DNA of 64,000 nucleotides, taken from assembly GCF_003610255.1 (NCBI RefSeq), contig NZ_RAPS01000001.1:6785001-6849000 (forward strand). The letters are read 5' to 3'. The DNA comes from Streptomyces sp. TLI_171. Lineage in GTDB: Bacteria > Actinomycetota > Actinomycetes > Streptomycetales > Streptomycetaceae. Positions 1 to 64,000 of the stretch are shown piece by piece. The notes below the pieces were generated by a model, which had not been told where the DNA came from, did no database searches, and worked only from the letters and a program-made list of their open reading frames with translations. Each line of letters opens with the position of its first letter. The stretch's first letter is position 1. Position numbers and translations under genes: made by a program.

Positions 1-1330
1 GGCCCCAGTGCTGCTCCACCCGCTCGCGCAGCGCCGCCGGCAGCGTCGCGTACCAGCGGCGGTAGTCGGCCGCCGGGATGCGCACCGGGTTGCGGGACAG
101 CTGGTCCTCCGTCAGCCACGCCTGGTCGTAGCCGCCCGCCTCGATCAGCGCGTGGATCAGCGCGTCGCCCTCGTGGCCGCCGTCGGTGTCGGTGTGCAGG
201 CCCGGCAGGCTGTCGCCCAGGTCCATGCCTTCCGCGCGCAGCCGCTCCAGCAGCCGGATCGCCGAGGCGGGGGTGTCCAGGCCGACCGCGTTGCCGACCC
301 GGGCGTGCTTGGTCGGGTACGCGGACAGCACCAGCGCGAGCCGGCGCTCGGCCGCCGGGGTGTGCCGCAGCAGGGCGTGCCGGACCGCGATGCCCGCGAC
401 CCGGGCCGCCCGCTCCGGATCCGCCGCGTACACGGTGAGCCCGTCCTCGTCGACCTCCTTGAAGGAGAACGGGACGGTGATCAGCCGGCCGTCGAACTCC
501 GGCACCGCGATCTGCGTCGCGGTGTCCAGCGGAGACAGGCCGTCGTCGCTGCCCTCCCACTGCTCCCGCGACCAGGTCAGGCACAGCGCCTGCATGATCG
601 GCCGGTCCAGCGCCGCCAACGCGCCCGCGTCCCACGCCTCTTCGTCGCCGCCGGCCTGCGCGTCGGCCGGGCGGGTGCCGCCCGCCGCGAGGACGGTGGT
701 CACGATCACGTCGGCCGCGCCGAGCTCCGCCAGCAGTTCGGGCTCGGCGCCGCGCAGCGAGGCGCAGAAGTACGCCCGGGCCTGCGCGCCCCGGTCCTCG
801 ATCGCCCGGCAGAGCGTCTCCACGAACGCGGTGTTCCCGCTCATGTGGTGCGCCCGGTAGTACAGCACCGCGACGGTCGGGCCGCCGTCGGTGCGCGCGG
901 TGCGCTCCAGCGGCCCCCAGGCGGGCGCGGAGGCGGGCGGAGCGAAGCCGTGGCCGGTCAGCAGCACCGTGTCGGACAGGAAGGCGCCCAGCTCGGCCAG
1001 GTTCGCCGGGCCGCCGTGCGCCAGGTACGCGTGCGCCTCCGCGGCGATGCCCGCCGGCACCGTCGACAGCTCCATCAGCTGCGCGTCCGGCGCCTGTTCA
1101 CCCGTCAGCACCACCACCGGGCGCGGCCCGGCGAGCAGCGCGTCCAGGCCCTCCTGCCAGGCCCGGCGGCCGCCCAGCAGGCGCACCACCACCAGCTCGA
1201 CGCCCGCCAGCAGCTCCGGCAGCTCCTCGGGCGACAGGCGGGCCGGGTTCCCCAGCCGGAACGGCACCGGGCCGTCCGCCGCGCGGGCGCTCAGCAGGTC
1301 GGTGTCGGACGTCGACAGCAGCAGGATCAT
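1..1330 (-). CDS. cobN: Cobaltochelatase subunit CobN (N-terminal part, runs off the window)
   Basis: This is the N-terminal ~443 residues of the large ATP-dependent cobaltochelatase subunit, which inserts Co2+ into hydrogenobyrinic acid a,c-diamide with CobS/CobT or ChlID-type partners. The ATG at 1328-1330 begins MILLLSTSDTDLL. Typical CobN segments follow, including VAVLYYRAHHMSGNTAF and the VLSAYPTKHARVGNAVGLD region. The rest of the ~1200-residue protein lies beyond base 1. The upstream minus-strand leader holds a cobalamin riboswitch, so expression should fall when B12 is plentiful. The divergent neighbours are cobG, cobH and cobIJ. Identification is firm; only the 3' end is missing. 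Confidence 0.95.
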   Translation of the reverse strand, partial: MILLLSTSDTDLLSARAADGPVPFRLGNPARLSPEELPELLAGVELVVVRLLGGRRAWQEGLDALLAGPRPVVVLTGEQAPDAQLMELSTVPAGIAAEAHAYLAHGGPANLAELGAFLSDTVLLTGHGFAPPASAPAWGPLERTARTDGGPTVAVLYYRAHHMSGNTAFVETLCRAIEDRGAQARAYFCASLRGAEPELLAELGAADVIVTTVLAAGGTRPADAQAGGDEEAWDAGALAALDRPIMQALCLTWSREQWEGSDDGLSPLDTATQIAVPEFDGRLITVPFSFKEVDEDGLTVYAADPERAARVAGIAVRHALLRHTPAAERRLALVLSAYPTKHARVGNAVGLDTPASAIRLLERLRAEGMDLGDSLPGLHTDTDGGHEGDALIHALIEAGGYDQAWLTEDQLSRNPVRIPAADYRRWYATLPAALRERVEQHWG

Positions 1331-1477
1331 GCGGAAGCCCTCCCGGGCGTCTCGGACGGCTCGGGCGGGCGCCCGGAGCGAGCGGGCGGGCAACGGTGCA
1401 GCGCGGCACGGGAGATGCGGAACGGCCCGGCGGACACGGGGCCCTCGGGCGCCCGACGGGACGCGGGCATGCGGCGG

Positions 1478-1680
1478 CGCATGGAACGGACCTTCCTCGG
1501 GGTCCTCGCCCCGGGCAGTGGAGGACGGCCGGAGTTCCTGGCTCCCGCGGCTCACTGAGCCGCGGTCACAGTGGCGGGACCGCACCGGATTCGCACCGGA
1601 CTTCCTCCGCTGTGCCGTCGCTGGCAGTGGACACCCCGCAGGGCGCCCGCCAGCATCGTACGGGGTGATCGGCCACCGGG
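1478..1680 (-). promoter_or_regulatory. Cobalamin riboswitch upstream of cobN
   Basis: On the minus strand, 1568-1606 reads GGAAGTCCGGTGCGAATCC followed by GGTGCGGTCCCGCCACTGT, the conserved core of the cobalamin riboswitch. A hairpin with GCGGCTCA/TGAGCCGC arms follows at 1549-1565. The B12-box-like GAGCCAGGAACTCC lies around 1531-1545. The outer limits are approximate. It sits ~150 nt before the cobN start, as expected for a translational or attenuation switch. Confidence 0.9.
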
Positions 1681-1811
1681 GGAGTGTGACCTGCGACGCT
1701 GACCGAAACCCGATCGTCCCCGCCCGGTGACCCGTCCTGAACTGGGCAATCGTCGACCGGGCCGGGCCGGGGTGTGACGCAACAGGCGGTAGCGGCCCGG
1801 TGCCCGATGGG

Positions 1812-1817
1812 TATGCT
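1812..1817 (+). promoter_or_regulatory. -10 box of a probable leaderless cobG promoter
   Basis: TATGCT ends seven bases before the ATG at 1825. This is the spacing seen in streptomycete leaderless transcripts, and no Shine-Dalgarno sequence is present. No clear -35 is visible. It is used here to choose the cobG start over in-frame GTG/ATG codons at 1774, 1807 and 1813. Confidence 0.45.
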
Positions 1818-1824
1818 CGCCGCC

Positions 1825-3102
1825 ATGCCACCCACACCCGACGCCCCTGCGGCACCCTCCGTCGGGCCCGACCGAGGCCGCGCCGACGCCTGCCCCGGCG
1901 CGCTCCGCCTGCACCTTGCCGAGGACGGCCACCTGGCCCGACTCCGGCTGCCCGGTGGCTACTTGACGTACCGTCAACTTCTTGCGACGGCAGACGCGGC
2001 GGACGCCCTCGGCGACGGCGAGCTGGAGATCACCTCGCGCGGCAACCTCCAGCTGCGCGGCCTCGCCGACAGCTGCGCCGGCGAGCTCGCCGAACGGCTG
2101 CGCGCCGTCGGCCTGTTGCCCTCCGACACCCATGAGCGGATCCGCAACGTGGTCGCCTCGCCGCTGGCCGGCCTGGACGGGCGCGGCGGCGGGGGAGGCG
2201 AAGTTCCCGATTGGGTGGGCGAGTTGGACCACGCCCTGTGCGCGGCCCCGTGGGCGGCCGGACTGTCCGGCAAGTTCCTGTTCGCGCTCGACGACGGCCG
2301 CGGCGACGTCGCTGCGCTCAACGCCGATGTGACCTTGGTCGCAGTCGGCGGCGGCCGGGCCCTGCTGCGGCTCGGCCGCGCCCGGCGCGGCACTCCCGTC
2401 GACGCGCCCGTCTCCGCCGCGCTCGACGCCGCCCGCCAGTTCCTGGAACTGGCCGGCGGCCGGGCCTGGCACCTGCGCGAGGTCCAGGACGAACTGCCCG
2501 AGGGCGACACGCCGCTGCCGCCGTTCCCCGGGGAGCGGCCCGTCCTCGGCGCGATCGGCCCGGCCGGGCAGGGTCCCGGTCGGGGTGGCAGCACGGCCGG
2601 TCAGGGCGCCGGCCCGGGGGGTGTGTCGGTCGGCCTGCGGTTCGGCCGGGCGAGCAGCGCGCAGTGGCGGCTGCTGGCGCAGGCCCTCGGCGAGGACCCC
2701 GCGGCAGCGGTGCGGCTGACGCCCTGGCGGGGCGTCGTGGTGCCCGGCGCGGGCGCCGACCGGGTGCCGCAGCTGGCCGCGGCCGGGTTCCGGGTGGAGT
2801 CCGGCGGCCCCTGGGATGGCGTCACCGCCTGCACCGGACTGCCCGGCTGCGGAAAAGCGCTGGCCGACGTCCGTGCCCAGGCGACCCGCGCGGTCACCAC
2901 CGCGCCCGCCGCGGGCCTGCCCGTGCACTGGTCGGGCTGCGAGCGCCGGTGCGGACACCCCGCCGGCCGCTGGGTGGACGTCCTGGCCACCGCGACCGGA
3001 CACCGCGTCACGGTGGACGGCGTCACCCGCGAGACAACCGAGAACGAGACCGCCGAGGCAGTGGCCGAGGCGCGCGAAGCCGACCGGCGGAGGACCGAAT
3101 GA
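1825..3102 (+). CDS. cobG: Precorrin-3B synthase CobG (sulfite/nitrite-reductase-like)
   Basis: CobG is the O2-dependent enzyme that converts precorrin-3A to precorrin-3B before ring contraction. The 425-residue product has two nitrite/sulfite-reductase ferredoxin-like halves: [13 protein letters not shown] near residue 75 and [16 protein letters not shown] in the second half. The siroheme/4Fe-4S cysteines follow as [11 protein letters not shown] and [12 protein letters not shown]. The chosen start lies just after a TATGCT box. The gene overlaps cobH by ATGA, so the two are probably translationally coupled. A glycine-rich low-complexity insert ([17 protein letters not shown]) lies between the halves. 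Confidence 0.93.
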
Positions 3103-3725
3103 TCGAGTACGAGAAGGACGGCGCGGCCATCTACCGCCAGTCCTTCGCCACCATCCGCGCCGAGGCGGACCTGGCCGGCCTGCCCGCCGACGTGGCCCGG
3201 GTCGCCGTCCGGATGATCCACGCCTGCGGCATGACCGACCTGGTCGACGACCTGCTCTGGTCACCGAACGCGGTCGCCGACGCCCGCCGCGCCCTGCACG
3301 CCGGCGCGCCGATCCTGTGCGACGTCAACATGGTCGCCAGCGGCGTGACCCGCAAGCGGCTGCCCGCCGACAACGAGGTGATCTGCACCCTCACCGACCC
3401 GGCCGTCCCCGAACTCGCCCGCAGGATGGGCAACACCCGCAGCGCCGCCGCGATGGAGCTCTGGCTGCCCCGGCTGGAAGGCGCCGTGGTCGCCGTCGGC
3501 AACGCCCCCACCTCGCTGTTCCGGCTGCTGGAGCTGATCGAGGCCGGCGCGCCGCGCCCCGCCGCCGTGATCGGCGTCCCCGTCGGCTTCATCGGCGCCG
3601 CCGAGTCCAAGCAGGCCCTGGCCGAACACCCGTCCGGACTGGAGCACTTGGTGGTCCGGGGCCGCCGGGGCGGCAGCGCGATGGCCGCTGCCGCGATCAA
3701 CGCGATTGCGAGCGAAGAGGAATGA
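3099..3725 (+). CDS. cobH: Precorrin-8X methylmutase CobH/CbiC
   Basis: CobH moves the C-11 methyl group of precorrin-8X to C-12, giving hydrogenobyrinate. The 208-residue protein has the family's usual length. It shows [16 protein letters not shown], the [12 protein letters not shown] segment and a C-terminal [15 protein letters not shown], all typical of the single-domain methylmutase; the conserved active-site histidine is present in [10 protein letters not shown]. The ATG overlaps the cobG stop (ATGA at 3099-3102), and the stop overlaps the cobIJ ATG, so the three genes form one operon. Confidence 0.95.
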
Positions 3726-5341
3726 CGGACACCCAGGACCTTTCGACCGCGGGCGGCTCCGAGGACCGCTCGGACCGCTCGGACGGCACCGGCCGCACCG
3801 GCCGCACCGGCCGCACCGGCCGGCTGTACGGCGTCGGCGTCGGGCCGGGCGACCCGTCGCTGGTGACGGTGCGGGCCGCCGAGCTGATCGGCAAGGCCGA
3901 CGTGGTCGCCTACCACTGCGCCCGGCACGGCCGCTCGCACGCCCGGGCGATCGCCGAGCGCTACCTGACCGGCGGTCAGATAGAAGAGCGGCTGATGTAC
4001 CCGGTCACCGTGGAGACCACCGACCACCCCGGCGGCTACCGCGGCGCCCTCGACGACTTCTACCAGGAGGCGTCCGAACGGCTCGCCGCGCACCTCGACG
4101 CCGGCCGCGACGTGGTCGTGCTCGCCGAGGGCGACCCGCTGTTCTACGGCTCCTACCAGCACATGCACAAGCGCCTCGCGCACCGCTACCCCACCGAGGT
4201 GGTGCCGGGCGTCACCTCGATCAGCGCCGCCGCCGCCCGCCTCGGCGCCCCGCTGGTGGAGGCCGAGGAAGTCCTGACGATCATTCCGGGCACCCTGCCG
4301 GAGGAGGAGTTGACGGCCCGCCTGGCCTCCACCGACTCCGCCGTCGTCATGAAGCTCGGCCGGACCTTCCCCGCCGTGCGCCGCGCCCTGGAGCGCACCG
4401 GCCGCCTCGACGAGGCCCGGTACGTGGAACGCGCCACCATGGACGGCGAGCGCACCGGCGCCCTCGCCGGGATCGACCCGGAGAGCGTGCCCTACTTCTC
4501 CGTCGCCGTGCTGCCCAGCCGGGTCGCCGCACTGGACTCCGCCGGGCAGCCCTTCGGTGCTCCGGCCGGACCGGACGGCGAACCGGACGGGCCCGGCGAG
4601 GTGGTGGTGGTCGGCACCGGACCGGCCGGCCCGCTGTGGCTGACCCCCGAGGCACGCGGCGCGCTCGCCGGCGCCACCGACCTGGTCGGCTACACCACCT
4701 ACCTGGACCGGGTGCCGGTCCGGCCCGGGCAGCTCCGGCACGGCTCCGACAACAAGGTGGAGGGCGTCCGCGCCGAGTTCGCCCTGGAGCTGGCGCGCCG
4801 CGGCCGCCGGGTCGCGGTGGTCTCCTCCGGCGACCCGGGCGTGTTCGCGATGGCCACCGCCGTGCTGGAGGCCGCCTGCGAGGACCCCTACCGGGACGTC
4901 CCCGTGCGGGTGCTGCCCGGCATGACCGCCGCGCACGCCGCAGCCTCCCGGGCCGGTGCGCCGCTCGGGCACGACTACGCGGTGATATCGCTCTCCGACC
5001 GGCTCAAGCCCTGGGAGGTGATCGCCCGTCGGCTGCGCGCGGCGGCCGAGGCCGACCTGGTCCTCGCGCTGTACAACCCGGGCTCCAAGTCGCGTACCAC
5101 GCAGGTCGGTTCGGCCCGGGACCTGCTGCTGGAGTACCGCGACCCGGCGACGCCGGTGGTGCTGGCGCGCGACGTCGGCGGCCCGACCGAGCGGGTCCGC
5201 ACGGTGCGGCTCGGCGCGCTGGACCCGGCCGAGGTCGACATGCGCACCCTGCTGCTGATCGGCTCCACCCAGACCCGCTGGGTGCGGCGCGGCGGCGACG
5301 AAGAGGTGGTGTGGACGCCGCGCCGCTACCCCGAGGAGTAG
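3722..5341 (+). CDS. cobIJ: Bifunctional CobI-CobJ: precorrin-2 C20- and precorrin-3B C17-methyltransferase
   Basis: This natural fusion joins two SAM-dependent tetrapyrrole methylases. The first (from [14 protein letters not shown], ~residue 34) is CobI, which methylates C-20. The second (from [16 protein letters not shown], ~residue 294) is CobJ, which methylates C-17 with ring contraction. Both carry the expected [11 protein letters not shown] and [11 protein letters not shown] motifs. Length is 539 residues. The start ATG overlaps the cobH stop. Residues 1-33 are an acidic/Thr-Gly-Arg tail with four TGR repeats and are probably disordered. Confidence 0.95.
3788..3823 (+). repeat. Four tandem 9-bp repeats inside cobIJ
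   Basis: The unit ACCGGCCGC occurs four times in a row (last copy ACCGGCCGG) and encodes (Thr-Gly-Arg)x4 in the N-terminal tail of CobIJ. Unit length is a multiple of three, so copy-number change would keep the frame. Confidence 0.9.
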
Positions 5342-5352
5342 CCGACGGACCG

Positions 5353-6093
5353 TCAGGTGCTCAGCGCGCGCAGCCAGTCGACCGCCCCGGCGAGGTCCGG
5401 TGCGGTGCGGACGCCCTCCGGGGCCGACGGGCGCTGGACGACGACGACCGGCAGGCCGAGCTCGCGGGCGGCGGTCAGCTTGGGCGCGGTGGCGGCGCTG
5501 CCGCTGTCCTTGGTGACCAGCACCTCGATGCGGTGCGCGCGCAGCAGTTCGCGTTCGCCGTCCAGGGTGAACGGGCCGCGCTCCAGCAGGACTTCGGTCA
5601 CGGCGGGCATCGGCGGCACCGGAGCCTCGACCGAACGGGCCAGGAACCAGAGGCTGTTCAGGTGGGCGAAGGCGGCGATGCCCTGGCGTCCGGTGGTGAG
5701 GAACACCCGGGCGCCGAGGGCGGGCAGCGCGTCCGCGGCGGCGGCCAGGGTCGGCACCGGGTGCCAGCGGTCGCCGTCGGCGGCCTGCCAGCTGGGGCGG
5801 CGCAGCGCCAGCAGCGGGGTGCCGGTGTCGGCGGCGGCGATCGCCGCGTTGCGGCTGATGGTCTCGGCGAACGGGTGGGTGGCGTCCAGCAGGGCGTCCA
5901 CCCGGTGGGTGCGCAGCCAGCCGGCGAGGCCGCTCGGGCCGCCGAACCCGCCGACCCTGATCTCCCCCGCGGGCAGCCGGGGCTGGGCGACCCGCCCCGC
6001 CAGCGAGCTGGTCACCCGCAGCGCCGGGTCGCCCGCCAGCAGGTCGGCCAGCCGGCGGGCCTCGCTGGTGCCGCCGAGGATCAGGACGTGCAT
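5353..6093 (-). CDS. cobK: Precorrin-6A reductase CobK
   Basis: CobK is the NADPH-dependent reductase that converts precorrin-6A to precorrin-6B. The 246-residue protein starts MHVLILGGTSEARRLA, the family's GGTxEa nucleotide-binding start. It continues with ALLDATHPFAETISRNA, LTTGRQGIAAF and VTKDSGSAATAPKL, all signatures of CobK/CbiJ. It lies opposite to cobIJ and converges on it with an 11-bp gap, and diverges from cbiD across a 12-bp repeat tract. Confidence 0.95.
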   Translation of the reverse strand: MHVLILGGTSEARRLADLLAGDPALRVTSSLAGRVAQPRLPAGEIRVGGFGGPSGLAGWLRTHRVDALLDATHPFAETISRNAAIAAADTGTPLLALRRPSWQAADGDRWHPVPTLAAAADALPALGARVFLTTGRQGIAAFAHLNSLWFLARSVEAPVPPMPAVTEVLLERGPFTLDGERELLRAHRIEVLVTKDSGSAATAPKLTAARELGLPVVVVQRPSAPEGVRTAPDLAGAVDWLRALST

Positions 6094-6216
6094 GCGGGCT
6101 CCCGGGGCCGGGTGGGACGGTTGCGGACCGGTCCACCCTAACCGGGCACCCGGTGGCCCCGGCCAGGGAGCGGCGGCGGGCGGACGGGCAGGATCGTGGA
6201 ACGGCCGCCGAACAGC

Positions 6217-6264
6217 GGCGGACGAGTCGGCGGACGAGTCGTCGGAAGGGTCGTCGGAAGTGTC
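6217..6264 (+). repeat. Four 12-bp tandem repeats between cobK and cbiD
   Basis: GGCGGACGAGTC occurs twice (6217-6240), followed by two related units GTCGGAAGGGTC and GTCGGAAGTGTC (6241-6264). The tract lies just upstream of the cbiD ribosome-binding site in the cobK/cbiD divergent region. Translating through it from the in-frame ATG at 6196 would add a repetitive Val-Gly-Arg leader, which argues for the later cbiD start. Confidence 0.8.
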
Positions 6265-6282
6265 GTGGGGAGAGGAGCGAGG

Positions 6283-7395
6283 GTGAGCGGCGGGCGCGCG
6301 GGGCAGTTGCGCAGCAGTGGATTGCGGCCGGGGTGGACGACGGGGGCGTGCGCGACGGCGGCCACCAAGGCGGCCTACACGGCGCTGCTCGGCGGGGCCT
6401 TCCCGGATCCGGTGGAGATCGCCTTGCCGCGCGGCGAGCGGCCCGCGTTCGCGCTGGCGGTCGAGGAGTTGGGGCCGGGCCGGGCGACGGCCGGGGTGGT
6501 GAAGGACGCCGGGGACGACCCCGACGTGACGCACGGCGCGCTGGTGCGGGCCACGGTGCGGGCGGGCGCGCCCGGCAGCGGCGTGGTGTTCCGGGCGGGT
6601 CCCGGAGTGGGCACCGTCACCAAGCCGGGCCTGCCGCTGCCGGTCGGGGAGCCCGCCGTCAACCCGGTGCCCCGGCAGCTGATGCGGGCGGCGATCGCGG
6701 AGGTGGCGCGGGAGTTCGGGGCGTCCGGCGACGTGGAGGTGGAGCTGTCGGTGGACGGCGGCGAGGAGTTGGCCCGCCGGACCTGGAACCCGCGGCTGGG
6801 CATCCTCGGCGGCCTGTCGATCCTCGGCACCACCGGCATCGTCGTCCCGTACTCCTGCTCGGCGTGGATCGACTCGATCCGCCGCGGCATCGACGTGGCC
6901 CGCGCCGCCGGGCACACCCATGTCGCGGGCGCGACCGGGTCGACGTCGGAGAGGGTCGCCGTCGCCGAGTACGGGCTGCCGGAGGACGCGCTGCTCGACA
7001 TGGGCGACTTCGCGGGAGCCGTCCTCAAGTACCTGCGCAGACACCCGATCGCGCGGCTCACCGTCTGCGGCGGCTTCGCCAAGCTGTCCAAGCTCGCGGC
7101 CGGGCACCTCGACCTGCACTCGGGCCGCTCGCAGGTCGACAAGCCGTTCCTCGCCGGACTGGCCCGTGGAGCGGGCGCCGACGAGGAGCTGGCCCGGCGG
7201 GTCGAGGGCGCCAACACCGCGCTGGAAGCAGTGCAGTCGTGCGCGGCGGCGGGCGTCCCGCTCGGCGACGCGGTGGCCGAGCGGGCCCGGGCCGCCGCGC
7301 TGGAGGTGCTGCGCGGCGCGCCCGTCGCGGTCGACGTGATCTGCATCGACCGCGCGGGCACGATCGTCGGGCGAGCCGCGCCGGCCGGCCCCTGA
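6283..7395 (+). CDS. cbiD: Cobalt-precorrin-5B C1-methyltransferase CbiD
   Basis: CbiD methylates C-1 of the corrin ring with loss of the C-20 two-carbon unit. The sequence shows LRPGWTTGACATAATKAAY, AGPGVGTVTKPGLPLPVG and GILGGLSILGTTGIV, the conserved blocks of the family. The GTG at 6283 is chosen because GGAG-rich sequence (6271-6282) precedes it directly. The in-frame ATG at 6196 would read through the 12-bp repeats. The product is 370 residues. A CbiD rather than CobF beside the O2-dependent CobG makes this a mixed-type pathway. Confidence 0.93.
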   Translation: MSGGRAGQLRSSGLRPGWTTGACATAATKAAYTALLGGAFPDPVEIALPRGERPAFALAVEELGPGRATAGVVKDAGDDPDVTHGALVRATVRAGAPGSGVVFRAGPGVGTVTKPGLPLPVGEPAVNPVPRQLMRAAIAEVAREFGASGDVEVELSVDGGEELARRTWNPRLGILGGLSILGTTGIVVPYSCSAWIDSIRRGIDVARAAGHTHVAGATGSTSERVAVAEYGLPEDALLDMGDFAGAVLKYLRRHPIARLTVCGGFAKLSKLAAGHLDLHSGRSQVDKPFLAGLARGAGADEELARRVEGANTALEAVQSCAAAGVPLGDAVAERARAAALEVLRGAPVAVDVICIDRAGTIVGRAAPAGP

Positions 7396-7562
7396 CGGGC
7401 AGACCGGCGCGGGAGCCGACGACCCGTCAGGACGGATCCACCGACCCGCGTCGCGGCGGAAGCGGCGGACGCAGCCGCCCGGTGAACCGCGGGTGACGAG
7501 GCGTCGGGCGTCTTTCGAACTCGCGGTCGGCCGGGGCGGCGCGGTGCGGCGGGCACGCCGGC

Positions 7563-7591
7563 GCCCCCGGCCGGGAGGGTCGGCCGGGGGC
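7563..7591. terminator. Hairpin terminator between convergent cbiD and ridA
   Basis: GCCCCCGGCC (7563-7572) pairs perfectly with GGCCGGGGGC (7582-7591) across a 9-nt loop. It lies between the cbiD stop and the ridA stop, so it can serve both strands. The remaining cbiD-ridA gap (7396-7562) shows nothing else recognisable. Confidence 0.65.
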
Positions 7592-7605
7592 TGCGCGGGG
7601 CGGGA

Positions 7606-8016
7606 TCAGTCGGTGACCACGGCCTGGGCGTCGATCTCCACCAGCATCGGCTCCTGGGGGAGTTCGACGAAGACGGTGGTCCGGCACGGCTTCACGCCGC
7701 CGGGCCGGACGTTCTCCTCGATGAACTGGGCGTAGACCTCGTTCATCAGCGGGAAGTCCGCGCGCTTGGTCAGGTAGACGCGGAACATCACCACGTCCTC
7801 GATCGTGGCGCCGCCCGCCTCGACGATCGCCTTGACGTTCTCCAGGGTGCGGCGGGTCTGCGCCTTCACGTCGCCGTGGTACAGGTACTCGCCGGTGGCC
7901 GGGTCCTGCGGGCCCTGGCCGGAGACCTGCAGGATCGGGCCCTTGCGGACGCCCTGGGAGAACATCCAGGCCGGGGCCGGGGCGCCGTCGGTGCGGATCT
8001 CGGTCTTGTCGCTCAT
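7606..8016 (-). CDS. RidA/YjgF/Rid-family enamine/imine deaminase
   Basis: Rid proteins hydrolyse reactive 2-aminoacrylate-type enamines released by PLP dehydratases. The 136-residue product has the Rid fold blocks GPILQVSGQGP, TRRTLENVKAIVEAGG and a substrate-arginine region VKPCRTTVFVELP near the C-terminus. It lies 29 bp downstream of the iclR gene on the same strand, probably the last gene of kinase-iclR-ridA. The divergent arm encodes a PLP fold-III dehydratase, an obvious source of enamine, so a clean-up role in that pathway is inferred. Confidence 0.88.
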   Translation of the reverse strand: MSDKTEIRTDGAPAPAWMFSQGVRKGPILQVSGQGPQDPATGEYLYHGDVKAQTRRTLENVKAIVEAGGATIEDVVMFRVYLTKRADFPLMNEVYAQFIEENVRPGGVKPCRTTVFVELPQEPMLVEIDAQAVVTD

Positions 8017-8045
8017 GTGCGGTGCTCCAAAAAAGTGACGGTACG

Positions 8046-8804
8046 TCAGGACGGAAGGCCGCGCACGGGCAGGCCCGCGTCGGCGGAGATCGCCCGGGTG
8101 CAGGCGAGCAGCTGGGGGAGCAGTTCGAGGACCTGCTCGTAGCGCAGGACGACGTCCGGCACCGATATCGACGCGGCGGCCACCACCCGGCCGGAGGCGT
8201 CCCGGATCGGCGCGGCCACGCAGTTGATGAACGCCTCGTGCTCGGCGTGGTCCTGCGCCCAGCCCTGCGCGGCGACCTGCTCCAGCTCGGCGAGCAGGGC
8301 CTGCGGGCTGGTGATGGTGTTCGGGGTGTGCACGGTGAACTCGACGGTGTCCACCACCCGGCGGCGCTCCGTGGGCGGCAGGTCGGCCAGCAGCACCTTG
8401 GCGACCGCCGTGTTGTGCAGCGCCGCGCGCAGCCCGATCCGCGAGTACATCCGCACCGGGTGCCGCGAGTCGTACTTGTCGATGTAGACCACCTCGCCGC
8501 CCTCGTACGCGGCCAGGTGCACGGTCTGGCCGGTCGACGCGTTCAGTTCGGCGAGGTGCGGGGCCGCGGTGCGGCGGATGCCGCGCTGCTCCAGGGCGAG
8601 GCTGGACAGCGCGAACAGCCCGGCGCCGAGGTGGTAGCGGTACTGGCCGTCGCGGTAGACGAACCGCTCCTCCTCCAGGCTCTGCAGCAGCCGCAGCACG
8701 GTGGTCTTGTGCACGCCGATCAGGTCGGCCAGCTGGTCGAGGGAGCGTTCGCCCTCGCCGAGTTCGGCGAGCAGGCGCAGGGCGCGGGTGACGGTCTGGC
8801 TCAT
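8046..8804 (-). CDS. IclR-family transcriptional regulator
   Basis: The 252-residue protein has an N-terminal winged helix-turn-helix (SLDQLADLIGVHKTTVLRLL, about residues 21-40). A GAF-like ligand-binding domain follows, with the typical segments GQTVHLAAYEGGEVVYIDK and AASISVPDVVL. IclR relatives often control sugar-acid catabolism through KDG-like effectors. Its ATG overlaps the kinase stop (ATGA, 8801-8804). The best candidate operator is the palindrome at 10,110-10,139 between the two arms of this island. Effector identity is inferred only. Confidence 0.9.
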   Translation of the reverse strand: MSQTVTRALRLLAELGEGERSLDQLADLIGVHKTTVLRLLQSLEEERFVYRDGQYRYHLGAGLFALSSLALEQRGIRRTAAPHLAELNASTGQTVHLAAYEGGEVVYIDKYDSRHPVRMYSRIGLRAALHNTAVAKVLLADLPPTERRRVVDTVEFTVHTPNTITSPQALLAELEQVAAQGWAQDHAEHEAFINCVAAPIRDASGRVVAAASISVPDVVLRYEQVLELLPQLLACTRAISADAGLPVRGLPS

Positions 8805-9937
8805 GGGTGTCCCGAGGATCGGTCGAGGGTGTCGGGGGCCCCGGCGGTGCGGAGCGGCAGGGCCGGGGAGTCGGGGCCGGCGGCGGTGCGGCGCGCGAGG
8901 GCGGGGGAGTCGATGCCGTCCGCGGTGACCAGGGTGGCGGCCCAGTCGCGCTCGTCGGCGGCGAGCAGTGCGGCGACCGTGCGGGCGTCCGGGAGCGCGG
9001 CGTGGTCGGTGTGCGCGGTGAGCGCACCGGCTGCGGCGAGGTGGCCCAGGCGCAGCCGGGAGCGCTGGTCGAGGCCGCGCAGGGTCCCGGCGAGGTAGCC
9101 GGCCGCGAAGGCGTCGCCCGCGCCGGTGGGCTCCACCACCTCGACCCGCAGGGCCGGCTCGGTGACCGAACCGCCGCGGCGGTCGAGCGCGGTGACGAGG
9201 TGTCCGGAGTCCTTGACCACCACCGTGGCCGGAGCGGGAAAGCGCTTTCGGATCGCCTGCGGGTCGCCGGTGCCGAACGCGTCCTCGGCCTCGTCGGCGC
9301 CCAGCAGCAGCACGTCGGCGGCGTCCAGCAGCGGGGGCAGCACGGACGGGTCGCGCCGTCGCCACAGCGCGGGACGCCAGTTGAGGTCGAAGGAGACCAG
9401 CCGGCCCGGGCGGCGGGCGGCCAGCAGGGCGCGGACCAGCGCCAGGCAGTCGTCGGACAGGGCGGGTGTGATGCCGGTCAGGTGCAGCAGCGGGGCGCGC
9501 TCCAGCAGCGCGGCCGCGGCGGGGTCGGCGAGCAGTGCGGGGGAGAGCGCGGAGGCGGCGGAGCCGGACCGGTAGTAGTGCAGGCGGGAGCGGCCGGCGC
9601 CGAGGTCGTGCGGCAGCGCGGAGCCGCCGGTCTCCTTCAGGTAGACGCCGGTCGGGCGGTCCGGGTCCACGGCGACCGCCGACACGTCGACGCCCGCGGC
9701 GGCCAGGTCCCCGGTCAGCCGGCGGCCGAACCCGTCCGCGCCGACCCGGCTGATCCACGCCGCCGGTACGCCGAGCCCGGCGAGCGCCGCCGCGACGTTG
9801 GACTCGGCGCCGCCCACCGAGGGGCGGAACACGCCGACGGCCTCGAACGGCCCGGGCCGGTCCGGCAGCAGCGCCGCCATCGACTCGCCCAGGCACACCG
9901 CCCGGGCGGCGGCCGCCCCGCCGTCCTGATCCGCCAT
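8801..9937 (-). CDS. PfkB-family sugar kinase, probable 2-keto-3-deoxygluconate kinase
   Basis: This ribokinase/PfkB-fold kinase has GGAESNVAAALAGLG near the N-terminus and the ATP/anion-hole motif PTGAGDAFAAGYLAG near the C-terminus. The KDG-kinase-like segment LVSFDLNWRPALW lies in the middle. In this context it should phosphorylate KDG to KDPG, the substrate of the aldolase at 13,226-13,855. The start is taken as the ATG at 9935-9937. The C-terminal ~55 residues are Ala/Pro/Asp-rich and longer than in typical kinases. It is the first gene of the minus arm. Confidence 0.82.
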   Translation of the reverse strand: MADQDGGAAAARAVCLGESMAALLPDRPGPFEAVGVFRPSVGGAESNVAAALAGLGVPAAWISRVGADGFGRRLTGDLAAAGVDVSAVAVDPDRPTGVYLKETGGSALPHDLGAGRSRLHYYRSGSAASALSPALLADPAAAALLERAPLLHLTGITPALSDDCLALVRALLAARRPGRLVSFDLNWRPALWRRRDPSVLPPLLDAADVLLLGADEAEDAFGTGDPQAIRKRFPAPATVVVKDSGHLVTALDRRGGSVTEPALRVEVVEPTGAGDAFAAGYLAGTLRGLDQRSRLRLGHLAAAGALTAHTDHAALPDARTVAALLAADERDWAATLVTADGIDSPALARRTAAGPDSPALPLRTAGAPDTLDRSSGHP

Positions 9938-10109
9938 CAAAACCGCTCCCTCGCCCTCGGGCTCGTGCCCCCGCCCCCGCCGCGACGGCCCGCGCGGCCG
10001 GGTCTCGGCGGTGAGTCCCGGTGCTGCGTGCCTGGTGGGGGCGGTGGACGGGCCGCGTCGCGGTCCGTTGACCGCCGTCCGGCGTGAATGCTAGAACCGT
10101 AACACCAAC

Positions 10110-10139
10110 ATGCGCAATACAGGTTGCGTATGTTGCAAC
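10110..10139. promoter_or_regulatory. Palindromic operator between the two arms of the sugar-acid island
   Basis: ATGCGCAA (10,110-10,117) faces TTGCGTAT (10,124-10,131) with one mismatch. An overlapping perfect pair GTTGC (10,123-10,127) and GCAAC (10,135-10,139) follows. This is the only obvious AT-containing dyad in the 245-bp divergent region and is a plausible IclR-family site controlling both directions. Confidence 0.5.
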
Positions 10140-10182
10140 TTCCCAGCTCGCGGGTGGGCAGGGGGCGAACGGAGGCACGGCG

Positions 10183-11550
10183 ATGGACGGCACGGCAGGT
10201 CGAGACGGAGCGAACCAGCAGCACGACGGGCCGCCGCAGGGCGCCCGGCCGCAGTGGTTCGCGGACCCGGCGCAGGGCCCCGGCATCGACACCGCCGCCG
10301 TCGCCGCCCTCGCCGAGGAACGGCTCGACTTCCGGTTCAAGGCGATCCCCGCCGAGGCCCACGGCCGCACCGTCCGCGACTGGCTCGCCGACGGCCCCAC
10401 CCTGGACGGCCTCGGCACCCCGCTGCTCACCCTCGACGCCGCCGCCCTCGACCACAACCTGCGCACCATGGCCGCCTGGTGCGAGCAGGCGGGCGTGCTG
10501 CTCGCCCCGCACGGCAAGACCACCATGGCCCCCGCCCTCTGGCAGGCCCAACTCGCCGCCGGCGCCCACGCCATCACGCTCGCCAACCTGCCGCAGCTGC
10601 GCGTCGCCCGCGCCTTCGGCGTCCGGCGCCTGCTGCTCGCCAACACCCTGCTCGACCCCGCCGGCCTGGCCTGGCTGTCCGCCGAACTCGACCGCGACCC
10701 CGGGTTCGCCTTCACCTCCTGGGTCGACTCCGCCGACAGCGTCCGGCAGATGGACGCCGCGCTGCGCGCCGCCGGGGCGCAGCGCCCCGTCGAGGTGCTG
10801 GTCGAACTCGGCGGTCCCGGCGGCCGCACCGGCGCCCGCGGCGTCCCCGCCGCGCTGGAGGTCGCCGCCGCCGTCCACGCCGCCCCCACCCTGCGGCTGG
10901 CCGGCGTCGGCGGCTACGAGGGCGCCCTCGCCCACGACGCGGGCGACGCCGCCCTCGCCACCGTCCGCGGCTACCTCGCCGACCTCGCCGACCTGCACCG
11001 CCGCCTCGCCGCCGACCACCCCACCGCCACCCCGGTGGTCACCGCCGGCGGCAGCGCCTACTTCGACACCGTCGCCGAGGAGTTGGCCCCGCTCGCCGAG
11101 CAGGTCCCCGGCACCCGCGTCATCGTCCGGGCCGGCGCCTACCTCGCCCACGACGACGGCTTCTACCGCGGCATCTCCCCGCTGGCCCGCGCCGCCGCCG
11201 CCACCCCGCTGCGCTCCGCCATGCACGGCTGGGCCCGGGTCGTCTCCCACCCCGAACCCCAACTCTCGCTGCTGGACGCCGGAAAGCGCGACCTGCCGTT
11301 CGACGAGGGCCTGCCCGAGCCGCAACTCGTCCGCGGCGGGGGCCCGTTGAACGGCGCCGCGGTGACCGCCCTGAACGACCAGCACGCCTTCCTGCGGGAG
11401 GCCGGCGCCGCCGCCCCCGTCGGCGCCGTGCTGCGCCTCGGCCTGTCCCACCCCTGCACCGCCTTCGACAAGTGGAGCCTGATCCCGGTCCTCGACCACG
11501 CCGACGCCGAACACCCGCGCGTCGTCGACCTGGTGCGGACGTACTTCTGA
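10183..11550 (+). CDS. PLP fold-type III dehydratase/deaminase (D-serine dehydratase / D-glucosaminate dehydratase-like)
   Basis: The product belongs to the alanine-racemase-fold D-threonine aldolase/D-serine dehydratase group. The PLP lysine is visible in LLAPHGKTTMAP (K112). A metal-site HxC near the C-terminus is in LGLSHPCTAFDKW, as in zinc-dependent D-serine dehydratases. The ATG at 10,183 follows a GGAGG (10,171-10,175). The 455-residue length fits the longer dehydratase branch. It is followed by a D-acylase (1-nt overlap) and a KDPG aldolase, and diverges from a KDG-type kinase. A D-glucosaminate dehydratase making KDG plus ammonia therefore fits best; a general D-amino-acid deaminase remains possible. 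Confidence 0.8.
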   Translation: MDGTAGRDGANQQHDGPPQGARPQWFADPAQGPGIDTAAVAALAEERLDFRFKAIPAEAHGRTVRDWLADGPTLDGLGTPLLTLDAAALDHNLRTMAAWCEQAGVLLAPHGKTTMAPALWQAQLAAGAHAITLANLPQLRVARAFGVRRLLLANTLLDPAGLAWLSAELDRDPGFAFTSWVDSADSVRQMDAALRAAGAQRPVEVLVELGGPGGRTGARGVPAALEVAAAVHAAPTLRLAGVGGYEGALAHDAGDAALATVRGYLADLADLHRRLAADHPTATPVVTAGGSAYFDTVAEELAPLAEQVPGTRVIVRAGAYLAHDDGFYRGISPLARAAAATPLRSAMHGWARVVSHPEPQLSLLDAGKRDLPFDEGLPEPQLVRGGGPLNGAAVTALNDQHAFLREAGAAAPVGAVLRLGLSHPCTAFDKWSLIPVLDHADAEHPRVVDLVRTYF

Positions 11551-13157
11551 TGGCCGACCTGCTGCTGCGCGCCGCCACCGTCGTCGACGGCACCGGAGCG
11601 GACCGCTACCGCGCCGACGTCACCGTCACCGACGGCCGGATCGTCGACATCGGCCGCCATCTGACGGGCCGTCACGTCATTGATGCCGACGGCCTGGTGC
11701 TCGCCCCCGGTTTCATCGACATGCACGCCCACTCGGACCTTCGCCTGCTCGTCGAGCCCGAGCACCCGTCCCGGATCACCCAGGGCGTCACCCTGGAGGT
11801 CCTCGGCCAGGACGGCCTGTCCTACGCCCCCGTCGACGACACCACGCTCGGCGCGCTGCGCCGCCAACTCGCCGGCTGGAACGGCGACCCCGAGGGCTTC
11901 GACTGGGACTGGCGCACCGTCGGCGAGTACCTCGACCGGCTGGACCGGGGCAGCGGCGTCAACGCCTGCTACCTCGTCCCGCACGGCTCGGTCCGGATGC
12001 TCGCCATGGGCTGGGACGACCGCCGCCCCACCCCCGCCGAGCTCGACCTGATGCGGGCCCTGGTGGACCGATCGCTGGCCGAGGGCGCGGTCGGCCTGTC
12101 CACCGGCCTGACGTACACGCCCGGCATGTACGCCGACACCGCCGAACTGATCGCCCTGTGCGAGCTGGTCGCGGCCCGCGGCGGATTCCACGCCCCGCAC
12201 CAACGCTCCTACGGCGCGGGCGCGTTGGAAGGCTACGCGGAGATGGTGGAGATCTCCCGGCGCTCCGGCTGCCCGCTGCACCTCACCCACGCCACGATGA
12301 ACTTCGGCGTCAACGAAGGCCGCGCCGGACAGTTCCTGGCCCTGGTCGACGCCGCCCTCGCCGACGGGCTCGACATCACCCTCGACAGCTACCCCTACCT
12401 GCCCGGCTCCACCACCCTGGCCGCCCTGCTGCCCAGCTGGTCCACCGAGGGCGGCCCCGAGGCGACCCTCACCCGGCTCGCCGACCCCGCGGCCCGGGAA
12501 CGGATCCGCGCCGACGTCGAGGAGCACGGCAGCGACGGCTGCCACGGCGTGGTCACCGACTGGGACACCATCCAGATCTCCGGCGTCCGCCACCCCGACC
12601 TCGCCCCCGCGGTCGGCCGCAGGATCTCCGAACTCGCCGCCGAACAGGGACGAACCGGCACCGAGGTGTTCTTCGACCTGCTGCGCGCCGACCGGTTGGG
12701 CACCACCATCCTGCAGCACGTCGGCCACGAGGAGAACGTCCGCGCCATCATGCGGCACCCCGCGCACACCGCCGGCAGCGACGGCCTGCTGGTCGGCGCC
12801 CGCCCGCACCCCCGCGCCTGGGGCACCTTCCCGCGCTACCTCGGCCACTACGGACGCGAGTTGGGCGTCCTGTCGCTGGAACAGGCGGTCGCCCGGATGA
12901 CCGGCCGACCCGCCCGCCGCCTCGGCCTCGACCGGCGCGGCCTGGTCCGCCCCGGCCACCACGCCGACCTGGTGCTGTTCGACCCGGCCGCCGTCCGCGA
13001 CACCGCCACGTTCGAGCAGCCCCGGCTGCCCGCCGAAGGCATCGCGCACGTCCTGGTCAACGGCGTCGCCGCGCTGGTCGACGGCCGACCCACCGGCGAG
13101 CTCGGCGGGCGGGCACTGCGTCGCGACGCCGACCGCCAGGTGCGGGCCCGCGGCTGA
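11550..13157 (+). CDS. N-acyl-D-amino-acid deacylase (amidohydrolase superfamily)
   Basis: This 535-residue TIM-barrel metal-dependent amidohydrolase has the HxH metal motif in PGFIDMHAHSDLRLL. The D-aminoacylase-type segments GAVGLSTGLTYTPGMYA and PLHLTHATMNFG follow, with a later metal-site region TAGSDGLLVGARPHP. Its ATG overlaps the upstream stop (TGATG). In context it would remove the N-acyl group from an acyl D-amino (sugar) acid to feed the preceding dehydratase. N-acetyl-D-glucosaminate is the substrate suggested by the downstream KDG/KDPG enzymes. Confidence 0.87.
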   Translation: MADLLLRAATVVDGTGADRYRADVTVTDGRIVDIGRHLTGRHVIDADGLVLAPGFIDMHAHSDLRLLVEPEHPSRITQGVTLEVLGQDGLSYAPVDDTTLGALRRQLAGWNGDPEGFDWDWRTVGEYLDRLDRGSGVNACYLVPHGSVRMLAMGWDDRRPTPAELDLMRALVDRSLAEGAVGLSTGLTYTPGMYADTAELIALCELVAARGGFHAPHQRSYGAGALEGYAEMVEISRRSGCPLHLTHATMNFGVNEGRAGQFLALVDAALADGLDITLDSYPYLPGSTTLAALLPSWSTEGGPEATLTRLADPAARERIRADVEEHGSDGCHGVVTDWDTIQISGVRHPDLAPAVGRRISELAAEQGRTGTEVFFDLLRADRLGTTILQHVGHEENVRAIMRHPAHTAGSDGLLVGARPHPRAWGTFPRYLGHYGRELGVLSLEQAVARMTGRPARRLGLDRRGLVRPGHHADLVLFDPAAVRDTATFEQPRLPAEGIAHVLVNGVAALVDGRPTGELGGRALRRDADRQVRARG

Positions 13158-13225
13158 CCACGAACGCCACCGGGCAGCGCCGCCCGGCCGAAACAACCCG
13201 AGCACGTCGAACAGGAGTGGGCAGG

Positions 13226-13855
13226 ATGAGCACGGAAACGACGGACCTGCGGGCGGCGCTGGCCGCACAGCCGGTGATCGCGGTGGTACGGGCACCCGTG
13301 ATCCCCGACCCGGTCGCGCTCTGCGAGGCCCTCGCCGCGGGCGGCATCGCCTGGACCGAACTCACCTTCACCACACCGGACGTGACCCGCCACCTGGCGC
13401 GCGCAGCGCAGGCCGGCTGCCGGATCGGCGTCGGCACCGTCCGCACCGCCGACCAGGCCCGCGCGGGCATCGAAGCCGGCGCCGGCTTCCTGGTCACCCC
13501 CGGGCTGCGCCCCGCCGTCGCGGAGACCGCCCGCGCGGCCGGAGTCCCGGTGGTGATGGGCGCGTTGACGCCCAGCGAGGTCGCCGACGCGGTCGACCTG
13601 GGCGCCGCCGCGGTGAAGATCTTCCCCGCGAAGGCCTTCGGCCCCGGCTACTTCAAGGATCTTCGTGGCCCCTACCCGGACGTCCCGCTGGTGGCCTCCG
13701 GCGGCGTCAACGCGGGCAATGCCAAGGACTTCCTCGACCACGGCGCGCTCGCCGTCTGCGCCGGCACCGACGTCGTCCCGCCGCAGGCCGTCGCCGACGG
13801 CGACTGGGCCGACATCACCCGCCGCGCCGAGCAGTTCGTCGCCTCGCTGGGATGA
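13226..13855 (+). CDS. eda: KHG/KDPG aldolase (bifunctional 2-dehydro-3-deoxyphosphogluconate aldolase)
   Basis: This class I aldolase splits KDPG into pyruvate and glyceraldehyde 3-phosphate. The 209-residue length matches the family. The catalytic glutamate is in WTELTFTTP, the Schiff-base lysine is in AAVKIFPAKAFGPGYF, and the phosphate loop is VASGGVNAGNAKDF. AGGAG at 13,212-13,216 precedes the ATG. It ends the plus arm, and a strong hairpin follows directly. Confidence 0.93.
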   Translation: MSTETTDLRAALAAQPVIAVVRAPVIPDPVALCEALAAGGIAWTELTFTTPDVTRHLARAAQAGCRIGVGTVRTADQARAGIEAGAGFLVTPGLRPAVAETARAAGVPVVMGALTPSEVADAVDLGAAAVKIFPAKAFGPGYFKDLRGPYPDVPLVASGGVNAGNAKDFLDHGALAVCAGTDVVPPQAVADGDWADITRRAEQFVASLG

Positions 13856-13857
13856 CA

Positions 13858-13887
13858 CCGGGCCGGGCCGAACCCGGCCCGGCCCGG
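13858..13887. terminator. Bidirectional hairpin terminator between eda and cobM
   Basis: CCGGGCCGGGCC (13,858-13,869) pairs perfectly with GGCCCGGCCCGG (13,876-13,887) across GAACCC. It fills the 36-bp gap between two convergent genes. Confidence 0.8.
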
Positions 13888-13891
13888 CGGG

Positions 13892-14632
13892 TCAGCGGCT
13901 GCGGGTGGTCGAGTACAGGTGGCTGTCGCGGAACTCGGTCGCGGCCAGGGTGCGGCCGACGATGATCACCGCGGTGCGCAGCACCCCCGCCGCGTTCACC
14001 TGGACGGCGATGTCGCCGAGCGTGCCGCGCAGCACCAGCTCGTCCGGGCGGCTGGCCATCGCCACCACCGCGGCCGGGCAGTCCGGGCCGTAGTGCGGCA
14101 GCAGCTCCTCCACCACGCTGTCCACGTACCGGGCCGCCAGGTGCAGCACCAGCAGCGCACCGCTCTTCCCGAGGACCGCCAGCTCCTCGCCGGGCGGCAT
14201 CGGGGTCGCCTGCCGGGCCACCCGGGTCAGGATCACCGTCTGGCCGACGGTGGGCACCGTCAACTCCCGCTTCAGCGCCGCCGCGGCGGCGGCGAACGCC
14301 GGAACGCCCGGAACCACCTCGTACGGGATCTCCGCGGCGTCCAGGCGGCGCATCTGCTCCGCCATCGCGGAGAACACCGACGGGTCGCCCGAGTGCAGCC
14401 GCGCCACGTCCTGGCCCGCCCGGTGCGCGCTGACGATCTCGGCCAGGATCTGGTCCAGGTCCAGGTTCGCGGTGTCCACCAGGCGCGCGTCCGGCGGGCA
14501 GTCCGCCAGCAGCTCCGGCGGCACCAGGCTGCCCGCGTACAGGCACACCCCGCAGCGCGCCAGGGTGCGCTGGCCGCGCACCGTGATCAGATCTGCGGCG
14601 CCCGGACCGGCACCGATGAAATAGACCGTCAC
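13892..14632 (-). CDS. cobM: Precorrin-4 C11-methyltransferase CobM
   Basis: CobM is a SAM-dependent tetrapyrrole methylase that methylates C-11 of precorrin-4. The 246-residue product starts with GTG (VTVYFIGAGPGAADLITVRG). It contains GVCLYAGSLVPPELL, LHSGDPSVFSAMAEQ and YEVVPGVPAFAAAAA, all diagnostic of CobM/CbiF. The start overlaps the cobL stop (GTGA, 14,629-14,632), so cobL-cobM is one unit. It is separated from the rest of the cob genes by the sugar-acid island. Confidence 0.95.
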   Translation of the reverse strand: MTVYFIGAGPGAADLITVRGQRTLARCGVCLYAGSLVPPELLADCPPDARLVDTANLDLDQILAEIVSAHRAGQDVARLHSGDPSVFSAMAEQMRRLDAAEIPYEVVPGVPAFAAAAAALKRELTVPTVGQTVILTRVARQATPMPPGEELAVLGKSGALLVLHLAARYVDSVVEELLPHYGPDCPAAVVAMASRPDELVLRGTLGDIAVQVNAAGVLRTAVIIVGRTLAATEFRDSHLYSTTRSR

Positions 14633-15894
14633 TTCGCTCCTCCGACAGGGACTTCCACGCTCTCCGCGGCACCGGACCCGCCGGCGCCCTTCAGCACGCT
14701 CCACTGGGTCACCGGCATCGCCTGCCGCCACCCCGTGAACCCGCCCACCGGCACCGCGTGCGCGACGGACAGCTTCACCAACTCGCCGCCGTGCCGCCGG
14801 TACCACTGCGTCAACAGGGCCTCCGACTCCAGCGTCACCGTGTTCGCCACCAGCCGGCCGCCCGGCGCCAGCGCCGCCCAGCACGCCTCCAGCACGCCCG
14901 GCACCGTCAACCCGCCGCCGACGAACACCGCGTCCGGGCGCTCCAGCCCGGCCAGCGCGTCCGGCGCCGCACCCTGCACCACTCGCAGCCGCGGCACCCC
15001 CAGGGCGGCCGCGTTGCGGACGATCCGCTCCACCCGCACCGGGTCGCGCTCCACGCTGACCGCGCGGCAACTGCGGTGCGCCCGCAGCCACTCGATGCCG
15101 ATCGAGCCCGAACCGCCACCCACGTCCCACAGCAGCTCGCCCGGCCCCGGGCCGAGCGCCGCCAGGGTCGCCGCCCGAATGTGACGCTTGGTCAACTGGC
15201 CGTCGGACTCGAAGAGTTCGTCCCGCAGGCCGGGCACCAGCTGCTGCCGCGGCGCGTCCGGACCGGCCTCGCACTCCACCGCCACCACGTTCAGCGGATC
15301 GCCCGCCGCCAACGACCAGCCGTCCGCCACGCCCTCGCGCACCGCCTCCGCCGGGCCACCCAGCTGCTCCAACACCCGTACCCGGCTCGGCCCGTAGCCG
15401 CGCCCCACCAACAGCCGCGCCACCAGCGCGGGCGTCGACGCGTCCGCGCTCAGCACCAGCACCCGGCGGCCCGGGTACAGCGCCGCGTGCAACGCCTCCG
15501 GAGCCCGGCCCACCAGCGTCACCACCTCGGTCTCCTCCACCGGCCAGCCGAGGCGGGCACATGCCAGCGACACCGAGGACGGGTGCGGCAGCACCCGCAG
15601 CGAGTCCGCCGGCACGCCGCACTCCCGCAGCGTCCGGCCGATCCCGTAGAACATCGGATCGCCACTGGCCAGCACGGCCAGCCGACTACCCGCGAACCGC
15701 TCCAGCAACCCCGGCACCGCCGGTCGCAACGGCGAGGGCCACACCACCCGCTGCGCCGTCACCTCCGGCGGCAGCAGCGCCAACTGACGCGCCCCGCCGA
15801 GCACCGCCTCCGCCGCGCCCAGCGCCTCCCGCGCCGCGCCCGACAGGCCCGGCCAGCCGTCCGCCCCCACCCCGACCACGGCGATCGCTGACAT
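14629..15894 (-). CDS. cobL: Precorrin-6Y C5,15-methyltransferase (decarboxylating) CobL (CbiE-CbiT fusion)
   Basis: The N-terminal half is a CbiE-type methylase (MSAIAVVGVGADGWPGLS, LASGDPMFYGIGRTL). The C-terminal half is a CbiT-type methyltransferase (LLWDVGGGSGSIGIEWLR, the SAM glycine loop). Together they methylate C-5 and C-15 and decarboxylate the C-12 acetate. Length is 421 residues, normal for the fusion. No riboswitch is visible in the 177-bp upstream stretch (15,895-16,071), in which I see nothing else. Confidence 0.95.
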   Translation of the reverse strand: MSAIAVVGVGADGWPGLSGAAREALGAAEAVLGGARQLALLPPEVTAQRVVWPSPLRPAVPGLLERFAGSRLAVLASGDPMFYGIGRTLRECGVPADSLRVLPHPSSVSLACARLGWPVEETEVVTLVGRAPEALHAALYPGRRVLVLSADASTPALVARLLVGRGYGPSRVRVLEQLGGPAEAVREGVADGWSLAAGDPLNVVAVECEAGPDAPRQQLVPGLRDELFESDGQLTKRHIRAATLAALGPGPGELLWDVGGGSGSIGIEWLRAHRSCRAVSVERDPVRVERIVRNAAALGVPRLRVVQGAAPDALAGLERPDAVFVGGGLTVPGVLEACWAALAPGGRLVANTVTLESEALLTQWYRRHGGELVKLSVAHAVPVGGFTGWRQAMPVTQWSVLKGAGGSGAAESVEVPVGGAK

Positions 15895-16071
15895 GCGGAC
15901 ACTCCGGACGACTCGGGGACGGGGCAGCCGCAGCCTACCCGCAGCGGACCGTCGTACCCCCCACGAGCTGCGGAGATCCGCCGTGCGACATTGGCCACAC
16001 CGGGACGGTGGCGGCGACCGGCCGGCACGGCGGCGCGGACGGGCGCATCCGCGGCGGCCCGGACCGCGAGG

Positions 16072-16518
16072 TCAGTCGAGGCCCTCGGCGGCGCGCCGCA
16101 GCGCGTCCGTGGCGCGGGACAGCAGGGCGCGGAGCAGCTCGGCCTCGGCGGGCGTGAACTCGGCGCGCAGCGCCTGTTCGACGGCGGTGGCCCGGCCGTC
16201 CGCGAGGTCGAGGGCGGCCCGGCCGCGGTCGGTCAGGCGGGTCTCCAGCACGTTGCGGTGCCAGCGGTGCGGGGCCCGTTCGACCAGGCCGCGCTCGGTG
16301 AGCAGCTTGAGCAGCACCGCCATCGCCTGCGGGGTGACCTGGCAGGACCGGGCCAGCGCGGCGCCGCTGATGCCCGCGTTCTCGGCGAGCACGTACAGGG
16401 CCGCGTACTGCGGCACGGTCAGTCCGGCGGGCTCGACCGCTGCGCGCTTGGCGGCCAGCAGTTCCTGGTCGGCGCGGTGCAGGTCGACGCCGAGGCGGTC
16501 GCTGGCGGGCATTCCCAT
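16072..16518 (-). CDS. MarR-family transcriptional regulator
   Basis: This 148-residue winged-helix protein carries the MarR recognition segment ISGAALARSCQVTPQAMAVL and the wing ERGLVERAPHRWHRNVLETR. It is divergent from the hydrolase gene at 16,663, and a perfect palindrome overlapping that gene's promoter (16,565-16,580) is the obvious binding site. It probably represses the hydrolase and itself until an unknown ligand binds. Confidence 0.9.
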   Translation of the reverse strand: MGMPASDRLGVDLHRADQELLAAKRAAVEPAGLTVPQYAALYVLAENAGISGAALARSCQVTPQAMAVLLKLLTERGLVERAPHRWHRNVLETRLTDRGRAALDLADGRATAVEQALRAEFTPAEAELLRALLSRATDALRRAAEGLD

Positions 16519-16556
16519 GCCGCGATGCTACAAGTCGCTGCCGGGCATCAACAGCG

Positions 16557-16585
16557 TTGACAGTCATCAATGTATTGATGATGAT
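16557..16585 (+). promoter_or_regulatory. Hydrolase promoter overlapped by a MarR-type palindrome
   Basis: A consensus -35 TTGACA (16,557-16,562) is followed at 17 bp by GATGAT (16,580-16,585). CATCAAT-GT-ATTGATG (16,565-16,580), a perfect inverted repeat, fills the spacer, a classic repressor position. Confidence 0.65.
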
Positions 16586-16662
16586 CGGTGTGCTGGTGCG
16601 GTGGTTCGCGCAGCGGCTGTTCGCCCCCGTCGATTTGTCGATCCATCAACCGAAGGGCTGCC

Positions 16663-17811
16663 ATGGCCGACCTCTCGTTCCTCGCCGCCCCCGGCCTCGC
16701 GGCCGGGTTCGCCGCCGAGACCCGCCCGCGCGCCCACGCCGCCGGGGTCGACGTGTACGAGTACGACCGGGTCACCGCCGCGCTCGACACCCTGCTGCAG
16801 TGGCCCGAGGCCTGCCGCGCGGCAGCGCTGCGGCACCGGGCCGCCGCCGAACACGCCGCCGCACGCGGTCGCGCCCGCACCGCCGGGGCGGCGCACCGGC
16901 TGGCCGCCCGCTGGTTCCACCTGGCCGGCCTGGTGCCCGACCCGGACCGCGACCGGGCGGCCGCCGTCGCCGCCGAGGCGGACCGGTCGATGGGGGAGTC
17001 GCTGGCCCTGCTCGAACCCGCGGCACGACGGCTGTCCGGGCCCGGGTTCGCGGGCTGGCTGCGCCTGCCCGGGACCGGCGAACCGGCAGCGGGCGCGGCG
17101 GCGGGACCGGCAGCGGAGGAGGGCACGGGGAAGCGTTTTCCCGTTGTCCTGGTGATCCCCGGCATGGACTCCGGGAAGGAGGAGTTCCACGCCGTGGCCG
17201 ACGCCCTGCTGGCCCGCGGTGTCGCCGTGGCGGCGATCGACGGGCCCGGCCAGGGGGTGCTGGCCGGTACGAGCGTGCTCGGGGCGGACCACCGGCTCGC
17301 CGTCGGCCGGGCCCTGGACGTCCTGGCCGCCGACCCCTTTCGCGGCCTGGCCCTGGATCCGGACCGGATTGCGGTGATCGGCCTGAGCCTGGGCGGGTAC
17401 CTCGCCGCCTCGGCCGCCGCCCACGACCCGCGGATCCGGGCGGCGGCGCTGGTCAGCGGCCCCTGCCGGCTGGATGGGGACGCCCTGGTCCCGTTCGTCA
17501 CCGCGACCCTCGCCCAGCGCTGCGGCGGCCCCGCCGCCGCCCGCGCCTTCGCCGACACCCTCGACCTGGCCGCGCTCGCACCCCGCCTCCCCGAGGCCCT
17601 GCTGCTGGTCGAGGGCGGACAGGACCGCATCCCGGGTGTCACCCCCGCCGCCGCCCTGACCGCGGACCTCCCGCACGCCGAGCTGCTGCACGTCCCCCAC
17701 GGCAACCACCTGCTCGGCAACGCCCTGCCCGACTGGCTCCCGGCCACGGCCGACTGGCTGGCCGCCGCCGTGTCGGTGAACGCCTCGGTGGGTGGGTCCC
17801 CGGCCGGCTGA
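16663..17811 (+). CDS. Alpha/beta hydrolase (FrsA/DUF1100-like esterase)
   Basis: The 382-residue protein has a helical N-terminal cap region (~residues 1-130) followed by an alpha/beta-hydrolase core. VVLVIPGMDSGKEEF is the oxyanion segment, VIGLSLGGYLAA is the nucleophile elbow (Ser), VEGGQDRIPG is the acid region and PHGNHLLGN holds the histidine. This layout resembles FrsA-like and 2,6-dihydroxypseudooxynicotine-hydrolase-like enzymes. Substrate is unknown. Regulation by the divergent MarR protein is likely. The ATG at 16,663 was chosen because upstream in-frame sequence has low coding quality. Confidence 0.8.
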   Translation: MADLSFLAAPGLAAGFAAETRPRAHAAGVDVYEYDRVTAALDTLLQWPEACRAAALRHRAAAEHAAARGRARTAGAAHRLAARWFHLAGLVPDPDRDRAAAVAAEADRSMGESLALLEPAARRLSGPGFAGWLRLPGTGEPAAGAAAGPAAEEGTGKRFPVVLVIPGMDSGKEEFHAVADALLARGVAVAAIDGPGQGVLAGTSVLGADHRLAVGRALDVLAADPFRGLALDPDRIAVIGLSLGGYLAASAAAHDPRIRAAALVSGPCRLDGDALVPFVTATLAQRCGGPAAARAFADTLDLAALAPRLPEALLLVEGGQDRIPGVTPAAALTADLPHAELLHVPHGNHLLGNALPDWLPATADWLAAAVSVNASVGGSPAG

Positions 17812-17874
17812 CGGGCGGTCAGCCCGGCGGAAAACCCGGTGCTGACCGGGGGGACGGCTGGCAGGCTGCTCGGC

Positions 17875-18402
17875 GTGATCGATTCGACCCCGTACGACGA
17901 GCAACGCGCCGAGTACTCCCGGGAAGCGCTGGCCCGGCTGGTGGTGTCCGACCGGGCCCGCACCTTGTCGGACGCCGCGGGCGCCATGGTGCAGACCCAG
18001 TACGACGAGTTCGAAGGGCCCGGAGGCAAGGTCAGCGAGGCCGCCCAACTGATCGAACAGGCCCGTGAGTTGCTGGCCGCCGCAGTCGTCCACGAGCGGG
18101 AGCGGGGCAGCAGCTGGGGTGAGATCGCCCAGTACCTCGGGGTGGACGCCGACACGGCGGAGCTGCGGCACGCCGACGCGGTCACCGGCTGGCGGACGGC
18201 CTTCGAGGTGCCGTACCGGCTCGACGGGACCGGCCGCAAGCGCATCCCGCAGCTGCCCGCGGCGGCGTACGACCCGCAGTGGGCGTTGCGGAGCCTGGAC
18301 GCCTGGGTCGCGCGCCACACCGGCTATCAGCACCGGCACGCCGTGAGCGAGGGCCTGGAGCGGCGGACCGGTCGCCTGCGGGAGGATCGGCGCAATGACT
18401 GA
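17875..18402 (+). CDS. Hypothetical protein with a putative helix-turn-helix segment
   Basis: I do not recognise the family. The GTG at 17,875 gives 175 residues. A coiled, charged N-terminal helix region includes LIEQARELLAAAVVHERERG. It is followed by SSWGEIAQYLGVDADTAELR, which resembles the helix-turn-helix of small actinobacterial proteins that screen 'is this a suitable host/sequence' repeats. A C-terminal YDPQWALRSLDAWVARH follows. It overlaps the next gene by 8 nt and probably shares its transcript. Confidence 0.6.
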   Translation: MIDSTPYDEQRAEYSREALARLVVSDRARTLSDAAGAMVQTQYDEFEGPGGKVSEAAQLIEQARELLAAAVVHERERGSSWGEIAQYLGVDADTAELRHADAVTGWRTAFEVPYRLDGTGRKRIPQLPAAAYDPQWALRSLDAWVARHTGYQHRHAVSEGLERRTGRLREDRRND

Positions 18403-18925
18403 GGATCCGATGCTTCCCCTGCTGTTCCTGGACGTCGACGGTCCGCTGATCCCGTTCGGCGGCGATGCCGCACAGCACCGCGTTCATCTGACGGAGCGTC
18501 GGATCCGGGAGGTGATCCGCGAGGCCAACCCGCTGCTGACCCGGCTCGACCCGGCGAACGGTCCGCGGATCGCCGCACTGCCCGCCCGCCCGGTGTGGGC
18601 GACCACCTGGATGGACGAAGCCAACGCGTGCGTGGCGCCGCTGCTCGGCCTGCCGGACCTGCCGGTGCTCGACGAACCGGACGGGGACACCGGGCCGGAC
18701 GGGTGCCCGTTGCCGCCGCAACTGCACTGGAAGACAGCGGCGTTGGTCGGCTACGCGGCGGGACGGCCGTTCGCCTGGGTCGACGACGAGATCGGCGCGG
18801 CCGACCGGGCATGGGTGGCGGCGCACCACCCCGGCCCGGCACTGCTGCACCGGGTCGACCCCCGGGTCGGCCTGACGGAGGACGACTTCGCCGTCCTGGA
18901 CGCCTGGTTGCGCTCCGTCGGGTGA
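18395..18925 (+). CDS. HAD-like hydrolase domain protein
   Basis: The 176-residue protein opens with LPLLFLDVDGPLIPFGG, a HAD motif I (DVDGxL). Later come HWKTAALVGYAAG (motif III-like lysine) and PFAWVDDEIGAADRAW (motif IV-like acidic residues). It belongs to the small 'HAD domain-containing protein' group seen in actinomycetes; substrate unknown. GGAGG at 18,381-18,385 precedes the ATG. The 163 bp after it (18,926-19,088) show nothing I can support. Confidence 0.75.
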   Translation: MTEDPMLPLLFLDVDGPLIPFGGDAAQHRVHLTERRIREVIREANPLLTRLDPANGPRIAALPARPVWATTWMDEANACVAPLLGLPDLPVLDEPDGDTGPDGCPLPPQLHWKTAALVGYAAGRPFAWVDDEIGAADRAWVAAHHPGPALLHRVDPRVGLTEDDFAVLDAWLRSVG

Positions 18926-19088
18926 GACGCGGCGGGGCACCGGGGGCTTCCCGAGTCGGCGCGGAGCGGGCAGAGTGGGCGCGGTGATCTTCGCTTCGAT
19001 CCTGCTCATGGTGCCGCTCGGCTGCTGGTGGATGACCGCCCCGCCGGTCGGTAGCACGAAGCGGCCCGACGGCGCGCTGCCCGGCGGG

Positions 19089-20549
19089 TCAGGCGGGGCC
19101 GCCGAGGTGGCGGTTTCGGGTGGCGCGGGTGGCGAGGCGGGTGGGGGTGGGGAGTTCGGCGAGTTCATTGAGGGCGGTGGTGACGGCGGCGGCGAGGCGG
19201 TCGCGGAGGTCGGCGGGGTCGTCGGTCTCCGGGACGACCTGGTCGACCAGGCCGGTCGAGGTCAGGGCGGTGGCGGTGATGCCCTGGGAGCGGGCGAGCT
19301 GGGGCGCGTGGTCGCCGTCGCGGTGGACGATGGCGGAGGCGCCCTCGGGCGGCAGCGGGGCCAGCCAAGCGTGTTCGGCGGCGATCACCCGGTCGGCGGG
19401 CAGCAGGGCGAGCGCGCCGCCGCCGCTGCCCTGGCCGAGCAGCACGGCGAGCACGGGGGTGCGCAGTCCGACCAGGGTGGTCAGGCAGTGCGCGATCTCC
19501 AGGGCCACGCCGTCGAGTTCGGCCTCCACGGAGAGTTCGGCCCCGCTGGTGTCGACCACGGTGAGCAGCGGCAGGCCGAGTTCCTCGGCGAGTTCGGCCT
19601 GCCGGCGCACGGCGCGCAGGTCCGCGGCGGTGAACGGGACGGCGGGGGCGTCCGGGCCGGGCCGCTGCTGGGCGACCACCATCACGGGCCGTCCGCCGAT
19701 CAGCGCCAGGGCCCGGACGAGGGCGCTGTCGCCGTCCAGCGGGAGGAACGACTCGGCGGTGTGGTGCAGGAGTTCGAGGGCGGAGAGGCGGTCGGGGCGG
19801 CGGCTCAGCTGCACCGACTCCCAGGCGTCGGCGCCCTCCGGCACGGCCGCGGGCGCCGGGGCGGGGGCCGAACCGGCTCCCGCGGGGCGGGCGGTGAGGA
19901 TGGTGAAGGCCCGGGAGAGGAAGTCGCGCAGCCGCTCGGGCGGGACGATGGCGTCCAGGCGTCCGTTGGCGGCGAGTGTCTCGGCGCGCTGGACGTGCGC
20001 CGGCAGCGGTTCGCCGCGAAGTTCCTCGTAGACGCGCGGCCCGAGGAAGCCGAGCCGGGCGGCGGGTTCGGCGAGCACCAGGTGGCCGAGGGTGCCCCAG
20101 GAGGCGAACACCCCGCCCATGGTGGGGTTGCGCAGGTAGGTCAGGTAGGGGAGTCCGGCGGCCCGGTGCGCGTGGACCGCGGCGGTGACCCGCACCATGC
20201 AGAGGAAGGCTGCGGAGCCCTCCTGCATCCGGGTGCCGCCGGAGACCGGCAGGGCGAGCAGCGGCAGGCGTTCGGCGGTGGCGCGTTCCACGGCCCGGGT
20301 GATGCGTTCGGCGGTGGCGACGCCGATCGATCCGCCGAGGAAGCCGAACTCGCCGGCGACCAGGACGATCGGCCGGCCGTCCAGCAGGGCGCGCCCGGTG
20401 AGGACGGCCTCGTCCAGGCCGGTGCGGGCGCGGGCTTTGGCGAGCGCCTCGCGGTAGCCGGGGTCGGCGTACTGGGTGGTGATCGGCTCGTCCCAGCTGT
20501 GGAAGCTGCCGGGGTCGACCAGCAGATCGAGGAGCTGGCGTGCCGTCAC
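19089..20549 (-). CDS. Acetyl/propionyl-CoA carboxylase carboxyltransferase, fused beta-alpha subunits
   Basis: The 486-residue protein joins an AccD-like half (VLVAGEFGFLGGSIGVATAE, PVSGGTRMQEGSAAF, PTMGGVFASWGTLGH) to an AccA-like half (LPLLTVVDTSGAELSVEAE, GQGSGGGALALLPADRVI). It transfers the carboxyl group from biotin to an acyl-CoA, usually to make malonyl-CoA. The AccD zinc finger is absent, as in other actinobacterial fusions. The GTG at 20,549 follows a GGAGG. It stands alone, with no biotin carboxylase beside it. It could raise malonyl-CoA for the neighbouring ketosynthases, but that is inference. Confidence 0.88.
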   Translation of the reverse strand: MTARQLLDLLVDPGSFHSWDEPITTQYADPGYREALAKARARTGLDEAVLTGRALLDGRPIVLVAGEFGFLGGSIGVATAERITRAVERATAERLPLLALPVSGGTRMQEGSAAFLCMVRVTAAVHAHRAAGLPYLTYLRNPTMGGVFASWGTLGHLVLAEPAARLGFLGPRVYEELRGEPLPAHVQRAETLAANGRLDAIVPPERLRDFLSRAFTILTARPAGAGSAPAPAPAAVPEGADAWESVQLSRRPDRLSALELLHHTAESFLPLDGDSALVRALALIGGRPVMVVAQQRPGPDAPAVPFTAADLRAVRRQAELAEELGLPLLTVVDTSGAELSVEAELDGVALEIAHCLTTLVGLRTPVLAVLLGQGSGGGALALLPADRVIAAEHAWLAPLPPEGASAIVHRDGDHAPQLARSQGITATALTSTGLVDQVVPETDDPADLRDRLAAAVTTALNELAELPTPTRLATRATRNRHLGGPA

Positions 20550-20726
20550 CTGGGGCCTCCGTCAGGGGAAGGGGCGGCCGAGCGGCTGTCGGCTGCCTCG
20601 CGCCGGAAAGCCTACGGGTGGGCGGGGGCCCGGGGCGGGCGCGCCGCACAGTGGTGATCAGGATCACCGGGGCGCGGGGCCGTCCGGCGGCGGAGGTGAC
20701 GCACCAGACAGGGCAGCGCCCCCTTT

Positions 20727-20750
20727 AATTGGTATTCGAGATACCGAATT
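20727..20750. promoter_or_regulatory. Candidate NsrR autoregulatory operator
   Basis: GGTAT (20,731-20,735) and ATACC (20,741-20,745) form an inverted repeat inside AATT-flanked sequence, 18 bp upstream of the nsrR GTG. The right half, AGATACCGAATT, resembles the half-sites at the hmp promoter (21,335-21,359). Confidence 0.5.
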
Positions 20751-20767
20751 GGGATAAGGTCGGCCAC

Positions 20768-21220
20768 GTGAGGCTGACCAAGAGCACCGACATCGCCCTG
20801 CGCATCGCGATGCGCCTGGCGGTGCTGGACGAGGACCGGGCCCCGACCACCCGCGAGGTGGCCGAGGCCGTCGACGTCCCCTACAACCACGCGGCGAAGG
20901 TGGTCAGTCGCCTCCAGCACCTGGGCGTGGTCGAGGCCCGGCGCGGGCGCGGCGGAGGGCTCGCCCTGACCGCCGCCGGCCGCAGCGGCTCGCTCGGCCG
21001 GATCGTCCGGGAACTGGAGGGCGTCGGGGACGTGGTCGGCTGCGAGGACGAGCCGCCCTGTCCGCTGCGCCACGCGTGTCGCCTGCGCGGGGCGCTGCGG
21101 CAGGCCCAGGAGGCGTTCTTCGCGACCCTGGATCCGCTCACCGTGGACGACCTGGTCGGACCGCCGACCGGCCCGGTCCTGCTCGGACTGCCCGTCCGCG
21201 GGGCGCCGTCGGACGGCTGA
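20768..21220 (+). CDS. nsrR: Rrf2-family nitric-oxide sensor NsrR
   Basis: This 150-residue Rrf2 regulator has a winged helix (EVAEAVDVPYNHAAKVVSRL) and three cysteines in GCEDEPPCPLRHAC (C92, C98, C104). The spacing matches the [4Fe-4S] ligands of Streptomyces coelicolor NsrR. NO reacts with the cluster and relieves repression. The GTG start is close to an AT-rich -10-like GATAAG, so the mRNA may be leaderless. The next gene is the NO-detoxifying flavohaemoglobin, whose promoter carries a similar palindrome. Confidence 0.92.
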   Translation: MRLTKSTDIALRIAMRLAVLDEDRAPTTREVAEAVDVPYNHAAKVVSRLQHLGVVEARRGRGGGLALTAAGRSGSLGRIVRELEGVGDVVGCEDEPPCPLRHACRLRGALRQAQEAFFATLDPLTVDDLVGPPTGPVLLGLPVRGAPSDG

Positions 21221-21334
21221 GCGGGGCCGGCCGTCCCGCCGCCGGGGCCGTTCGGCCCTGGCGGGGCGTCAGCCGACCGTGCAGTACTGGTCACTGACAG
21301 AGCAGCACCCAGCAGCATGCTTTTCCACACCATT

Positions 21335-21359
21335 AAATACGTATCTCAGATGCGAGTTT
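21335..21359. promoter_or_regulatory. Candidate NsrR operator at the hmp promoter
   Basis: AAATACGTATCT (21,335-21,346) and AGATGCGAGTTT (21,348-21,359) are 12-bp inverted halves around one central C, with 9 of 12 positions complementary. The site ends about 10 bp before the hmp ATG and shares the AGATaCG core with the site upstream of nsrR. Confidence 0.6.
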
Positions 21360-21369
21360 GGAGTTTCGG

Positions 21370-22554
21370 ATGCTGTCCGAGAAGTCCGCGCAGACCGTGC
21401 GTGCCACCCTCCCCGCGGTGGGCGCGGCCATCGGGGAGATCACCGGCTCGTCCTACGGACGGCTGTTCGCGGCCCACCCCGAACTGCTGCGCGACCTGTT
21501 CAACCGGGGCAACCAGGCGGCCGGCACCCAGCGCCAGGCCCTGGCCGGCTCGATAGCCGCGTTCGCGACCGCCCTGGTCGAGCACCCCGAGCAGCGGCCG
21601 GACGCCATGCTCGCCCGGATCGCCCACAAGCACGCCTCGCTGGGCGTCACCGCCGAGCAGTACCACGTCGTCCACGAGCACCTGTTCGCCGCCATCGTGG
21701 AGATCCTCGGCGAGGCCGTCACCCCCGAGGTCGCCGCCGCCTGGGACGAGGTGTACTGGCTGATGGCCAACGCCCTGATCGCCGTCGAGCAGCGCCTGTA
21801 CGAGCAGAGCGGCACCCGCGGCGAGCGCCGCCCGTACGTGGTCGCCGCCCGCACCGCCGAGACTGCCGACGTCGCGACCTTCCTGCTGCACCCCGCCGAC
21901 GGCGGCCCGGTGCCCGCGCACCGGCCCGGCCAGTACGTCTCCGTGCAGGTCGAACTCCCGGACGGCGCGCGGCAGATCCGCCAGTACAGCCTGTCCGGCA
22001 ACCCGGACGGCGGCCTGCAGATCACCGTCAAGCGGGTCGCCGGTGACCCGGCCGGCGAGGTCTCCACCCACCTGCACCGGCACGTCGACCAGGGCGCCAC
22101 CCTGCTGGTCTCCGCCCCGTTCGGCGACGTCCGGCTCGACGACGGCGACCGCCCCGTCCTGCTCGCCTCGGCCGGCATCGGCTGCACCCCGATCATCGGC
22201 ATGCTCGGCCACCTCGCCGAGACCGGCGCCACCCGGCGGGTGATCGCCGTGCACGGCGACCGGCAGGAGTCCGCGCACGCCTTCCGCGAGGAGTTCGAGC
22301 AGCTGGTCGCCAAGCTCCCGAACGCCGAGGCCCACGTCTGGTACGAGCGCCCCGAGCAGGAGCGCCCCGCCGACCGCACCGGCCGGGTCGACCTCACCGG
22401 ACTGGAGGTCCCCGCCGATGCCGTCGCCTACCTGTGCGGCCCGCTGCCGTTCATGCGCGCCGCCCGCACCCAGCTGCTCGCCGCCGGCGTGCCCGCCGCC
22501 GACATCCACTACGAGGTGTTCGGCCCGGACCTCTGGCTCGGCCAGGACAGCTGA
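21370..22554 (+). CDS. hmp: Flavohaemoglobin Hmp (nitric oxide dioxygenase)
   Basis: Hmp oxidises NO to nitrate using O2 and NAD(P)H. The globin domain (residues ~1-140) has the distal TyrB10 (Y29) and proximal His in IAHKHASLGV (H88). The reductase has the FAD motif RQYSLSGNP and NAD-binding ASAGIGCTPIIGML, and ends with the conserved VFGPDLW. Length is 394 residues, normal for the family. GGAG at 21,360-21,363 supports the ATG at 21,370. NsrR (upstream gene) is the likely repressor. Confidence 0.96.
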   Translation: MLSEKSAQTVRATLPAVGAAIGEITGSSYGRLFAAHPELLRDLFNRGNQAAGTQRQALAGSIAAFATALVEHPEQRPDAMLARIAHKHASLGVTAEQYHVVHEHLFAAIVEILGEAVTPEVAAAWDEVYWLMANALIAVEQRLYEQSGTRGERRPYVVAARTAETADVATFLLHPADGGPVPAHRPGQYVSVQVELPDGARQIRQYSLSGNPDGGLQITVKRVAGDPAGEVSTHLHRHVDQGATLLVSAPFGDVRLDDGDRPVLLASAGIGCTPIIGMLGHLAETGATRRVIAVHGDRQESAHAFREEFEQLVAKLPNAEAHVWYERPEQERPADRTGRVDLTGLEVPADAVAYLCGPLPFMRAARTQLLAAGVPAADIHYEVFGPDLWLGQDS

Positions 22555-22563
22555 CGCCCCGCC

Positions 22564-22600
22564 GGGCCGCCGCACTCGAAGCATCCGGGTGCGACGGCCC
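22564..22600. terminator. Hairpin terminator between convergent hmp and the DUF3050 gene
   Basis: GGGCCGCCGCAC (22,564-22,575) pairs with GTGCGACGGCCC (22,589-22,600) at 11 of 12 positions. It occupies the 52-bp gap between the two stop codons and marks the left edge of the biosynthetic cluster. Confidence 0.7.
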
Positions 22601-22606
22601 GACCGG

Positions 22607-23389
22607 TCAGAGCGCCGCGGTGATCGCGTCCCACAGGGCCACCCGGGCGCGCAGCGCCGTGCGGACGGTCGCCCCGCACTGCTCCCAGCGCTCGGTGTCG
22701 TCACCGCACAGGTCGATCAGCATCTGCATCGCCATCGGCGTGTGCTGCTCGCCGTCCACCTCGATGTGCCGGGCCAGGTAGTCCTTGAAGACGGTGAGCC
22801 GTCCGTCGGCGTCGTCGATCCGGACCACCTGCTCGAACATCTCCGGAATCAGGTCCTCCCGGCCGAACGCGAACGCGGCGGCCTGGCAGTGCACCGGGGC
22901 GTCCTCGATGATCCCGAACGTGACGGCCGCGAACTCGGCCGCGGCGGGCGGGATCTCCGCCACCTTGGCGGCCTCCGCCACCGACCGGCCGGAGCGGATC
23001 GCGGCCAGGAACGCCTCCACGGGGGCGGTGTCCGCCCCCGCCCGGGCCATGCCGTCCAGGTACAGCTCGAAGTGGCTGATGTACCCGTCGCCGAGCTCGT
23101 CGCTCTCCTCGACCAGCACGATCTCGTTGATCAGCCGGCGGCTGGCCGTCGGGCCGTCCGGCAGCCACGGCAGCGTGACGCAAGTGAGCTGCCGCTGCAG
23201 GCACTTGAGCAGGGACATGAAGTCCCAGACGGCGAAGACGTGGGTCTGCTGGAAGGTCCGCACCTTCTCCAGCGTGTCCAGCGACAGGTACATCGGGTGG
23301 GAGACCACCTCGCGGCGGACCTCCTCGATGGACTCGCGCAGGGCGGTCAGGCCGGGGTGGCTGCGGTCCCAGTGGTAACGGTCGCTCAT
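22607..23389 (-). CDS. DUF3050 haem-oxygenase-like protein, possible di-iron oxidase
   Basis: The 260-residue all-helical protein matches DUF3050: [41 protein letters not shown] and [12 protein letters not shown]. The conserved E, H and D residues in LVEESDE, SHFELY and [17 protein letters not shown] look like metal ligands of haem-oxygenase-like di-iron oxidases, a fold used for N-oxygenation, C-C cleavage or desaturation. It is the last gene of the minus-strand arm, 65 bp after E1 beta. Its reaction here is unknown; an oxidative tailoring role is inferred from position. Confidence 0.78.
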
Positions 23390-23454
23390 GGCTGCTCTCC
23401 TCGTGGTGTGTGATGAGGGGGACGAAGGCGGCGTGGGTGGACGCTGCGGGGGAG

Positions 23455-24417
23455 TTACTTCAGTACCGCGCGGACGGCGTCCCGAAGCTGGTCGGCGCCG
23501 GGCTGCAGGGCCTGGTCCAGGCCCAGTGCGAACGGCAGCACCGCGCCGTCCGGGCGGGTGACCCGGCGCGGCGGGGCGAGCAGGCGGCACTCCTCGGCGG
23601 TGATCGCCAGTACCTCGGCGGCGAACCCGGCGAAGCGGTTGGAGTCGTCGGCGACGACCAGGCGGCCGGTCCGCGACAGCGACTCGGCCAGCGCGGCCCG
23701 GTCCAACGGGTACAGGGTGCGCGGATCGAGGACCTCGACGGACACCTCGTCGGCCAACTCCTCGGCCACCGCCAGTGCCTGGTGCACCAGGTGGCCGACG
23801 GCCAGCACCGTCACGTCGCTGCCCCGGCGGTGGATCCGGGCCTCGCCGAGCGGGACCGGGGCCAGCGGAGCGGTCACGTCCTCGCGGACGCCCAGCGCGC
23901 CGGCCGGGGCGAACAGCACCACCGGGTCGTCGTCCCGGATCGCCGAACTCAGCAGCCCGTACGCGTCGGTGGGCGTCGCCGGGACCAGCGTCTTGATGCC
24001 GACATGCGCGAACAGGCTGTACGGATGGTCGGAGTGCTGGCCCGCCCAGCCGGAGCGGGAACCCGAACCGGGCACCACCACGGTCAGCGGCACCCGCGCC
24101 TGACCGCCCGTCATCAGCGACAACTTGTGTGCCTGGTTGGCCAGTTGCTCGAACACCAGGAACAGCAGCGACGGGATCTGCAACTCGATCACCGGACGCA
24201 TCCCGGCCAGCGCCGCGCCGACGCCCGCCGAGGTGAACGCCTGCTCCGACAGCGGCGTGTCCACCACCCGCTGCGCGCCGAACCGCTGCTGCAGGCCCAG
24301 CGTCAGACCGGCCAGGCCGGCGCCGACGTCCTCACCGAGCACGCACACCGCCGGGTCGGCCGCCAGCGCGTCCGACAGCGCGGTGTTCATCGCCTTGGCG
24401 TACGACAACAGCGTCAC
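23455..24417 (-). CDS. 2-oxoacid dehydrogenase E1 component, beta subunit
   Basis: The 320-residue transketolase-like beta subunit carries [35 protein letters not shown] and [17 protein letters not shown], typical of PDH/acetoin-dehydrogenase E1 beta. It completes the thiamine-diphosphate site with the alpha subunit next to it (GTGA overlap 24,414-24,417). No E2 or E3 gene is present in this window, unlike a housekeeping complex. PglB/PglC of pristinamycin phenylglycine synthesis and ketose-cleaving glycolyl-ACP systems are precedents for such orphan E1 pairs in natural-product clusters. Confidence 0.9.
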
Positions 24418-25391
24418 AGTGCCGCTCCCGACCGGGGCTTCAGCCCGCTCGCGTACAGGAAGTCTTCCGCTGACGATGGGTCAGGGACGGCAGATTCTTG
24501 CGCGAAAGTGGCGGCCTGCGCCAGTAGTTGTGTCACTTCGGTGTCGATTGTGTCCGCCTCGGGGAGGGCGGCCCGGGCTGACGCCAGCGGGTCGCGGGCC
24601 CGCCAGGACGCCACCTCCTCCGCAGTGCGGTAGGAGAGCCGGAAGCGCCGCTCCATGGTGTGGTGCGCCTCGAAGCGGTACGTCAGGCACTCCAGGAAGC
24701 TCGGGCCGCCGCCCGCCCGGGCCCGCGCCACGGCCCGGTCGGCGGCCGCCCGGACCGCCTCCACGTCCATGCCGTCCACCGTCTCCGCCGGGATGCCGAA
24801 CGCCTCCGCCCGGCCGCACGCCGAGCCGCCCACCGCCGCGCCCGCCGGGAGCGTGGTGGCGTACCCGTTGTTCTCGCACACGAACAGCACCGGAGCCCGC
24901 CAGATCGAGGCCAGGTTGAAGGCTTCCAGGAGCACCCCCTGGTTGAGTGCCCCGTCACCGAAGAACGAGGCGACCACCCGGGGGTCACCCAGACGTTGCG
25001 AGGCCCAGGCCGCACCGACCGCGATCGGCGCGCCCGCGCCGACGATGCCGTTGGCGCCCAGGATGCCCAGCGAGAAGTCCGCGGCGTGCATCGAACCGCC
25101 CCGGCCCGCGTTCAACCCGTCGACGCGGCCCGCCAGTTCGGCCAGCAGCCGGCCCGGGTCGGCGCCCTTGGCCAGCACGTGCCCGTGCCCGCGGTGGGTG
25201 GAGGTCAGCCGGTCGGCGGGGTCGAGCGCCGCGCAGACGCCGACCGCCACCGCCTCCTGCCCGATGTACGGGTGGGTGCCGCCGACGATCAGGCCCGACC
25301 GCACCCACTGCAGCGCCAGTTCCTCGAACGAGCGGATCAGCCGCATCGCCCGGTACCGCCCCGCCGGGTCCGCCAGGTGCGGCAGGCTCAC
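24414..25391 (-). CDS. 2-oxoacid dehydrogenase E1 component, alpha subunit
   Basis: This TPP-binding alpha subunit shows THRGHGHVLAKGAD, GRGGSMHAADFSLGILGANG and the TPP motif FFGDGALNQGVLLEAFNLAS ending in ENNGYA. The start is placed at the GTG at 25,391 because it overlaps the upstream stop as GTGA, the same coupling used by the beta subunit; an in-frame GTG at 25,406 would add five residues. With the beta subunit it should decarboxylate a 2-oxo acid or ketose. An arylglyoxylate, arylpyruvate or ketose donor is possible given the HmaS/Hmo genes nearby. The acceptor may be a carrier protein rather than lipoyl-E2. Confidence 0.9.
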   Translation of the reverse strand: MSLPHLADPAGRYRAMRLIRSFEELALQWVRSGLIVGGTHPYIGQEAVAVGVCAALDPADRLTSTHRGHGHVLAKGADPGRLLAELAGRVDGLNAGRGGSMHAADFSLGILGANGIVGAGAPIAVGAAWASQRLGDPRVVASFFGDGALNQGVLLEAFNLASIWRAPVLFVCENNGYATTLPAGAAVGGSACGRAEAFGIPAETVDGMDVEAVRAAADRAVARARAGGGPSFLECLTYRFEAHHTMERRFRLSYRTAEEVASWRARDPLASARAALPEADTIDTEVTQLLAQAATFAQESAVPDPSSAEDFLYASGLKPRSGAAL

Positions 25392-26305
25392 CGGCCCGAC
25401 CGCCACAGCACCGGGCAGAACTCCGGGTCCGCGTAGTCCGGCCGGCCGTCCGCGTCGCGCCGCACCACCGCGTCGTGGTTGTACACCACCGGCGAGCCGT
25501 CCGGCTTCAGGTACGAGCGGTAGCGGTTGGAGCCGTCCTGCAGGTGCAGCGACACCGCCCGGCGCGGCTGCGCGGACCGGTTCGGGCCCGAGCCGTGGTA
25601 GGTGCGGCAGTGGTGGAAGGAGACGTGCCCGCGCGGGATCTCCACCGGCACCGTGCGCACCTGGGAGCCGTTGAACTCGGCGTTCTCGTGCAGCAGTTGC
25701 TCCAGCTCGGAGCGGTCCCGGGCGGCGAAGTGCCGGGTCGAGTCGTCCCCGCCGGGCCGCTCCTCCCAGCGGTGGCTGCCGTCCACCATGGTGATGGTGC
25801 CCATCTCCTCGGTGCAGTCGTGGAACGGCAGGAACGCCGTCAGCATCCGCTGCGAGGTGGAGGTCTGCCAGTAGTGCTTGTCGAAGTGCCAGGGCACCAC
25901 GTTGCTCGGCTCGCCCGGCACCGGCGGCTTGTAGATCAGCGTCGACTGGAACAGCCGGATCTCCTCGGCCTGGGCGAGCCGCGCCGCGACCGCGCCCAGC
26001 AGCGGCTTGCGCAGGATCCGGCCGATCTCCTCGTGCTCGTAGTGCACGTAGTCGTTGTGCCGCTGCACCGGCCCGTCCGAGGGCTTCCAGGACGCCAGGT
26101 GCGGCGGCCGGGCGGGCAGTTCGCGGTCCCGCTCGCCCGCGTAGTAGCGCTCGGTGGCGGCCTGCAGCAGGTCCAGCTCGGCGTCGCTGAACAGCCGCCG
26201 CGACAGGTACCAGCCGTGCTCCGCGTACTCCAGCACCTCCTCGGCGGTCGGCAGCAGCGCCGACTCCTCCTCGGTCAGGGCGAACGGCTCGATGGTGGTG
26301 GTCAT
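25388..26305 (-). CDS. Phytanoyl-CoA dioxygenase (PhyH) family 2OG/Fe(II) oxygenase
   Basis: The 305-residue protein has the iron motif HxD in VPWHFDKHYW and the distal histidine in CRTYHGSGPNRSAQP, followed by an arginine suited to bind 2-oxoglutarate. The PhyH-type segments DGSHRWEERPGGDD and RAVSLHLQDGSN are present. Secondary-metabolite PhyH enzymes hydroxylate or halogenate carrier-bound or free substrates. Gene order (after hmaS, before E1) suggests tailoring of the aryl or amino-acid unit. A long GAGAGGAGAGGAG purine tract precedes the ATG. Confidence 0.87.
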   Translation of the reverse strand: MTTTIEPFALTEEESALLPTAEEVLEYAEHGWYLSRRLFSDAELDLLQAATERYYAGERDRELPARPPHLASWKPSDGPVQRHNDYVHYEHEEIGRILRKPLLGAVAARLAQAEEIRLFQSTLIYKPPVPGEPSNVVPWHFDKHYWQTSTSQRMLTAFLPFHDCTEEMGTITMVDGSHRWEERPGGDDSTRHFAARDRSELEQLLHENAEFNGSQVRTVPVEIPRGHVSFHHCRTYHGSGPNRSAQPRRAVSLHLQDGSNRYRSYLKPDGSPVVYNHDAVVRRDADGRPDYADPEFCPVLWRSGR

Positions 26306-26328
26306 GTGAGGTCTCTCCTCTCCTCTCC

Positions 26329-26354
26329 TCAGCTGTCCGCAGTCAGCTGTCCGC
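26329..26354 (-). repeat. Short direct repeat duplicating the end of the hydroxymandelate synthase gene
   Basis: TCAGCTGTCCGC occurs at 26,329-26,340 and again at 26,343-26,354. On the coding strand the last codons plus stop (GCGGACAGCTGA) are repeated 14 bp downstream. It looks like a small slippage duplication just past the stop. Confidence 0.75.
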
Positions 26355-27344
26355 GGTGGCGCGCTCGCGCTCCACCGCCTCGTACAGGGCCTTGATGTTG
26401 GCGGTGCCGAAGCTGCCCGCCCCGCGCCGCTCGACCAGCTCCAGGAAGAAGGTCCGGCGCGGGTGCGTCGAGCGGGCGAAGATCTGGAACAGCTCGCCGC
26501 CGTGGTCGCGGTCCACCAGCACGCCGGTCTCCCGCAGTTCGGCCACCGGGATGGCGGTCGGGCCGAGCCGGGCCTCCAGCGCGTCGTAGTACGCGCCGGG
26601 CGTGGTCAGGAACGCCACCCCGCGCGCCCCCAACTCCCGTACCGAGGCCGTGATCGAGGTCGTCGCGTAGGCCAAGTGCTGGACGCCCGCGCCGCCGTGC
26701 GCCTCCAGGAAGCCGTCGATCTGGCCGGCCGCCCGGGAGGTGTCCGGCTCCAGCAGGGTGAAGGTGATCGTGCCGCACGGGCTCTGCACCACCCGGGAGT
26801 CCATCGCCTGCTCGCCGACCTCGATGTACTCCCGGAAGATCTCCCGGAAGCCCAGCCCGCGCACCGCCCAGTCCACGGAAGGCCCCAACTGCCCGCCCGG
26901 CACCACGATCGCGACGTGGTCGAGCAGCAGCAGCGCGCCCTCGCCCGGGAGTTCGCCCGCTGGGAGCAGGTCGGCGGCGTCGGTGAAGCGCAGCGCCAGG
27001 TCGCCGAAGCCGGAGACCGTGCCGGCCCCGTCCAGGCAGCCGCCGCCGGCGTTCAGCGCCCGCTCGGCGGCCGCCGCGGCCGCGACCCGGTCCGCGTGGC
27101 GCAGCGCGATCACCGCGACGCCCTCGCCGTGCCGCCGCACCCATTCGGCGACCTGGTGCTCGGCCTCCACCGCGGAGGTCACCAGCACCCGGATCGAGCC
27201 CTGGTGGGCGAGCACCTGCGCGGTCCCCGGCGCGGTGACGGCGGGCGCGGTCAGGGTGAAACCCCAGTCGTCGCGCAGCTGCGCGGCGTACTTGTGGGCG
27301 TCCTCCGCGTAGTGTTCGGTGTAGGCGATGCCCGGCGCGGTCAT
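26343..27344 (-). CDS. hmaS: 4-Hydroxymandelate synthase / HPPD-family dioxygenase
   Basis: This is a 333-residue Fe(II) vicinal-oxygen-chelate dioxygenase that acts on (4-hydroxy)phenylpyruvate. The metal ligands are visible as H in LLLDHVAIVV, H in GVQHLAYATT and E in FFLELVERRG. The C-terminal helix GSFGTANIKALYEAVE is diagnostic of the family. The active-site block reads TITFTLLEPD rather than the KFPINEP typical of homogentisate-forming HPPD, which fits 4-hydroxymandelate synthase. Hmo (34,305) and HpgT-like (37,312) genes complete an (hydroxy)phenylglycine route and strongly favour HmaS. It overlaps the KS gene by ATGA. Confidence 0.85.
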   Translation of the reverse strand: MTAPGIAYTEHYAEDAHKYAAQLRDDWGFTLTAPAVTAPGTAQVLAHQGSIRVLVTSAVEAEHQVAEWVRRHGEGVAVIALRHADRVAAAAAAERALNAGGGCLDGAGTVSGFGDLALRFTDAADLLPAGELPGEGALLLLDHVAIVVPGGQLGPSVDWAVRGLGFREIFREYIEVGEQAMDSRVVQSPCGTITFTLLEPDTSRAAGQIDGFLEAHGGAGVQHLAYATTSITASVRELGARGVAFLTTPGAYYDALEARLGPTAIPVAELRETGVLVDRDHGGELFQIFARSTHPRRTFFLELVERRGAGSFGTANIKALYEAVERERATADS

Positions 27345-28612
27345 GAATCCCCTCCGAGGTGCTTGGCCGGAATGCTCGGCGGGCCGAAGAGCAGGCTGAG
27401 GTTGTGGCCGCCGAAAGCGATCGAGTTGGACAGGGCGTGGCGCACGACGGTGTGCTCGGCCGCGCCCCGGACGTGCCGCAGCGCGCAGTCCTGGTCCGGC
27501 TGTTCGAGGTTCAGCGTGGGCGGCAGCAGGCCCTCGGCGACGGCCAGCGCGGACACCGCCGCCTCCACCGCCCCGGCGGCGCCCAGGAGATGGCCGGTGG
27601 CGCCCTTGGTGGAGCTGACGAACGGCCGGTGCGAGCCGAACACCTCGCGCAGCGCCGCGGCCTCCGCCCGGTCGCCCAGCTTGGTGCCGGTGCCGTGGGC
27701 GTTGACGTAGTCCACGGCCGACGGGCCGAGGCCGGCGGAGCGCAGCGCGGCCCGCATCGCGGAGATCGCTCCCGCGCCGTCGGGGCGCGGCATGGTCGGG
27801 TGGTGGGCGTCGGTGGCGGCGCCCCAGCCGGCCAGTGCGGCGTACCCGGACGCGCCGCGGGCGGCGGCGTGCTCGGCGCGTTCCAGCACCAGCACGGCGC
27901 TGCCCTCGCCCAGCACGAAGCCGTTGCGGCGGGCGTCGAACGGCCGGGAGGCCTGCTGCGGGTCGTCCCAACCGGCGGCAAGGGCACGGGAGTTGTCGAA
28001 CGCGGCGGCAATGGTGGGATGCAGCGGGGCCTCCGCGCCGCCGCACACCACCACGTCGGCCTCGCCGCCGCGGATCAGCCGCAGACCCTCGGCGACGGCC
28101 TGCGCGCCGGCCGCGCAGGCCGTGATCACGGCGGAGCTGTAGCCGCGGATGCCGTGTTTGATGGCGATCCGGGCGGCCGCCATGTTCGAGAGCATGCCGG
28201 GCAGCAGGTAGGGGCTGACCGCGGCCCGGCCGCGTTCGCGCCGCCCGGCGGCCTGCTGCTCGTAGCTCTCCAGCCCGCCGCCGCCGGTGGCGAGCACCAC
28301 CGCGACCCGCTCCGGGTCGGTGTCCTGTCGGATCGTCAGCCCGGCGTCGGCGAGGGCGTCGTCGGCGGCGGCCAGCGCGAGCAGCAGGAAGCGGTCGGCG
28401 CAGCGGGTCTCGGTCGGCGGCAGCACCTCGGTGGCGGGCACGTCCGGGGAGATGCCCGCCACCTTCAGCCAGCCCGCGGCGGGGTGGCCCTCGGGCGGGG
28501 CGGTCAGCCCGGAGCGGCCGGCGGCGAGGGCCCGGAACACCTCGGGGACGGCCCGGCCGAGCGGGGTGACCCAGCCGATGCCGGTGACCTGCGCGGTGAC
28601 CGGCGTGCTCAT
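27341..28612 (-). CDS. Beta-ketoacyl-ACP synthase, FabF/type II PKS KS-like, intact triad
   Basis: This 423-residue thiolase-fold condensing enzyme has its active-site Cys in VITACAAGAQAVAEG and the two histidines in YVNAHGTGTKLGD and KGATGHLLGAAGAVEAA. The full C-H-H set predicts decarboxylative condensation with a malonyl-type unit. It overlaps both neighbours (A2 ligase and hmaS) by four bases, so it is made with them. It may pair with the unusual KS at 30,906 or the KS fragment at 30,361. Product chain length cannot be read from sequence. Confidence 0.9.
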   Translation of the reverse strand: MSTPVTAQVTGIGWVTPLGRAVPEVFRALAAGRSGLTAPPEGHPAAGWLKVAGISPDVPATEVLPPTETRCADRFLLLALAAADDALADAGLTIRQDTDPERVAVVLATGGGGLESYEQQAAGRRERGRAAVSPYLLPGMLSNMAAARIAIKHGIRGYSSAVITACAAGAQAVAEGLRLIRGGEADVVVCGGAEAPLHPTIAAAFDNSRALAAGWDDPQQASRPFDARRNGFVLGEGSAVLVLERAEHAAARGASGYAALAGWGAATDAHHPTMPRPDGAGAISAMRAALRSAGLGPSAVDYVNAHGTGTKLGDRAEAAALREVFGSHRPFVSSTKGATGHLLGAAGAVEAAVSALAVAEGLLPPTLNLEQPDQDCALRHVRGAAEHTVVRHALSNSIAFGGHNLSLLFGPPSIPAKHLGGDS

Positions 28613-30252
28613 CGGGCCCCGGCTCCGGGGCCGGTCGCGGCTCCGGCCTCGGAGAGGTGGCGCTGGCGCAGCAGCACCTTGCGGACCTTGCCGGTCGGGC
28701 CGACCGGGATCCGCCCGTCCGGGACGGGAAGCACGGCGCGGACCACCTCGGCGACGTGCGGCTCCAGCGCGGCGAGCACCTCGGCGGTGCGGTCGGCGTC
28801 CTGGTCGGCGGCGGGGTCGAGCTGCAGCAGCACGTCGGCGACGACCCGTTCGCCGTCGTGGAACGCCACCACGGTGCAGTCCAGCACGTCCGGGCAGGCC
28901 GCGAGGACCCGCTCCTCGGAGGCGGCGGTGTGCAGGCGGCGGCCGTCGCCGAGGTCGACCGTGTCGACGGCGCGGTCCACGTGGTAGTAGTAGCCGTCCT
29001 CGTCCCGGTACATCAGGTCGCCGGTGAGGAAGTAGTCGCGGACCCGGGTGCGGTGGGTGGTCACCGAGTCGTTCCAGTAGCCGGGCGACAGGGTGGGGGA
29101 GCGGGTGCCGAGTTCGCCGACCTCGCCGGGGCCCAGCTCGTTGCCGTCCGGGTCGAGGATCGCGCAGTCGACGAAGGCGTGCGGGCGGCCCACGCAGCGG
29201 CCGTAGCGGTCGGAGTCGACGGTGTGGGTGATGAAGAAGTGCGAGTGGCCCATCTCGGAGGAGCCCAGGCCGTCGATGAACACCGATCCGGCGGTGCGGA
29301 CCCGGCCCTGCCGGGTGGCGGTCTCCCGGGAGCCCTGGGCGACCAGGCGGCGGATGTGCGCCTCGTGCGCGCAGTCGCCGGTGTTCCACCACAGGCCGAC
29401 GGAGGCCAGGTCGCGGGCGGCGAGGTCGTGCCGGGCCAGGTCGGCCCAGGTGGTGGCGAAGCCGTACACGCCGAGCGGGTGCCAGCGCTCCACGACGTCC
29501 AGCACGACGGCGCCCGACTGCTGGGACAGCAGGTGCAGCTGGGCGTCGAAGCTGAGCGCCAGGTTGACCGCGATCAGGGTGGCGGCGTGCGCGGCGGGCA
29601 GCGCGCTGAGCACCCGGTCGATGCCCTGCGGCCGGGGCAGCAGCAGCCGGTGGCGGATCGCCGCGTACAGGCTCTGGTGCGAGTGCAGCACCGCCTTCGG
29701 CAGGCCGGTGGTGCCGGAGGAGTGGGTGATCGCCACCGGGTCGGTGGGCCAGTGCCGGTACGGGGCGGGCGCCGACTCCGGGTCGCCGGAGCCGAGTTCG
29801 GCGGTGTCGGCGAGGATCGGGGCGCCGAAGTCCTGGTCGGCGAGGGCCTTGGCGTGCTCGGCGTCGGCGAGCAGCCCGACCGCGTTCAACCGGCGCAGGT
29901 AGCGGGTCGAGGTGTCCGCGTCCAGCGCCGGGTTGAGCAGGGCCGGGATCGCGCCGAGCCGGCTCAGGGCCAGGAAGGCCAGCACCTGGTCGGCGGCGGC
30001 GGTCGCCTGCACGGCGACCGGGTCGCGGCGGCGGACCCCGAGCGCGTGCAGGGCCGCGGCCCTGGCCCGCACCGCCACGTCGAGTTGGCGGAGCGTCAGG
30101 GCCCGGTCGGCCGGGTGCCCGTCGACGGGGGTGTCGAAGGTCAGGGTCGGCGAGTCCAGGCCGAGGCCCTTCTCGACCCGGGTGGTCAGGACGTTGCCGG
30201 CGCCGACGGAGCTGTCCTCGGACAGCACGGCGCGCAGGGTGCGGATGCTCAT
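28609..30252 (-). CDS. Acyl-adenylate-forming ligase (AMP-binding), A2
   Basis: This 547-residue ANL-superfamily enzyme has its P-loop in THSSGTTGLPKAVLHSHQ, the ATP aspartate region in YFLTGDLMYRDEDGYYYHV and the catalytic lysine region in GPTGKVRKVLL. It resembles fatty-acyl or aryl AMP ligases that load free carriers rather than NRPS A domains; substrate is not predictable here. It precedes the FabF-like KS (ATGA overlap). A 107-bp gap separates it from the KS fragment upstream. Confidence 0.88.
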   Translation of the reverse strand: MSIRTLRAVLSEDSSVGAGNVLTTRVEKGLGLDSPTLTFDTPVDGHPADRALTLRQLDVAVRARAAALHALGVRRRDPVAVQATAAADQVLAFLALSRLGAIPALLNPALDADTSTRYLRRLNAVGLLADAEHAKALADQDFGAPILADTAELGSGDPESAPAPYRHWPTDPVAITHSSGTTGLPKAVLHSHQSLYAAIRHRLLLPRPQGIDRVLSALPAAHAATLIAVNLALSFDAQLHLLSQQSGAVVLDVVERWHPLGVYGFATTWADLARHDLAARDLASVGLWWNTGDCAHEAHIRRLVAQGSRETATRQGRVRTAGSVFIDGLGSSEMGHSHFFITHTVDSDRYGRCVGRPHAFVDCAILDPDGNELGPGEVGELGTRSPTLSPGYWNDSVTTHRTRVRDYFLTGDLMYRDEDGYYYHVDRAVDTVDLGDGRRLHTAASEERVLAACPDVLDCTVVAFHDGERVVADVLLQLDPAADQDADRTAEVLAALEPHVAEVVRAVLPVPDGRIPVGPTGKVRKVLLRQRHLSEAGAATGPGAGAR

Positions 30253-30360
30253 GGTTCCCTGTTCTGGTCGTGGTGCGGGAGGCCGGTGGGGCCCGGGTCG
30301 CGCGTGGAGCCGCGGTGCGCGGACGGGCCGGGGACGTGAGGGGTGCGGAGCGGAGCGGAC

Positions 30361-30909
30361 TCAGGGGGCGAGCAGGACGGCCGTGGCGTGGTCCGGCGGG
30401 CCCTGGACGGCGGTGATCGCGAGCACCTGGTCGGCGTCGCCGTCCTCGATCAGCAGCCGGGCTTGCTCGTGCAGCCGGTCCGGGTCCTCGAAGCCGGGGC
30501 CGAGGGCGACCACCGGGCCGTCGAGCTGCCAGCGGGCCGCGAGGTGGCCGAGCACCGCGTTCGGGTTGGACTGGAAGAACAGCAGCGGCGCCACCCGGCG
30601 GCCGGTGCCGGTGGCGCGGCCGAGCGCGTCCGCGGTGCCGGTGTCCCCGGTCGGGCTGGCCAGCAGCAGGGCGGTGCGCGGCGCGCCGGCGGCGGGCGGT
30701 GGCCCGTAGCGGCGGCGCAGGCAGCGTTCGGCGGTCTCGGCGACCAGCGGGCTGAAGCTGGACTCCACGAAGCCCGCGATCGGCGGGAGTTCGTCGTCCG
30801 GCCGGTCCGGCCAGGCCGCTTCGGCGAGCACCCGCAGCGGGCCGTCCAGCACCCGGGGCGCCGCCACCGGCGGTGCGTGGAGCGGGAGTTCGGAGGAGGG
30901 GGCGGTCAT
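30361..30909 (-). CDS. Short ketosynthase-like protein (N-terminal KS half only)
   Basis: The 182-residue product matches the N-terminal part of beta-ketoacyl synthases up to the nucleophile region: LLLASPTGDTGTADALG, PLLFFQSNPNAVLGHLAARW and LDGPVVALGPG. It lacks the C-terminal half with the histidines, and no active-site Cys is visible. It overlaps the preceding KS by ATGA, and the open reading frame is clean. It therefore looks like a real short protein rather than a decayed gene, perhaps a chain-length-factor-like or structural partner. Confidence 0.7.
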   Translation of the reverse strand: MTAPSSELPLHAPPVAAPRVLDGPLRVLAEAAWPDRPDDELPPIAGFVESSFSPLVAETAERCLRRRYGPPPAAGAPRTALLLASPTGDTGTADALGRATGTGRRVAPLLFFQSNPNAVLGHLAARWQLDGPVVALGPGFEDPDRLHEQARLLIEDGDADQVLAITAVQGPPDHATAVLLAP

Positions 30910-32018
30910 GCGGGGGCCACCAGGAGTGCGGTGTTGGCGCCGCCGAAGGCGGCGTTGACGGTGAGCGCCGGGCCGGGGCCGGCCGGGCGGGGGCGGTCGA
31001 GGACCAGGTCGAGCGCGCAGTCCGGGTCGGCGGCCTGCCAGCCGGCGTTGACCGGCAGCGAGCCTGCTCGCAACACGCCTACGGTGACGGCGAGTTCGAG
31101 CAGCGCGGAGGCCTCCAGGGCGTGGCCGTGCACGGACTTGGTGGAGCTGACCGGCGGGGAGCCGGCCGGGAACAGCTCGTGCAGGGCGGCGGCCTCGGCC
31201 TGGTCGCCGAGCTTGGAGCCCGCGCCGTTGGCGTTGACCCAGCCGATCGCCCCGGCGTCGGTGCCCGCCCGGCCGAGCGCGGAGCGCACCGCCCGGGCCA
31301 GCCCGACGCCGCCCGGGTGCGGTCGGCAGACGTGGAAGGCGTCCCCGCTGCGGCCCCAACCCGCGATCCGGGCCAGGGCGGTGCCGCCGCGCCTGCGCAG
31401 CGCGGGCGCGGACTCCAGCACCACGGCCACCGCCGCGTCGCCGAGCAGCATGCCCTGCCGGCCCAGGCTGAACGGCCGGACCGCGCCGTCCGCGGCGAGT
31501 GCCCGGCCGGCGTCGAACACCGCGAAGGTGTCCGGTTCGACCAGGTAGCCGGCGGCGACCACCACGCGGTCGCGGCGGCCCGCGGCGATCAGCGCGGCGG
31601 CGTCGGCGACCGCGGTGGCGGCGGCCACGCACGCCCCGGTGTACACCCGGGGCCGCAGACCGGTGCGGTCGCCGACCTCCGTCGCGACCGGACCGGCCCG
31701 CCGGTCGCCGTGCAGGGCGAGCAGCACCTCCGGTTCCCGGTCGTGGAGCGGGTCGTCGGTCGGCCCGGACAGCGCGCCCGCCTCGGCGAGCACCGCCACC
31801 AGCTGGTCGGCCAGCCGCGGCGAACCCGGGCCGGTGGCGGCCCGGTCGGTGCGGTACCCGGCGGTGGCGAACCGGTCCACGGGCGTGAACGCGGGCCGGC
31901 CGGCCAGCACGCCCTCGGTGAGGGCGGGCAGGCCCGCGCCGAACGCGGAGCGGACGCCGATGCCGCCGACCAGGACGGCGCGCCGCGGCGGACCGTTCCG
32001 GAGAGCGGACGAGGTCAT
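30906..32018 (-). CDS. Beta-ketoacyl synthase with a C-N-H active site
   Basis: The 370-residue KS keeps the nucleophile in VYTGACVAAATAVADA and the second histidine in KSVHGHALEASALLE. The first histidine motif, normally NAHGTxT, reads WVNANGAGSKLGD, so His is replaced by Asn. That change is expected to weaken malonyl decarboxylation, so this may be a chain-length factor, acyltransferase or non-decarboxylating condensing partner. It overlaps both ACP2 and the KS fragment by four bases. It is shorter than FabF (~410). Confidence 0.85.
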   Translation of the reverse strand: MTSSALRNGPPRRAVLVGGIGVRSAFGAGLPALTEGVLAGRPAFTPVDRFATAGYRTDRAATGPGSPRLADQLVAVLAEAGALSGPTDDPLHDREPEVLLALHGDRRAGPVATEVGDRTGLRPRVYTGACVAAATAVADAAALIAAGRRDRVVVAAGYLVEPDTFAVFDAGRALAADGAVRPFSLGRQGMLLGDAAVAVVLESAPALRRRGGTALARIAGWGRSGDAFHVCRPHPGGVGLARAVRSALGRAGTDAGAIGWVNANGAGSKLGDQAEAAALHELFPAGSPPVSSTKSVHGHALEASALLELAVTVGVLRAGSLPVNAGWQAADPDCALDLVLDRPRPAGPGPALTVNAAFGGANTALLVAPA

Positions 32019-32299
32019 GGCGCGGCTGCCCCCGCGTGCGGGTCCGCCCCGGCGGCGGCGAGCTGCGCGCCGAGCGCGGCGACCGCGTCGTCCACCGTCC
32101 GGATGGCGTCCAGGCGCTCGTCGTCGAGGTCGAGCTGGACACCGAAGGCCTGCTCGGCCTGGGCGATCAGCCAGGCCAGTTCCAGCGAGCCCAGGTGCTC
32201 GTCGACCTGCTCGGGGGAGCGGTCGCCGTAGCGGGCGAGCATCGCCAGCACCTCGGCGCGGCCGAGGACCGGGGGAGCGTCCTGCGGGCGGTCGTCCAT
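32015..32299 (-). CDS. Acyl carrier protein ACP2
   Basis: This 94-residue carrier protein has its likely phosphopantetheine serine in DEHLGSLELAWLIAQ (S38), where the usual DS is replaced by GS. Acidic helices II-III follow (LDLDDERLDAIRTVDDAVAAL). It overlaps ACP1 by one base and the C-N-H KS by four. It is one of three carriers in the cluster and is probably loaded by one of the two AMP ligases. Confidence 0.85.
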   Translation of the reverse strand: MDDRPQDAPPVLGRAEVLAMLARYGDRSPEQVDEHLGSLELAWLIAQAEQAFGVQLDLDDERLDAIRTVDDAVAALGAQLAAAGADPHAGAAAP

Positions 32300-32565
32300 C
32301 AGGCGGTGCCGACCGCGGACTTGGCGACCCGGGCGGCGACCTCGGCGCTGAACTCGTCGATGGTCATCAGCGCGGTGGACTCCATGTCGTCCAGCTCGAA
32401 GCGGATGCCGAACTCCTCCTCGACCTGCACCGCCAGGTCGGCCAGTGCCAGCGACTCCAGGTCGAGGCCGGCCGGGCCCAGGTCGGTCTCCGAAGTGACC
32501 TGCGAGACGTCGTAGTTCATCGACGCCAGGGTGGTGAGGACGAACGAGCGGATCTGTTCCTGCAT
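32299..32565 (-). CDS. Acyl carrier protein ACP1
   Basis: This 88-residue carrier protein has its phosphopantetheine serine in GLDLESLALADLAVQ (S38) and typical acidic flanks (EEEFGIRFELDDMEST). GGAGAGAG precedes the ATG. It lies 144 bp after the A1 ligase gene and directly before ACP2. A1 is the natural candidate to load it. Confidence 0.9.
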   Translation of the reverse strand: MQEQIRSFVLTTLASMNYDVSQVTSETDLGPAGLDLESLALADLAVQVEEEFGIRFELDDMESTALMTIDEFSAEVAARVAKSAVGTA

Positions 32566-32709
32566 GAACTGACTCTCTCCAGCGCGTCGGGACAAGGGTG
32601 TTCGGGTTTCCGGGCAGCGCGCACCGACGGACGGGCGGACGGCGTCTGGACCGGCCGGCCCGGCCGGGGCGGCGGTGCACCGGAACGGGGGGAGAAGGAC
32701 TCGGGTGGA

Positions 32710-34146
32710 TCAGCGGGCGGCGTCGGCCTGTCGGCGCAGGGCGGCGGCGTCCCGCAGCAGCTTCCCGGTGGCGGTCCGGGGCAGCTGCGGCAACAGGTGC
32801 AGGCGGCGGGGCAGCTTGTAGCCCGCCAGCTCCTCGCCGAGCAGGTCGCGCAACCTGTCGGCGGCGCCGCCCGGTTCGGACGGCGGGGAGCACGTGCCTT
32901 CGGTGGTCGAGGCGTACGCCTCGATCGCCCCGTCGGCGAACACCACCACGGCCTCGACCACGCCGGGAAGCCCGGCGAGGGACTGTTCGACCTCGTTCAG
33001 GTCGACCTTGAGGCCGCCGATGGAAATCTGCGAGTCGCGCCGGCCCAGCACGGTCACCCGGCCGGTGTCGGCGTCGATCAGCGCGGCGTCCCGGGTGTGC
33101 AGCAGCCCGTCCGACCAGCGGGTCGGATCGGTCGGCCCGAGGTACGGCGACTGCGCCCGGACGATGTGCAGCTCCCCGTCGGCGACCGAGAGCTCCATGC
33201 CGTGCACGGGCTCGACCGCCGGATGGTGACGGCCGGCCAGGTCGGTGGCGATCACCCCGACTTCGGTCATCCCGTACATGGTGCCCAGCGGCACGCCGTA
33301 GCGCGCGCGGAACGCCGCGGGCAGCTGCGGGCGCACCAGCTCGCCGGCCACGATCATCCGCCGCAGCTGCGGCAGTTCCGGCGGCGCCGCCACCGAGGCG
33401 AGCAGCTCCGCGTGGAACGGCACCCCGATCACGGTGGTCGGGGCGGTGCCCTCGCCGACCGCGGTGAGGATGCCCGCGGGGGTCATCCGCTGCGGCACCA
33501 CCAGTTCGACGCCCGCGTGCAGGGCGTGCAGCAGTCCGCCGACCAGGCCGAGGACGTGCACCGTCGAGGACAGCAGCACCGTCCGCTCGCCGCGGGCCGG
33601 GAACTCCGGCAGCCGGGCGTAGCAGTCGAGTTCGCGCTGCAGGTCGGCGGCCGTCCGGGCGATCACCTTGGACGGGCCGGTCGAGCCCGAACTGAGCTGC
33701 ACCAGGGCGTGCTCGGTGGCGGCCGCGGCCCCTCCCGGAAGCGGGTGGAACTGCGGTCGGCCGTCGGCGAGTTCGACCAGCACCCGGGGGTGCAGCCGGT
33801 CCACCGCGCGGTCCACCTCGACGGCGGTCAGCCGGTGGTCCAGCAGGACCGCCTGGGCGCCGGAGCGCCAAGCGGCCAGCAGCACGGCGACGAACTCCGA
33901 CGACGGCGGCATCCGCAATGCCACCGTGCCGTGCTCGCCCAGGCCGGCGGCGGCCAACTGCCGCTGCCGCTCGGCCACCAGTGCCCGCAGCGTCCCCCTG
34001 GTCACCGGAGCGCCGAAGCGCAGGCACGGTTCGCCGTCCGGTCCGGCGAGTAACTGCTCGTCGACCCAGTCCGCGGCAACCGTGCGGCCGCGCACCGGGG
34101 TTGGGGTAAGCGTCAACGCAACTCCACGCGCTTGTATGGGAAGCAT
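32710..34146 (-). CDS. Acyl-adenylate-forming ligase (AMP-binding), A1
   Basis: This ANL-superfamily ligase of ~478 residues has its P-loop in LVQLSSGSTGPSKVIART, the YGMTEVGVIATDL motif, RRDSQISIGGLKVDLNEVEQ (hinge) and RTATGKLLRD (catalytic Lys). It is compact, like stand-alone aryl/acyl ligases acting on free ACPs. The start is uncertain: ATG at 34,146 is used, while a TTG 28 bp downstream has a GGAG and an ATG at 34,215 is also in frame. It is the first gene of the minus arm and diverges from hmo across 158 bp. Confidence 0.85.
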   Translation of the reverse strand: MLPIQARGVALTLTPTPVRGRTVAADWVDEQLLAGPDGEPCLRFGAPVTRGTLRALVAERQRQLAAAGLGEHGTVALRMPPSSEFVAVLLAAWRSGAQAVLLDHRLTAVEVDRAVDRLHPRVLVELADGRPQFHPLPGGAAAATEHALVQLSSGSTGPSKVIARTAADLQRELDCYARLPEFPARGERTVLLSSTVHVLGLVGGLLHALHAGVELVVPQRMTPAGILTAVGEGTAPTTVIGVPFHAELLASVAAPPELPQLRRMIVAGELVRPQLPAAFRARYGVPLGTMYGMTEVGVIATDLAGRHHPAVEPVHGMELSVADGELHIVRAQSPYLGPTDPTRWSDGLLHTRDAALIDADTGRVTVLGRRDSQISIGGLKVDLNEVEQSLAGLPGVVEAVVVFADGAIEAYASTTEGTCSPPSEPGGAADRLRDLLGEELAGYKLPRRLHLLPQLPRTATGKLLRDAAALRRQADAAR

Positions 34147-34304
34147 GGGTCGGAAGTTGTGATGCTTCAGTGTGGATCCCCCGTCGGTGCCGACCTTTGC
34201 ACGGGACCGCATCAAGGGTCAAGGTCTATACCAGTGGCTGGCTGGCCCCTACGCTGTCCAACGTTTTCGCACCAGTTGACGGATCATCAGGAGGTTCGAA
34301 CGCG

Positions 34305-35396
34305 ATGGTTCCGCTCACGCTGGCGGAGCACGGCACGCTGGCGAAGGCCCGGCTGCCCGCCGTGATCTGGGACTTCTTCGAAGGCGGAGCGGGCGCCGAA
34401 TGGACCGCGCGCGCCAATCTGGACGCCTGGCAGCGGCACGTGCTGCGCCCGCGCGTCCTGGTGGACGTCTCCGCGCCCGACAGCGGGACCGAACTGCTCG
34501 GCGCCCGGCTGGCCGCCCCGCTCGGCGTCGCCCCGATGGCCTACCACCGGCTGGCCCACCCCGACGCGGAGTGCGCCACCGCCGAGGCCGCCGCCGACAC
34601 CGGTACGCTGCTGGTCGCCAGCATCTTCGCCAGCCGCACCCTGGAGCAGATCGCCGCCGCCGCACCCGGCGCGCCGCGCTGGCTCCAGCTGTACTGGCTG
34701 CGCGACCGCGAGGCGCTCGCCGCGCTGGTCCGGCGCGCCGAACAGGCCGACTACCGGGCGCTGGTGCTCACCGTCGACGCACCCAAGGTCGGCCGCCGGC
34801 TGCGCGACCTGCGCAACGCCTTCGCGCTGCCGCCCGGCCTGACCGCCGCCAACCTGGACCCGGCCCTGACCAGCGCCGCCGGTCGGGCTGCGCCCGGCCG
34901 CTCCGGCATCGAGGAGCACTCGCGGCAGCAGTTCGACACCCGCATCACCTGGGCCGACCTGGCCTGGCTGCGTGCGCGCACCACGCTGCCGCTGGTGCTC
35001 AAGGGCGTGCTCACCGCCGAGGACGCCCGGCTCGCCGTCGAGCACGGCGTGGACGCGCTGGTGGTCTCCAACCACGGCGGCCGCCAGCTCGACGGCGCCC
35101 CGCCCGCGCTGGCCGCGCTGCCCGAGGTGGTCGACGCCGTCCCCGCCGCGCTCCCCGTGCTGGTCGACGGCGGCCTGCGGCACGGCGCCGACCTCGCCAA
35201 GGCGCTCGCGCTCGGCGCCCGTGCCGCGCTGGTCGGCCGCCCCGTGCTGTGGGGCCTGGCGCACGGCGGCGCGGAGGGCGCGCGGGCCGTGCTCGACCTG
35301 CTGCGCGAGGAGCTGCTCGACACCATGGTGCTGGCCGGCCGGCCGACCCTGGCGGACCTCGACCGCACCGCGCTGGGGCCCTGGCCGCCGCACTGA
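34305..35396 (+). CDS. hmo: 4-Hydroxymandelate oxidase (FMN-dependent alpha-hydroxy-acid oxidase)
   Basis: This 363-residue FMN TIM-barrel enzyme oxidises (S)-(4-hydroxy)mandelate to the arylglyoxylate. It shows LGVAPMAYHRLAHPDAE, LVLKGVLTAEDARLAV (FMN Lys), the catalytic VVSNHGGRQLDG (His/Arg) and LVDGGLRHGADLAKAL. AGGAGG at 34,289-34,294 precedes the ATG at 34,305. It diverges from A1 and starts arm B. With hmaS and the HpgT-like gene it forms the standard three-step (hydroxy)phenylglycine route. Confidence 0.92.
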   Translation: MVPLTLAEHGTLAKARLPAVIWDFFEGGAGAEWTARANLDAWQRHVLRPRVLVDVSAPDSGTELLGARLAAPLGVAPMAYHRLAHPDAECATAEAAADTGTLLVASIFASRTLEQIAAAAPGAPRWLQLYWLRDREALAALVRRAEQADYRALVLTVDAPKVGRRLRDLRNAFALPPGLTAANLDPALTSAAGRAAPGRSGIEEHSRQQFDTRITWADLAWLRARTTLPLVLKGVLTAEDARLAVEHGVDALVVSNHGGRQLDGAPPALAALPEVVDAVPAALPVLVDGGLRHGADLAKALALGARAALVGRPVLWGLAHGGAEGARAVLDLLREELLDTMVLAGRPTLADLDRTALGPWPPH

Positions 35397-35400
35397 TTTC

Positions 35401-35430
35401 GGCGTCGCTCTCCTTATATATAGGGGAGGG
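35401..35430. other. AT-rich palindromic element after hmo
   Basis: CTCC-TTATATATA-GGGGAG at about 35,409-35,427 is strikingly AT-rich for this genome and flanked by complementary CTCC/GGAG. It could be an internal promoter, an RNA hairpin or a regulator site before the methyltransferase-like gene. Confidence 0.35.
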
Positions 35431-35489
35431 TGACGGAGCATCGTCAAAGAGGGCTGCCGTATCGCCCCACGCACGCACGAGAGGATCCC

Positions 35490-36341
35490 GTGGCGACCAC
35501 CGCACAACCCGAACCCGCCCCCGCCCGGCCCGGTCCCACCGCGCCCGGATCCGCCGCGGCGGACCCGTTCGCGGACTGGGACTGGGAGGACCCGGAAGGG
35601 CTCAGCGCCCGCACCGACCGGTTCACCGAGGACCTCGCCCGGTGCCGCAGCATCGACCTGGTCCGCCCCGAACTTCCGTACACCCACCAGGACTTCCAGA
35701 GCCTCGGGATCACCGGCGTGGAGTTCGCCGCGTTCCGCACCCGCCACCCGCACGGCCTCGGCACCGACCTGGTCGGCCTGCACACCGACCAGGACGCCAC
35801 CCGCCCCGGACCGGTCTACCGGATCGACGGCGCCCACCTGTTCACCCAGCTCGACATCAGCAAGCCGCTGCCGTTCGCCGACCGGAGCGTGGACTGGGTC
35901 TACGCCGAGCACCTGATCGAGCACGTCCCGCTGGGCGTCGCCGTGCCCTGGCTCGCCGAGGTCCGCCGCATCCTGCGGCCCGGCGGACTGCTCCGCCTCA
36001 CCACCCCCGACCTGGCCCGCTACATCGACGGCTACCTCGACCGGCGCGAACAGTTCTTCAACCGGCACCGCCGCCGCCTGCGCACCATGCGGGTCGGCCC
36101 GCCGATGCCGGAGCGCCGCGCCTTCATGCTGAACCAGATCTTCTACCATTTCGGACACCGGTGGATCTACGACGAGGCCGAGCTCCGGTACGTCCTCGAC
36201 CGCGCCGGGTTCGCGGAGTTCGCGATCGAACGGCGCGCGTTCCAGGACGGCGCCCGCCCCGACGTCGCCGACCTCGACACCGCGTTCCGCAAGGACGAGT
36301 CGATCTACCTGGAGGCCGTCGCCCCCGGAGGAGCGAGCTGA
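35490..36341 (+). CDS. SAM-methyltransferase-like protein with no clear motif I
   Basis: The 283-residue product has a class I methyltransferase core from ~residue 130: LDISKPLPFADRSVDWVY, AEHLIEHVP and EVRRILRPGGLLRLTTPDL. The glycine-rich SAM motif I expected ahead of this block is not visible; a Pro/Ala-rich N-terminus stands there instead. It may bind SAM atypically or be non-catalytic. The GTG at 35,490 follows GAGAGGA. A GTG at 35,430 is also in frame. It overlaps the esterase gene by TGATG. A role on the aryl unit is inferred only from position. Confidence 0.75.
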   Translation: MATTAQPEPAPARPGPTAPGSAAADPFADWDWEDPEGLSARTDRFTEDLARCRSIDLVRPELPYTHQDFQSLGITGVEFAAFRTRHPHGLGTDLVGLHTDQDATRPGPVYRIDGAHLFTQLDISKPLPFADRSVDWVYAEHLIEHVPLGVAVPWLAEVRRILRPGGLLRLTTPDLARYIDGYLDRREQFFNRHRRRLRTMRVGPPMPERRAFMLNQIFYHFGHRWIYDEAELRYVLDRAGFAEFAIERRAFQDGARPDVADLDTAFRKDESIYLEAVAPGGAS

Positions 36342-37315
36342 TGCCGCTGCACCCCCAGGCCGAGGCGGTGCGCGCCCGCCGCGCCGCCGCCGGCACCCCG
36401 CCGCTGTACACCCGCACCCTGGAGGAGGCCCGCGCCGCCGACCTCGCCGACCTGCGCGCCGCCGCCGGCACCGGCGAAAGCGTGCACAGCGTCCGCGAGT
36501 TCGTGCTCGACGGCCCCGGCGGGCCGCTCACCCTGCGGCACTACCTGCCGAAACCCGTCGTCGACGGCGACCCGCCCGGCCCCGCCCTGCTCTACCTGTA
36601 CGGCGGCGGGTGGGCGCTCGGCTCGCTGGAGACCGGTGACCCGGTCTGCCGCTCGCTCGCCAACGCCACCGGCGCCGCCGTCCTCGCCGTCGGCTACCGG
36701 CACGCCCCCGAACACCGCTTCCCGGCCGCCGTCCACGACTGCTACGCCGCCCTGGAGTGGATCGCCCACAACGCCGACCGCCTCGGCCTCGACCCCGCCC
36801 GCCTCGCGGTCGGCGGCGACAGCGCCGGCGGCAACCTCGCCGCGGCCCTCACCCTGCTCGCCCGCGAGCGCGGCGGCCCGGCGATCCTCCACCAGCTGCT
36901 GGTCTACCCGAACACCGACCACCGGGTGCCCGGCGGGAGCGAGCGGACGGCGGGCACAGCCGCCGACGACCAGGACCCCGCGCTGTTCAACCGGCACTCG
37001 GTGGCCTGGTACTGGTCGCACTACCTGGCCGAGCCGGCGGACGCCGCGAACCCGCTGGCCTCGCCGTTGCGGGCCGCCGACCACCGGGGGCTGCCCGCGG
37101 CGACCGTGATCACCGCCGAGTACGACCCGCTGTGCGCGGAGGGCGAGGAGTACGCCGAGGCGCTGCGGCGGGCCGGCGTGCCCGTCGAGCTGCGGCGCTA
37201 CGCCGGGATGCCGCACGGGTTCTTCGCGATGCCGGGCCTGCTGGACGACGGGCGGGCAGCCCAGCTGTTCGCCGCCGAACGGCTGGTGGCGGCGTACGCG
37301 GAGGGCGGGCGGTGA
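36341..37315 (+). CDS. Alpha/beta hydrolase, hormone-sensitive-lipase family
   Basis: This 324-residue esterase has the nucleophile motif AVGGDSAGGNLAAALTLL, an acid residue region TAEYDPLCAEGEEYAEAL and the histidine in GMPHGFFAMPG. The oxyanion motif, usually HGGG, reads LYLYGGGWALGS (Tyr for His). It may act as a thioesterase-like release enzyme or esterase in the pathway. It overlaps its neighbours (TGATG upstream, GTGA downstream), so all of arm B is one transcript. Confidence 0.87.
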   Translation: MPLHPQAEAVRARRAAAGTPPLYTRTLEEARAADLADLRAAAGTGESVHSVREFVLDGPGGPLTLRHYLPKPVVDGDPPGPALLYLYGGGWALGSLETGDPVCRSLANATGAAVLAVGYRHAPEHRFPAAVHDCYAALEWIAHNADRLGLDPARLAVGGDSAGGNLAAALTLLARERGGPAILHQLLVYPNTDHRVPGGSERTAGTAADDQDPALFNRHSVAWYWSHYLAEPADAANPLASPLRAADHRGLPAATVITAEYDPLCAEGEEYAEALRRAGVPVELRRYAGMPHGFFAMPGLLDDGRAAQLFAAERLVAAYAEGGR

Positions 37316-38619
37316 GCCGGCTGCTTCAGCTCGCGGACCTGCACGGTTCGCTCGCGGACCCGCTGCTGGACGCGATGACCTTCCTCAACGAGGTCACCGG
37401 TCGCTACCCCGAGGCGATCTCCTTCGCACCCGGTCGCCCGTACGAGGAGTTCTTCGACCCGGCGGACATCCCGGTGTTCCTCGCGGAGTACCTGGGCCAC
37501 CTGCGCGAGGAGCGCGGGCTTACGGAGCACCAGGTCCGGCAGGAGGTGTTCCAGTACGGGCGCACCAAGGGGCTGATCGCGCCGCTGATCGCCCGGGCGC
37601 TGGCCGCCGACGAGGCGATCGAGGTCGACCCCGAGGCGCTGGTGGTCACCGTCGGCGCGCAGGAGGGCATGCTGCTGGTGCTGCGCGCGCTGTGCGCGGG
37701 GCCGGACGACGTGCTGCTGGTCTCCTCGCCCTGCTACGTCGGCGTGACCGGCGCGGCCCGGCTGCTCGACCTGACGGTCCGTCCGGTGCCCGAGGCCGGG
37801 CCGGACGGCGGGCTCGACCCGGCGGCGCTGGCGCAGGCCGTCCGGGAGCTGCGCGCCGCCGGTCAGCGGCCCCGGGCGTGCTACGTGGTGCCGGACTTCG
37901 CCAACCCGAGCGGCGCCAGCATGGACGAGCCGGCCCGCCGCCGGCTGCTGCAGGTCGCCGAGGAGACCGGCGTGCTGCTGATCGAGGACAACCCGTACGG
38001 CTTCTTCGGCCGCTCCGGGGCCGCCCGGCCCACCCTGAAGGCCCTGGACGGCGACCGCGGCAACGTGGTCTACCTGGGCTCCTTCGCGAAGACCTGCTTC
38101 CCCGGCGCCCGGGTCGGCTACCTGGTCGCCGACCAGCGGGTGGTCGGCCCGGACGGGGCGCGGAGCCTGCTGGCCGACGAGCTGGCCAAGCTGAAGAGCA
38201 TGACCACCGTGAACACCTCGGCGCTCAGCCAGGCCGTGATCGGCGGCATGCTGCTGCGCGGCGGGCTGCGCCTGCGGGAGGCGAACGAGCCCGCCCGGCA
38301 GTTCTACGCCCGCAACATGGACACCCTGCTGGCCGCGCTGGACCTCGCCTTCCAGCACCTTCCCGGGGTCTCCTGGAACCGGCCGGAAGGCGGCTTCTTC
38401 GCGGTCGTCACCGTGCCGTTCCGGGCCGACGCGCGGGCGCTGGACGAGTGCGCCCGCAAGCACGGCGTGCTGTGGACCCCGATGGACGGCTTCCACCCGG
38501 ACGGCGGCGGCACGCACCAACTGCGGCTGTCCTGCTCCTACCTGACGCCGGAGCAGATCGTGGAGGGCGTGCGGCGGCTGGCCCGGTTCGTGGCGGAGCG
38601 GCTGCCGGACGGCGCCTGA
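37312..38619 (+). CDS. hpgT: PLP aminotransferase, HpgT/PglE-like ((hydroxy)phenylglycine aminotransferase)
   Basis: This fold-I aminotransferase of 435 residues resembles MocR/KAT-II-type enzymes: AISFAPGRPYEEFF, TVGAQEGMLLVLRAL, VPDFANPSGASMDEPAR, LLIEDNPYGFFGRSG and the PLP-lysine region VYLGSFAKTCFPGARVGYLV. HpgT converts (4-hydroxy)phenylglyoxylate to (4-hydroxy)phenylglycine. The presence of hmaS and hmo in the same cluster is the main reason for this specificity. GTG overlaps the esterase stop (GTGA). A perfect 16-bp hairpin follows the gene. Confidence 0.87.
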   Translation: MSRLLQLADLHGSLADPLLDAMTFLNEVTGRYPEAISFAPGRPYEEFFDPADIPVFLAEYLGHLREERGLTEHQVRQEVFQYGRTKGLIAPLIARALAADEAIEVDPEALVVTVGAQEGMLLVLRALCAGPDDVLLVSSPCYVGVTGAARLLDLTVRPVPEAGPDGGLDPAALAQAVRELRAAGQRPRACYVVPDFANPSGASMDEPARRRLLQVAEETGVLLIEDNPYGFFGRSGAARPTLKALDGDRGNVVYLGSFAKTCFPGARVGYLVADQRVVGPDGARSLLADELAKLKSMTTVNTSALSQAVIGGMLLRGGLRLREANEPARQFYARNMDTLLAALDLAFQHLPGVSWNRPEGGFFAVVTVPFRADARALDECARKHGVLWTPMDGFHPDGGGTHQLRLSCSYLTPEQIVEGVRRLARFVAERLPDGA

Positions 38620-38627
38620 GCGCAGCA

Positions 38628-38666
38628 CCGAGCGGGGCCCGGCCGAGAGTGCCGGGCCCCGCTCGG
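38628..38666. terminator. Strong hairpin terminator after hpgT
   Basis: CCGAGCGGGGCCCGGC (38,628-38,643) pairs perfectly with GCCGGGCCCCGCTCGG (38,651-38,666) across CGAGAGT. It lies between convergent hpgT and the ABC permease gene. Confidence 0.88.
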
Positions 38667-38685
38667 GCGTGCGCGGGAGGAGCGG

Positions 38686-39450
38686 TCAGCGGATGCGCTG
38701 GGCGAACAGGCGGGCGGCCCAGGCGACCGCGAGGGCCATCATGAGGGCGGTGAGCAGCAGGCCGCGCCAGACCTCGGGGGCGTCCAGATGGCCGGCGAAC
38801 AGGGCGCGCATGCCCTCCACGGCCCAGTAGCAGGGGTTCCAGGACGCGGCGGTGCGCAGCCAGGCCGGGGCAAGGGCGATCGGCAGCAGGGTGCCGGAGA
38901 GCAGCGCGAGGGGCTGGGCGATGGTGTTGACGACCGGGCCGAGCGCGGCGTCGGTGGGCACCAGCAGCGCCAGGCCGTAGGAGACCGACGAGGACATCAG
39001 CGCCATCAGCGCGAGCAGGGCCATCGCGAGCAGCAGGTCGAGGAAGCCGACGGTCAGGCCGAACGGGATGGCCAGGACGGCGATCAGGAGCGACTGGATC
39101 AGCAGCGCGGTGGTCTCCCGCAGGGCCCGGCCGAGCAGCAGTGCGACCCGGCTGACGGGCGTGACGCGGGAACGTTCGATGATGCCGGCGTGGAGTTCGC
39201 CGAGCAGCGTGAACCCGGTGAACAGGCCGCCCATCACGGCGAGCGCGGAGAGCAGACCGGGCACGTAGACGCGGTACGCGTCGGCGGTGCTGTGCGCGCC
39301 GGACGCGGCCAGCGCGGAGGTCAGCAGCGGGGCGAACAGCAGCAGGTAGCACAGGGGCTGGAGCAGTCCGACGGCGATCCAGGCGGGGGATCGGGCCATC
39401 AGGAGCAGTTGGCGCTGGTAGACCAGCCAGGTGTCGCGGGCGAGCTTCAC
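38686..39450 (-). CDS. ABC-2 type transporter permease (DrrB-like)
   Basis: This 254-residue membrane protein has about six helices, e.g. WIAVGLLQPLCYLLLFAP, LSALAVMGGLFTGFTLL and LLIQSLLIAVLAIPFGL. The family loop GIIERSRVTPVSRVALLLGR and ASWNPCYWAVEGMRALFAG near the C-terminus are as in daunorubicin-type exporters. The GTG at 39,450 follows GAGG. It partners with the ATPase gene 47 bp upstream. The pair probably exports the cluster product and gives self-resistance. Confidence 0.92.
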   Translation of the reverse strand: MKLARDTWLVYQRQLLLMARSPAWIAVGLLQPLCYLLLFAPLLTSALAASGAHSTADAYRVYVPGLLSALAVMGGLFTGFTLLGELHAGIIERSRVTPVSRVALLLGRALRETTALLIQSLLIAVLAIPFGLTVGFLDLLLAMALLALMALMSSSVSYGLALLVPTDAALGPVVNTIAQPLALLSGTLLPIALAPAWLRTAASWNPCYWAVEGMRALFAGHLDAPEVWRGLLLTALMMALAVAWAARLFAQRIR

Positions 39451-39497
39451 GGGGACCTCGGGGGACGTCGGGTCGGGGGGCGGAGGGCGGCGGGCCG

Positions 39498-40454
39498 TCA
39501 GCTGTGCACGAGCGGGCGGCCGGTGAGGGCGAGGAACACGTCGTCCAGGCTGGGGCGCTGGAGCTGGACGTGCTCGGGCTCGATGCCGGCGGCGGCCAGG
39601 GTGCGCAGCAGCTGCGGGATCGCGGTGGCCGCGGAGTCCACGTGCAGGCGCAGGCCGTCCCCGTCGGACAGCGCCTCCAGGCGCTGGACGCAGGGGAGTT
39701 CGGCGAGCGCGCGCTCCGCGCGGGCGGCGTCCTCGGCCCCGGGCAGCCCGATCGTGACGGCGTCGCCGGAGATCTCCTGCTTGAGCTGCTCGGGGGTGCC
39801 CTCGTTGACGATGCCGCCGTGGTCGACGATGCCGATCCGGTCGCACAGGGCGTCGGCCTCGTCCAGGTAGTGGGTGGTGAGCAGCACCGTCATGCCCTGC
39901 TCGCGCAGGCGGCGGACCTCGGCCCAGACCTGGGCGCGGCTGCGCGGGTCGAGGCCGACAGTGGGCTCGTCCAGGAACAGCACCTTGGGGCGGTGGACGA
40001 CGCCGAGGGCGAGGTCGAGGCGGCGGCGCTGGCCGCCGGAGTAGGTCTTGCAGGGGCGGTCGCCGAACTCGGCGAGGTCGAAGGCGGCCAGACCCTGTTC
40101 GGCGCGCTGGACGGCGTCGGCCTTGCGGATGCCGTACATCCGGGCCTGCAGGACCAGTTCCTCGCGGGCGGTGGCCTGGTCGGTGGTGCCGCCGCCCTGG
40201 GCGACGTAGCCGATCCGGCGGCGGACCTCGCCGGGCTCGGCGCGAAGGTCGGCGCCCGCGATGCTGGCGGCGCCGCCGTCGGGGACGAGCAGGGTGGCGA
40301 GCATCCGCAGGGTGGTGGTCTTGCCCGCGCCGTTGGGCCCGAGCAGGCCGTAGATCTCGCCCTCCTCCACGGTGAGGTCGATGCCGCGCACCGCGTCGAC
40401 GGCGGTGCCGCGACGGGGCCGGTAGGACTTGCGCAGCCCCTTGGTGACGATCAA
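39498..40454 (-). CDS. ABC transporter ATP-binding protein (DrrA-like)
   Basis: This 318-residue ATPase has Walker A in LLGPNGAGKTTTLRMLATL, the signature KTYSGGQRRRLDLALG and Walker B VLFLDEPTVGLDPRSR. The H-loop is in VLLTTHYLDEADAL, and a DrrA-type C-terminal extension follows (QLQRPSLDDVFLALTGRPL). The start is taken as the TTG at 40,452-40,454, which has AGGAG six bases upstream; no ATG/GTG fits better. It energises the permease encoded downstream. Confidence 0.92.
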   Translation of the reverse strand: MIVTKGLRKSYRPRRGTAVDAVRGIDLTVEEGEIYGLLGPNGAGKTTTLRMLATLLVPDGGAASIAGADLRAEPGEVRRRIGYVAQGGGTTDQATAREELVLQARMYGIRKADAVQRAEQGLAAFDLAEFGDRPCKTYSGGQRRRLDLALGVVHRPKVLFLDEPTVGLDPRSRAQVWAEVRRLREQGMTVLLTTHYLDEADALCDRIGIVDHGGIVNEGTPEQLKQEISGDAVTIGLPGAEDAARAERALAELPCVQRLEALSDGDGLRLHVDSAATAIPQLLRTLAAAGIEPEHVQLQRPSLDDVFLALTGRPLVHS

Positions 40455-40543
40455 CCCGGACTCCTGACGGTCGTTCTCGGTCGGTGGGGTGGAACGGCGG
40501 CGAGGTGGCGGCGGGTCGCACCGGCCGCATGCCGGAGCAGACC

Positions 40544-41770
40544 CTAGGGCGCGACCCGCCCCGCCGACAATGGTCTGGACCAGCTGGGGGCGTCGGGTCG
40601 GCGTGCTGCGCGGGCGAACCGTTCCAGGTGCCCGGCGGCGGCCACCGCACCTCCGCCGGCCAGCAGTTGACGCCCCAGCAGCTCGGCTGCCGTGCGGAGC
40701 CCGGGCAGGTCCAGGGCGGTCCGCAGCGCGGTGCGCAGCTGGTCCGAGGTGGCGGTGGCGAAGTCCACCGGCACGGCCGCGCCCAGTGCGGACAGGCGCG
40801 CGGCGGTGACCGGCTGGTCGTGCCGGATCGGGGCGACCACCAGCGGCCGCCCGTGGACCAGGGATTCGCCGACGGTGTTCATCCCGCCGTGGCACAGTAC
40901 GGCGTCCACCGCCCCGCGCTCAAGCAGTTGCAGCACCGGGACCCGCTCGCAGCCGATCGTGCCGGGCGGCAGCGCCGTCCCGCCGGGGGCCGCCACCACG
41001 GCCTGGACGTCCGGGAGTTCGGCCAGCGCGGCGGCCGTCCGGTCCAGGAAGCCGCCCGCCACCTCGGCGGACAGGGTGCCCATGGTGACCAGCACCCGGC
41101 GCCGGCGCAGATCCAGCCGCTCCCAGGGGAAGGCGGGTTCGGGCCGGGCGGCGAGCAGCGGCCCGACCAGCGCGTAGTGCTCGGGCGTCGCGTCCAGGCC
41201 GAGCAGCGCGGCGCAGCTCGCCGCGATCACCAGGTGCGGGGAGAACCGCGGGTCGGTGAACTCGGCGGCCGGCAGCCCGGCCCGCTCCCACAGGCCGCGC
41301 AGCACCCCGTCCCGCCAGGCCGTCAACTCGCCGTCGCCGCCCAGCGGATCGCCGATCTCCAGCGAGGACGGTGCGAAGGTCGCCCAGGGCACGCCCGCGC
41401 CGTGCGCGGCCAGCGCGCCGGCCGGGCTGTGCTGGTCGACCAGCACCACGTCCGGCCGCCACTGCTCGACGGCGCGGCGCACCGCGCCCAGCGTGAACCG
41501 GGTGTGCGGCGCCACGAAGCCGTCCCAGAGCGAGCGGACCGCGGCGGCGCCGCCCGCCGCCTGCTCGCGGAACACCCGGGCGCCGGTCGGGTGCACCACG
41601 GCGTCCGGGCCGAGCACCGGGCGCAGCGCCGACTCCGGCCCGACCCAGGACACCAGGTGGCCGCGGTCGGCCCAGGCCAGCGCCAGGGCGCGGGCCGGCA
41701 GCAGGTGCCCGGTCAGCGGGGGCGCCACCACCAGCAGGCGCAGCGGGGGGTCGGAGACGTCGGACGGCAT
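40544..41770 (-). CDS. UDP-glycosyltransferase (macrolide/MGT type, GT1)
   Basis: The 408-residue GT-B enzyme has an N-terminal LLVVAPPLTGHLLPARALAL and the C-terminal donor-site signature VDAVLCHGGMNTVGESLVHG followed by PIRHDQPVTAARL, typical of MGT-family glycosyltransferases of macrolides, polyenes and aromatic compounds. It implies a glycosylated product or glycosylation-based self-resistance. No sugar-nucleotide genes occur in the window, so a common UDP-sugar may be used. It diverges from the KAS III gene over a 194-bp promoter region. Confidence 0.9.
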   Translation of the reverse strand: MPSDVSDPPLRLLVVAPPLTGHLLPARALALAWADRGHLVSWVGPESALRPVLGPDAVVHPTGARVFREQAAGGAAAVRSLWDGFVAPHTRFTLGAVRRAVEQWRPDVVLVDQHSPAGALAAHGAGVPWATFAPSSLEIGDPLGGDGELTAWRDGVLRGLWERAGLPAAEFTDPRFSPHLVIAASCAALLGLDATPEHYALVGPLLAARPEPAFPWERLDLRRRRVLVTMGTLSAEVAGGFLDRTAAALAELPDVQAVVAAPGGTALPPGTIGCERVPVLQLLERGAVDAVLCHGGMNTVGESLVHGRPLVVAPIRHDQPVTAARLSALGAAVPVDFATATSDQLRTALRTALDLPGLRTAAELLGRQLLAGGGAVAAAGHLERFARAARRPDAPSWSRPLSAGRVAP

Positions 41771-41927
41771 GGGCGGGTCCCTTCACGGGGGCAGAGGCGG
41801 GTCAACCGGGCACGCGACGGCCGGGATTGACGGAGCGCCAGGGAGAGATTCGCACGTGTCGTGTGCAAACGAGGGGGAACTGGTACAGACCACAGGGGGG
41901 AGGTGCGAACGAAGCGCCGGAGATCCC

Positions 41928-41959
41928 TTGTGCGGGCCGGTGAGGCGACGGAATACTAG
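41928..41959 (+). promoter_or_regulatory. Promoter of arm C, probably leaderless
   Basis: TTGTGC (41,928-41,933) is followed at 18 bp by AATACT (41,952-41,957). The GTG of the KAS III gene begins seven bases later with no Shine-Dalgarno. In the same intergenic region TTCGCAC (41,849-41,855) and GTGCGAA (41,903-41,909) are inverted partners that might bind a regulator. Confidence 0.5.
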
Positions 41960-41964
41960 CCCGC

Positions 41965-42897
41965 GTGACCGCTCTGGAAGCAGTCGCCGTCCACCTTCCG
42001 CCCACCGCCGAACCGATCGAACTGGTCGGGGAGCGCCTTGGGCTGACGGACCGTCAGGTCAGGCTTTTCCGCCGGTTCCACGGCCTCGACCAGGTCCGGG
42101 TGGACCACGACGGAGACCTGACCGATCTGCTCACCGCCGCAGCGACGGCCCTGGCCCCGCTGCGCGGGAACGAACACCGTGTGAAGTACGTGCTGCACGC
42201 GCGCAGCCTGCCGATCGCGGCGCCCTACCCGCACAACCCGCTGCACGAGGTGCTCGGCCGTCTGGGGCTGACGCACGCACGTGCCTTCACCATCACCCAC
42301 CACGCCTGCGCCGGCACTCTGCTGGCCCTGGACGTGGCCGGTCGGCTGCTGGCGGCAGAATCCGACCCCGAGGCGCTGGCGTTGATCCTGGCGGGCGAGA
42401 AGACCTTCACCCGGGACGCCCGAATCGTCCCGGAGACCGCCCTGTTCGGCGAGGGGGCGGCCGCCTGCCTGGTGCGGGCCGAAGGCGAACACGACCGCGT
42501 GCTGTCGTACGCGGTCGACCAGCACGGCGAGTTCGACGGGCGACTCGCCGACGATCCGGAACTGATGGTGCGCTACCAGCGCAGCTACCCGGAGCTGATG
42601 GTCGCCGTGATGCAGGCGGCACTGGACGACGCCGGCGAGAGCTGGGAGTCGATCCGGCTGCTGCTGCCGCACAACGTCAACCAGATCTCCTGGCAACGGA
42701 TCTGCCGCCAGATCGGGTACCCGCCCGAACGCGTGGTGCTGGACAACGTCCCCGCGGTGGGGCACAGCTTCGCCGCCGACGTCCTGCTCAACCACCACAC
42801 CGCCACCGGCCGCGGCCTGCTCCGCCGCGGCGACCGCTACCTGGTCGCCGCGTCCGGAATCGGCGCGACCTTCGCCGCCATGGTGCTCCAGCACTGA
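41965..42897 (+). CDS. 3-Oxoacyl-ACP synthase III (KAS III)-like protein, atypical triad
   Basis: This 310-residue thiolase-fold enzyme has its nucleophile Cys in TITHHACAGTLLAL (C115) and a His in LLLPHNVNQISW (H236). The third residue, Asn in FabH (GNTSAAS), is replaced by His in AVGHSFAADVLL (H267). It may start a chain, or transfer an acyl group as KAS III-type acyltransferases do. It begins arm C and is followed by a carrier protein, a likely partner. The GTG start is just after a -10 box. Confidence 0.83.
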   Translation: MTALEAVAVHLPPTAEPIELVGERLGLTDRQVRLFRRFHGLDQVRVDHDGDLTDLLTAAATALAPLRGNEHRVKYVLHARSLPIAAPYPHNPLHEVLGRLGLTHARAFTITHHACAGTLLALDVAGRLLAAESDPEALALILAGEKTFTRDARIVPETALFGEGAAACLVRAEGEHDRVLSYAVDQHGEFDGRLADDPELMVRYQRSYPELMVAVMQAALDDAGESWESIRLLLPHNVNQISWQRICRQIGYPPERVVLDNVPAVGHSFAADVLLNHHTATGRGLLRRGDRYLVAASGIGATFAAMVLQH

Positions 42898-43027
42898 GCC
42901 GCGCACCGCCCCTCCCGGGGGCGGACCCGGCCCGGCGGCGCGGCGGTGTGCCCGTCGACACCTCGCCACCCAGTCAACCGCCGCACGCGGCCCGCCGTTC
43001 GGGCCGCCGGCCAGATAGGGAATCGCC

Positions 43028-43345
43028 ATGACCGACTCCGCCCTGCCCGAAAACCCCGCGACCGCCGCGGACAGCGCCGTCGACCCCGAGCTGCGCGGCC
43101 GCGCCCTCGACGGCATCCTGCTGCTGCTGCCCCGGGTGCTCAAGCGCGAACTGCCCGAAGTCGGCGAGAACGCCTGCCTGTTCGACGAGGTCGGGCTGAC
43201 CTCCGCCGCCACCCTGGAACTCATCCTGGAACTCGAGGACCACCTCGACGTGCAGATCGACGTCGAAGGCATCGACCAGGACGACCTGCGCTCGGTCGGC
43301 ACCCTCGCGGGCTTCGTCGCCGGACACGTCATCGCCGAGGACTGA
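43028..43345 (+). CDS. Carrier protein ACP3
   Basis: This 105-residue carrier protein has its phosphopantetheine serine in DEVGLTSAATLELILELE (S59), then DVQIDVEGIDQDDLRSVGTL. A ~25-residue flexible N-terminal tail makes it longer than ACP1/ACP2. It sits between two KAS-type genes and upstream of the amino acid:[carrier protein] ligase, making it the prime candidate substrate for aminoacylation. Confidence 0.88.
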   Translation: MTDSALPENPATAADSAVDPELRGRALDGILLLLPRVLKRELPEVGENACLFDEVGLTSAATLELILELEDHLDVQIDVEGIDQDDLRSVGTLAGFVAGHVIAED

Positions 43346-43350
43346 CGACC

Positions 43351-44238
43351 GTGCGCGTCCGCGGACCGCTGCCCCCGACCACCCTGCCGCGCACCGCCTC
43401 CGCGCTGCGCCTGACCGCCGCCCACGCCCTCGACCTCGACGGCCACTCCCCGCTCGCCGCCGACCCCGACCTGCGCACCTTCACCGCCGACCTGGCCCGC
43501 CCCTACGGCCTGGAACTCGACGAGGACGCGCTGGCCGGGGCCCGCGGCCAGTCCTACCTGGCCCTCGCCGAACCCGCCGTCGCCCGCCTGGTCGACGACA
43601 CCCGCCCCGTCGACCTGCTGGTGCTGGTGTACGCCGGCCCCGACGTCCGGCCCGGGCAGTCCGTCGCCATCCAGCTCAGCGGAGCGTGCCCCGGCGAGCC
43701 GCTGTCCTTCGCCCTCTGCGACGAGGGCGCGGGCGGCGCCTTCAGCGCGCTCCGGATCGCCGACGCCTACGCCCGCACCGGCGGCGCCCGGCGCGCCCTG
43801 CTGATCGCAGTGGAACAGGCCGACCTGCACCACCGCCCGCACCGGCCCGCCCGGCTGCCCGACCGGCACTCCGCCGCCGCGCTGCTCTGGGAGTCGGACG
43901 GCGGCGGGCGGGCGCTGCAACTCACCGCGCAGGAAACCGATCTGATGGAACCTCAGATTGTCCAAGCGCTGCGGAAGTTGTGCGGCGAGCTGCCCGAGGA
44001 CACGCTCCTGGTGCTCGGACCGGGACTGGCCGCGGTCGACGCGCCGGACGGAACGGCGAGCCTGCGCGCCCGCGCCGGCAACCCGTACACCGGCGGATGG
44101 GCCGCGCTCGGCGCGGTCCTCACCGACCCGCAGCACGCGGACCGGCCACTGGCCCTCGCCGACTTCGAACCCGAGACCGGCCGGCTCGACCTCGCCTGCT
44201 GGACCCGGCCCGAGCACCAGGAGGCGCAGCCGACATGA
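43351..44238 (+). CDS. Degenerate KAS-like (thiolase-fold) protein
   Basis: The 295-residue protein follows the KAS fold loosely: LALAEPAVARLV, a Cys at FALCDEGAGGAFSALRI (C123) where the nucleophile should be, and AGNPYTGGWAALGAVL like the FabH Asn loop. The catalytic His block (PHQxN) is missing; LLVLGPGLAAVD stands in its place. It may be an acyltransferase or a structural partner of the KAS III upstream. GTG at 43,351 lies five bases after ACP3. Its stop overlaps the PPTase start (ATGA). Confidence 0.65.
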   Translation: MRVRGPLPPTTLPRTASALRLTAAHALDLDGHSPLAADPDLRTFTADLARPYGLELDEDALAGARGQSYLALAEPAVARLVDDTRPVDLLVLVYAGPDVRPGQSVAIQLSGACPGEPLSFALCDEGAGGAFSALRIADAYARTGGARRALLIAVEQADLHHRPHRPARLPDRHSAAALLWESDGGGRALQLTAQETDLMEPQIVQALRKLCGELPEDTLLVLGPGLAAVDAPDGTASLRARAGNPYTGGWAALGAVLTDPQHADRPLALADFEPETGRLDLACWTRPEHQEAQPT

Positions 44239-45170
44239 CCGAGATCTGGCTGATCCCCACCGACACCGGCCCCGAACAGGCCCGCGCCCTGCTGGCGCTG
44301 CTCGACCCCGCCGAACGCGCCCGCGCCCGGAGCGCCCCCGCCGGACCGCAACGGCACCGCTTCATCACCGCGCACGCCGCCGCGCGGCTGCTCACCGCGG
44401 CCGCCGCCGGCCTGCCGCCGGAGCGGATCCGCTGGCGGCACGGCCCGCACGGACGCCCCGAACCGGACGGGCTGGACGGACGGTTGAGCGTCAACCTGTC
44501 CACCGCCGGGCCGTGGGCGCTGTTCGCCGTCGAGCGCCGCCCCGCCGACGGCGGCGCCATCGGCGTCGACCTGGAGCCCGTGCCCACCGTGGAGGCCGCG
44601 GCGCGGCTCGCCCGCCGCTACTACCCCGAGGCCGAAACCACCGGCGACGCCGAGGAGTTCACCCTGCGCTGGACCCGCAAGGAGGCCTACACCAAGGCCC
44701 GCGGCGGCCGCCTCGCCGACGGCCTGCGCACCCCCGCCGGCCCGACCGGCACCCCGGGACCGCACCGGCTGTACGGCCCGCTCGGCCCCTGCACCGTCCG
44801 CGACCTCCCCGCCCCGCCCGGCCACCGCGCCGCCCTCGCCCGCACCGGCACCCGCCCGCTCCCCCCGCCCAACCTGCGCCGCTACCCGATCGACGCCCCC
44901 GAACTGCTCGCCCGCCCGGACGCCCCCGACCTGTTCGGCCGAGCCGCCGACGGCGAACTCGTGCACCGGGCGCGAGAAGGCGAGCAGCTCGGTCGGGCGG
45001 ACGCCGCCGAGCTGTTCGGCGCCCGCGAGCAGTCGGACCGCGCCGCGCCGCGGGTTCTCGTCGCTGCGCGGGACTCCGGTGCTCCGCAGCCATGCACCGA
45101 TCCGCCGGGCCGCGCTGCGGGCGCTGGCCCGGGCGGGGCTCACCGTTCCTTCGCCGTTCGCCGGCCCTGA
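44235..45170 (+). CDS. 4'-Phosphopantetheinyl transferase (Sfp type) with a long C-terminal extension
   Basis: PPTases convert apo carrier proteins to the holo form using CoA. The Sfp-type motifs are AIGVDLEPV (~110) and TLRWTRKEAYTKARG (~144-158). The usual SHS-type motif is altered (SVNLSTAGPW). The enzyme core ends near residue 225. Residues ~225-311 form an Ala/Arg/Pro-rich extension with two similar stretches, PELLARPDAPDLFGR and RADAAELFGAREQ, of unknown role. It probably activates the three carriers of this cluster. ATGA overlap couples it to the KAS-like gene. Confidence 0.85.
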   Translation: MTEIWLIPTDTGPEQARALLALLDPAERARARSAPAGPQRHRFITAHAAARLLTAAAAGLPPERIRWRHGPHGRPEPDGLDGRLSVNLSTAGPWALFAVERRPADGGAIGVDLEPVPTVEAAARLARRYYPEAETTGDAEEFTLRWTRKEAYTKARGGRLADGLRTPAGPTGTPGPHRLYGPLGPCTVRDLPAPPGHRAALARTGTRPLPPPNLRRYPIDAPELLARPDAPDLFGRAADGELVHRAREGEQLGRADAAELFGAREQSDRAAPRVLVAARDSGAPQPCTDPPGRAAGAGPGGAHRSFAVRRP

Positions 45171-45184
45171 CCCTGAGGCAGAAC

Positions 45185-46063
45185 ATGAACCGCCATCCCG
45201 ACGACGCCACCCCGCTGGCCACTGCCGCGCCCGGCGTCCAACTGCAGCCCGCCGCGTACGAGAAGCTGCTCGGTGCGCTCCGCGACTCGATCGGGCGGCT
45301 GGCCGCCGAGGAGTCCTTCGAGCGGCTGGTCGTACCGCCCGTGATCTCCCGGGCCACCATCGAGCGGGCCGGGTACGCCGCGTCCTTCCCGAACCTGCTG
45401 GGCACGGTGCACAGCTACACCGGCAGCGCCGCCGACTGGCGGCGGCTCTCGCCGCTGATCGCCGAGGACGGCCCCTGGCACGTGCAGCAGGAGATCTCCG
45501 ACCTGGTGCTGCTGCCCGCCGCCTGCTACCCCGTGTATGCCACGCTCGCCGGGCGGGACCTGGAACAGCCCGTCCGGTTCAGCGTCGAGGCGCAGTGCTT
45601 CCGGCAGGAGGCGACCGCCGAGGCCGGCCGGCTGCGGACCTTCCGAATGGCCGAACTGGTCACCGCGGGCACCGCGGAGCACTGCCAGAACTGGCGCGAG
45701 CACTGGCTGCAGCGGGTCGCCGACTGGATGGAGACCCTCGGGCTGAAGCCGTCGATCGAACTCGCCGACGACCCGTTCTTCGGCGGCGGCCGCCGGATCT
45801 ACCAAGCGGCCCAGCGCGCGCAGGAGTTGAAGTTCGAGCTGCGGGTCCCGGTGGCGGAGGGCCTGCCGCAGGCGATCGCCTCCGCGAACATCCACAAGGA
45901 CCACTTCGGCGAGGCGTTCGAGTTCACCGCCGGCGGCGAGCGCGGCAACACCGCCTGCACCGCGTTCGGCCTGGACCGGATCGCGCTCGCGCTGCTGCAC
46001 ACCCACGGCTCCCGCCCGGTCGACTGGCCGGAGCCCGTCCGCACCGCGCTGAACGGAGCCTGA
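45185..46063 (+). CDS. Amino acid:[carrier protein] ligase (seryl-tRNA-synthetase-like)
   Basis: This 292-residue class II synthetase-like protein lacks the tRNA-binding arm of SerRS. Motif 2 is visible in QCFRQEATAEAGRLRTFRM and motif 3 in TACTAFGLDRIALALLH. The unusual zinc-site residues of the aa:CP ligase family fit C114 (PAACYPVY), E157 (FRMAELVT) and C258 (NTACTAF). Bradyrhizobium homologues activate glycine or alanine and load it on a carrier protein, not tRNA. Here it lies between the PPTase and two condensation proteins, so it should charge a carrier (ACP3 likely) with a small amino acid. GAGG at 45,175 precedes the ATG. Confidence 0.88.
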   Translation: MNRHPDDATPLATAAPGVQLQPAAYEKLLGALRDSIGRLAAEESFERLVVPPVISRATIERAGYAASFPNLLGTVHSYTGSAADWRRLSPLIAEDGPWHVQQEISDLVLLPAACYPVYATLAGRDLEQPVRFSVEAQCFRQEATAEAGRLRTFRMAELVTAGTAEHCQNWREHWLQRVADWMETLGLKPSIELADDPFFGGGRRIYQAAQRAQELKFELRVPVAEGLPQAIASANIHKDHFGEAFEFTAGGERGNTACTAFGLDRIALALLHTHGSRPVDWPEPVRTALNGA

Positions 46064-46067
46064 CGGC

Positions 46068-47729
46068 ATGTCGGCCACCCGAGCCGTCACGGTCCGCTAC
46101 CGGGCCGCCGCGCCCGAGACCGAGGGGCCGGTCACCCTCGGTCAGGACAACATGCTCCGCTGCCTGGGCAACGAACAGCCGTCCCGGGAGAAGAACGAGC
46201 CCTCCTCGCTGAACAAGCAGGCGAGCTGGATCGTCCCCGAGGGCGCCGACCTGGCGCGCTGCCTGGACGCCCTGCGGACCCTCGCCGAGCGGCACGCCGC
46301 CCTGCGCACCGTCTTCCGCGGTCCGGACGGCGGGTTGCCGGAGGTCCAGCGACAGCTCCAGGAGGGCGAGTTCACCGTCGAGGTGATCCCGCTCGGCCCG
46401 GACGAGGACGCCTCGGCCCGAGCGGACGCGTTCTGCTGGGACAGCCGCTGCCACCCGTTCGACCTCGCCGCCGACTTCCCGCTGCGCCTCGGCCTGCTCA
46501 CCCGGGACGGCCGCCCCGTGCTGCTCGGCGTGGTGGTCTGCCACGCCCAACTCGACGGTGTGGCCACCGGGTTGCTGTTCCAGGAGTGGCTGGCCCTCGC
46601 CTCCGGCGGCGAACTGCCGCCGGCCACCGGCCCCACCCCGATCGAGGTCGCCGAACAGGAACGCTCCACCGGGGGACGGCGGCGCGCCCGGGCCGCCCTC
46701 CGCCACTGGAAGCGCATCCTCGACGAGGAGCCGTCCGCCGTCTTCGCCGACGACCGGGTCCGCTCCGGCGACATCATGCTGCACACCCTGGCCATCCGCA
46801 GCCGGGCCGGCGCCGAGGCCCTGGAACGGGCCGTCCGGCGCACCGCCAGCTCCAAGTCCGCCGTTCTGAGCGCCTGTTACGCCGCGCTCGCGGCCCACCG
46901 GGCGGCCCGGTCGACGGTGGTGATGGCCGCACTCTCCGCCAACCGGCACCGCTCCGTCCTGGCCGAGCACATCGGCACCCTCGCCCAGGACGCCCTGCTG
47001 GTCCTGGACACCGACTGCCCGGACCTCGACACCCTGATCGGCCGCACCCAGGCCGAGGCCCTCTCCGGCTACTGGCACGCCACCTTCGAGACCGAACGGC
47101 TCTGGGAGATCCTGGAGGACTCCGCCCTCCGGCGCGGCGCCCGGTTCGTCCGCGACGTCGTGCTGAACGACGTCAGCGGCACCGTCCCCGAGGAGATCGC
47201 CGCGCTGCGCCCCGGCCCCGCCGCCGAGCCCGACCTGACCTGGTACCCGACCGAACCGCTCCCCACCCGGCTGATGATCAACATCTGGCGCACCACCGGC
47301 TGCCTGGAGATCAGCCTGCACGCCCACCCCGACGTCCTCGACCGCGAGGAGACCGAGGGCTTCGCGCTCGCCCTGCTCCGGCTGATCGACCTCGCCGGAC
47401 GGCGCAACGTCGCCCTCGGCCCCGAGGGTGAACTCGCCGAGCTCAGCGGCCTGCCCGTCGGCCGCCGCGAGAAGGGCCGCTGGGTGCAGGTCGGCCCCAA
47501 CTGGGTCGACCTGGACGCCGTCGCCGACCGGGTCCGGGCCGTCCTGGCCGTCAAGGACGCCGACGTGAGCTGGGAGAACGGCGAACTGACCGCCACGGTG
47601 CCGACCGGGTGCGCCCTGTCGCCCACCGAGGCGCACGCCGCGATGGTCGCCGCGCTCTCCTGGCGCGACACCGTGATGGCCCCGCACCGCTACGTCCTCC
47701 CGTCCGGCACCGGCACCGGACGGGAGTGA
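46068..47729 (+). CDS. Free-standing condensation-domain protein C1
   Basis: The 553-residue protein is an NRPS condensation (C) domain without A or T domains. The catalytic motif reads VVVCHAQLDGVATG: the second His, Asp and Gly of HHxxxDG are kept and the first His is Cys158. Later C-domain features include ALRTLAERHAALRTVFR, MAALSANRH and EHIGTLAQDALL. After ~residue 455, NWVDLDAVADRVRAVL to MAPHRYVLP resembles the small C-terminal subdomain of adenylation enzymes. It should form an amide between two carrier-bound acyl/aminoacyl groups, or with a free amine. Confidence 0.85.
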   Translation: MSATRAVTVRYRAAAPETEGPVTLGQDNMLRCLGNEQPSREKNEPSSLNKQASWIVPEGADLARCLDALRTLAERHAALRTVFRGPDGGLPEVQRQLQEGEFTVEVIPLGPDEDASARADAFCWDSRCHPFDLAADFPLRLGLLTRDGRPVLLGVVVCHAQLDGVATGLLFQEWLALASGGELPPATGPTPIEVAEQERSTGGRRRARAALRHWKRILDEEPSAVFADDRVRSGDIMLHTLAIRSRAGAEALERAVRRTASSKSAVLSACYAALAAHRAARSTVVMAALSANRHRSVLAEHIGTLAQDALLVLDTDCPDLDTLIGRTQAEALSGYWHATFETERLWEILEDSALRRGARFVRDVVLNDVSGTVPEEIAALRPGPAAEPDLTWYPTEPLPTRLMINIWRTTGCLEISLHAHPDVLDREETEGFALALLRLIDLAGRRNVALGPEGELAELSGLPVGRREKGRWVQVGPNWVDLDAVADRVRAVLAVKDADVSWENGELTATVPTGCALSPTEAHAAMVAALSWRDTVMAPHRYVLPSGTGTGRE

Positions 47730-47783
47730 CCCCGGTCCACCGGACCGAGCATCACCGGCACCACCCGAACGGAGACTGACGAG

Positions 47784-49427
47784 ATGTCAGCTGAAGAGAC
47801 CGTCACCGTCCGCTACCGGGTCGACGCGCCCGGAGCGGACGGGCCGCTCACCCTCGGCCAGGACAACATGATCCGCTGCCTGCGCCACGACGAACCCTCC
47901 CACATGAACAAGCAGGCCACCTGGACCGTCCCGCCCGGCGCGGACCTCCCCGCCTGCCTGGACGCCCTGCGCACTCTCGCCGAACGCCACGCCGCCCTGC
48001 GGACCGTCTTCCCCGGCCCCGCCGACCGCCAGCCCGAACGCCAGCAGCTGCGCGCCGAAGGCGAGTTCACCGTGCGGGTGATCGCCCTCGCGGACGGCGA
48101 GGACCCGGCCGAACGCGCCGAGCGCTACTGCTGGGACGGCCGCCGGCAGGCCTTCGACCTGGCCGACGAGTTCCCGCTGCGCTTCGCCGTGCTCACCCGC
48201 GACCGGCGGCCCGTGCTGCTCCCCGTGGTCATCTGCCACGCCCAACTCGACGGCGTGGCCACCGGGTTGTTGTTCCAGGAGTGGCTCACCCTGGCCGCCG
48301 GCGGCACCCTGCCCGCGCCGACCGCGCCCACCCCGATCGAGGTCGCCGAACAGGAGCGGTCCAACTCCGGTCTGCGCCGCACCCGGGCCGCGCTCCGGCA
48401 CTGGGAGCACATCCTCGCGCAGCAGCCGTCCGCGGTGTTCGCCGACGACCGGATCGGCCCCAACGACACCCGGCTGCCCACCCTCGGCATCCGCTCCACC
48501 GCCGGCGCCGCCGCCCTGGAGCGCGCCGCCGAGCGCACCGGCGCCTCCACCTCGGCCGTGCTGCTGGCCTGCTACGCCACCCTGGCGGCGCACCGGGCGG
48601 CCCGCAGCACCGTGGTGATGGCCGCGCTGTCCGCCAACCGCCACCGCCCCGGCCTGGCCGAGCACATCGGCACCCTGGCGCAGGACGCGCTGCTGGCCGT
48701 CGACACCGACTGCCCCGACCTGGACACCCTGATCGGCCGCACCCAGGCCCAGGCGCTGTCCGGCTACTGGCACGCCACCTTCGACGCCGAACGGATCTGG
48801 CAGCTGATCGAGGACGTCGCCGTCCGGCGCGGCGCCCGGTTCGCCCGACACGTGGTGGTCAACGACCTCAGCGGCACCGTTCCCGCCGAGGTCGCCGCCC
48901 GGCGCCCCGAACCCCCCGCCGACCCCGACCTCACCTGGTACCCCGCCGAGCCCACCCCGACCCGGCTGATGCTCAACGTCTGGCGGACCGCCGGCTGCCT
49001 CGAATTCACCCTGCACACCCACCCCGACGTCCTCGACCGCGAGGAGACCGAGCAGTTCGGGCACGCGCTGCTGCGCCTGCTCGACCTGGCCGGGCAGCGC
49101 AACGTCCGGCTCGGCGCCGACGGCGAGATCGGCGCGCTCAGCGGCCTGCCCGTCGGCCGCCGCGAGAAGGGCCGCTGGCAGCAGATCGGCAGCAACTGGG
49201 TCGACCTGGACGCCGTCGCGGACCTGCTGCGCACCGCCCTTCCCGTCGTGGACGCCGACGTGACCTGCGCGGACGGGGTGCTGACGGCCAGGATCGGGAC
49301 CACGGGCGAGCCGCTCACACCGCGGGAGGCGCACGCGGCGGTGATGGCCGCGCTGCCCGGCCACGACACCGCGATGGCGCCGCACCACTACCTGCTGCCC
49401 GGAGGCGGCGGCAGCGGCCGGGACTGA
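47784..49427 (+). CDS. Free-standing condensation-domain protein C2 (tandem paralogue of C1)
   Basis: The 547-residue protein is clearly homologous to C1 along its full length, with long nearly identical blocks such as LDGVATGLLFQEWL, PTPIEVAEQERS and AARSTVVMAALSANRH. It too has VVICHAQLDGVATG (first His is Cys151) and the same C-terminal A-subdomain-like tail (NWVDLDAVADLLRTALP). A recent tandem duplication with a 54-bp spacer is likely. Divergence sits mainly in the first 130 residues and around TGASTSAVLLACY, perhaps reflecting different donor or acceptor groups. Confidence 0.85.
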   Translation: MSAEETVTVRYRVDAPGADGPLTLGQDNMIRCLRHDEPSHMNKQATWTVPPGADLPACLDALRTLAERHAALRTVFPGPADRQPERQQLRAEGEFTVRVIALADGEDPAERAERYCWDGRRQAFDLADEFPLRFAVLTRDRRPVLLPVVICHAQLDGVATGLLFQEWLTLAAGGTLPAPTAPTPIEVAEQERSNSGLRRTRAALRHWEHILAQQPSAVFADDRIGPNDTRLPTLGIRSTAGAAALERAAERTGASTSAVLLACYATLAAHRAARSTVVMAALSANRHRPGLAEHIGTLAQDALLAVDTDCPDLDTLIGRTQAQALSGYWHATFDAERIWQLIEDVAVRRGARFARHVVVNDLSGTVPAEVAARRPEPPADPDLTWYPAEPTPTRLMLNVWRTAGCLEFTLHTHPDVLDREETEQFGHALLRLLDLAGQRNVRLGADGEIGALSGLPVGRREKGRWQQIGSNWVDLDAVADLLRTALPVVDADVTCADGVLTARIGTTGEPLTPREAHAAVMAALPGHDTAMAPHHYLLPGGGGSGRD

Positions 49428-49553
49428 GCGCGGCGGGTCGCCCGGGCGGCGCAGCAGCGGAGCGAGGCCCGGGCGCGTCGCACGCGGGGCGCGGGCCGCG
49501 CCCCGGCGAGGATGGGGAGCGAGCCACCCGACCCCTCTCAGCCGGAGCGCACC

Positions 49554-50501
49554 ATGGAGCTGTTCCCGCCCCTGCCCCTGGAGTCCTGGGGGGACACCAA
49601 GGAGACCCTGCACCGCTTCACCCAGGTCATCGGCAAGATCCGGCTGGCGGGCAGCGCCCGGCGCAACCACTGGTGGAACGTCCCCTTCCACCTCACCGGA
49701 CGCGGCATCACCACCCGCCCCACCGGCCCGACCCGCGGCGGCGACGCCTTCACCGTCGACTTCGACTTCACCGACCACCGGCTGTACGTGCGCACCCTGT
49801 CCGGCGCCGAGGACTCCTTCCCGCTGGCCGGGCGCTCCGTCGGCGACTTCTACCGCGACACCCTGCGGGCCCTGGTCCACCTGGACATCGACGTCCTCCC
49901 CGACCACCCCTACCCGTACGACCTGCCGGACGCGCACCGGCCGTTCGCCGACGACCACGAGCACCGCAGCTACGACCCGGACGCCGTCACCAGGTACTGG
50001 CGGATCCTCAGCCAGGTCGGCCTGCTGCTGGAGGAGTACGCCGCCGGGTACTCCGGCAAGACCAGCCCCGTGCACCACTTCTGGCACACCTTCGACATCG
50101 CCGTCACCCGGTTCTCCGACCGGGAGACCGAGCAGTCCACGGCGGATCCCGTGACCCGCGAGGCCTACTCCCGCGAGGTCATCAGCGCGGGTTTCTGGTT
50201 CGGCGACGACCAGGTGCCCGCCCCGGCCTTCTACTCCTACACCGCTCCGGAACCTGCCGGCCTGGAGACCCGCCCGCTGCACCCGGCCGCCGCCCGCTGG
50301 TCCCCGAACCGGGGCAGCCACCTCGCGCTGCTGATGTACGACGAGCTGCGGCAGGCCGCCGATCCGTGGGGAACGGCGCTGGAGTTCCTGGAGTCGGCGT
50401 ACCGCGCGGGCGCGGAGCTGGCCGGCTGGGGCCGGCAGCGGGAGTGCCCGGGCGGGATCACCGACGCGAAGCTGCGGGTGCTGCCCGGAGCCGATCAGTA
50501 G
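49554..50501 (+). CDS. DUF5996 family protein
   Basis: This ~315-residue soluble protein has conserved blocks LPLESWGDTKETLHRFTQV, NHWWNVPFHLTGRGITT, SPVHHFWHTFDIAVTRFS and ISAGFWFGDDQVPAPAFYS, which I recognise as DUF5996. No function is assigned. Many Trp/His residues suggest a ligand or metal site. The ATG at 49,554 has GGAG seven bases upstream; an ATG at 49,512 is also in frame. It is 126 bp after C2 and overlaps the convergent GT39 gene by 7 bp. It may or may not belong to the cluster. Confidence 0.8.
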   Translation: MELFPPLPLESWGDTKETLHRFTQVIGKIRLAGSARRNHWWNVPFHLTGRGITTRPTGPTRGGDAFTVDFDFTDHRLYVRTLSGAEDSFPLAGRSVGDFYRDTLRALVHLDIDVLPDHPYPYDLPDAHRPFADDHEHRSYDPDAVTRYWRILSQVGLLLEEYAAGYSGKTSPVHHFWHTFDIAVTRFSDRETEQSTADPVTREAYSREVISAGFWFGDDQVPAPAFYSYTAPEPAGLETRPLHPAAARWSPNRGSHLALLMYDELRQAADPWGTALEFLESAYRAGAELAGWGRQRECPGGITDAKLRVLPGADQ

Positions 50502-51994
50502 GAGTGGCGCAGCCGGGGCCAGAGCACGGACCACGGAGCGACCGGGCCGCTGCACAGCAGGACCGGGGCGTGCTGCTCCTCGTTGGGGACACCCCGGCCG
50601 TTGTCGACCAGGGCGACCTGCCGGCAGCCGGTGAAGGCCCGCTCCACCTCCGGGTACGGCGCGGGTCGGACCAGCAGGACGGGCCCGGTCGCGCTGTCCG
50701 GGGGCGGGCCCCAGTCGGTGAAGGACATGTGGCCCGAGTACGGGGCGGGCAGGCCCAGTCGCGGGCCGTACAGCGCCAGCGCCCCGGCCTCGCCGTAGTC
50801 GGTGGCGAACACCACCGCGCGGGCCCGGTCGCCCGGCGGGATCTGCTCCCAGCCCGTCGCGACCGCCGAAGTCAGCTCGGGCCAGCCGACCTGTTCCGCG
50901 CTCTCCGGGTAGATCCAGGAGACGGCGGCGAGCTGACGCTCCGGCAGGACCGGCAGGGTGATCAGGCAGTTCACCAGCGCGGCGACCAGCAGCGCCGCGA
51001 CCGGCCGCACCGGCGACCGCAGCCGCCGCGCCACCGGCTCGCAGCCGGCGGCCAGCACCAGCAGCAGCGGCGGCAGCGCGTAGTACGGCTTGCCGCCGAG
51101 GACCAGTACCAGGACGCACAGCGCCAGGTACCCGTACCCGATCGGGCGGGCCCACCGGACCTCCGGGTCGCTGCGCAGGCGGCGGAGCCCGGCCAGCCAG
51201 ATCGGGATCAACACCGGTGACAGGTAGACCAGTTGCATGGGCACGAAGGTCAGCCGGTTGGTCGTCCCGTCCTGGTCGCTGATGCCGGAGGCGACGGTGA
51301 GCTGCGGCCAGCCGTGCCGGGCCTGCCAGTACAGGTTCGGCGCCGCGACCAGCAGCGCGACGGCCGCGCCCAGCGGGAGCCACCGGCCGCGCAGCACCTC
51401 GCGCGGGCCGGCCAGCGCGATCGCCGGGAGCACGGCGGCGGCCAGCAGCAGCACCAGGTCCTTGTTCAGCAGTGCGACGCCGACCGCCGCGCCGACCGCC
51501 ACCCACCACCGGCGCTCGCCGGTGCGCAGCAGCCGCAGCAGCAGCACGCCGATGCCCGCCCAGGCGAACAGGTCGAAGCTCGCGGTGGACAGCATGTGCC
51601 CGACCGCCAGCACCATCGCCGAGACCGCCGTACCCGCCGCGGCCAGCACCTGGCCGGCCCGGTGCGCGCCCAACTCCCGTGCGGCGAGCGCGATCAGGAC
51701 CACCGTGGCCGCGCACAGCAGCGCCGCGACCACCCGCATTCCGGTCGGGCTCCCGCCGAAGACCGCCGTGGAGGCGCGCGCCAACAGCGGCGTCAGCGGC
51801 GGCTGGTCGACATAGCCCCAGGCCAAGTGGCGCCCGGCGGAAAGGAAGTAGAGCTCGTCGCGGTGGAACCCGTAGCGGCCCGCCAGGGCGAGCTGGAGCG
51901 CCGCGACCGCCCCCGCCAGCCCGAGCACCGGGCCGAGGGCCGCGCGGGGCAGGCCGGTCGGGGCCGGGACGGACGCATTCCCCCGAATGTCCAT
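50495..51994 (-). CDS. GT39 (ArnT/PMT-like) membrane glycosyltransferase
   Basis: This 499-residue polytopic membrane protein has about 10-11 hydrophobic helices. The first extracytoplasmic loop YGFHRDELYFLSAGRHLAWG followed by YVDQPPLTPLLAR carries the acidic DE pair typical of GT-C polyprenol-phosphate sugar transferases. LNKDLVLLLAAAVLP and YYALPPLLLVLAAG are further family segments. It transfers a sugar from polyprenyl phosphate to an extracytoplasmic acceptor in the envelope. It is outside the BGC logic and probably a housekeeping paralogue. Confidence 0.88.
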   Translation of the reverse strand: MDIRGNASVPAPTGLPRAALGPVLGLAGAVAALQLALAGRYGFHRDELYFLSAGRHLAWGYVDQPPLTPLLARASTAVFGGSPTGMRVVAALLCAATVVLIALAARELGAHRAGQVLAAAGTAVSAMVLAVGHMLSTASFDLFAWAGIGVLLLRLLRTGERRWWVAVGAAVGVALLNKDLVLLLAAAVLPAIALAGPREVLRGRWLPLGAAVALLVAAPNLYWQARHGWPQLTVASGISDQDGTTNRLTFVPMQLVYLSPVLIPIWLAGLRRLRSDPEVRWARPIGYGYLALCVLVLVLGGKPYYALPPLLLVLAAGCEPVARRLRSPVRPVAALLVAALVNCLITLPVLPERQLAAVSWIYPESAEQVGWPELTSAVATGWEQIPPGDRARAVVFATDYGEAGALALYGPRLGLPAPYSGHMSFTDWGPPPDSATGPVLLVRPAPYPEVERAFTGCRQVALVDNGRGVPNEEQHAPVLLCSGPVAPWSVLWPRLRHSY

Positions 51995-52074
51995 CCGGCG
52001 AGTCTGGCAGAGCGGACCGGGAGGGATCGGTCGCGGGAAGGTAAATACTGTGCTGCAAAAGCGAGTTGATGCCG

Positions 52075-53028
52075 TCAGGCATCCGGGTGGGCATGGCGGC
52101 GCACCAGCAGGGCGGTCCCCATCGCGAAGCCGACGACGATCGCGGTGACGCCGAAGGCCAGCCGGAGGGTGGAGGCAGTGCGCGGCTGCGCCGCGGCGTA
52201 CGGGCCCGGGCCGGTGTCGAGGGCGGCGGCCACGACGGGGGAGCGGCTCGGGTCGGACGGGGCGGTGGTGGCCGGTTCCGGGTCGGGCGTCTCCTCCTCG
52301 CCGGGGGAGAGCGCCAGCGCGATGCCGAAGGACGGCGCCGGCGGCTCGGAGGGCGGCGCCGGGATCGGCAGCCCGCTCGCCGCGGCCGGCTCCGTTCCGG
52401 CGGGGACGCCCGCCGTGGCCGACGGGCCCGGGTCCGCGCCGGCCGAGCCGGTGGGCGCGGGCGTGCCGGACGGGCCGGGGGCGGACAGGCAACGGAAGCC
52501 CGCCTGCGGCCGGTTGTGCCCGTCCAGCAGGCCGACGTCCCGACCCGTGCCGTCGACCAGGGTGTAGGCGGCCACGCCGTCCGTCTCCAGCAGGTACGCG
52601 CCCGAGGCGGCCGCAGGCTCCAGGGTGACCCGGGCCCGGTAGGTCAGGGTGCCGCGCGGGGCGATCACCACGGGCTCGGCCGGGCTGAACGCCCAGGCGC
52701 CCGCCCCGTGCGTGTCGGAGTCCTGCCAGGCGCCGGTGGCGGGGTCCTGCCACTGCACGGCGAGGCCGTCCGGTGCGGCGTCCGGTGCGGCGTCGTGCGT
52801 CAGGGTCAGGGCCAGGGTGCGCACCAGCAGGCGGTACCGGGAGGTCGAGACGACGGTGAACGTCGCCGTGAACCCGTCGCCGGGAGCGACCTTGGCGGGC
52901 ACCCCGCCGATCGAGGTGACGATCGTGCCGGTGCCCTGCGCCGCCGCAGCCGGCGCCACCGTCCAGAACCCCGCGAACAGCAGCGAGCCGAGCAGCACCG
53001 CCGCCGTGCGAATGACGCGCCGCGCCAT
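52075..53028 (-). CDS. Secreted, membrane-anchored protein of unknown function
   Basis: I do not recognise the family. The 317-residue product starts with a signal peptide (MARRVIRTAAVLLGSLLFAG, likely cut after APAAAA). A beta-rich extracellular domain of ~160 residues follows, with GTLTYRARVTLEPAAASGA and AYTLVDGTGRDVGLLDG. Next comes a Pro/Ala/Ser-rich stalk (~residues 190-270) and a C-terminal transmembrane helix (AFGVTAIVVGFAMGTALLV) with a basic tail. The layout resembles actinomycete surface proteins. It lies between GT39 and murQ on the opposite strand to murQ. Confidence 0.75.
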   Translation of the reverse strand: MARRVIRTAAVLLGSLLFAGFWTVAPAAAAQGTGTIVTSIGGVPAKVAPGDGFTATFTVVSTSRYRLLVRTLALTLTHDAAPDAAPDGLAVQWQDPATGAWQDSDTHGAGAWAFSPAEPVVIAPRGTLTYRARVTLEPAAASGAYLLETDGVAAYTLVDGTGRDVGLLDGHNRPQAGFRCLSAPGPSGTPAPTGSAGADPGPSATAGVPAGTEPAAASGLPIPAPPSEPPAPSFGIALALSPGEEETPDPEPATTAPSDPSRSPVVAAALDTGPGPYAAAQPRTASTLRLAFGVTAIVVGFAMGTALLVRRHAHPDA

Positions 53029-53165
53029 GGTGAACCCCCGTGTGGGAAGCGTGCGGTGCACCCACCGGCCCGCGTCAGCGCGCAGCCTAGCCAGCGGCAC
53101 GGGAACGGAACCACCACACGGAGGTCAACGGTCGGGTAACAGTCGCTGCGCTAGGGTCGGGAACC

Positions 53166-54122
53166 GTGACCGGCACCTCGCACCACCAGCACCCCGCCCC
53201 GGCGCAGCTCGGCCCGGCCGCGCTGGCCGCCCTGACCACCGAGGCCCGGCGGCCCGAGCACGCGGAGATCGACCTGCTGCCGACGCAGGAGATCGCCCGC
53301 CTGATGAACGCCGAGGACCGCACCGTCCCCGAGGCGGTGGCGGAGCAACTGCCCGCGATCGCCGCGGCGGTGGACGCGATCAGCGAGCGAATGGCACGCG
53401 GCGGGCGGCTGATCGAACTCGGCGCGGGCACCGCCGGACGGCTCGGCGTCCTCGACGCCAGCGAATGCCCGCCCACCTTCAACACCGCGCCCGGACAGGT
53501 CGTCGGAATGATCGCCGGCGGCCCCGCCGCGATGACCGCCGCGGTCGAGGACGCCGAGGACGACCGGGACGCCGCGGTCGCCGACCTGGCCGCGCTGCGG
53601 CTGACCGCCGCGGACACCGTGGTCGCCGTCTCCGCCTCCGGTCGCACCCCGTACGCGCTGGCGGCCGTCGAGTACGCCCGCACCGTCGGCGCGCTCACCG
53701 TCGGCCTGGCCTGCAACCCCGGCTCCGCGCTGGCGGCCGCCGCCGACCACGGCATCGAGGTCGTCACCGGGCCCGAACTGCTCTCCGGATCCACCCGTCT
53801 GAAGGCCGGCACCGCGCAGAAGCTGGTGCTCAACATGCTCTCGACGATCACCATGATCAGGCTCGGCAAGACCTACGGGAACCTGATGGTCGACGTCCGC
53901 GCCACCAACGAGAAACTGCGCGTCCGCAGCCGCCGGATCGTCGCCCTGGCCACCGACGCCGAACCCGCCGCCGTGGACGCCGCACTGGAGGCCACTGGCG
54001 GACGGGTCAAGGACGCCGTCCTGCTGCTCCTCGCCGACCTGGACGCCGCTACCGCCGCCGAGCTGCTCGACCGGCACGACGGACGCCTCCGGGACGCCCT
54101 GCGCGCGGCGATCACCGCCTGA
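53166..54122 (+). CDS. murQ: N-acetylmuramic acid 6-phosphate etherase MurQ
   Basis: MurQ cleaves the D-lactyl ether of MurNAc-6-P to give GlcNAc-6-P during cell-wall recycling. The 318-residue SIS-fold protein shows LIELGAGTAGRLGVLDASE, GMIAGGPAAMT, VVAVSASGRTPYALAA and KAGTAQKLVLNMLSTITM, diagnostic for MurQ. The GTG follows a -10-like TAGGGT (53,152-53,157) by eight bases, suggesting a leaderless message. Confidence 0.95.
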   Translation: MTGTSHHQHPAPAQLGPAALAALTTEARRPEHAEIDLLPTQEIARLMNAEDRTVPEAVAEQLPAIAAAVDAISERMARGGRLIELGAGTAGRLGVLDASECPPTFNTAPGQVVGMIAGGPAAMTAAVEDAEDDRDAAVADLAALRLTAADTVVAVSASGRTPYALAAVEYARTVGALTVGLACNPGSALAAAADHGIEVVTGPELLSGSTRLKAGTAQKLVLNMLSTITMIRLGKTYGNLMVDVRATNEKLRVRSRRIVALATDAEPAAVDAALEATGGRVKDAVLLLLADLDAATAAELLDRHDGRLRDALRAAITA

Positions 54123-54142
54123 CGCACCGTCAAGAAATTCGG

Positions 54143-56230
54143 TCAGAGCGCCTGTTCGGCCCAGATGGTCTTGCCGCGCGGCGTGTGCCGGGTGCCCCAG
54201 TTGCGGCACAGCTGCGCCACCAGCAGCAGCCCGCGGCCGCCCTCGTCGTCCGACCGGGCGCGGCGCAGGTGCGGGGCGGTGCTGCTGCCGTCGGAGACCT
54301 CGCAGATCAGCAGGTCGCCGTCCCGGATCAGCCGGAAGCCGATCGGCGGCAGCCCGTAGCGGATGGCGTTGGTGACCAGCTCGCTGACCACCAACTCGGT
54401 GGCGAAGGACGCCTCCTCCACCCCCCAGTCGGCGAGCTTCGCCGCCGCCACCTTCCGGGCCCTGGCCACCTCCGACGGGTCGTGCTGCAGCGGCCAGTCG
54501 GCGACGTCCTGCGCGTGCAGCACCCGGGTGCGGGCCAGCAGCAGGGCCACGTCGTCGGTGGAGGCGTCCGGTCCGAGGGTGGCGGCCAGCACCTGGTCGC
54601 ACAGGTCCTCCAGCGACTCGGCGGGCCCGCCGAGCGCCGAACGCAACCGGTCCAGACCCAGTTCGGGATCGCCGCGCATCTCCGAGGCCCGCAGCAGGCC
54701 GTCGGTGAACAGTGCCAGCACGCTGCCCTCCGGAACCTCCAGCTCCACGGCTTCGAAGGGGAGTCCGCCGAGGCCGAGCGGCGGCCCGGGCGGCAGTTCG
54801 GGGAACCGCACCACGCCGTCCGCGCCGAGCAGCGCCGGGCCCGGATGCCCGGCCCTGGCCAGCGTGCAGGACCGCGCCACCGGGTCGTACACCGCGTACA
54901 GGCAGCTCGCGCCGACACTGCCGCCGGCCCAGGCGGTGCCGCCCTCCGGCTGCTCGTCGAGATCCACCCGCAGCACCAGGTCGTCCAGGTGGGTGAGGAG
55001 TTCGTCCGGCGGCATGTCGATGTCGGCGAGCGTGCGGACGGCCGTCCGCAGCCGCCCCATCGCCGCCGAGGCGGCCACCCCGTGGCCGACCACGTCACCC
55101 ACCACCAGCGCCACCCGGGCGCCGGACAGCGGGATGACGTCGAACCAGTCGCCGCCCACCCCCTCCCGGCCGTTGGCCGGCAGGTAGCGGAACGCCACCT
55201 CCACCGCCGCCTGCCGGGGCGTCCGGGACGGCAGCAGCGAACGCTGCAGGGCCAGCGCGGTGTCCCGCTGCTGGGTGTACTGCCGGGCGTTGTCGACGGA
55301 CAGCGCGGCCCGGGCCGTCAGCTCGGTCGCCAGCAGCAGGTCGTCCTCGTCGAACGGCACCGGCGAACGGTGCCGCAGGAAGATCGCCACCCCGAGCGCC
55401 GTCCCGCGCGCCGTCAACGGCACCAGCAGCGCCGAGTGGATGCCGAACGTCGCCGCGGTCCGGGCCCGTTCGGGTTCCTGGCCGAGCCAGGCGCGCAGTC
55501 GGGGATTCCGGTAGTCGATGCGCACCGGCTGCCCCGAGGCCAGCACCTGCGCCATCGGCGAATCCGGGGCGATCACGTCCCCGCTGCCCGACGCCACCAC
55601 CGATTCCGGGCAGCCCGGCAGCACCGAGCTCTGCGCGACCCGGTAGAACACCAGCCCCGCGTCGCTCGCGGGAGCGCCGCCGAACACCGAGTCCAGCAGG
55701 TCGACGCCGACGAAGTCCGCGAAGCCCTCCACCGCGACGTCCGCCAACTCCTGCGCGGTGCGGTCCACTTCGAGGGTCGAGCCGATCCGCAGGCCGGCCT
55801 CGCCGAGCAGCGCCAGCCGGCGGCGGGCCCGGTCCTCCGGGCCCGCGTCGTCCAGGTCGACGCCCGGCGCCAGCACCGGCCCGGCGGCCGCCCCGGTGCT
55901 CACCGCCTGCAGGGGCTGCAGCGGCAGCGCGGAGACCACCCAGCTCGGCTCGCCGCGCGCCGTCCGCACCGGGACCACGCCCAGCTCCACCGAGACCGGG
56001 TCGTCCTCGGAACGGGACACCCGCACCATCCCGGTGAACGGCTCGTGCCGCACCACCGCCCGCAGCAGCCCGACCGGCGGATCGCCCGCCAGCAGTTCGA
56101 ACGCCCGACGCCCCAGCACCTGGCCCGTCCCGAACCCCGACAGCCGCTCGGCCGCCGCCGACCAGCCCGTCACCGCCCCGCCGCCGTCCACCGTGGCCGT
56201 CGCCGCCCGGCCCGGTACCCGTGTCGCCAT
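54143..56230 (-). CDS. PP2C/SpoIIE-type phosphatase with PAS, GAF and HATPase domains
   Basis: The 695-residue regulator has a PAS-like N-terminus (GWSAAAERLSGFGTGQVLGR) and a GAF domain (~150-320; IHSALLVPLTARGTALGVAI). A SpoIIE/PP2C phosphatase follows (GVGGDWFDVIPLSGARVALV, VGDVVGHGVAASAAMGRLRT, LFTDGLLRASEMR). A C-terminal anti-sigma-type HATPase closes the protein (VVSELVTNAIRYGLPP, DEGGRGLLLVAQLC). Such proteins act in partner-switching control of sigma factors in streptomycetes. Translation is taken from ATG at 56,230 (AAGGGG upstream). The open frame extends further upstream only into a VOC-domain remnant. Confidence 0.92.
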   Translation of the reverse strand: MATRVPGRAATATVDGGGAVTGWSAAAERLSGFGTGQVLGRRAFELLAGDPPVGLLRAVVRHEPFTGMVRVSRSEDDPVSVELGVVPVRTARGEPSWVVSALPLQPLQAVSTGAAAGPVLAPGVDLDDAGPEDRARRRLALLGEAGLRIGSTLEVDRTAQELADVAVEGFADFVGVDLLDSVFGGAPASDAGLVFYRVAQSSVLPGCPESVVASGSGDVIAPDSPMAQVLASGQPVRIDYRNPRLRAWLGQEPERARTAATFGIHSALLVPLTARGTALGVAIFLRHRSPVPFDEDDLLLATELTARAALSVDNARQYTQQRDTALALQRSLLPSRTPRQAAVEVAFRYLPANGREGVGGDWFDVIPLSGARVALVVGDVVGHGVAASAAMGRLRTAVRTLADIDMPPDELLTHLDDLVLRVDLDEQPEGGTAWAGGSVGASCLYAVYDPVARSCTLARAGHPGPALLGADGVVRFPELPPGPPLGLGGLPFEAVELEVPEGSVLALFTDGLLRASEMRGDPELGLDRLRSALGGPAESLEDLCDQVLAATLGPDASTDDVALLLARTRVLHAQDVADWPLQHDPSEVARARKVAAAKLADWGVEEASFATELVVSELVTNAIRYGLPPIGFRLIRDGDLLICEVSDGSSTAPHLRRARSDDEGGRGLLLVAQLCRNWGTRHTPRGKTIWAEQAL

Positions 56231-56344
56231 GTCCGCACATTCCCCTTCGGAGCAGCAACCCCCAGGCAATGGCACCAGGATCACCCCTCGGCGTGAGCGC
56301 CTCAAACCGCCACGCCGACAACCGGAGGCCCGGTCCGGGCCGAC

Positions 56345-56443
56345 GCCCGCATCGACGTGCGGATACTCCAGCACGTCCCGGAAGAACGCCCGGTCCGCCT
56401 CCGCGTCACGGCTGTGGACGACGACGTGTGCTCCGTTGATCAT
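56345..56443 (-). pseudogene. Remnant of a glyoxalase/VOC-domain gene
   Basis: From the ATG at 56,441-56,443 the minus strand reads MINGAHVVVHSRDAEADRAF then FRDVLEYPHVDAG, the first ~33 residues of a vicinal-oxygen-chelate protein. The metal-binding remainder is missing; the frame runs into unrelated sequence toward the PP2C gene. It looks like a truncated gene end. Nothing else was recognised between 56,231 and 56,344. Confidence 0.65.
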
Positions 56444-56480
56444 CGGGCCCCGATTCACAGGTCGATCAGCAGGCCGTCCG

Positions 56481-57075
56481 TCACAGCGTCAGCCTGCGGG
56501 TGCGCGTGCTGACGCCCGCCACCTGTCCGACGTACGTCCCCGCGCCGCAGTCCGAGGCGAAGCCGAAGTACACCGCGCCGTCGAGCAGCAGCAGGCCGGT
56601 GCGCTGCGCCAGGGTCGCCGGGTTCAACGGGACGCCCGGGCTGTTCACCGGGTCGCCCTGCACGGCCACCGGCCACCCGGCGCGCTCCGCGCCCGTCGCC
56701 GCGTCGAGCGCGTGCAGCTGGAACGTCGGGCCGTCCTTGACCTTCGACACCAGGTAGACGCTGCCGCTCGCCGGGTCGTACACCGGCGTGGACAGGACGC
56801 CCGTCCCCGGCGAGAGGCAGGCCGTGCTCGACGGGGCGGGAGCGCCGAGCGACCGCTGCCAGCGGACCTTGCCGTCCCCCGCCCCGATCCCGTACACGTG
56901 GTTGGTGTCGGTGCCGACGACCACGGTGTCGCCGGCCACCAGCGGCTGGCCGTGGACCGCGCCGTCCACCGCGGTGGACCAGCGGCGGCCGAAGTCGGCC
57001 GCCGAGACCTGCTGCGGGCCGAGACCCGGCTCGGCCCGGTCCCGGCCGGTACGCGCGTTGTCGCCCGAGACGGTC
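56481..57075 (-). pseudogene. Truncated PQQ-like beta-propeller protein gene
   Basis: The minus strand encodes propeller-blade sequence such as SGDNARTGRDRAEPGLGP, VHGQPLVAGDTVVVGTDTNH, VYGIGAGDGKVRWQRSLGAP and GVLSTPVYDPASGSVYLV. The homologous reading frame extends upstream to at least 57,075 with no usable start codon. It ends at 56,481 after only about three blades. A different frame carries the only nearby ATG codons, so a frameshift or deletion is likely. The 57,076-57,228 stretch shows no supported gene. Confidence 0.6.
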
Positions 57076-57228
57076 GGACTGTCGGCCCGCGACCCCCGGA
57101 ACGCAGATGCGTCGGAACATGTGAATCGCCTTGGGTGGTGGGGAAGATGAGGGAACGGCAGACACGCCGTCGCCCCGCCCCATTCACCCGCAGGTGACGG
57201 CGCTGGTCCGAACGGTCTTCACCGTGCG

Positions 57229-59007
57229 TCAGGCGTCCTTGAGACCGGGGAAGTCCTCCTCCCAGAACTCGCGCTCGCCGCGGCGCGGGCCCGGGCGGGC
57301 GTCGGCGTTCCCGGCGAGCGGGTGCCGCTGCTCCTCCTGGCTGCGCAGTTCGATGCGGCGGATCTTGCCGGAGATGGTCTTCGGGAGGTCGGCGAACTCC
57401 AGGCGGCGGATCCGCTTGTAGGGCGCGAGCCGCTTGCGGGTCCAGGCGAGGATGGACTCGGCGGTGTCCGCGTCCGGTTCGTGACCGGGCGTCAGGATGA
57501 CGTACGCCTTGGGCACGGAGAGCCGCAGCGGGTCGGGCGAGGGGACGACCGCGGCCTCCGCCACCGCCGGGTGCTCGATCAGGACGCTCTCCAGCTCGAA
57601 CGGCGACAGCCGGTAGTCGCTGCTCTTGAACACGTCGTCGGCCCGGCCGACGAAGGTGTAGTAGCCGTCGGCGTCGCGCTGCGCCACGTCGCCGGTGTGG
57701 TAGCGGCCGCCGGCCATGGAGTCGGCGTGCCGCTCCGGGTCGTCCTGGTAGCCCGTCATGAGGCCCAGCGGACGGCCGGCCAGCGGCAGGCACAGTTCGC
57801 CGTCGACGCCCTCGCCGGTGACCTCGTCGCCGGTGACCGGGTCGACCAGCACCACCTCGTAGCCGGGCAGCGGGCGGCCCATCGAGCCGGGCTTGACCGG
57901 CTGCCCGGGGGTGTTGCCGATCTGCGCGGTGGTCTCCGTCTGGCCGTACCCGTCGCGGAGGGCGACGCCCCAGGCCCGTTCGATCTGCTCGACGACCTCG
58001 GGGTTGAGCGGCTCGCCCGCGCCGACGAGCTCGCGCAGCGGCGGCTGCCACTGCCTCAGGTCCTCCAGCAGCAGCATCCGCCACACCGTGGGCGGTGCGC
58101 AGAACGAGGTCACCCGGTGGCGGACCAGCGCGTCCAGCAACGGCCGCGCCGAGAACCGCGGCTGGTTGACGATCAGGATCTCCGCGCCGGCGTTCCACGG
58201 GGCGAAGAAGTTGCTCCAGGCGTGCTTCGCCCAGCCCGGCGAGGACACGTTCAGGTGGACGTCGCCCGGCTGCAGGCCGATCCAGTACATCGTCGACAGG
58301 TGGCCCACCGGGTAGGAGCGATGGGTGTGCTGCACCAGCTTGGGCCGGCTCGTCGTGCCGGAGGTGAAGTAGAGCAGCAGCGGATCCTCGGCGCGGGTGG
58401 GCCCGTCCGGGGTGAAGCCGCCGGTGAAGTCGGCGGCCCGGGCGTAGTCCAGCCAGCCGGGCACGGGCGGGCCGACCGCGATCCTGGTCCACTCGCCCTC
58501 CTGCCCCGCGAAGTTGGCGGTCAGGGCGGACTCGGCGACGACGTGGCGCACCCGCCCGCGGGTCAGTCGGTCGGCCAGGTCGTCCGGGGTCAGCAGGGTG
58601 CTCGCCGGGATCACCACCGCGCCCAGCTTGACCGCCGCGAGCATCACCTCCCACAGGGCCACCTGATTGCCCAGCAGCAGCAGGACGCGGTCCCCGCGGG
58701 CCACGCCCCGAGCGCGCAGCCAGCCCGCCGTGCGGTCCGAACGCTCGCTCAGTTCGGCGAAGGTCAGCGCGGTTTCGCGCAGCAGCGTGCCGTCGGCGGC
58801 CAGGTCGACGACGCGCAGCCCGACCGCCCGGTTGTCGGCCGCCTCGACGTCGAACCAGTCCAGGGCCCAGTTGAAGTGCTCGCCCGCAGGGCGCGGGAAG
58901 GCGCGGGCGGCGTCCAGGTCGCCGCGCGCCCGCAGCAGGTGGTCCCGCGCGGCCCGAAAGTCGCGGTATGCGGCGGAGTCCCGTCGAGCGGCCGTGTCCG
59001 GTGCCAT
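57229..59007 (-). CDS. Acyl-CoA synthetase (AMP-binding, medium-chain/benzoate-like)
   Basis: This 592-residue ANL enzyme has its P-loop in LLLYFTSGTTSRPKLVQHTH, then DGYGQTETTAQIGNTPG, YHTGDVAQRDADGYYTFVGR (ATP aspartate), DDVFKSSDYRLSPFELES (hinge) and the catalytic Lys in LPKTISGKIRRIELR. It is close to acyl-CoA synthetases acting on medium-chain or aryl acids. AGGGA precedes the ATG at 59,007. It diverges from the AlkB-like pair. A catabolic role fits best; a link to the biosynthetic cluster is not shown. Confidence 0.9.
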   Translation of the reverse strand: MAPDTAARRDSAAYRDFRAARDHLLRARGDLDAARAFPRPAGEHFNWALDWFDVEAADNRAVGLRVVDLAADGTLLRETALTFAELSERSDRTAGWLRARGVARGDRVLLLLGNQVALWEVMLAAVKLGAVVIPASTLLTPDDLADRLTRGRVRHVVAESALTANFAGQEGEWTRIAVGPPVPGWLDYARAADFTGGFTPDGPTRAEDPLLLYFTSGTTSRPKLVQHTHRSYPVGHLSTMYWIGLQPGDVHLNVSSPGWAKHAWSNFFAPWNAGAEILIVNQPRFSARPLLDALVRHRVTSFCAPPTVWRMLLLEDLRQWQPPLRELVGAGEPLNPEVVEQIERAWGVALRDGYGQTETTAQIGNTPGQPVKPGSMGRPLPGYEVVLVDPVTGDEVTGEGVDGELCLPLAGRPLGLMTGYQDDPERHADSMAGGRYHTGDVAQRDADGYYTFVGRADDVFKSSDYRLSPFELESVLIEHPAVAEAAVVPSPDPLRLSVPKAYVILTPGHEPDADTAESILAWTRKRLAPYKRIRRLEFADLPKTISGKIRRIELRSQEEQRHPLAGNADARPGPRRGEREFWEEDFPGLKDA

Positions 59008-59150
59008 CTGTCCGTCCCTGCGTGTCCCACCCCGGCCGCCGCCTCGTTGCCCGGCCGCGGGCATACCGGCACGCTGCCAGCCTCCTGATCATCGGTCAAG
59101 GGCGACACCGCCCGCCGCGCCCGGGACTCCCGGCAGCCGGCCGGCACCCG

Positions 59151-59180
59151 TTGACTGCTCCCGGACCTCCGGGGTCTGAT
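59151..59180 (+). promoter_or_regulatory. Candidate promoter of the AlkB-like gene pair
   Basis: TTGACT (59,151-59,156) is followed at 18 bp by TCTGAT (59,175-59,180). It lies ~90 bp ahead of the chosen ATG at 59,269 and overlaps an upstream in-frame ATG (59,179), which argues against that earlier start. On the other strand TTGACC (59,094-59,099) may be the -35 of the acyl-CoA synthetase gene. Confidence 0.45.
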
Positions 59181-59268
59181 GTCCTTCGACGCCCGGACCG
59201 ACGGCGGCGTGCACCGGGTCCGGCCGACCGGCCGTCCGTCCGGATCCGTGAACCGCAGGGAGTGTCTG

Positions 59269-60501
59269 ATGTCCAGCACAGGGCCGGCCGAAGCCCGCAT
59301 CGAGGACGCGGGCGCCGTCCTGGTGGCACCGTCCGCCCTGCACACCGGTGACCCGCTCGGGGACTTCTTCGGGACCGCGCTCACGCCGGAGGAACTCGCC
59401 GCCGGCTCCGTCGACCTCGCGGGCAGGACCGTCTTCCTGGCCGGCGACCTGTCGCGCCTCGACGGTCGCCGACTGCGGGCCGCCGCGCGGGTGTTCGCGG
59501 TCCGGGAGCTCGCGCAGGGCCGGAGCGCCGACGGGGGCGGACCGTGGACGCCGGTCGGCCTCGGCCGGGTTCCGCGCCGCGTCCACGGCCTCGGCGTGTA
59601 CTACCCCCGGTTCTTCGAACCCGAGGCCGACCACTTCGGGCGGATCCGGGCGGAGCACGTGTTCCAGTCCCTGACGGAGTCCACCAAGCCGGGGGCGGCG
59701 CACCGCAGCGGGATCTACTTGACGCCCGTCCTGCGGGACGGCGACGACCTGCACTTCCGGCTGCTCCGGTGCTCCACCAACCTGTCCGGTCCGACCGAGA
59801 ACTTCGGGCCCACCGACACCGCCGTCGTCGAGGCCCTGAACCGCGAGGCCGCCGCCCTCTTCCGGGGCCACGCGCCGCTGAACCACGTCCTCGCCCAGAT
59901 CTACCACAACACCCCGGCCACGGATGGCCGCAAGCAGTCCAAGGCCAGGATCTCGGCCCACGCCGACAAGACCAAGGACATGCCGGCCAACGGCATCATG
60001 GCCTTCTGCACGTTCTACGACGGGCTCGACCGGTTGCAGCCGCTGACCGGGGACGCCTTCGACCACGGCGTGCGCGGCGTCAGCGGCCTCACCCGGCTCC
60101 GCTTCCGGCTCAAGGACGAACCGGCTCCCGGGCCCGAAGCAGCCGCGCTGCCGGGCCGGTTCACCGTGACGCTGCACCCCGGCTCGGTGTTCTTCATGCC
60201 GCTCTCCACCAACCGCCGCTACGCGCACGAGATCCGTCCCTCGGCGCTGGACGCCGAACTGCTCCCGACCCGCCTCGGATACGTGGTGCGGTGCTCCGGC
60301 GCCGAAGCCGTCCACGCGGACGGCCGCACCTTCCTCAAGACCGCCGACGGGCCGGTGGAGTTGGGACCGCCCACCCCGGACGGCATGGACGAACTGCGCA
60401 GGCTGTACGCGGCGGAGAACCGGACCTCGGCCGTCATCGACTACGGCGACCGGTTCCGCTTCAGCATGAACGCGGGGGACTACCGTGCCCCTCGGCCCTA
60501 G
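59269..60501 (+). CDS. AlkB-like 2-oxoglutarate/Fe(II) oxygenase-type protein 1
   Basis: I cannot name the family. The 410-residue product carries a plausible 2OG-oxygenase triad: HxD in KARISAHADKTKDM (H231, D233), the distal His in STNRRYAHEIRP (H320) and arginines in LPTRLGYVVRC suited to bind 2-oxoglutarate. The order and the NGIMAFCTFY segment resemble AlkB-type enzymes. It has a ~200-residue N-terminal part without recognisable motifs. AGGGAG precedes the ATG. It overlaps gene 2 by 17 bp; both share the TNRR-x-x-H core. Substrate unknown. Confidence 0.6.
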   Translation: MSSTGPAEARIEDAGAVLVAPSALHTGDPLGDFFGTALTPEELAAGSVDLAGRTVFLAGDLSRLDGRRLRAAARVFAVRELAQGRSADGGGPWTPVGLGRVPRRVHGLGVYYPRFFEPEADHFGRIRAEHVFQSLTESTKPGAAHRSGIYLTPVLRDGDDLHFRLLRCSTNLSGPTENFGPTDTAVVEALNREAAALFRGHAPLNHVLAQIYHNTPATDGRKQSKARISAHADKTKDMPANGIMAFCTFYDGLDRLQPLTGDAFDHGVRGVSGLTRLRFRLKDEPAPGPEAAALPGRFTVTLHPGSVFFMPLSTNRRYAHEIRPSALDAELLPTRLGYVVRCSGAEAVHADGRTFLKTADGPVELGPPTPDGMDELRRLYAAENRTSAVIDYGDRFRFSMNAGDYRAPRP

Positions 60502-61273
60502 CCTCCCGGACGGCATCGCCGCCCACCTGCTGCCCACCGAGGGCGACCTGTTCGCCGAACTGTCCGCCTCGGTCGAACTGGAGGACGTCGGGAAGGGCCG
60601 GCGGGGCGCCGTGCTGGCGCGCACCGACGAGGCGGGCGGGGTGCCGCTGGTGCGCACCACCACCCGGTACGGAAGCCCGGCCCAGCCCTTCCGGGCGGTG
60701 CACGACCGGCTGGCGCAGCGGATCCGGGAACGGGCGGCGCTCCCGGCCGGCTTCAACAACGCGCTCGTCGAGTGCTGCACGAACGCGTACACCACCATGG
60801 GCGCGCACTCCGACCAGGCGCTCGACCTGGCCGAGGAGTCGTCCATCGCCGTCTTCTCCTGCTACCGGGACCCGGCGGGCCCGCCGCGGAAGCTGAAGTT
60901 CGAGGCGAAACGGCCCGGCGGCGAGCGGTTCGAGATTCCGCTCGTGCACCACGGCGTGGTGGTGTTCTCCGTCGCGACGAACCGCCGGTTCAAGCACCGC
61001 ATCGTCCTGGAGCCACCCGTCCCGGCGGCGGACAACCAGTGGCTGGGCGTCACCTTCCGGACCTCGAAGACCCTCGTCCGGTACCGCGACGGGCAGGCGT
61101 ATCTGCCGGACGGCGGACGCCTCACCCAGGCCGACGAGGAGCAGCAGCGCGAGTTCTACCGACTGCGGCGCGCGGAGAACAACGAGACCGACTTCCGCTA
61201 CCCGGCGCTGACGTACACCGTGAGCGCGAGCGATCTGATGCCGCCCACCCCGGCCCCGGGGCCGGCGGTCTGA
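60485..61273 (+). CDS. AlkB-like 2-oxoglutarate/Fe(II) oxygenase-type protein 2
   Basis: This 262-residue protein is related to the product of the previous gene but lacks most of its N-terminal part. The triad is H108/D110 in TTMGAHSDQALDL and H171 in TNRRFKHRIVLEP, with R192 in GVTFRTSKTLV. The core matches AlkB-like 2OG oxygenases (IAVFSCYRDPAG where AlkB has its second beta-strand). The GTG at 60,485 lies inside the upstream gene. It may act with gene 1 as a heteromer or in consecutive steps. Two tRNA-like sequences begin 63 bp after its stop. Confidence 0.6.
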   Translation: MPLGPSLPDGIAAHLLPTEGDLFAELSASVELEDVGKGRRGAVLARTDEAGGVPLVRTTTRYGSPAQPFRAVHDRLAQRIRERAALPAGFNNALVECCTNAYTTMGAHSDQALDLAEESSIAVFSCYRDPAGPPRKLKFEAKRPGGERFEIPLVHHGVVVFSVATNRRFKHRIVLEPPVPAADNQWLGVTFRTSKTLVRYRDGQAYLPDGGRLTQADEEQQREFYRLRRAENNETDFRYPALTYTVSASDLMPPTPAPGPAV

Positions 61274-61292
61274 CGGCCCGGCGGGAAAGCGT

Positions 61293-61323
61293 TTGCCGAC
61301 TGCCCCGGGTGCCCCGATAGCAT
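61293..61323 (+). promoter_or_regulatory. Candidate promoter in front of the tRNA-like pair
   Basis: TTGCCG (61,293-61,298) and TAGCAT (61,318-61,323) have a 19-bp spacer. Transcription from here would start close to 61,330, a few bases before the first tRNA-like fold at 61,336. Confidence 0.4.
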
Positions 61324-61335
61324 CCGTGGCACCTA

Positions 61336-61409
61336 CCGGGCGTGGGCGCAGAGGCAGACGCGCCGCCCTCACAAGGCGGATCACGCCGGTTCGAATCCGG
61401 CCCCCGGGA
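61336..61409 (+). tRNA. tRNA-like sequence 1, anticodon CAC (Val-type), imperfect acceptor
   Basis: The 74-nt segment has a perfect T-arm (GCCGG-TTCGAAT-CCGGC, 61,385-61,401) and a perfect anticodon stem (CCGCC/GGCGG) with loop CTCACAA, giving anticodon CAC with U33 and A37-A38. T8-G9 and a D-arm-like GGCGCAGAGGCAGACGC are present, though the D-stem pairs weakly. The acceptor CCGGGCG/CCCCGGG pairs at only 5 of 7 positions. It differs strongly from standard actinomycete tRNA-Val. It may be a specialised or decayed tRNA. CCA is not encoded. Confidence 0.45.
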
Positions 61410-61423
61410 GGCTCTCCGAACGA

Positions 61424-61496
61424 CGGCCCGTGGCGCAGCGGTTGACGCGCCGCACTGCTCCTGCGGAACGCACCGGATCGACTCCGGTCGGGCCCG
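61424..61496 (+). tRNA. tRNA-like sequence 2, anticodon GCT (Ser-type) without a long variable arm
   Basis: The 73-nt segment has a perfect anticodon stem (CCGCA/TGCGG) with loop CTGCTCC (anticodon GCT, U33 present). It has a perfect T-stem (ACCGG/CCGGT) with loop ATCGACT (position 54 is A instead of T) and a three-pair D-stem around TGGCGCAGCGGTTGACGC. The acceptor CGGCCCG/CGGGCCC pairs at 6 of 7. A GCT anticodon should belong to tRNA-Ser, but the variable region is only AACGC. It lies 14 nt after the first tRNA-like element and 38 nt before the SDR start codon. Confidence 0.5.
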
Positions 61497-61534
61497 CCGT
61501 CGCTGACCCACCGCCACCTCCGGAGGAGGACCCG

Positions 61535-62932
61535 ATGACCACGTTCGACGCCGCCGACCTGCCCGACGAGGCCGAGCTCGCCGCCCTCGAACGGACCGTC
61601 GGCCGCCTGCGGGCCCTTCCGGTCGACCACCCGGCGCGACTGCGCGTCGAGCACACCGCCTACTCCTTCGTCCGCGACGGCCGGCACCAGCGTCGCCGCG
61701 ACCGGCGCGCCCGGGCCGCCCGGGTCGACGCCGCGCTGCTCGCCGCCACCGCCACCGGCGGCACCGACCGGCGCGAGGACGCCCCGCTGCCCACCGCACC
61801 AGGCCACCTGCCGATCGGGGAGCTGAGCCGGCCGCAGCGGTGCTACGTCTGCAAACAGCACTACCGGCAGGTCGACGGCTTCTACCACCAGCTCTGCCCG
61901 CCGTGCGCCGCCGACCACACCGCGCGCCGCGCGCTGCGCACCGACCTCACCGGGCGGCGGGTGCTGCTCACCGGCGGACGCGTCAAGATCGGGTTCCAGC
62001 TGGCCCTGATGATGCTCCGCGACGGCGCCGAACTGATCGTCACCAGTCGCTTCCCGCACGACACCCTGCGCCGCTTCGCTGCCGCCGAGGGCAGCTCCCG
62101 GTGGCTGGACCGCCTGCGGATCGTCGGGATCGACCTGCGCGACCCCCGCCAGGTGCTCGGCCTGTGCGAGCAACTGCGGAGCGAGGGACGTCCGTTGGAC
62201 ATCCTGGTGAACAACGCCGCGCAGACCCTGCGCCGCCCGCCCGAGTCGTACGCGCTGCTCGCCGCCGGCGAGCACGGCCCGACACCGGCGCAGGTCGGGC
62301 ACGCGCCCGGCTTCCGCCCGATGCCGGCCCTCACCGCGGCCTGGCCGGCCGCGGAACTGACGGAGCCCCGGGGCGGGGCGACGCAGGTCGCAGCGGTCGA
62401 CGGGTGGTCCACCGCGGTGGACGAGGCCGGGCTGCTGCCCGACCTCGCGCCGCGCAACTCCTGGTCGGCGCGGCTCGGCGAGCTGGACCCGGCGGAGGTG
62501 CTGGAGGCGCAACTGGTCAACGCGCTCGCGCCGGCGCTGCTGTGCGACCGGCTGCTGCCGCTGCTGGAGGCGTCGCCGCACCCCGCCCGGTACATCGTCA
62601 ACGTGTCTGCCGTGGAGGGCCGGTTCGCGGCCCGCAACAAGACGCCGGGCCACCCGCACACCAACATGGCGAAGGCCGCGCTCAACATGCTCACCCGCAC
62701 CAGCGCCGCCGACCTGGCCCGCCGCGGCATCCACATGTGCGCTGTCGACACCGGCTGGATCACCGACGAGAACCCCGCACCGAAGAAGTCCCGGATCGCC
62801 GACCGCGGCTTCCGCACCCCGCTGGACATCGTCGACGGCGCGGCCCGGGTCTACGACCCGATCGTCCGCGGCGAGGCCGGCCGGCCGTACGCCGGGGTGT
62901 TCCTGAAGGACTACCAGGTCGCCGACTGGTGA
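61535..62932 (+). CDS. SDR-family protein with an N-terminal zinc-ribbon-like segment and no catalytic Tyr
   Basis: The 465-residue product has a helical N-terminus, then RCYVCKQHYRQVDGFYHQLC-PPC (two CxxC pairs, probable zinc ribbon, ~100-130). A Rossmann SDR domain follows: GRRVLLTGGRVKIGFQLAL and DILVNNAAQTL. The catalytic Ser region is IVNVSAVEGRF, but the YxxxK motif reads HTNMAKAALNML, keeping Lys and replacing Tyr with Thr. It may be a non-classical reductase or a nucleotide-binding protein. GGAGGAGGA (61,522-61,530) precedes the ATG. It could be co-transcribed with the tRNA-like pair. Confidence 0.8.
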   Translation: MTTFDAADLPDEAELAALERTVGRLRALPVDHPARLRVEHTAYSFVRDGRHQRRRDRRARAARVDAALLAATATGGTDRREDAPLPTAPGHLPIGELSRPQRCYVCKQHYRQVDGFYHQLCPPCAADHTARRALRTDLTGRRVLLTGGRVKIGFQLALMMLRDGAELIVTSRFPHDTLRRFAAAEGSSRWLDRLRIVGIDLRDPRQVLGLCEQLRSEGRPLDILVNNAAQTLRRPPESYALLAAGEHGPTPAQVGHAPGFRPMPALTAAWPAAELTEPRGGATQVAAVDGWSTAVDEAGLLPDLAPRNSWSARLGELDPAEVLEAQLVNALAPALLCDRLLPLLEASPHPARYIVNVSAVEGRFAARNKTPGHPHTNMAKAALNMLTRTSAADLARRGIHMCAVDTGWITDENPAPKKSRIADRGFRTPLDIVDGAARVYDPIVRGEAGRPYAGVFLKDYQVADW

Positions 62933-62978
62933 CGCGTCGGGCGACCGGGCGACCGGGCCGGGCGATCGGGTGCGCGGG

Positions 62979-63740
62979 TCAGCGGGCGGACATCCGCAGG
63001 GCACCGTCCATCCGGATGGTCTCGCCGTTGAGGTAGTCGTGGTCGGCGACCACCGCCACCAGGCGGGCGTACTCCTCGGGATGGGCGAGGCGCTGCGGGA
63101 AGGTGACGGTGGCGGCCAGCCCGGCCCGGATCTCGTCGGAGAAGCTCGCCATCATCGGGGTGTCGACGATGCCGGGGGCGATGGTCACCACGCGGATGCC
63201 GAACTGGGCCAGGTCGCGGGCCGCGGTGATGGTCATGCCGGCCACGCCGGCCTTGGACGCGGCGTACGCGATCTGGCCGACCTGGCCCTCGAACGCGGCG
63301 ATGGAGGCGGTGTTGACGACCAGTCCGCGCTGCCCGGCGCCGTCCGGCTCCTGGGCGGACATCGCCTCGGCGGCCAGCCGCATGACGTTGAAGGTGCCGA
63401 TCAGGTTGACGTTCAGCACGGTGCGGAACAGGTCCAGGTCGTGCGGGCCGCGGCGGCCGACGATCCGCGCGGACGGGGCGATGCCCGCGCAGTTCACCGC
63501 CAGCCGCAGCGGGCGGCCGTCGGCGGCGATCCGGGCCAGTGCCTCGCGCACCGGCTGCTCCTCGGTGACGTCCGCACCGAGCAGGGTGACGCCGTCGGGC
63601 TGTGCGGGGGCGGACTCCACGGCCTTCGGCAGGTCCAGGCCGTAGACCTGGGCGCCGAGCGAGGCGAGGTGGGCGGCGGTGGCCGCGCCGAGGCCGGAGG
63701 CCGCGCCGGTGACCAGGGCGGCGGTGCCGGAGAGCTGCAT
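62979..63740 (-). CDS. SDR-family 3-hydroxyacyl-CoA dehydrogenase-like protein
   Basis: This 253-residue classical SDR has ALVTGAASGLGAATAAHLAS (NAD-binding), VNCAGIAPSARI, a catalytic Ser in VNTASIAAFEGQVGQIAYAASKAG (shown only by its key residues Ser, Tyr, Lys) and PGIVDTPMMASF. It resembles type II 3-hydroxyacyl-CoA dehydrogenases (HSD17B10-like). It lies 58 bp after the acyl-CoA dehydrogenase gene on the same strand. A fatty-acid or branched-chain beta-oxidation pair is therefore likely. Confidence 0.9.
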   Translation of the reverse strand: MQLSGTAALVTGAASGLGAATAAHLASLGAQVYGLDLPKAVESAPAQPDGVTLLGADVTEEQPVREALARIAADGRPLRLAVNCAGIAPSARIVGRRGPHDLDLFRTVLNVNLIGTFNVMRLAAEAMSAQEPDGAGQRGLVVNTASIAAFEGQVGQIAYAASKAGVAGMTITAARDLAQFGIRVVTIAPGIVDTPMMASFSDEIRAGLAATVTFPQRLAHPEEYARLVAVVADHDYLNGETIRMDGALRMSAR

Positions 63741-63798
63741 GGGGGAAAGCCCTTTCCGATGGGGTGGTGACGAACCGTCGAACGGTGGTCGAGCAGGG

Positions 63799-64000
63799 TC
63801 AGCGGGCGGCGAACTGGCGGCTGATCACCAGGCGCTGGATCTGGTTGGTGCCCTCGAAGATCTGCATGATCTTCGCCTCGCGCATGTACCGCTCCACCGG
63901 GAAGTCCCGGGTGTAGCCGTACCCGCCGAGCACCTGCACCGCGTCGGTGGTGACCTTCATCGCGGCGTCGGTGGCGATCAGCTTGGCCACGCTGGCCTGC
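63799..64000 (-). CDS. Acyl-CoA dehydrogenase, C-terminal fragment (runs off the window)
   Basis: Only the last ~66 residues are present. [20 protein letters not shown] and [20 protein letters not shown] are the flavin-contacting C-terminal helices of the acyl-CoA dehydrogenase fold. The frame is open to the window edge. It precedes the SDR on the same strand, consistent with a beta-oxidation operon. Confidence 0.93.

Follow-up and report, generated by a model that had tools for sequence, protein, structure and literature searches.

A conserved operon pairing an amino acid:[carrier protein] ligase with free-standing condensation proteins in Streptomycetaceae

The ligase-condensation operon

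The window analysed here, a 64-kb stretch of the genome of Streptomyces sp. TLI_171, a Kitasatospora-group soil bacterium, contains six genes at 43028-49427, all on the + strand, in the order ACP1, KASx, PPTase, amino acid:[carrier protein] (aa:CP) ligase, C1, and C2. An earlier note, made from the letters of this DNA, had listed the ligase, a carrier, a PPTase, and two condensation-domain proteins, all of which are present with profile matches, and had described them as one operon, which is plausible given the small intergenic gaps (5, -4, 14, 4, and 54 bp). The mid-operon KASIII-fold gene (43351-44238) was absent from that note. Conservation was followed in a sample of 297 Streptomycetaceae genomes: the KASIII-ACP-ligase-C block was found in 22 genomes, and in 16 of 38 cores ACP1, a C protein, KASIII, and KASx are present without the ligase, the ACP serine and the C motif being intact.

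The ligase (45185-46063, + strand) comprises 292 residues with a class II, SerRS-like catalytic core and lacks a tRNA-binding domain or arm. It matches the NCBIfam model PRK07080 at 283.6 bits (E 1.6e-84), under an equivalog cut-off of 357 that was reached by no match across the 297-genome sample, and falls narrowly under the cut-off of PF00587 (27.6 versus 29.3 bits). A PDB match is Bll0957 (E 4.3e-57), to which identity is 40.7% over 275 columns; the genome's own two SerRS share only 18-21% with the ligase. C114, R140 (the motif 2 Arg), E157, and C258 align with Bll0957, and the zinc pattern falls on exactly the three residues that had been named beforehand (C114, E157, and C258); across 102 ligases, C114 is found in 101 (one gap) and E157 and C258 in all 102. 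The earlier note had also proposed asking whether the protein would fall inside canonical SerRS in a phylogeny; all ligases together with Bll0957 instead form a single group outside the three SerRS compared (support 0.87). A canonical SerRS was rejected on the strength of length, missing tRNA-binding arm, low identity, and tree placement, and the TIGR00414 (serS) matches of the genome sit elsewhere. The PRK07080 and Bll0957 matches and the tree thus bear out the identity first suggested and support membership of the aa:CP ligase family, with aminoacylation of a holo carrier as the predicted activity.

Ligases of the Bll0957 type were reportedly described by Mocibob et al. in 2010 and 2013. Since becoming known in 2010, aa:CP ligases have, to our knowledge, had no settled pathway. 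Their structures include PDB 3mey and 4h2w, and the original reports are cited in PMC9437257. At the original loci, according to PMC2922099, the neighbours are genes for an ACP, for a protein resembling oxidoreductases, and for a conserved protein of unknown function. The present ligase resembles this type in sequence family, zinc set, a length shorter than that of SerRS, and a nearby ACP gene, but here condensation proteins and a KASIII pair are encoded alongside it in the operon.

ACP1 (43028-43345, + strand), the likely carrier of the ligase, exceeds the PF00550 cut-off at 30.8 bits, and its best NCBIfam match is the PRK07081 ACP (30.6 bits, cut-off 72). Its serine lies in GLTSA, and GLTS including this serine is conserved in 38/38 cores. 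The 4'-phosphopantetheinyl transferase, or PPTase (44235-45170, + strand; PF01648, 37.7 bits, over the cut-off), is encoded in 16/22 ligase-bearing and 14/16 ligase-free cores. Downstream of C2, a DUF5996 protein (49554-50501, + strand; PF19459, E 1.2e-116) accompanies 12 of the 22 ligase-bearing cores and none of the 16 ligase-free ones.

C1 (46068-47729) and C2 (47784-49427), both on the + strand and 71% identical to each other, are free-standing condensation-domain proteins with PF00668 scores of 73.6 and 83.9 bits, respectively (cut-off 30.6). At the HHxxxDG motif both read CHAQLDG, with Cys for the first His and with the second His, the Asp, and the Gly retained; the two solo C proteins of the earlier note thus stand, catalytic His and Asp included. 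The His and DG are conserved in 41/41 core C copies, and among other C proteins near ligases His and Asp are found in 32/35, the exceptions being L108 (11251-12861), L174, and a fragment at L165. Only the window, L082, and L089 among 38 cores carry two C copies, and a single copy is therefore the rule. The predicted structure of C2 has a pLDDT of 49.7, too low for a usable model. As NRPS condensation domains, C1 and C2 are predicted to join carrier-bound partners through an amide or ester bond.

Just upstream of the operon lies a KASIII-like protein (41965-42897, + strand; PF08541/PF08545), whose PDB matches include CerJ and FabH and which retains Cys and His and has GHS in place of the usual GNT, all in 38/38 cores. 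KASx (43351-44238, + strand) has a KASIII fold but lacks the catalytic Cys: its predicted structure (pLDDT 73.5, pTM 0.77) matches FabH in Foldseek (E 1.2e-8) and gives tied VIA Z scores of 19-20 to OleA, PqsBC, and FabH, and the catalytic Cys column holds A, S, T, V, P, or G in 37/37 sequences. KASx is possibly the partner of the KASIII at 41965. PqsBC is a KASIII heterodimer with an inactive partner and likewise sets a Cys/His-bearing KASIII beside a Cys-less KASIII-fold protein, but identity in the structural alignment is about 17%, and fold alone is not enough to establish function.

The surrounding cluster

A type II PKS-like arm lies upstream on the - strand. It comprises an AMP-forming acyl ligase, ANL2 (32710-34095; PF00501, PF13193), the carrier ACP2 (32299-32565; PF00550, 24.0 bits), and a probable third carrier, ACP3 (32015-32299), which was read from its LGSLEL motif and found no family match in database profile searches. 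These are followed by a KS-like, AmcF-like protein (30906-32018), a weakly AmcG-like protein (30361-30909; E 2.5e-6), ANL1 (28609-30252), and a ketosynthase with Cys and both His (27341-28612; FabF-type, 453 bits). Linked to the arm is a hydroxymandelate-synthase/HPPD-like dioxygenase (26343-27344, - strand; PDB 2r5v, E 6e-75; 4HPPD, 264.8 bits, cut-off 277). The KS-like protein is linked to the core in 33/39 genomes and retains its Cys while having lost the first His; a CLF is ruled out by the retained Cys and the likeness to AmcF. Scores against the NCBIfam AmcF model (140.5 bits for this protein, and 247.2 bits for a second match) stay under the cut-off of 325, and the AmcG score (27.3 bits) under that of 80, so that Amc membership is not assigned. 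ANL1 is closest to the diazotase AvaA6, although its NF058622 score of 477.5 bits, against a cut-off of 975, does not place it among AvaA6-type diazotases.

Comparable arms have been described for cispentacin and coronafacic acid, with AmcB/F/G/H (PMC10698177), and for avenalumic and p-coumaric acid, with ava/cma (PMC10777205). The arm in the window shares with them an acyl-ACP ligase, two small carriers, a KS plus a KS-like protein, and an AvaA6-like ANL in a row; it differs in that the AmcF, AmcG, and AvaA6 models stay under their cut-offs and in that ligase-C, E1, and HmaS-like genes are linked to it. The ligase-C pair of three genomes that bear the ligase (G171, G153, and G207) lies far from PKS-like-arm matches, among the matches listed.

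Further genes flank the arm. E1 beta (23455-24417; PF02779/PF02780) and E1 alpha (24414-25406; PF00676) subunits of the 2-oxoacid dehydrogenase type are encoded on the - strand. On the + strand lie an FMN-dependent 2-hydroxyacid oxidase (34305-35396; PF01070, E 5.6e-130), possibly a hydroxymandelate oxidase, with glycolate, lactate, and 4-hydroxymandelate oxidases among its PDB matches, and a class I aminotransferase (37312-38619; PF00155) found in 19/22 ligase-bearing and 14/16 ligase-free cores. An ABC-2 exporter (permease at 38686-39450, ATPase at 39498-40454; PF01061, PF00005) and a glycosyltransferase syntenic with the core (40544-41770; PF00201, PF06722) follow on the - strand. A hydroxyphenylglycine pathway built from the HmaS-like protein, the FMN oxidase, and the aminotransferase was considered and set aside: the gene names fit, but the genes do not track the ligase.

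Recurrence and adenylation domains

The ligase is present in 104 of the 297 genomes. From 150 listed ligase places, 96 were examined, going down the list with some skipped (the last five rows are fragments); five loci (L133, L134, L135, L153, and L154) were excluded because they had been chosen knowing that a C gene was nearby, and duplicate named loci (L009-L015) were also left out of the counts. Among the remaining 91 loci, any C domain occurs in 57, a solo C protein within about 9.5 kb of the ligase in 48, a solo C at most three genes away in 41, and one directly adjoining the ligase in 31. Ligase and C gene are immediate neighbours in 22/22 ligase-bearing cores, and non-core loci show a solo C in 25/68, adjacent in 8/68. 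For background, 1.9% of the window's own genome lies within reach of a C domain, and 16 relatives, with 542 C matches among those listed, give by hand at most about 8% per 19.4-kb stretch, these rates being genome-wide and unmatched for biosynthetic clusters, where ligase and C genes both live. A solo C at most three genes from the ligase recurs in several separate ligase branches. Pairing of the ligase with solo C proteins is thus a recurring family, as the co-occurrence search suggested at the outset was meant to establish. Elsewhere, the partners of the ligase are instead an ACP plus an oxygenase resembling AurF (40/101 loci, none core; representative PF11583 match, E 1.7e-31). Five loci come from other actinomycete families, where the sole complete C domain is that of an ordinary NRPS (L165). 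No description of an aa:CP ligase with condensation proteins was found in the literature search, which covered titles, abstracts, and passages from sources other than subscription papers and preprints.

No amino-acid A domain is recognisable in the 64-kb window, and the earlier statement that no NRPS A domain is present is right in this strict sense. An A-domain profile does find three AMP-binding proteins: ANL2 and ANL1, which lack the FDxS motif of amino-acid-activating domains and lie 9 and 13 kb, respectively, from the operon within the linked PKS-like arm, and a protein at 57229-59007 that is closest to the acyl-CoA synthetase MbcS (369.8 bits, cut-off 850) and is taken as acyl-CoA-synthetase-like from this model match.

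The earlier note had gone further and suggested a ligase module that replaces A domains. Its components stand, namely the ligase, the solo C proteins, the lack of an A domain, and their recurrence, but the stand-in role goes beyond them: simple replacement is too strong a claim because 16 sister clusters keep the block without the ligase, and the C protein, C2 in the window, can therefore work without it. No substitute amino-acid A domain was found in the stretches examined around these 16 cores; 11 of the genomes have zero ligase matches genome-wide, and five (G126, G131, G159, G189, and G211) have a match elsewhere. One more distant C2 relative (L155, 43% identical), with no ligase, adjoins a true A-PCP protein (FDIS motif; TIGR01733, 378 bits) and is the sole such case. 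The ligase-free clusters are not one clean clade: L137 and L143 stand apart from the others, and L088 and L093-L095 are interleaved with ligase-bearing clusters. Support is low at the branches on which this turns (0.10, 0.46, and 0.68), and the tree therefore favours neither a single ligase loss nor several.

A putative split peptide-bond module

On balance, the evidence tips slightly toward a split module for peptide-bond formation whose activator descends from tRNA synthetases, in which an aminoacyl carrier would be used by the C proteins to form an amide as one step of a more extensive pathway. The ligase-C operon is best read as a new variant of dissociated NRPS. Congocidine, for example, is made by such a type II system, in which C protein, carrier, and activating enzyme are separate proteins. 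The window shares the solo C proteins and the unattached carrier, but the activator there belongs to the ANL family, whereas here it is derived from a class II tRNA synthetase.

How ACP1 is loaded, which amino acid and acyl group are used, amide formation, and all later steps are inferred, as follows. Once primed by the operon's PPTase, a carrier, in all likelihood ACP1, would receive on its phosphopantetheine a small alpha-amino acid that the zinc-dependent ligase has activated using ATP. At C1/C2, the amine of the aminoacyl-ACP would attack an acyl thioester from elsewhere in the cluster, probably held on ACP2 or ACP3 of the PKS-like arm, yielding an N-acyl-aminoacyl-ACP. The chain may then be handed on by the KASIII/KASx pair, and the glycosyltransferase and ABC exporter would complete and export the product.

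It is also conceivable, though unlikely, that KASIII and KASx themselves use the aminoacyl-ACP, for C-C bond formation or acyl transfer, with C1/C2 acting elsewhere on the molecule and the ligase contributing an optional building block to a pathway whose C step can do without it. In 21/22 ligase-bearing cores, KASIII, ACP1, and KASx separate the ligase from the upstream arm; 16/38 cores keep the C protein while lacking the ligase; and within the KASIII-type folds KASx is similar to PqsBC and OleA. However, KASIII and KASx are present in all 16 ligase-free cores and therefore depend on the ligase as little as C2 does, and it is the ligase and C gene that adjoin without exception in the 22 ligase-bearing cores, even in G171 (L080), where KASIII is called only as a 53-aa fragment and KASx is missing from the calls.

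Less probable still is another destination for the amino acid, such as the amine of a sugar or use as a protecting group, with nearness to C reflecting a shared large cluster only. A note added in proof in PMC2922099 proposed that the original rhizobial system aminoacylates a sugar at the cell surface, and the glycosyltransferase is syntenic in 20/22 ligase-bearing cores; but it also occurs in 16/16 ligase-free cores, and the close ligase-C pairing in several separate ligase branches speaks against mere co-residence.

Aminoacyl-carrier proteins serve elsewhere for on-carrier amino acid modification, and the ligase might supply such a substrate, with the modified unit then used by C. The AurF-like oxygenase loci suggest on-carrier oxidation there, but this gene is absent among the neighbours of all 22 cores, and the window's oxidases also occur in ligase-free clusters, which leaves this reading quite improbable here. 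A canonical or resistance-type seryl-tRNA synthetase has next to no chance: for all its class II core and its matches to the archaeal SerRS models PRK00960 and TIGR00415 (61 and 55 bits), the protein fits the aa:CP ligase family far better, as do its length, identity, and tree position.

The conserved coupling of an aa:CP ligase to condensation enzymes makes the role of the ligase directly testable, and the ligase-bearing and ligase-free versions of one cluster place a natural product comparison at hand. The coupling links translation enzymes to natural-product assembly. More tentatively, and with somewhat less confidence than we would need to favour it, ligases derived from class II tRNA synthetases may have been recruited in several branches to feed solo C proteins, a form of A-domain-free peptide assembly common in Streptomycetaceae outside Streptomyces proper that could be the missing metabolic role of aa:CP ligases. 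If true, these enzymes would represent a compact amino acid activator alternative to A domains.

Ligase identity and gene context

On the forward strand lie, in this order, genes for a KASIII-like protein (41965-42897), ACP1 (43028-43345), KASx (43351-44238), a PPTase (44235-45170), the amino acid:[carrier protein] ligase (45185-46063), two free-standing condensation-domain (solo C) proteins, C1 (46068-47729) and C2 (47784-49427), and a DUF5996 protein (49554-50501), with successive gaps of 130, 5, -4, 14, 4, 54 and 126 bp. All are gene calls with Pfam/NCBIfam support except KASx, which has no match in either database. The ligase matches PRK07080 (E 1.6e-84, below the equivalog cut-off), and its top PDB matches are Bll0957 structures, with which it shares 112 of 275 aligned residues, compared with 52 of 178 for an archaeal SerRS and 18% and 21% identity to the two SerRS of its own genome. 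Arg140, Glu157 and Cys258 are each kept in all 102 ligase genes and Cys114 in 101, the remaining one having a gap. In a tree with three SerRS as the outside group, the ligases unite with Bll0957 (support 0.87), and all ligases except that of locus L116 form one group (1.00). The earlier note had taken a position within canonical SerRS as grounds for rejecting its reading; because the ligases and Bll0957 hold together against the three SerRS, the phylogeny did not refute it. The own genome (8.46 Mb, three contigs) also encodes two full-length canonical SerRS (G000:C1:3574398-3575597 and 4091743-4092981), both over the TIGR00414 cut-off, the second of which may have a role in resistance or another pathway.

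Pairing of ligases with condensation proteins

PRK07080 matches 104 of 297 Streptomycetaceae genomes and, phylum-wide at E 1e-20, 9 of 396 genomes, four of them Streptomycetaceae. Stretches of up to 19.4 kb were fetched around 96 of 150 listed ligase places, the window being one, and exclusion of five loci picked for a nearby C domain left 91 for pairing counts. In the co-occurrence search that the earlier note proposed, a C domain is present in 57 of the 91 loci and a solo C in 48, lying within three genes of the ligase in 41 and adjacent to it in 31. The core block (KASIII, ACP1, KASx, the ligase where present, and C; 38 cores) supplies 23 of the adjacent loci, namely 22 cores and L080. Outside it, a solo C occurs in 25 of 68 loci, within three genes in 18 and adjacent in 8. 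Pairing appears in several separate branches of the ligase tree (the core with its L097-type and L107-type neighbours; L119/L123; L133/L134/L189/L194; L180/L181/L196), and all three ligase places in the own genome have a solo C no more than three genes away. For comparison, 1.9% of the own genome's sequence has a C domain within reach, a genome-wide value not matched for biosynthetic clusters; a hand estimate from 542 C matches in 16 relatives, likewise unmatched, puts the figure at no more than about 8% per stretch. Both ligases and C domains tend to occur in biosynthetic clusters. With an unmatched background, this shared preference may account in part for the looser associations, but it does not explain the direct neighbourhood seen in 22 cores. 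Five loci come from other actinomycete families, and there a full C domain occurs only as part of an ordinary NRPS (L165).

In all 41 core C copies, the HHxxxDG motif retains its second His, Asp and Gly, with Cys or Ser at the first His. By hand count, His and Asp are kept in 32 of 35 C proteins near non-core ligases, the exceptions being L108 (11251-12861), L174 and one fragment in L165. The structure predicted for C2 by AlphaFold was not usable. Of the seven named relatives of C2, six are from Kitasatospora, and the source genome is accordingly treated as a member of that genus. A second ligase-C family (L097, L099, L101-L103, L105), in which the ligase adjoins or lies two genes from a solo C with HHIxxDN, sits beside a different KASIII set.

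At other ligases, in 40 of 101 loci and always outside the core, a member of one protein cluster lies within four genes (for example L178:8191-9087); its scanned representative is AurF-like (PF11583, E 1.7e-31). A cluster of proteins of about 80 aa, probably carriers, does so in 49 of 101. This neighbourhood suggests N-oxidation of carrier-bound amino acids at the AurF-like loci.

Cores without a ligase

The same block occurs without a ligase in 16 further genomes, with KASIII, ACP1, KASx, C2 and a glycosyltransferase in 16/16 and a PPTase and an aminotransferase each in 14/16. PRK07080 found no ligase anywhere in 11 of these genomes and a match elsewhere in the other 5. Since these cores retain the C2 motif and the ACP1 serine with no amino-acid A domain in the fetched stretches, where the only AMP-forming ligase (ANL) is a counterpart of ANL2 (32710-34095) in L137, C2 is not always dependent on the ligase. 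The earlier proposal, read as simple replacement of an A domain by the ligase, is thus too strong: 16 cores keep C2 without the ligase, and no amino-acid A domain takes its place in the stretches fetched around them. Two more distant ligase-free C2 relatives lie near an ANL protein, a true A-PCP in L155 (FDIS; TIGR01733, 378 bits) and one without the FDxS motif of amino-acid-activating domains in L152. This gives a single candidate for a natural swap rather than a recurrent arrangement.

A DUF5996 gene is found after the core in 12 of the 22 ligase-bearing cases but in 0 of the 16 ligase-free ones. Between glycosyltransferase and KASIII, loci L088, L093-L095, L136-L141 and L143-L151 contain a small conserved ORF (84-116 aa) that is carrier-like but has LLLDE/LMLDE at the expected serine; judged by eye, it resembles a degenerate carrier.

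PKS-like arm and proposed assembly route

Upstream of the core lie ANL2, two small carriers, an AmcF-like KS, a weakly AmcG-like protein and an AvaA6-like ANL, followed by a complete KS, an HmaS-like dioxygenase, PhyH, E1 alpha/beta and DUF3050. The ANL at 28609-30252 lacks FDxS; its nearest model is that of the diazotase AvaA6 (477.5 bits versus a cut-off of 975). The gene order (ANL, ACP, ACP, KS, ..., AvaA6-like ANL) resembles that of the ava/cma clusters (PMC10777205) and of the minimal cispentacin type (PMC10698177), although the AmcF, AmcG and AvaA6 models score below their cut-offs in the window. Among the matches listed, 33 of 39 genomes have an AmcF-like gene no more than 20 kb from the core (hand count); the best match is on another contig in G201, G131 and G211 and far from the core in G171, G153 and G207. 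HmaS-like, E1 alpha and DUF3050 matches are often near the core too (not counted pair by pair), DUF3050 being present in 30 of the 39. Elsewhere in the own genome, at G000:C1:7594640-7604391, lies a second KS/AmcF-like KS/HmaS-like/E1 set with a C domain, with no ligase nearby among the PRK07080 matches listed. At window positions ~5353-15894, gene calls have protein starts that by eye are CobK-, CbiD- and precorrin-methyltransferase-like; a set of cobalamin genes may therefore border the cluster.

The KASIII-like protein keeps Cys and His in 38/38 cores, its Asn motif reading GHS. KASx has a KASIII-like predicted structure (pLDDT 73.5; Foldseek agrees), with OleA, PqsBC and FabH tied at a VIA Z near 20, and carries other residues at the catalytic Cys column in 37/37 copies. 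Because one partner keeps Cys/His and the other has a KASIII-like fold without the catalytic Cys, the two possibly form a PqsBC-type pair, the likeness lying in the predicted combination of one active and one inactive KASIII.

From gene presence, conservation and linkage, all observed, we infer the chemistry of the most likely route. The ligase would activate an amino acid with ATP and load it on ACP1, C1/C2 would form an amide with acyl-ACP from the PKS-like arm, the KASIII pair would then transfer the chain, and the product would be glycosylated and then exported. That the aminoacyl-carrier made by the ligase is a substrate of C1/C2 is judged slightly more likely than not. Amino acid:[carrier protein] ligases and dissociated NRPS are each already known; the former are counted among carrier-loading enzymes in PMC9437257, and in PMC2922099 a sugar-linked role is guessed from neighbouring genes. 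A literature search, with subscription papers and preprints outside its scope, found no pairing of such a ligase with condensation proteins.
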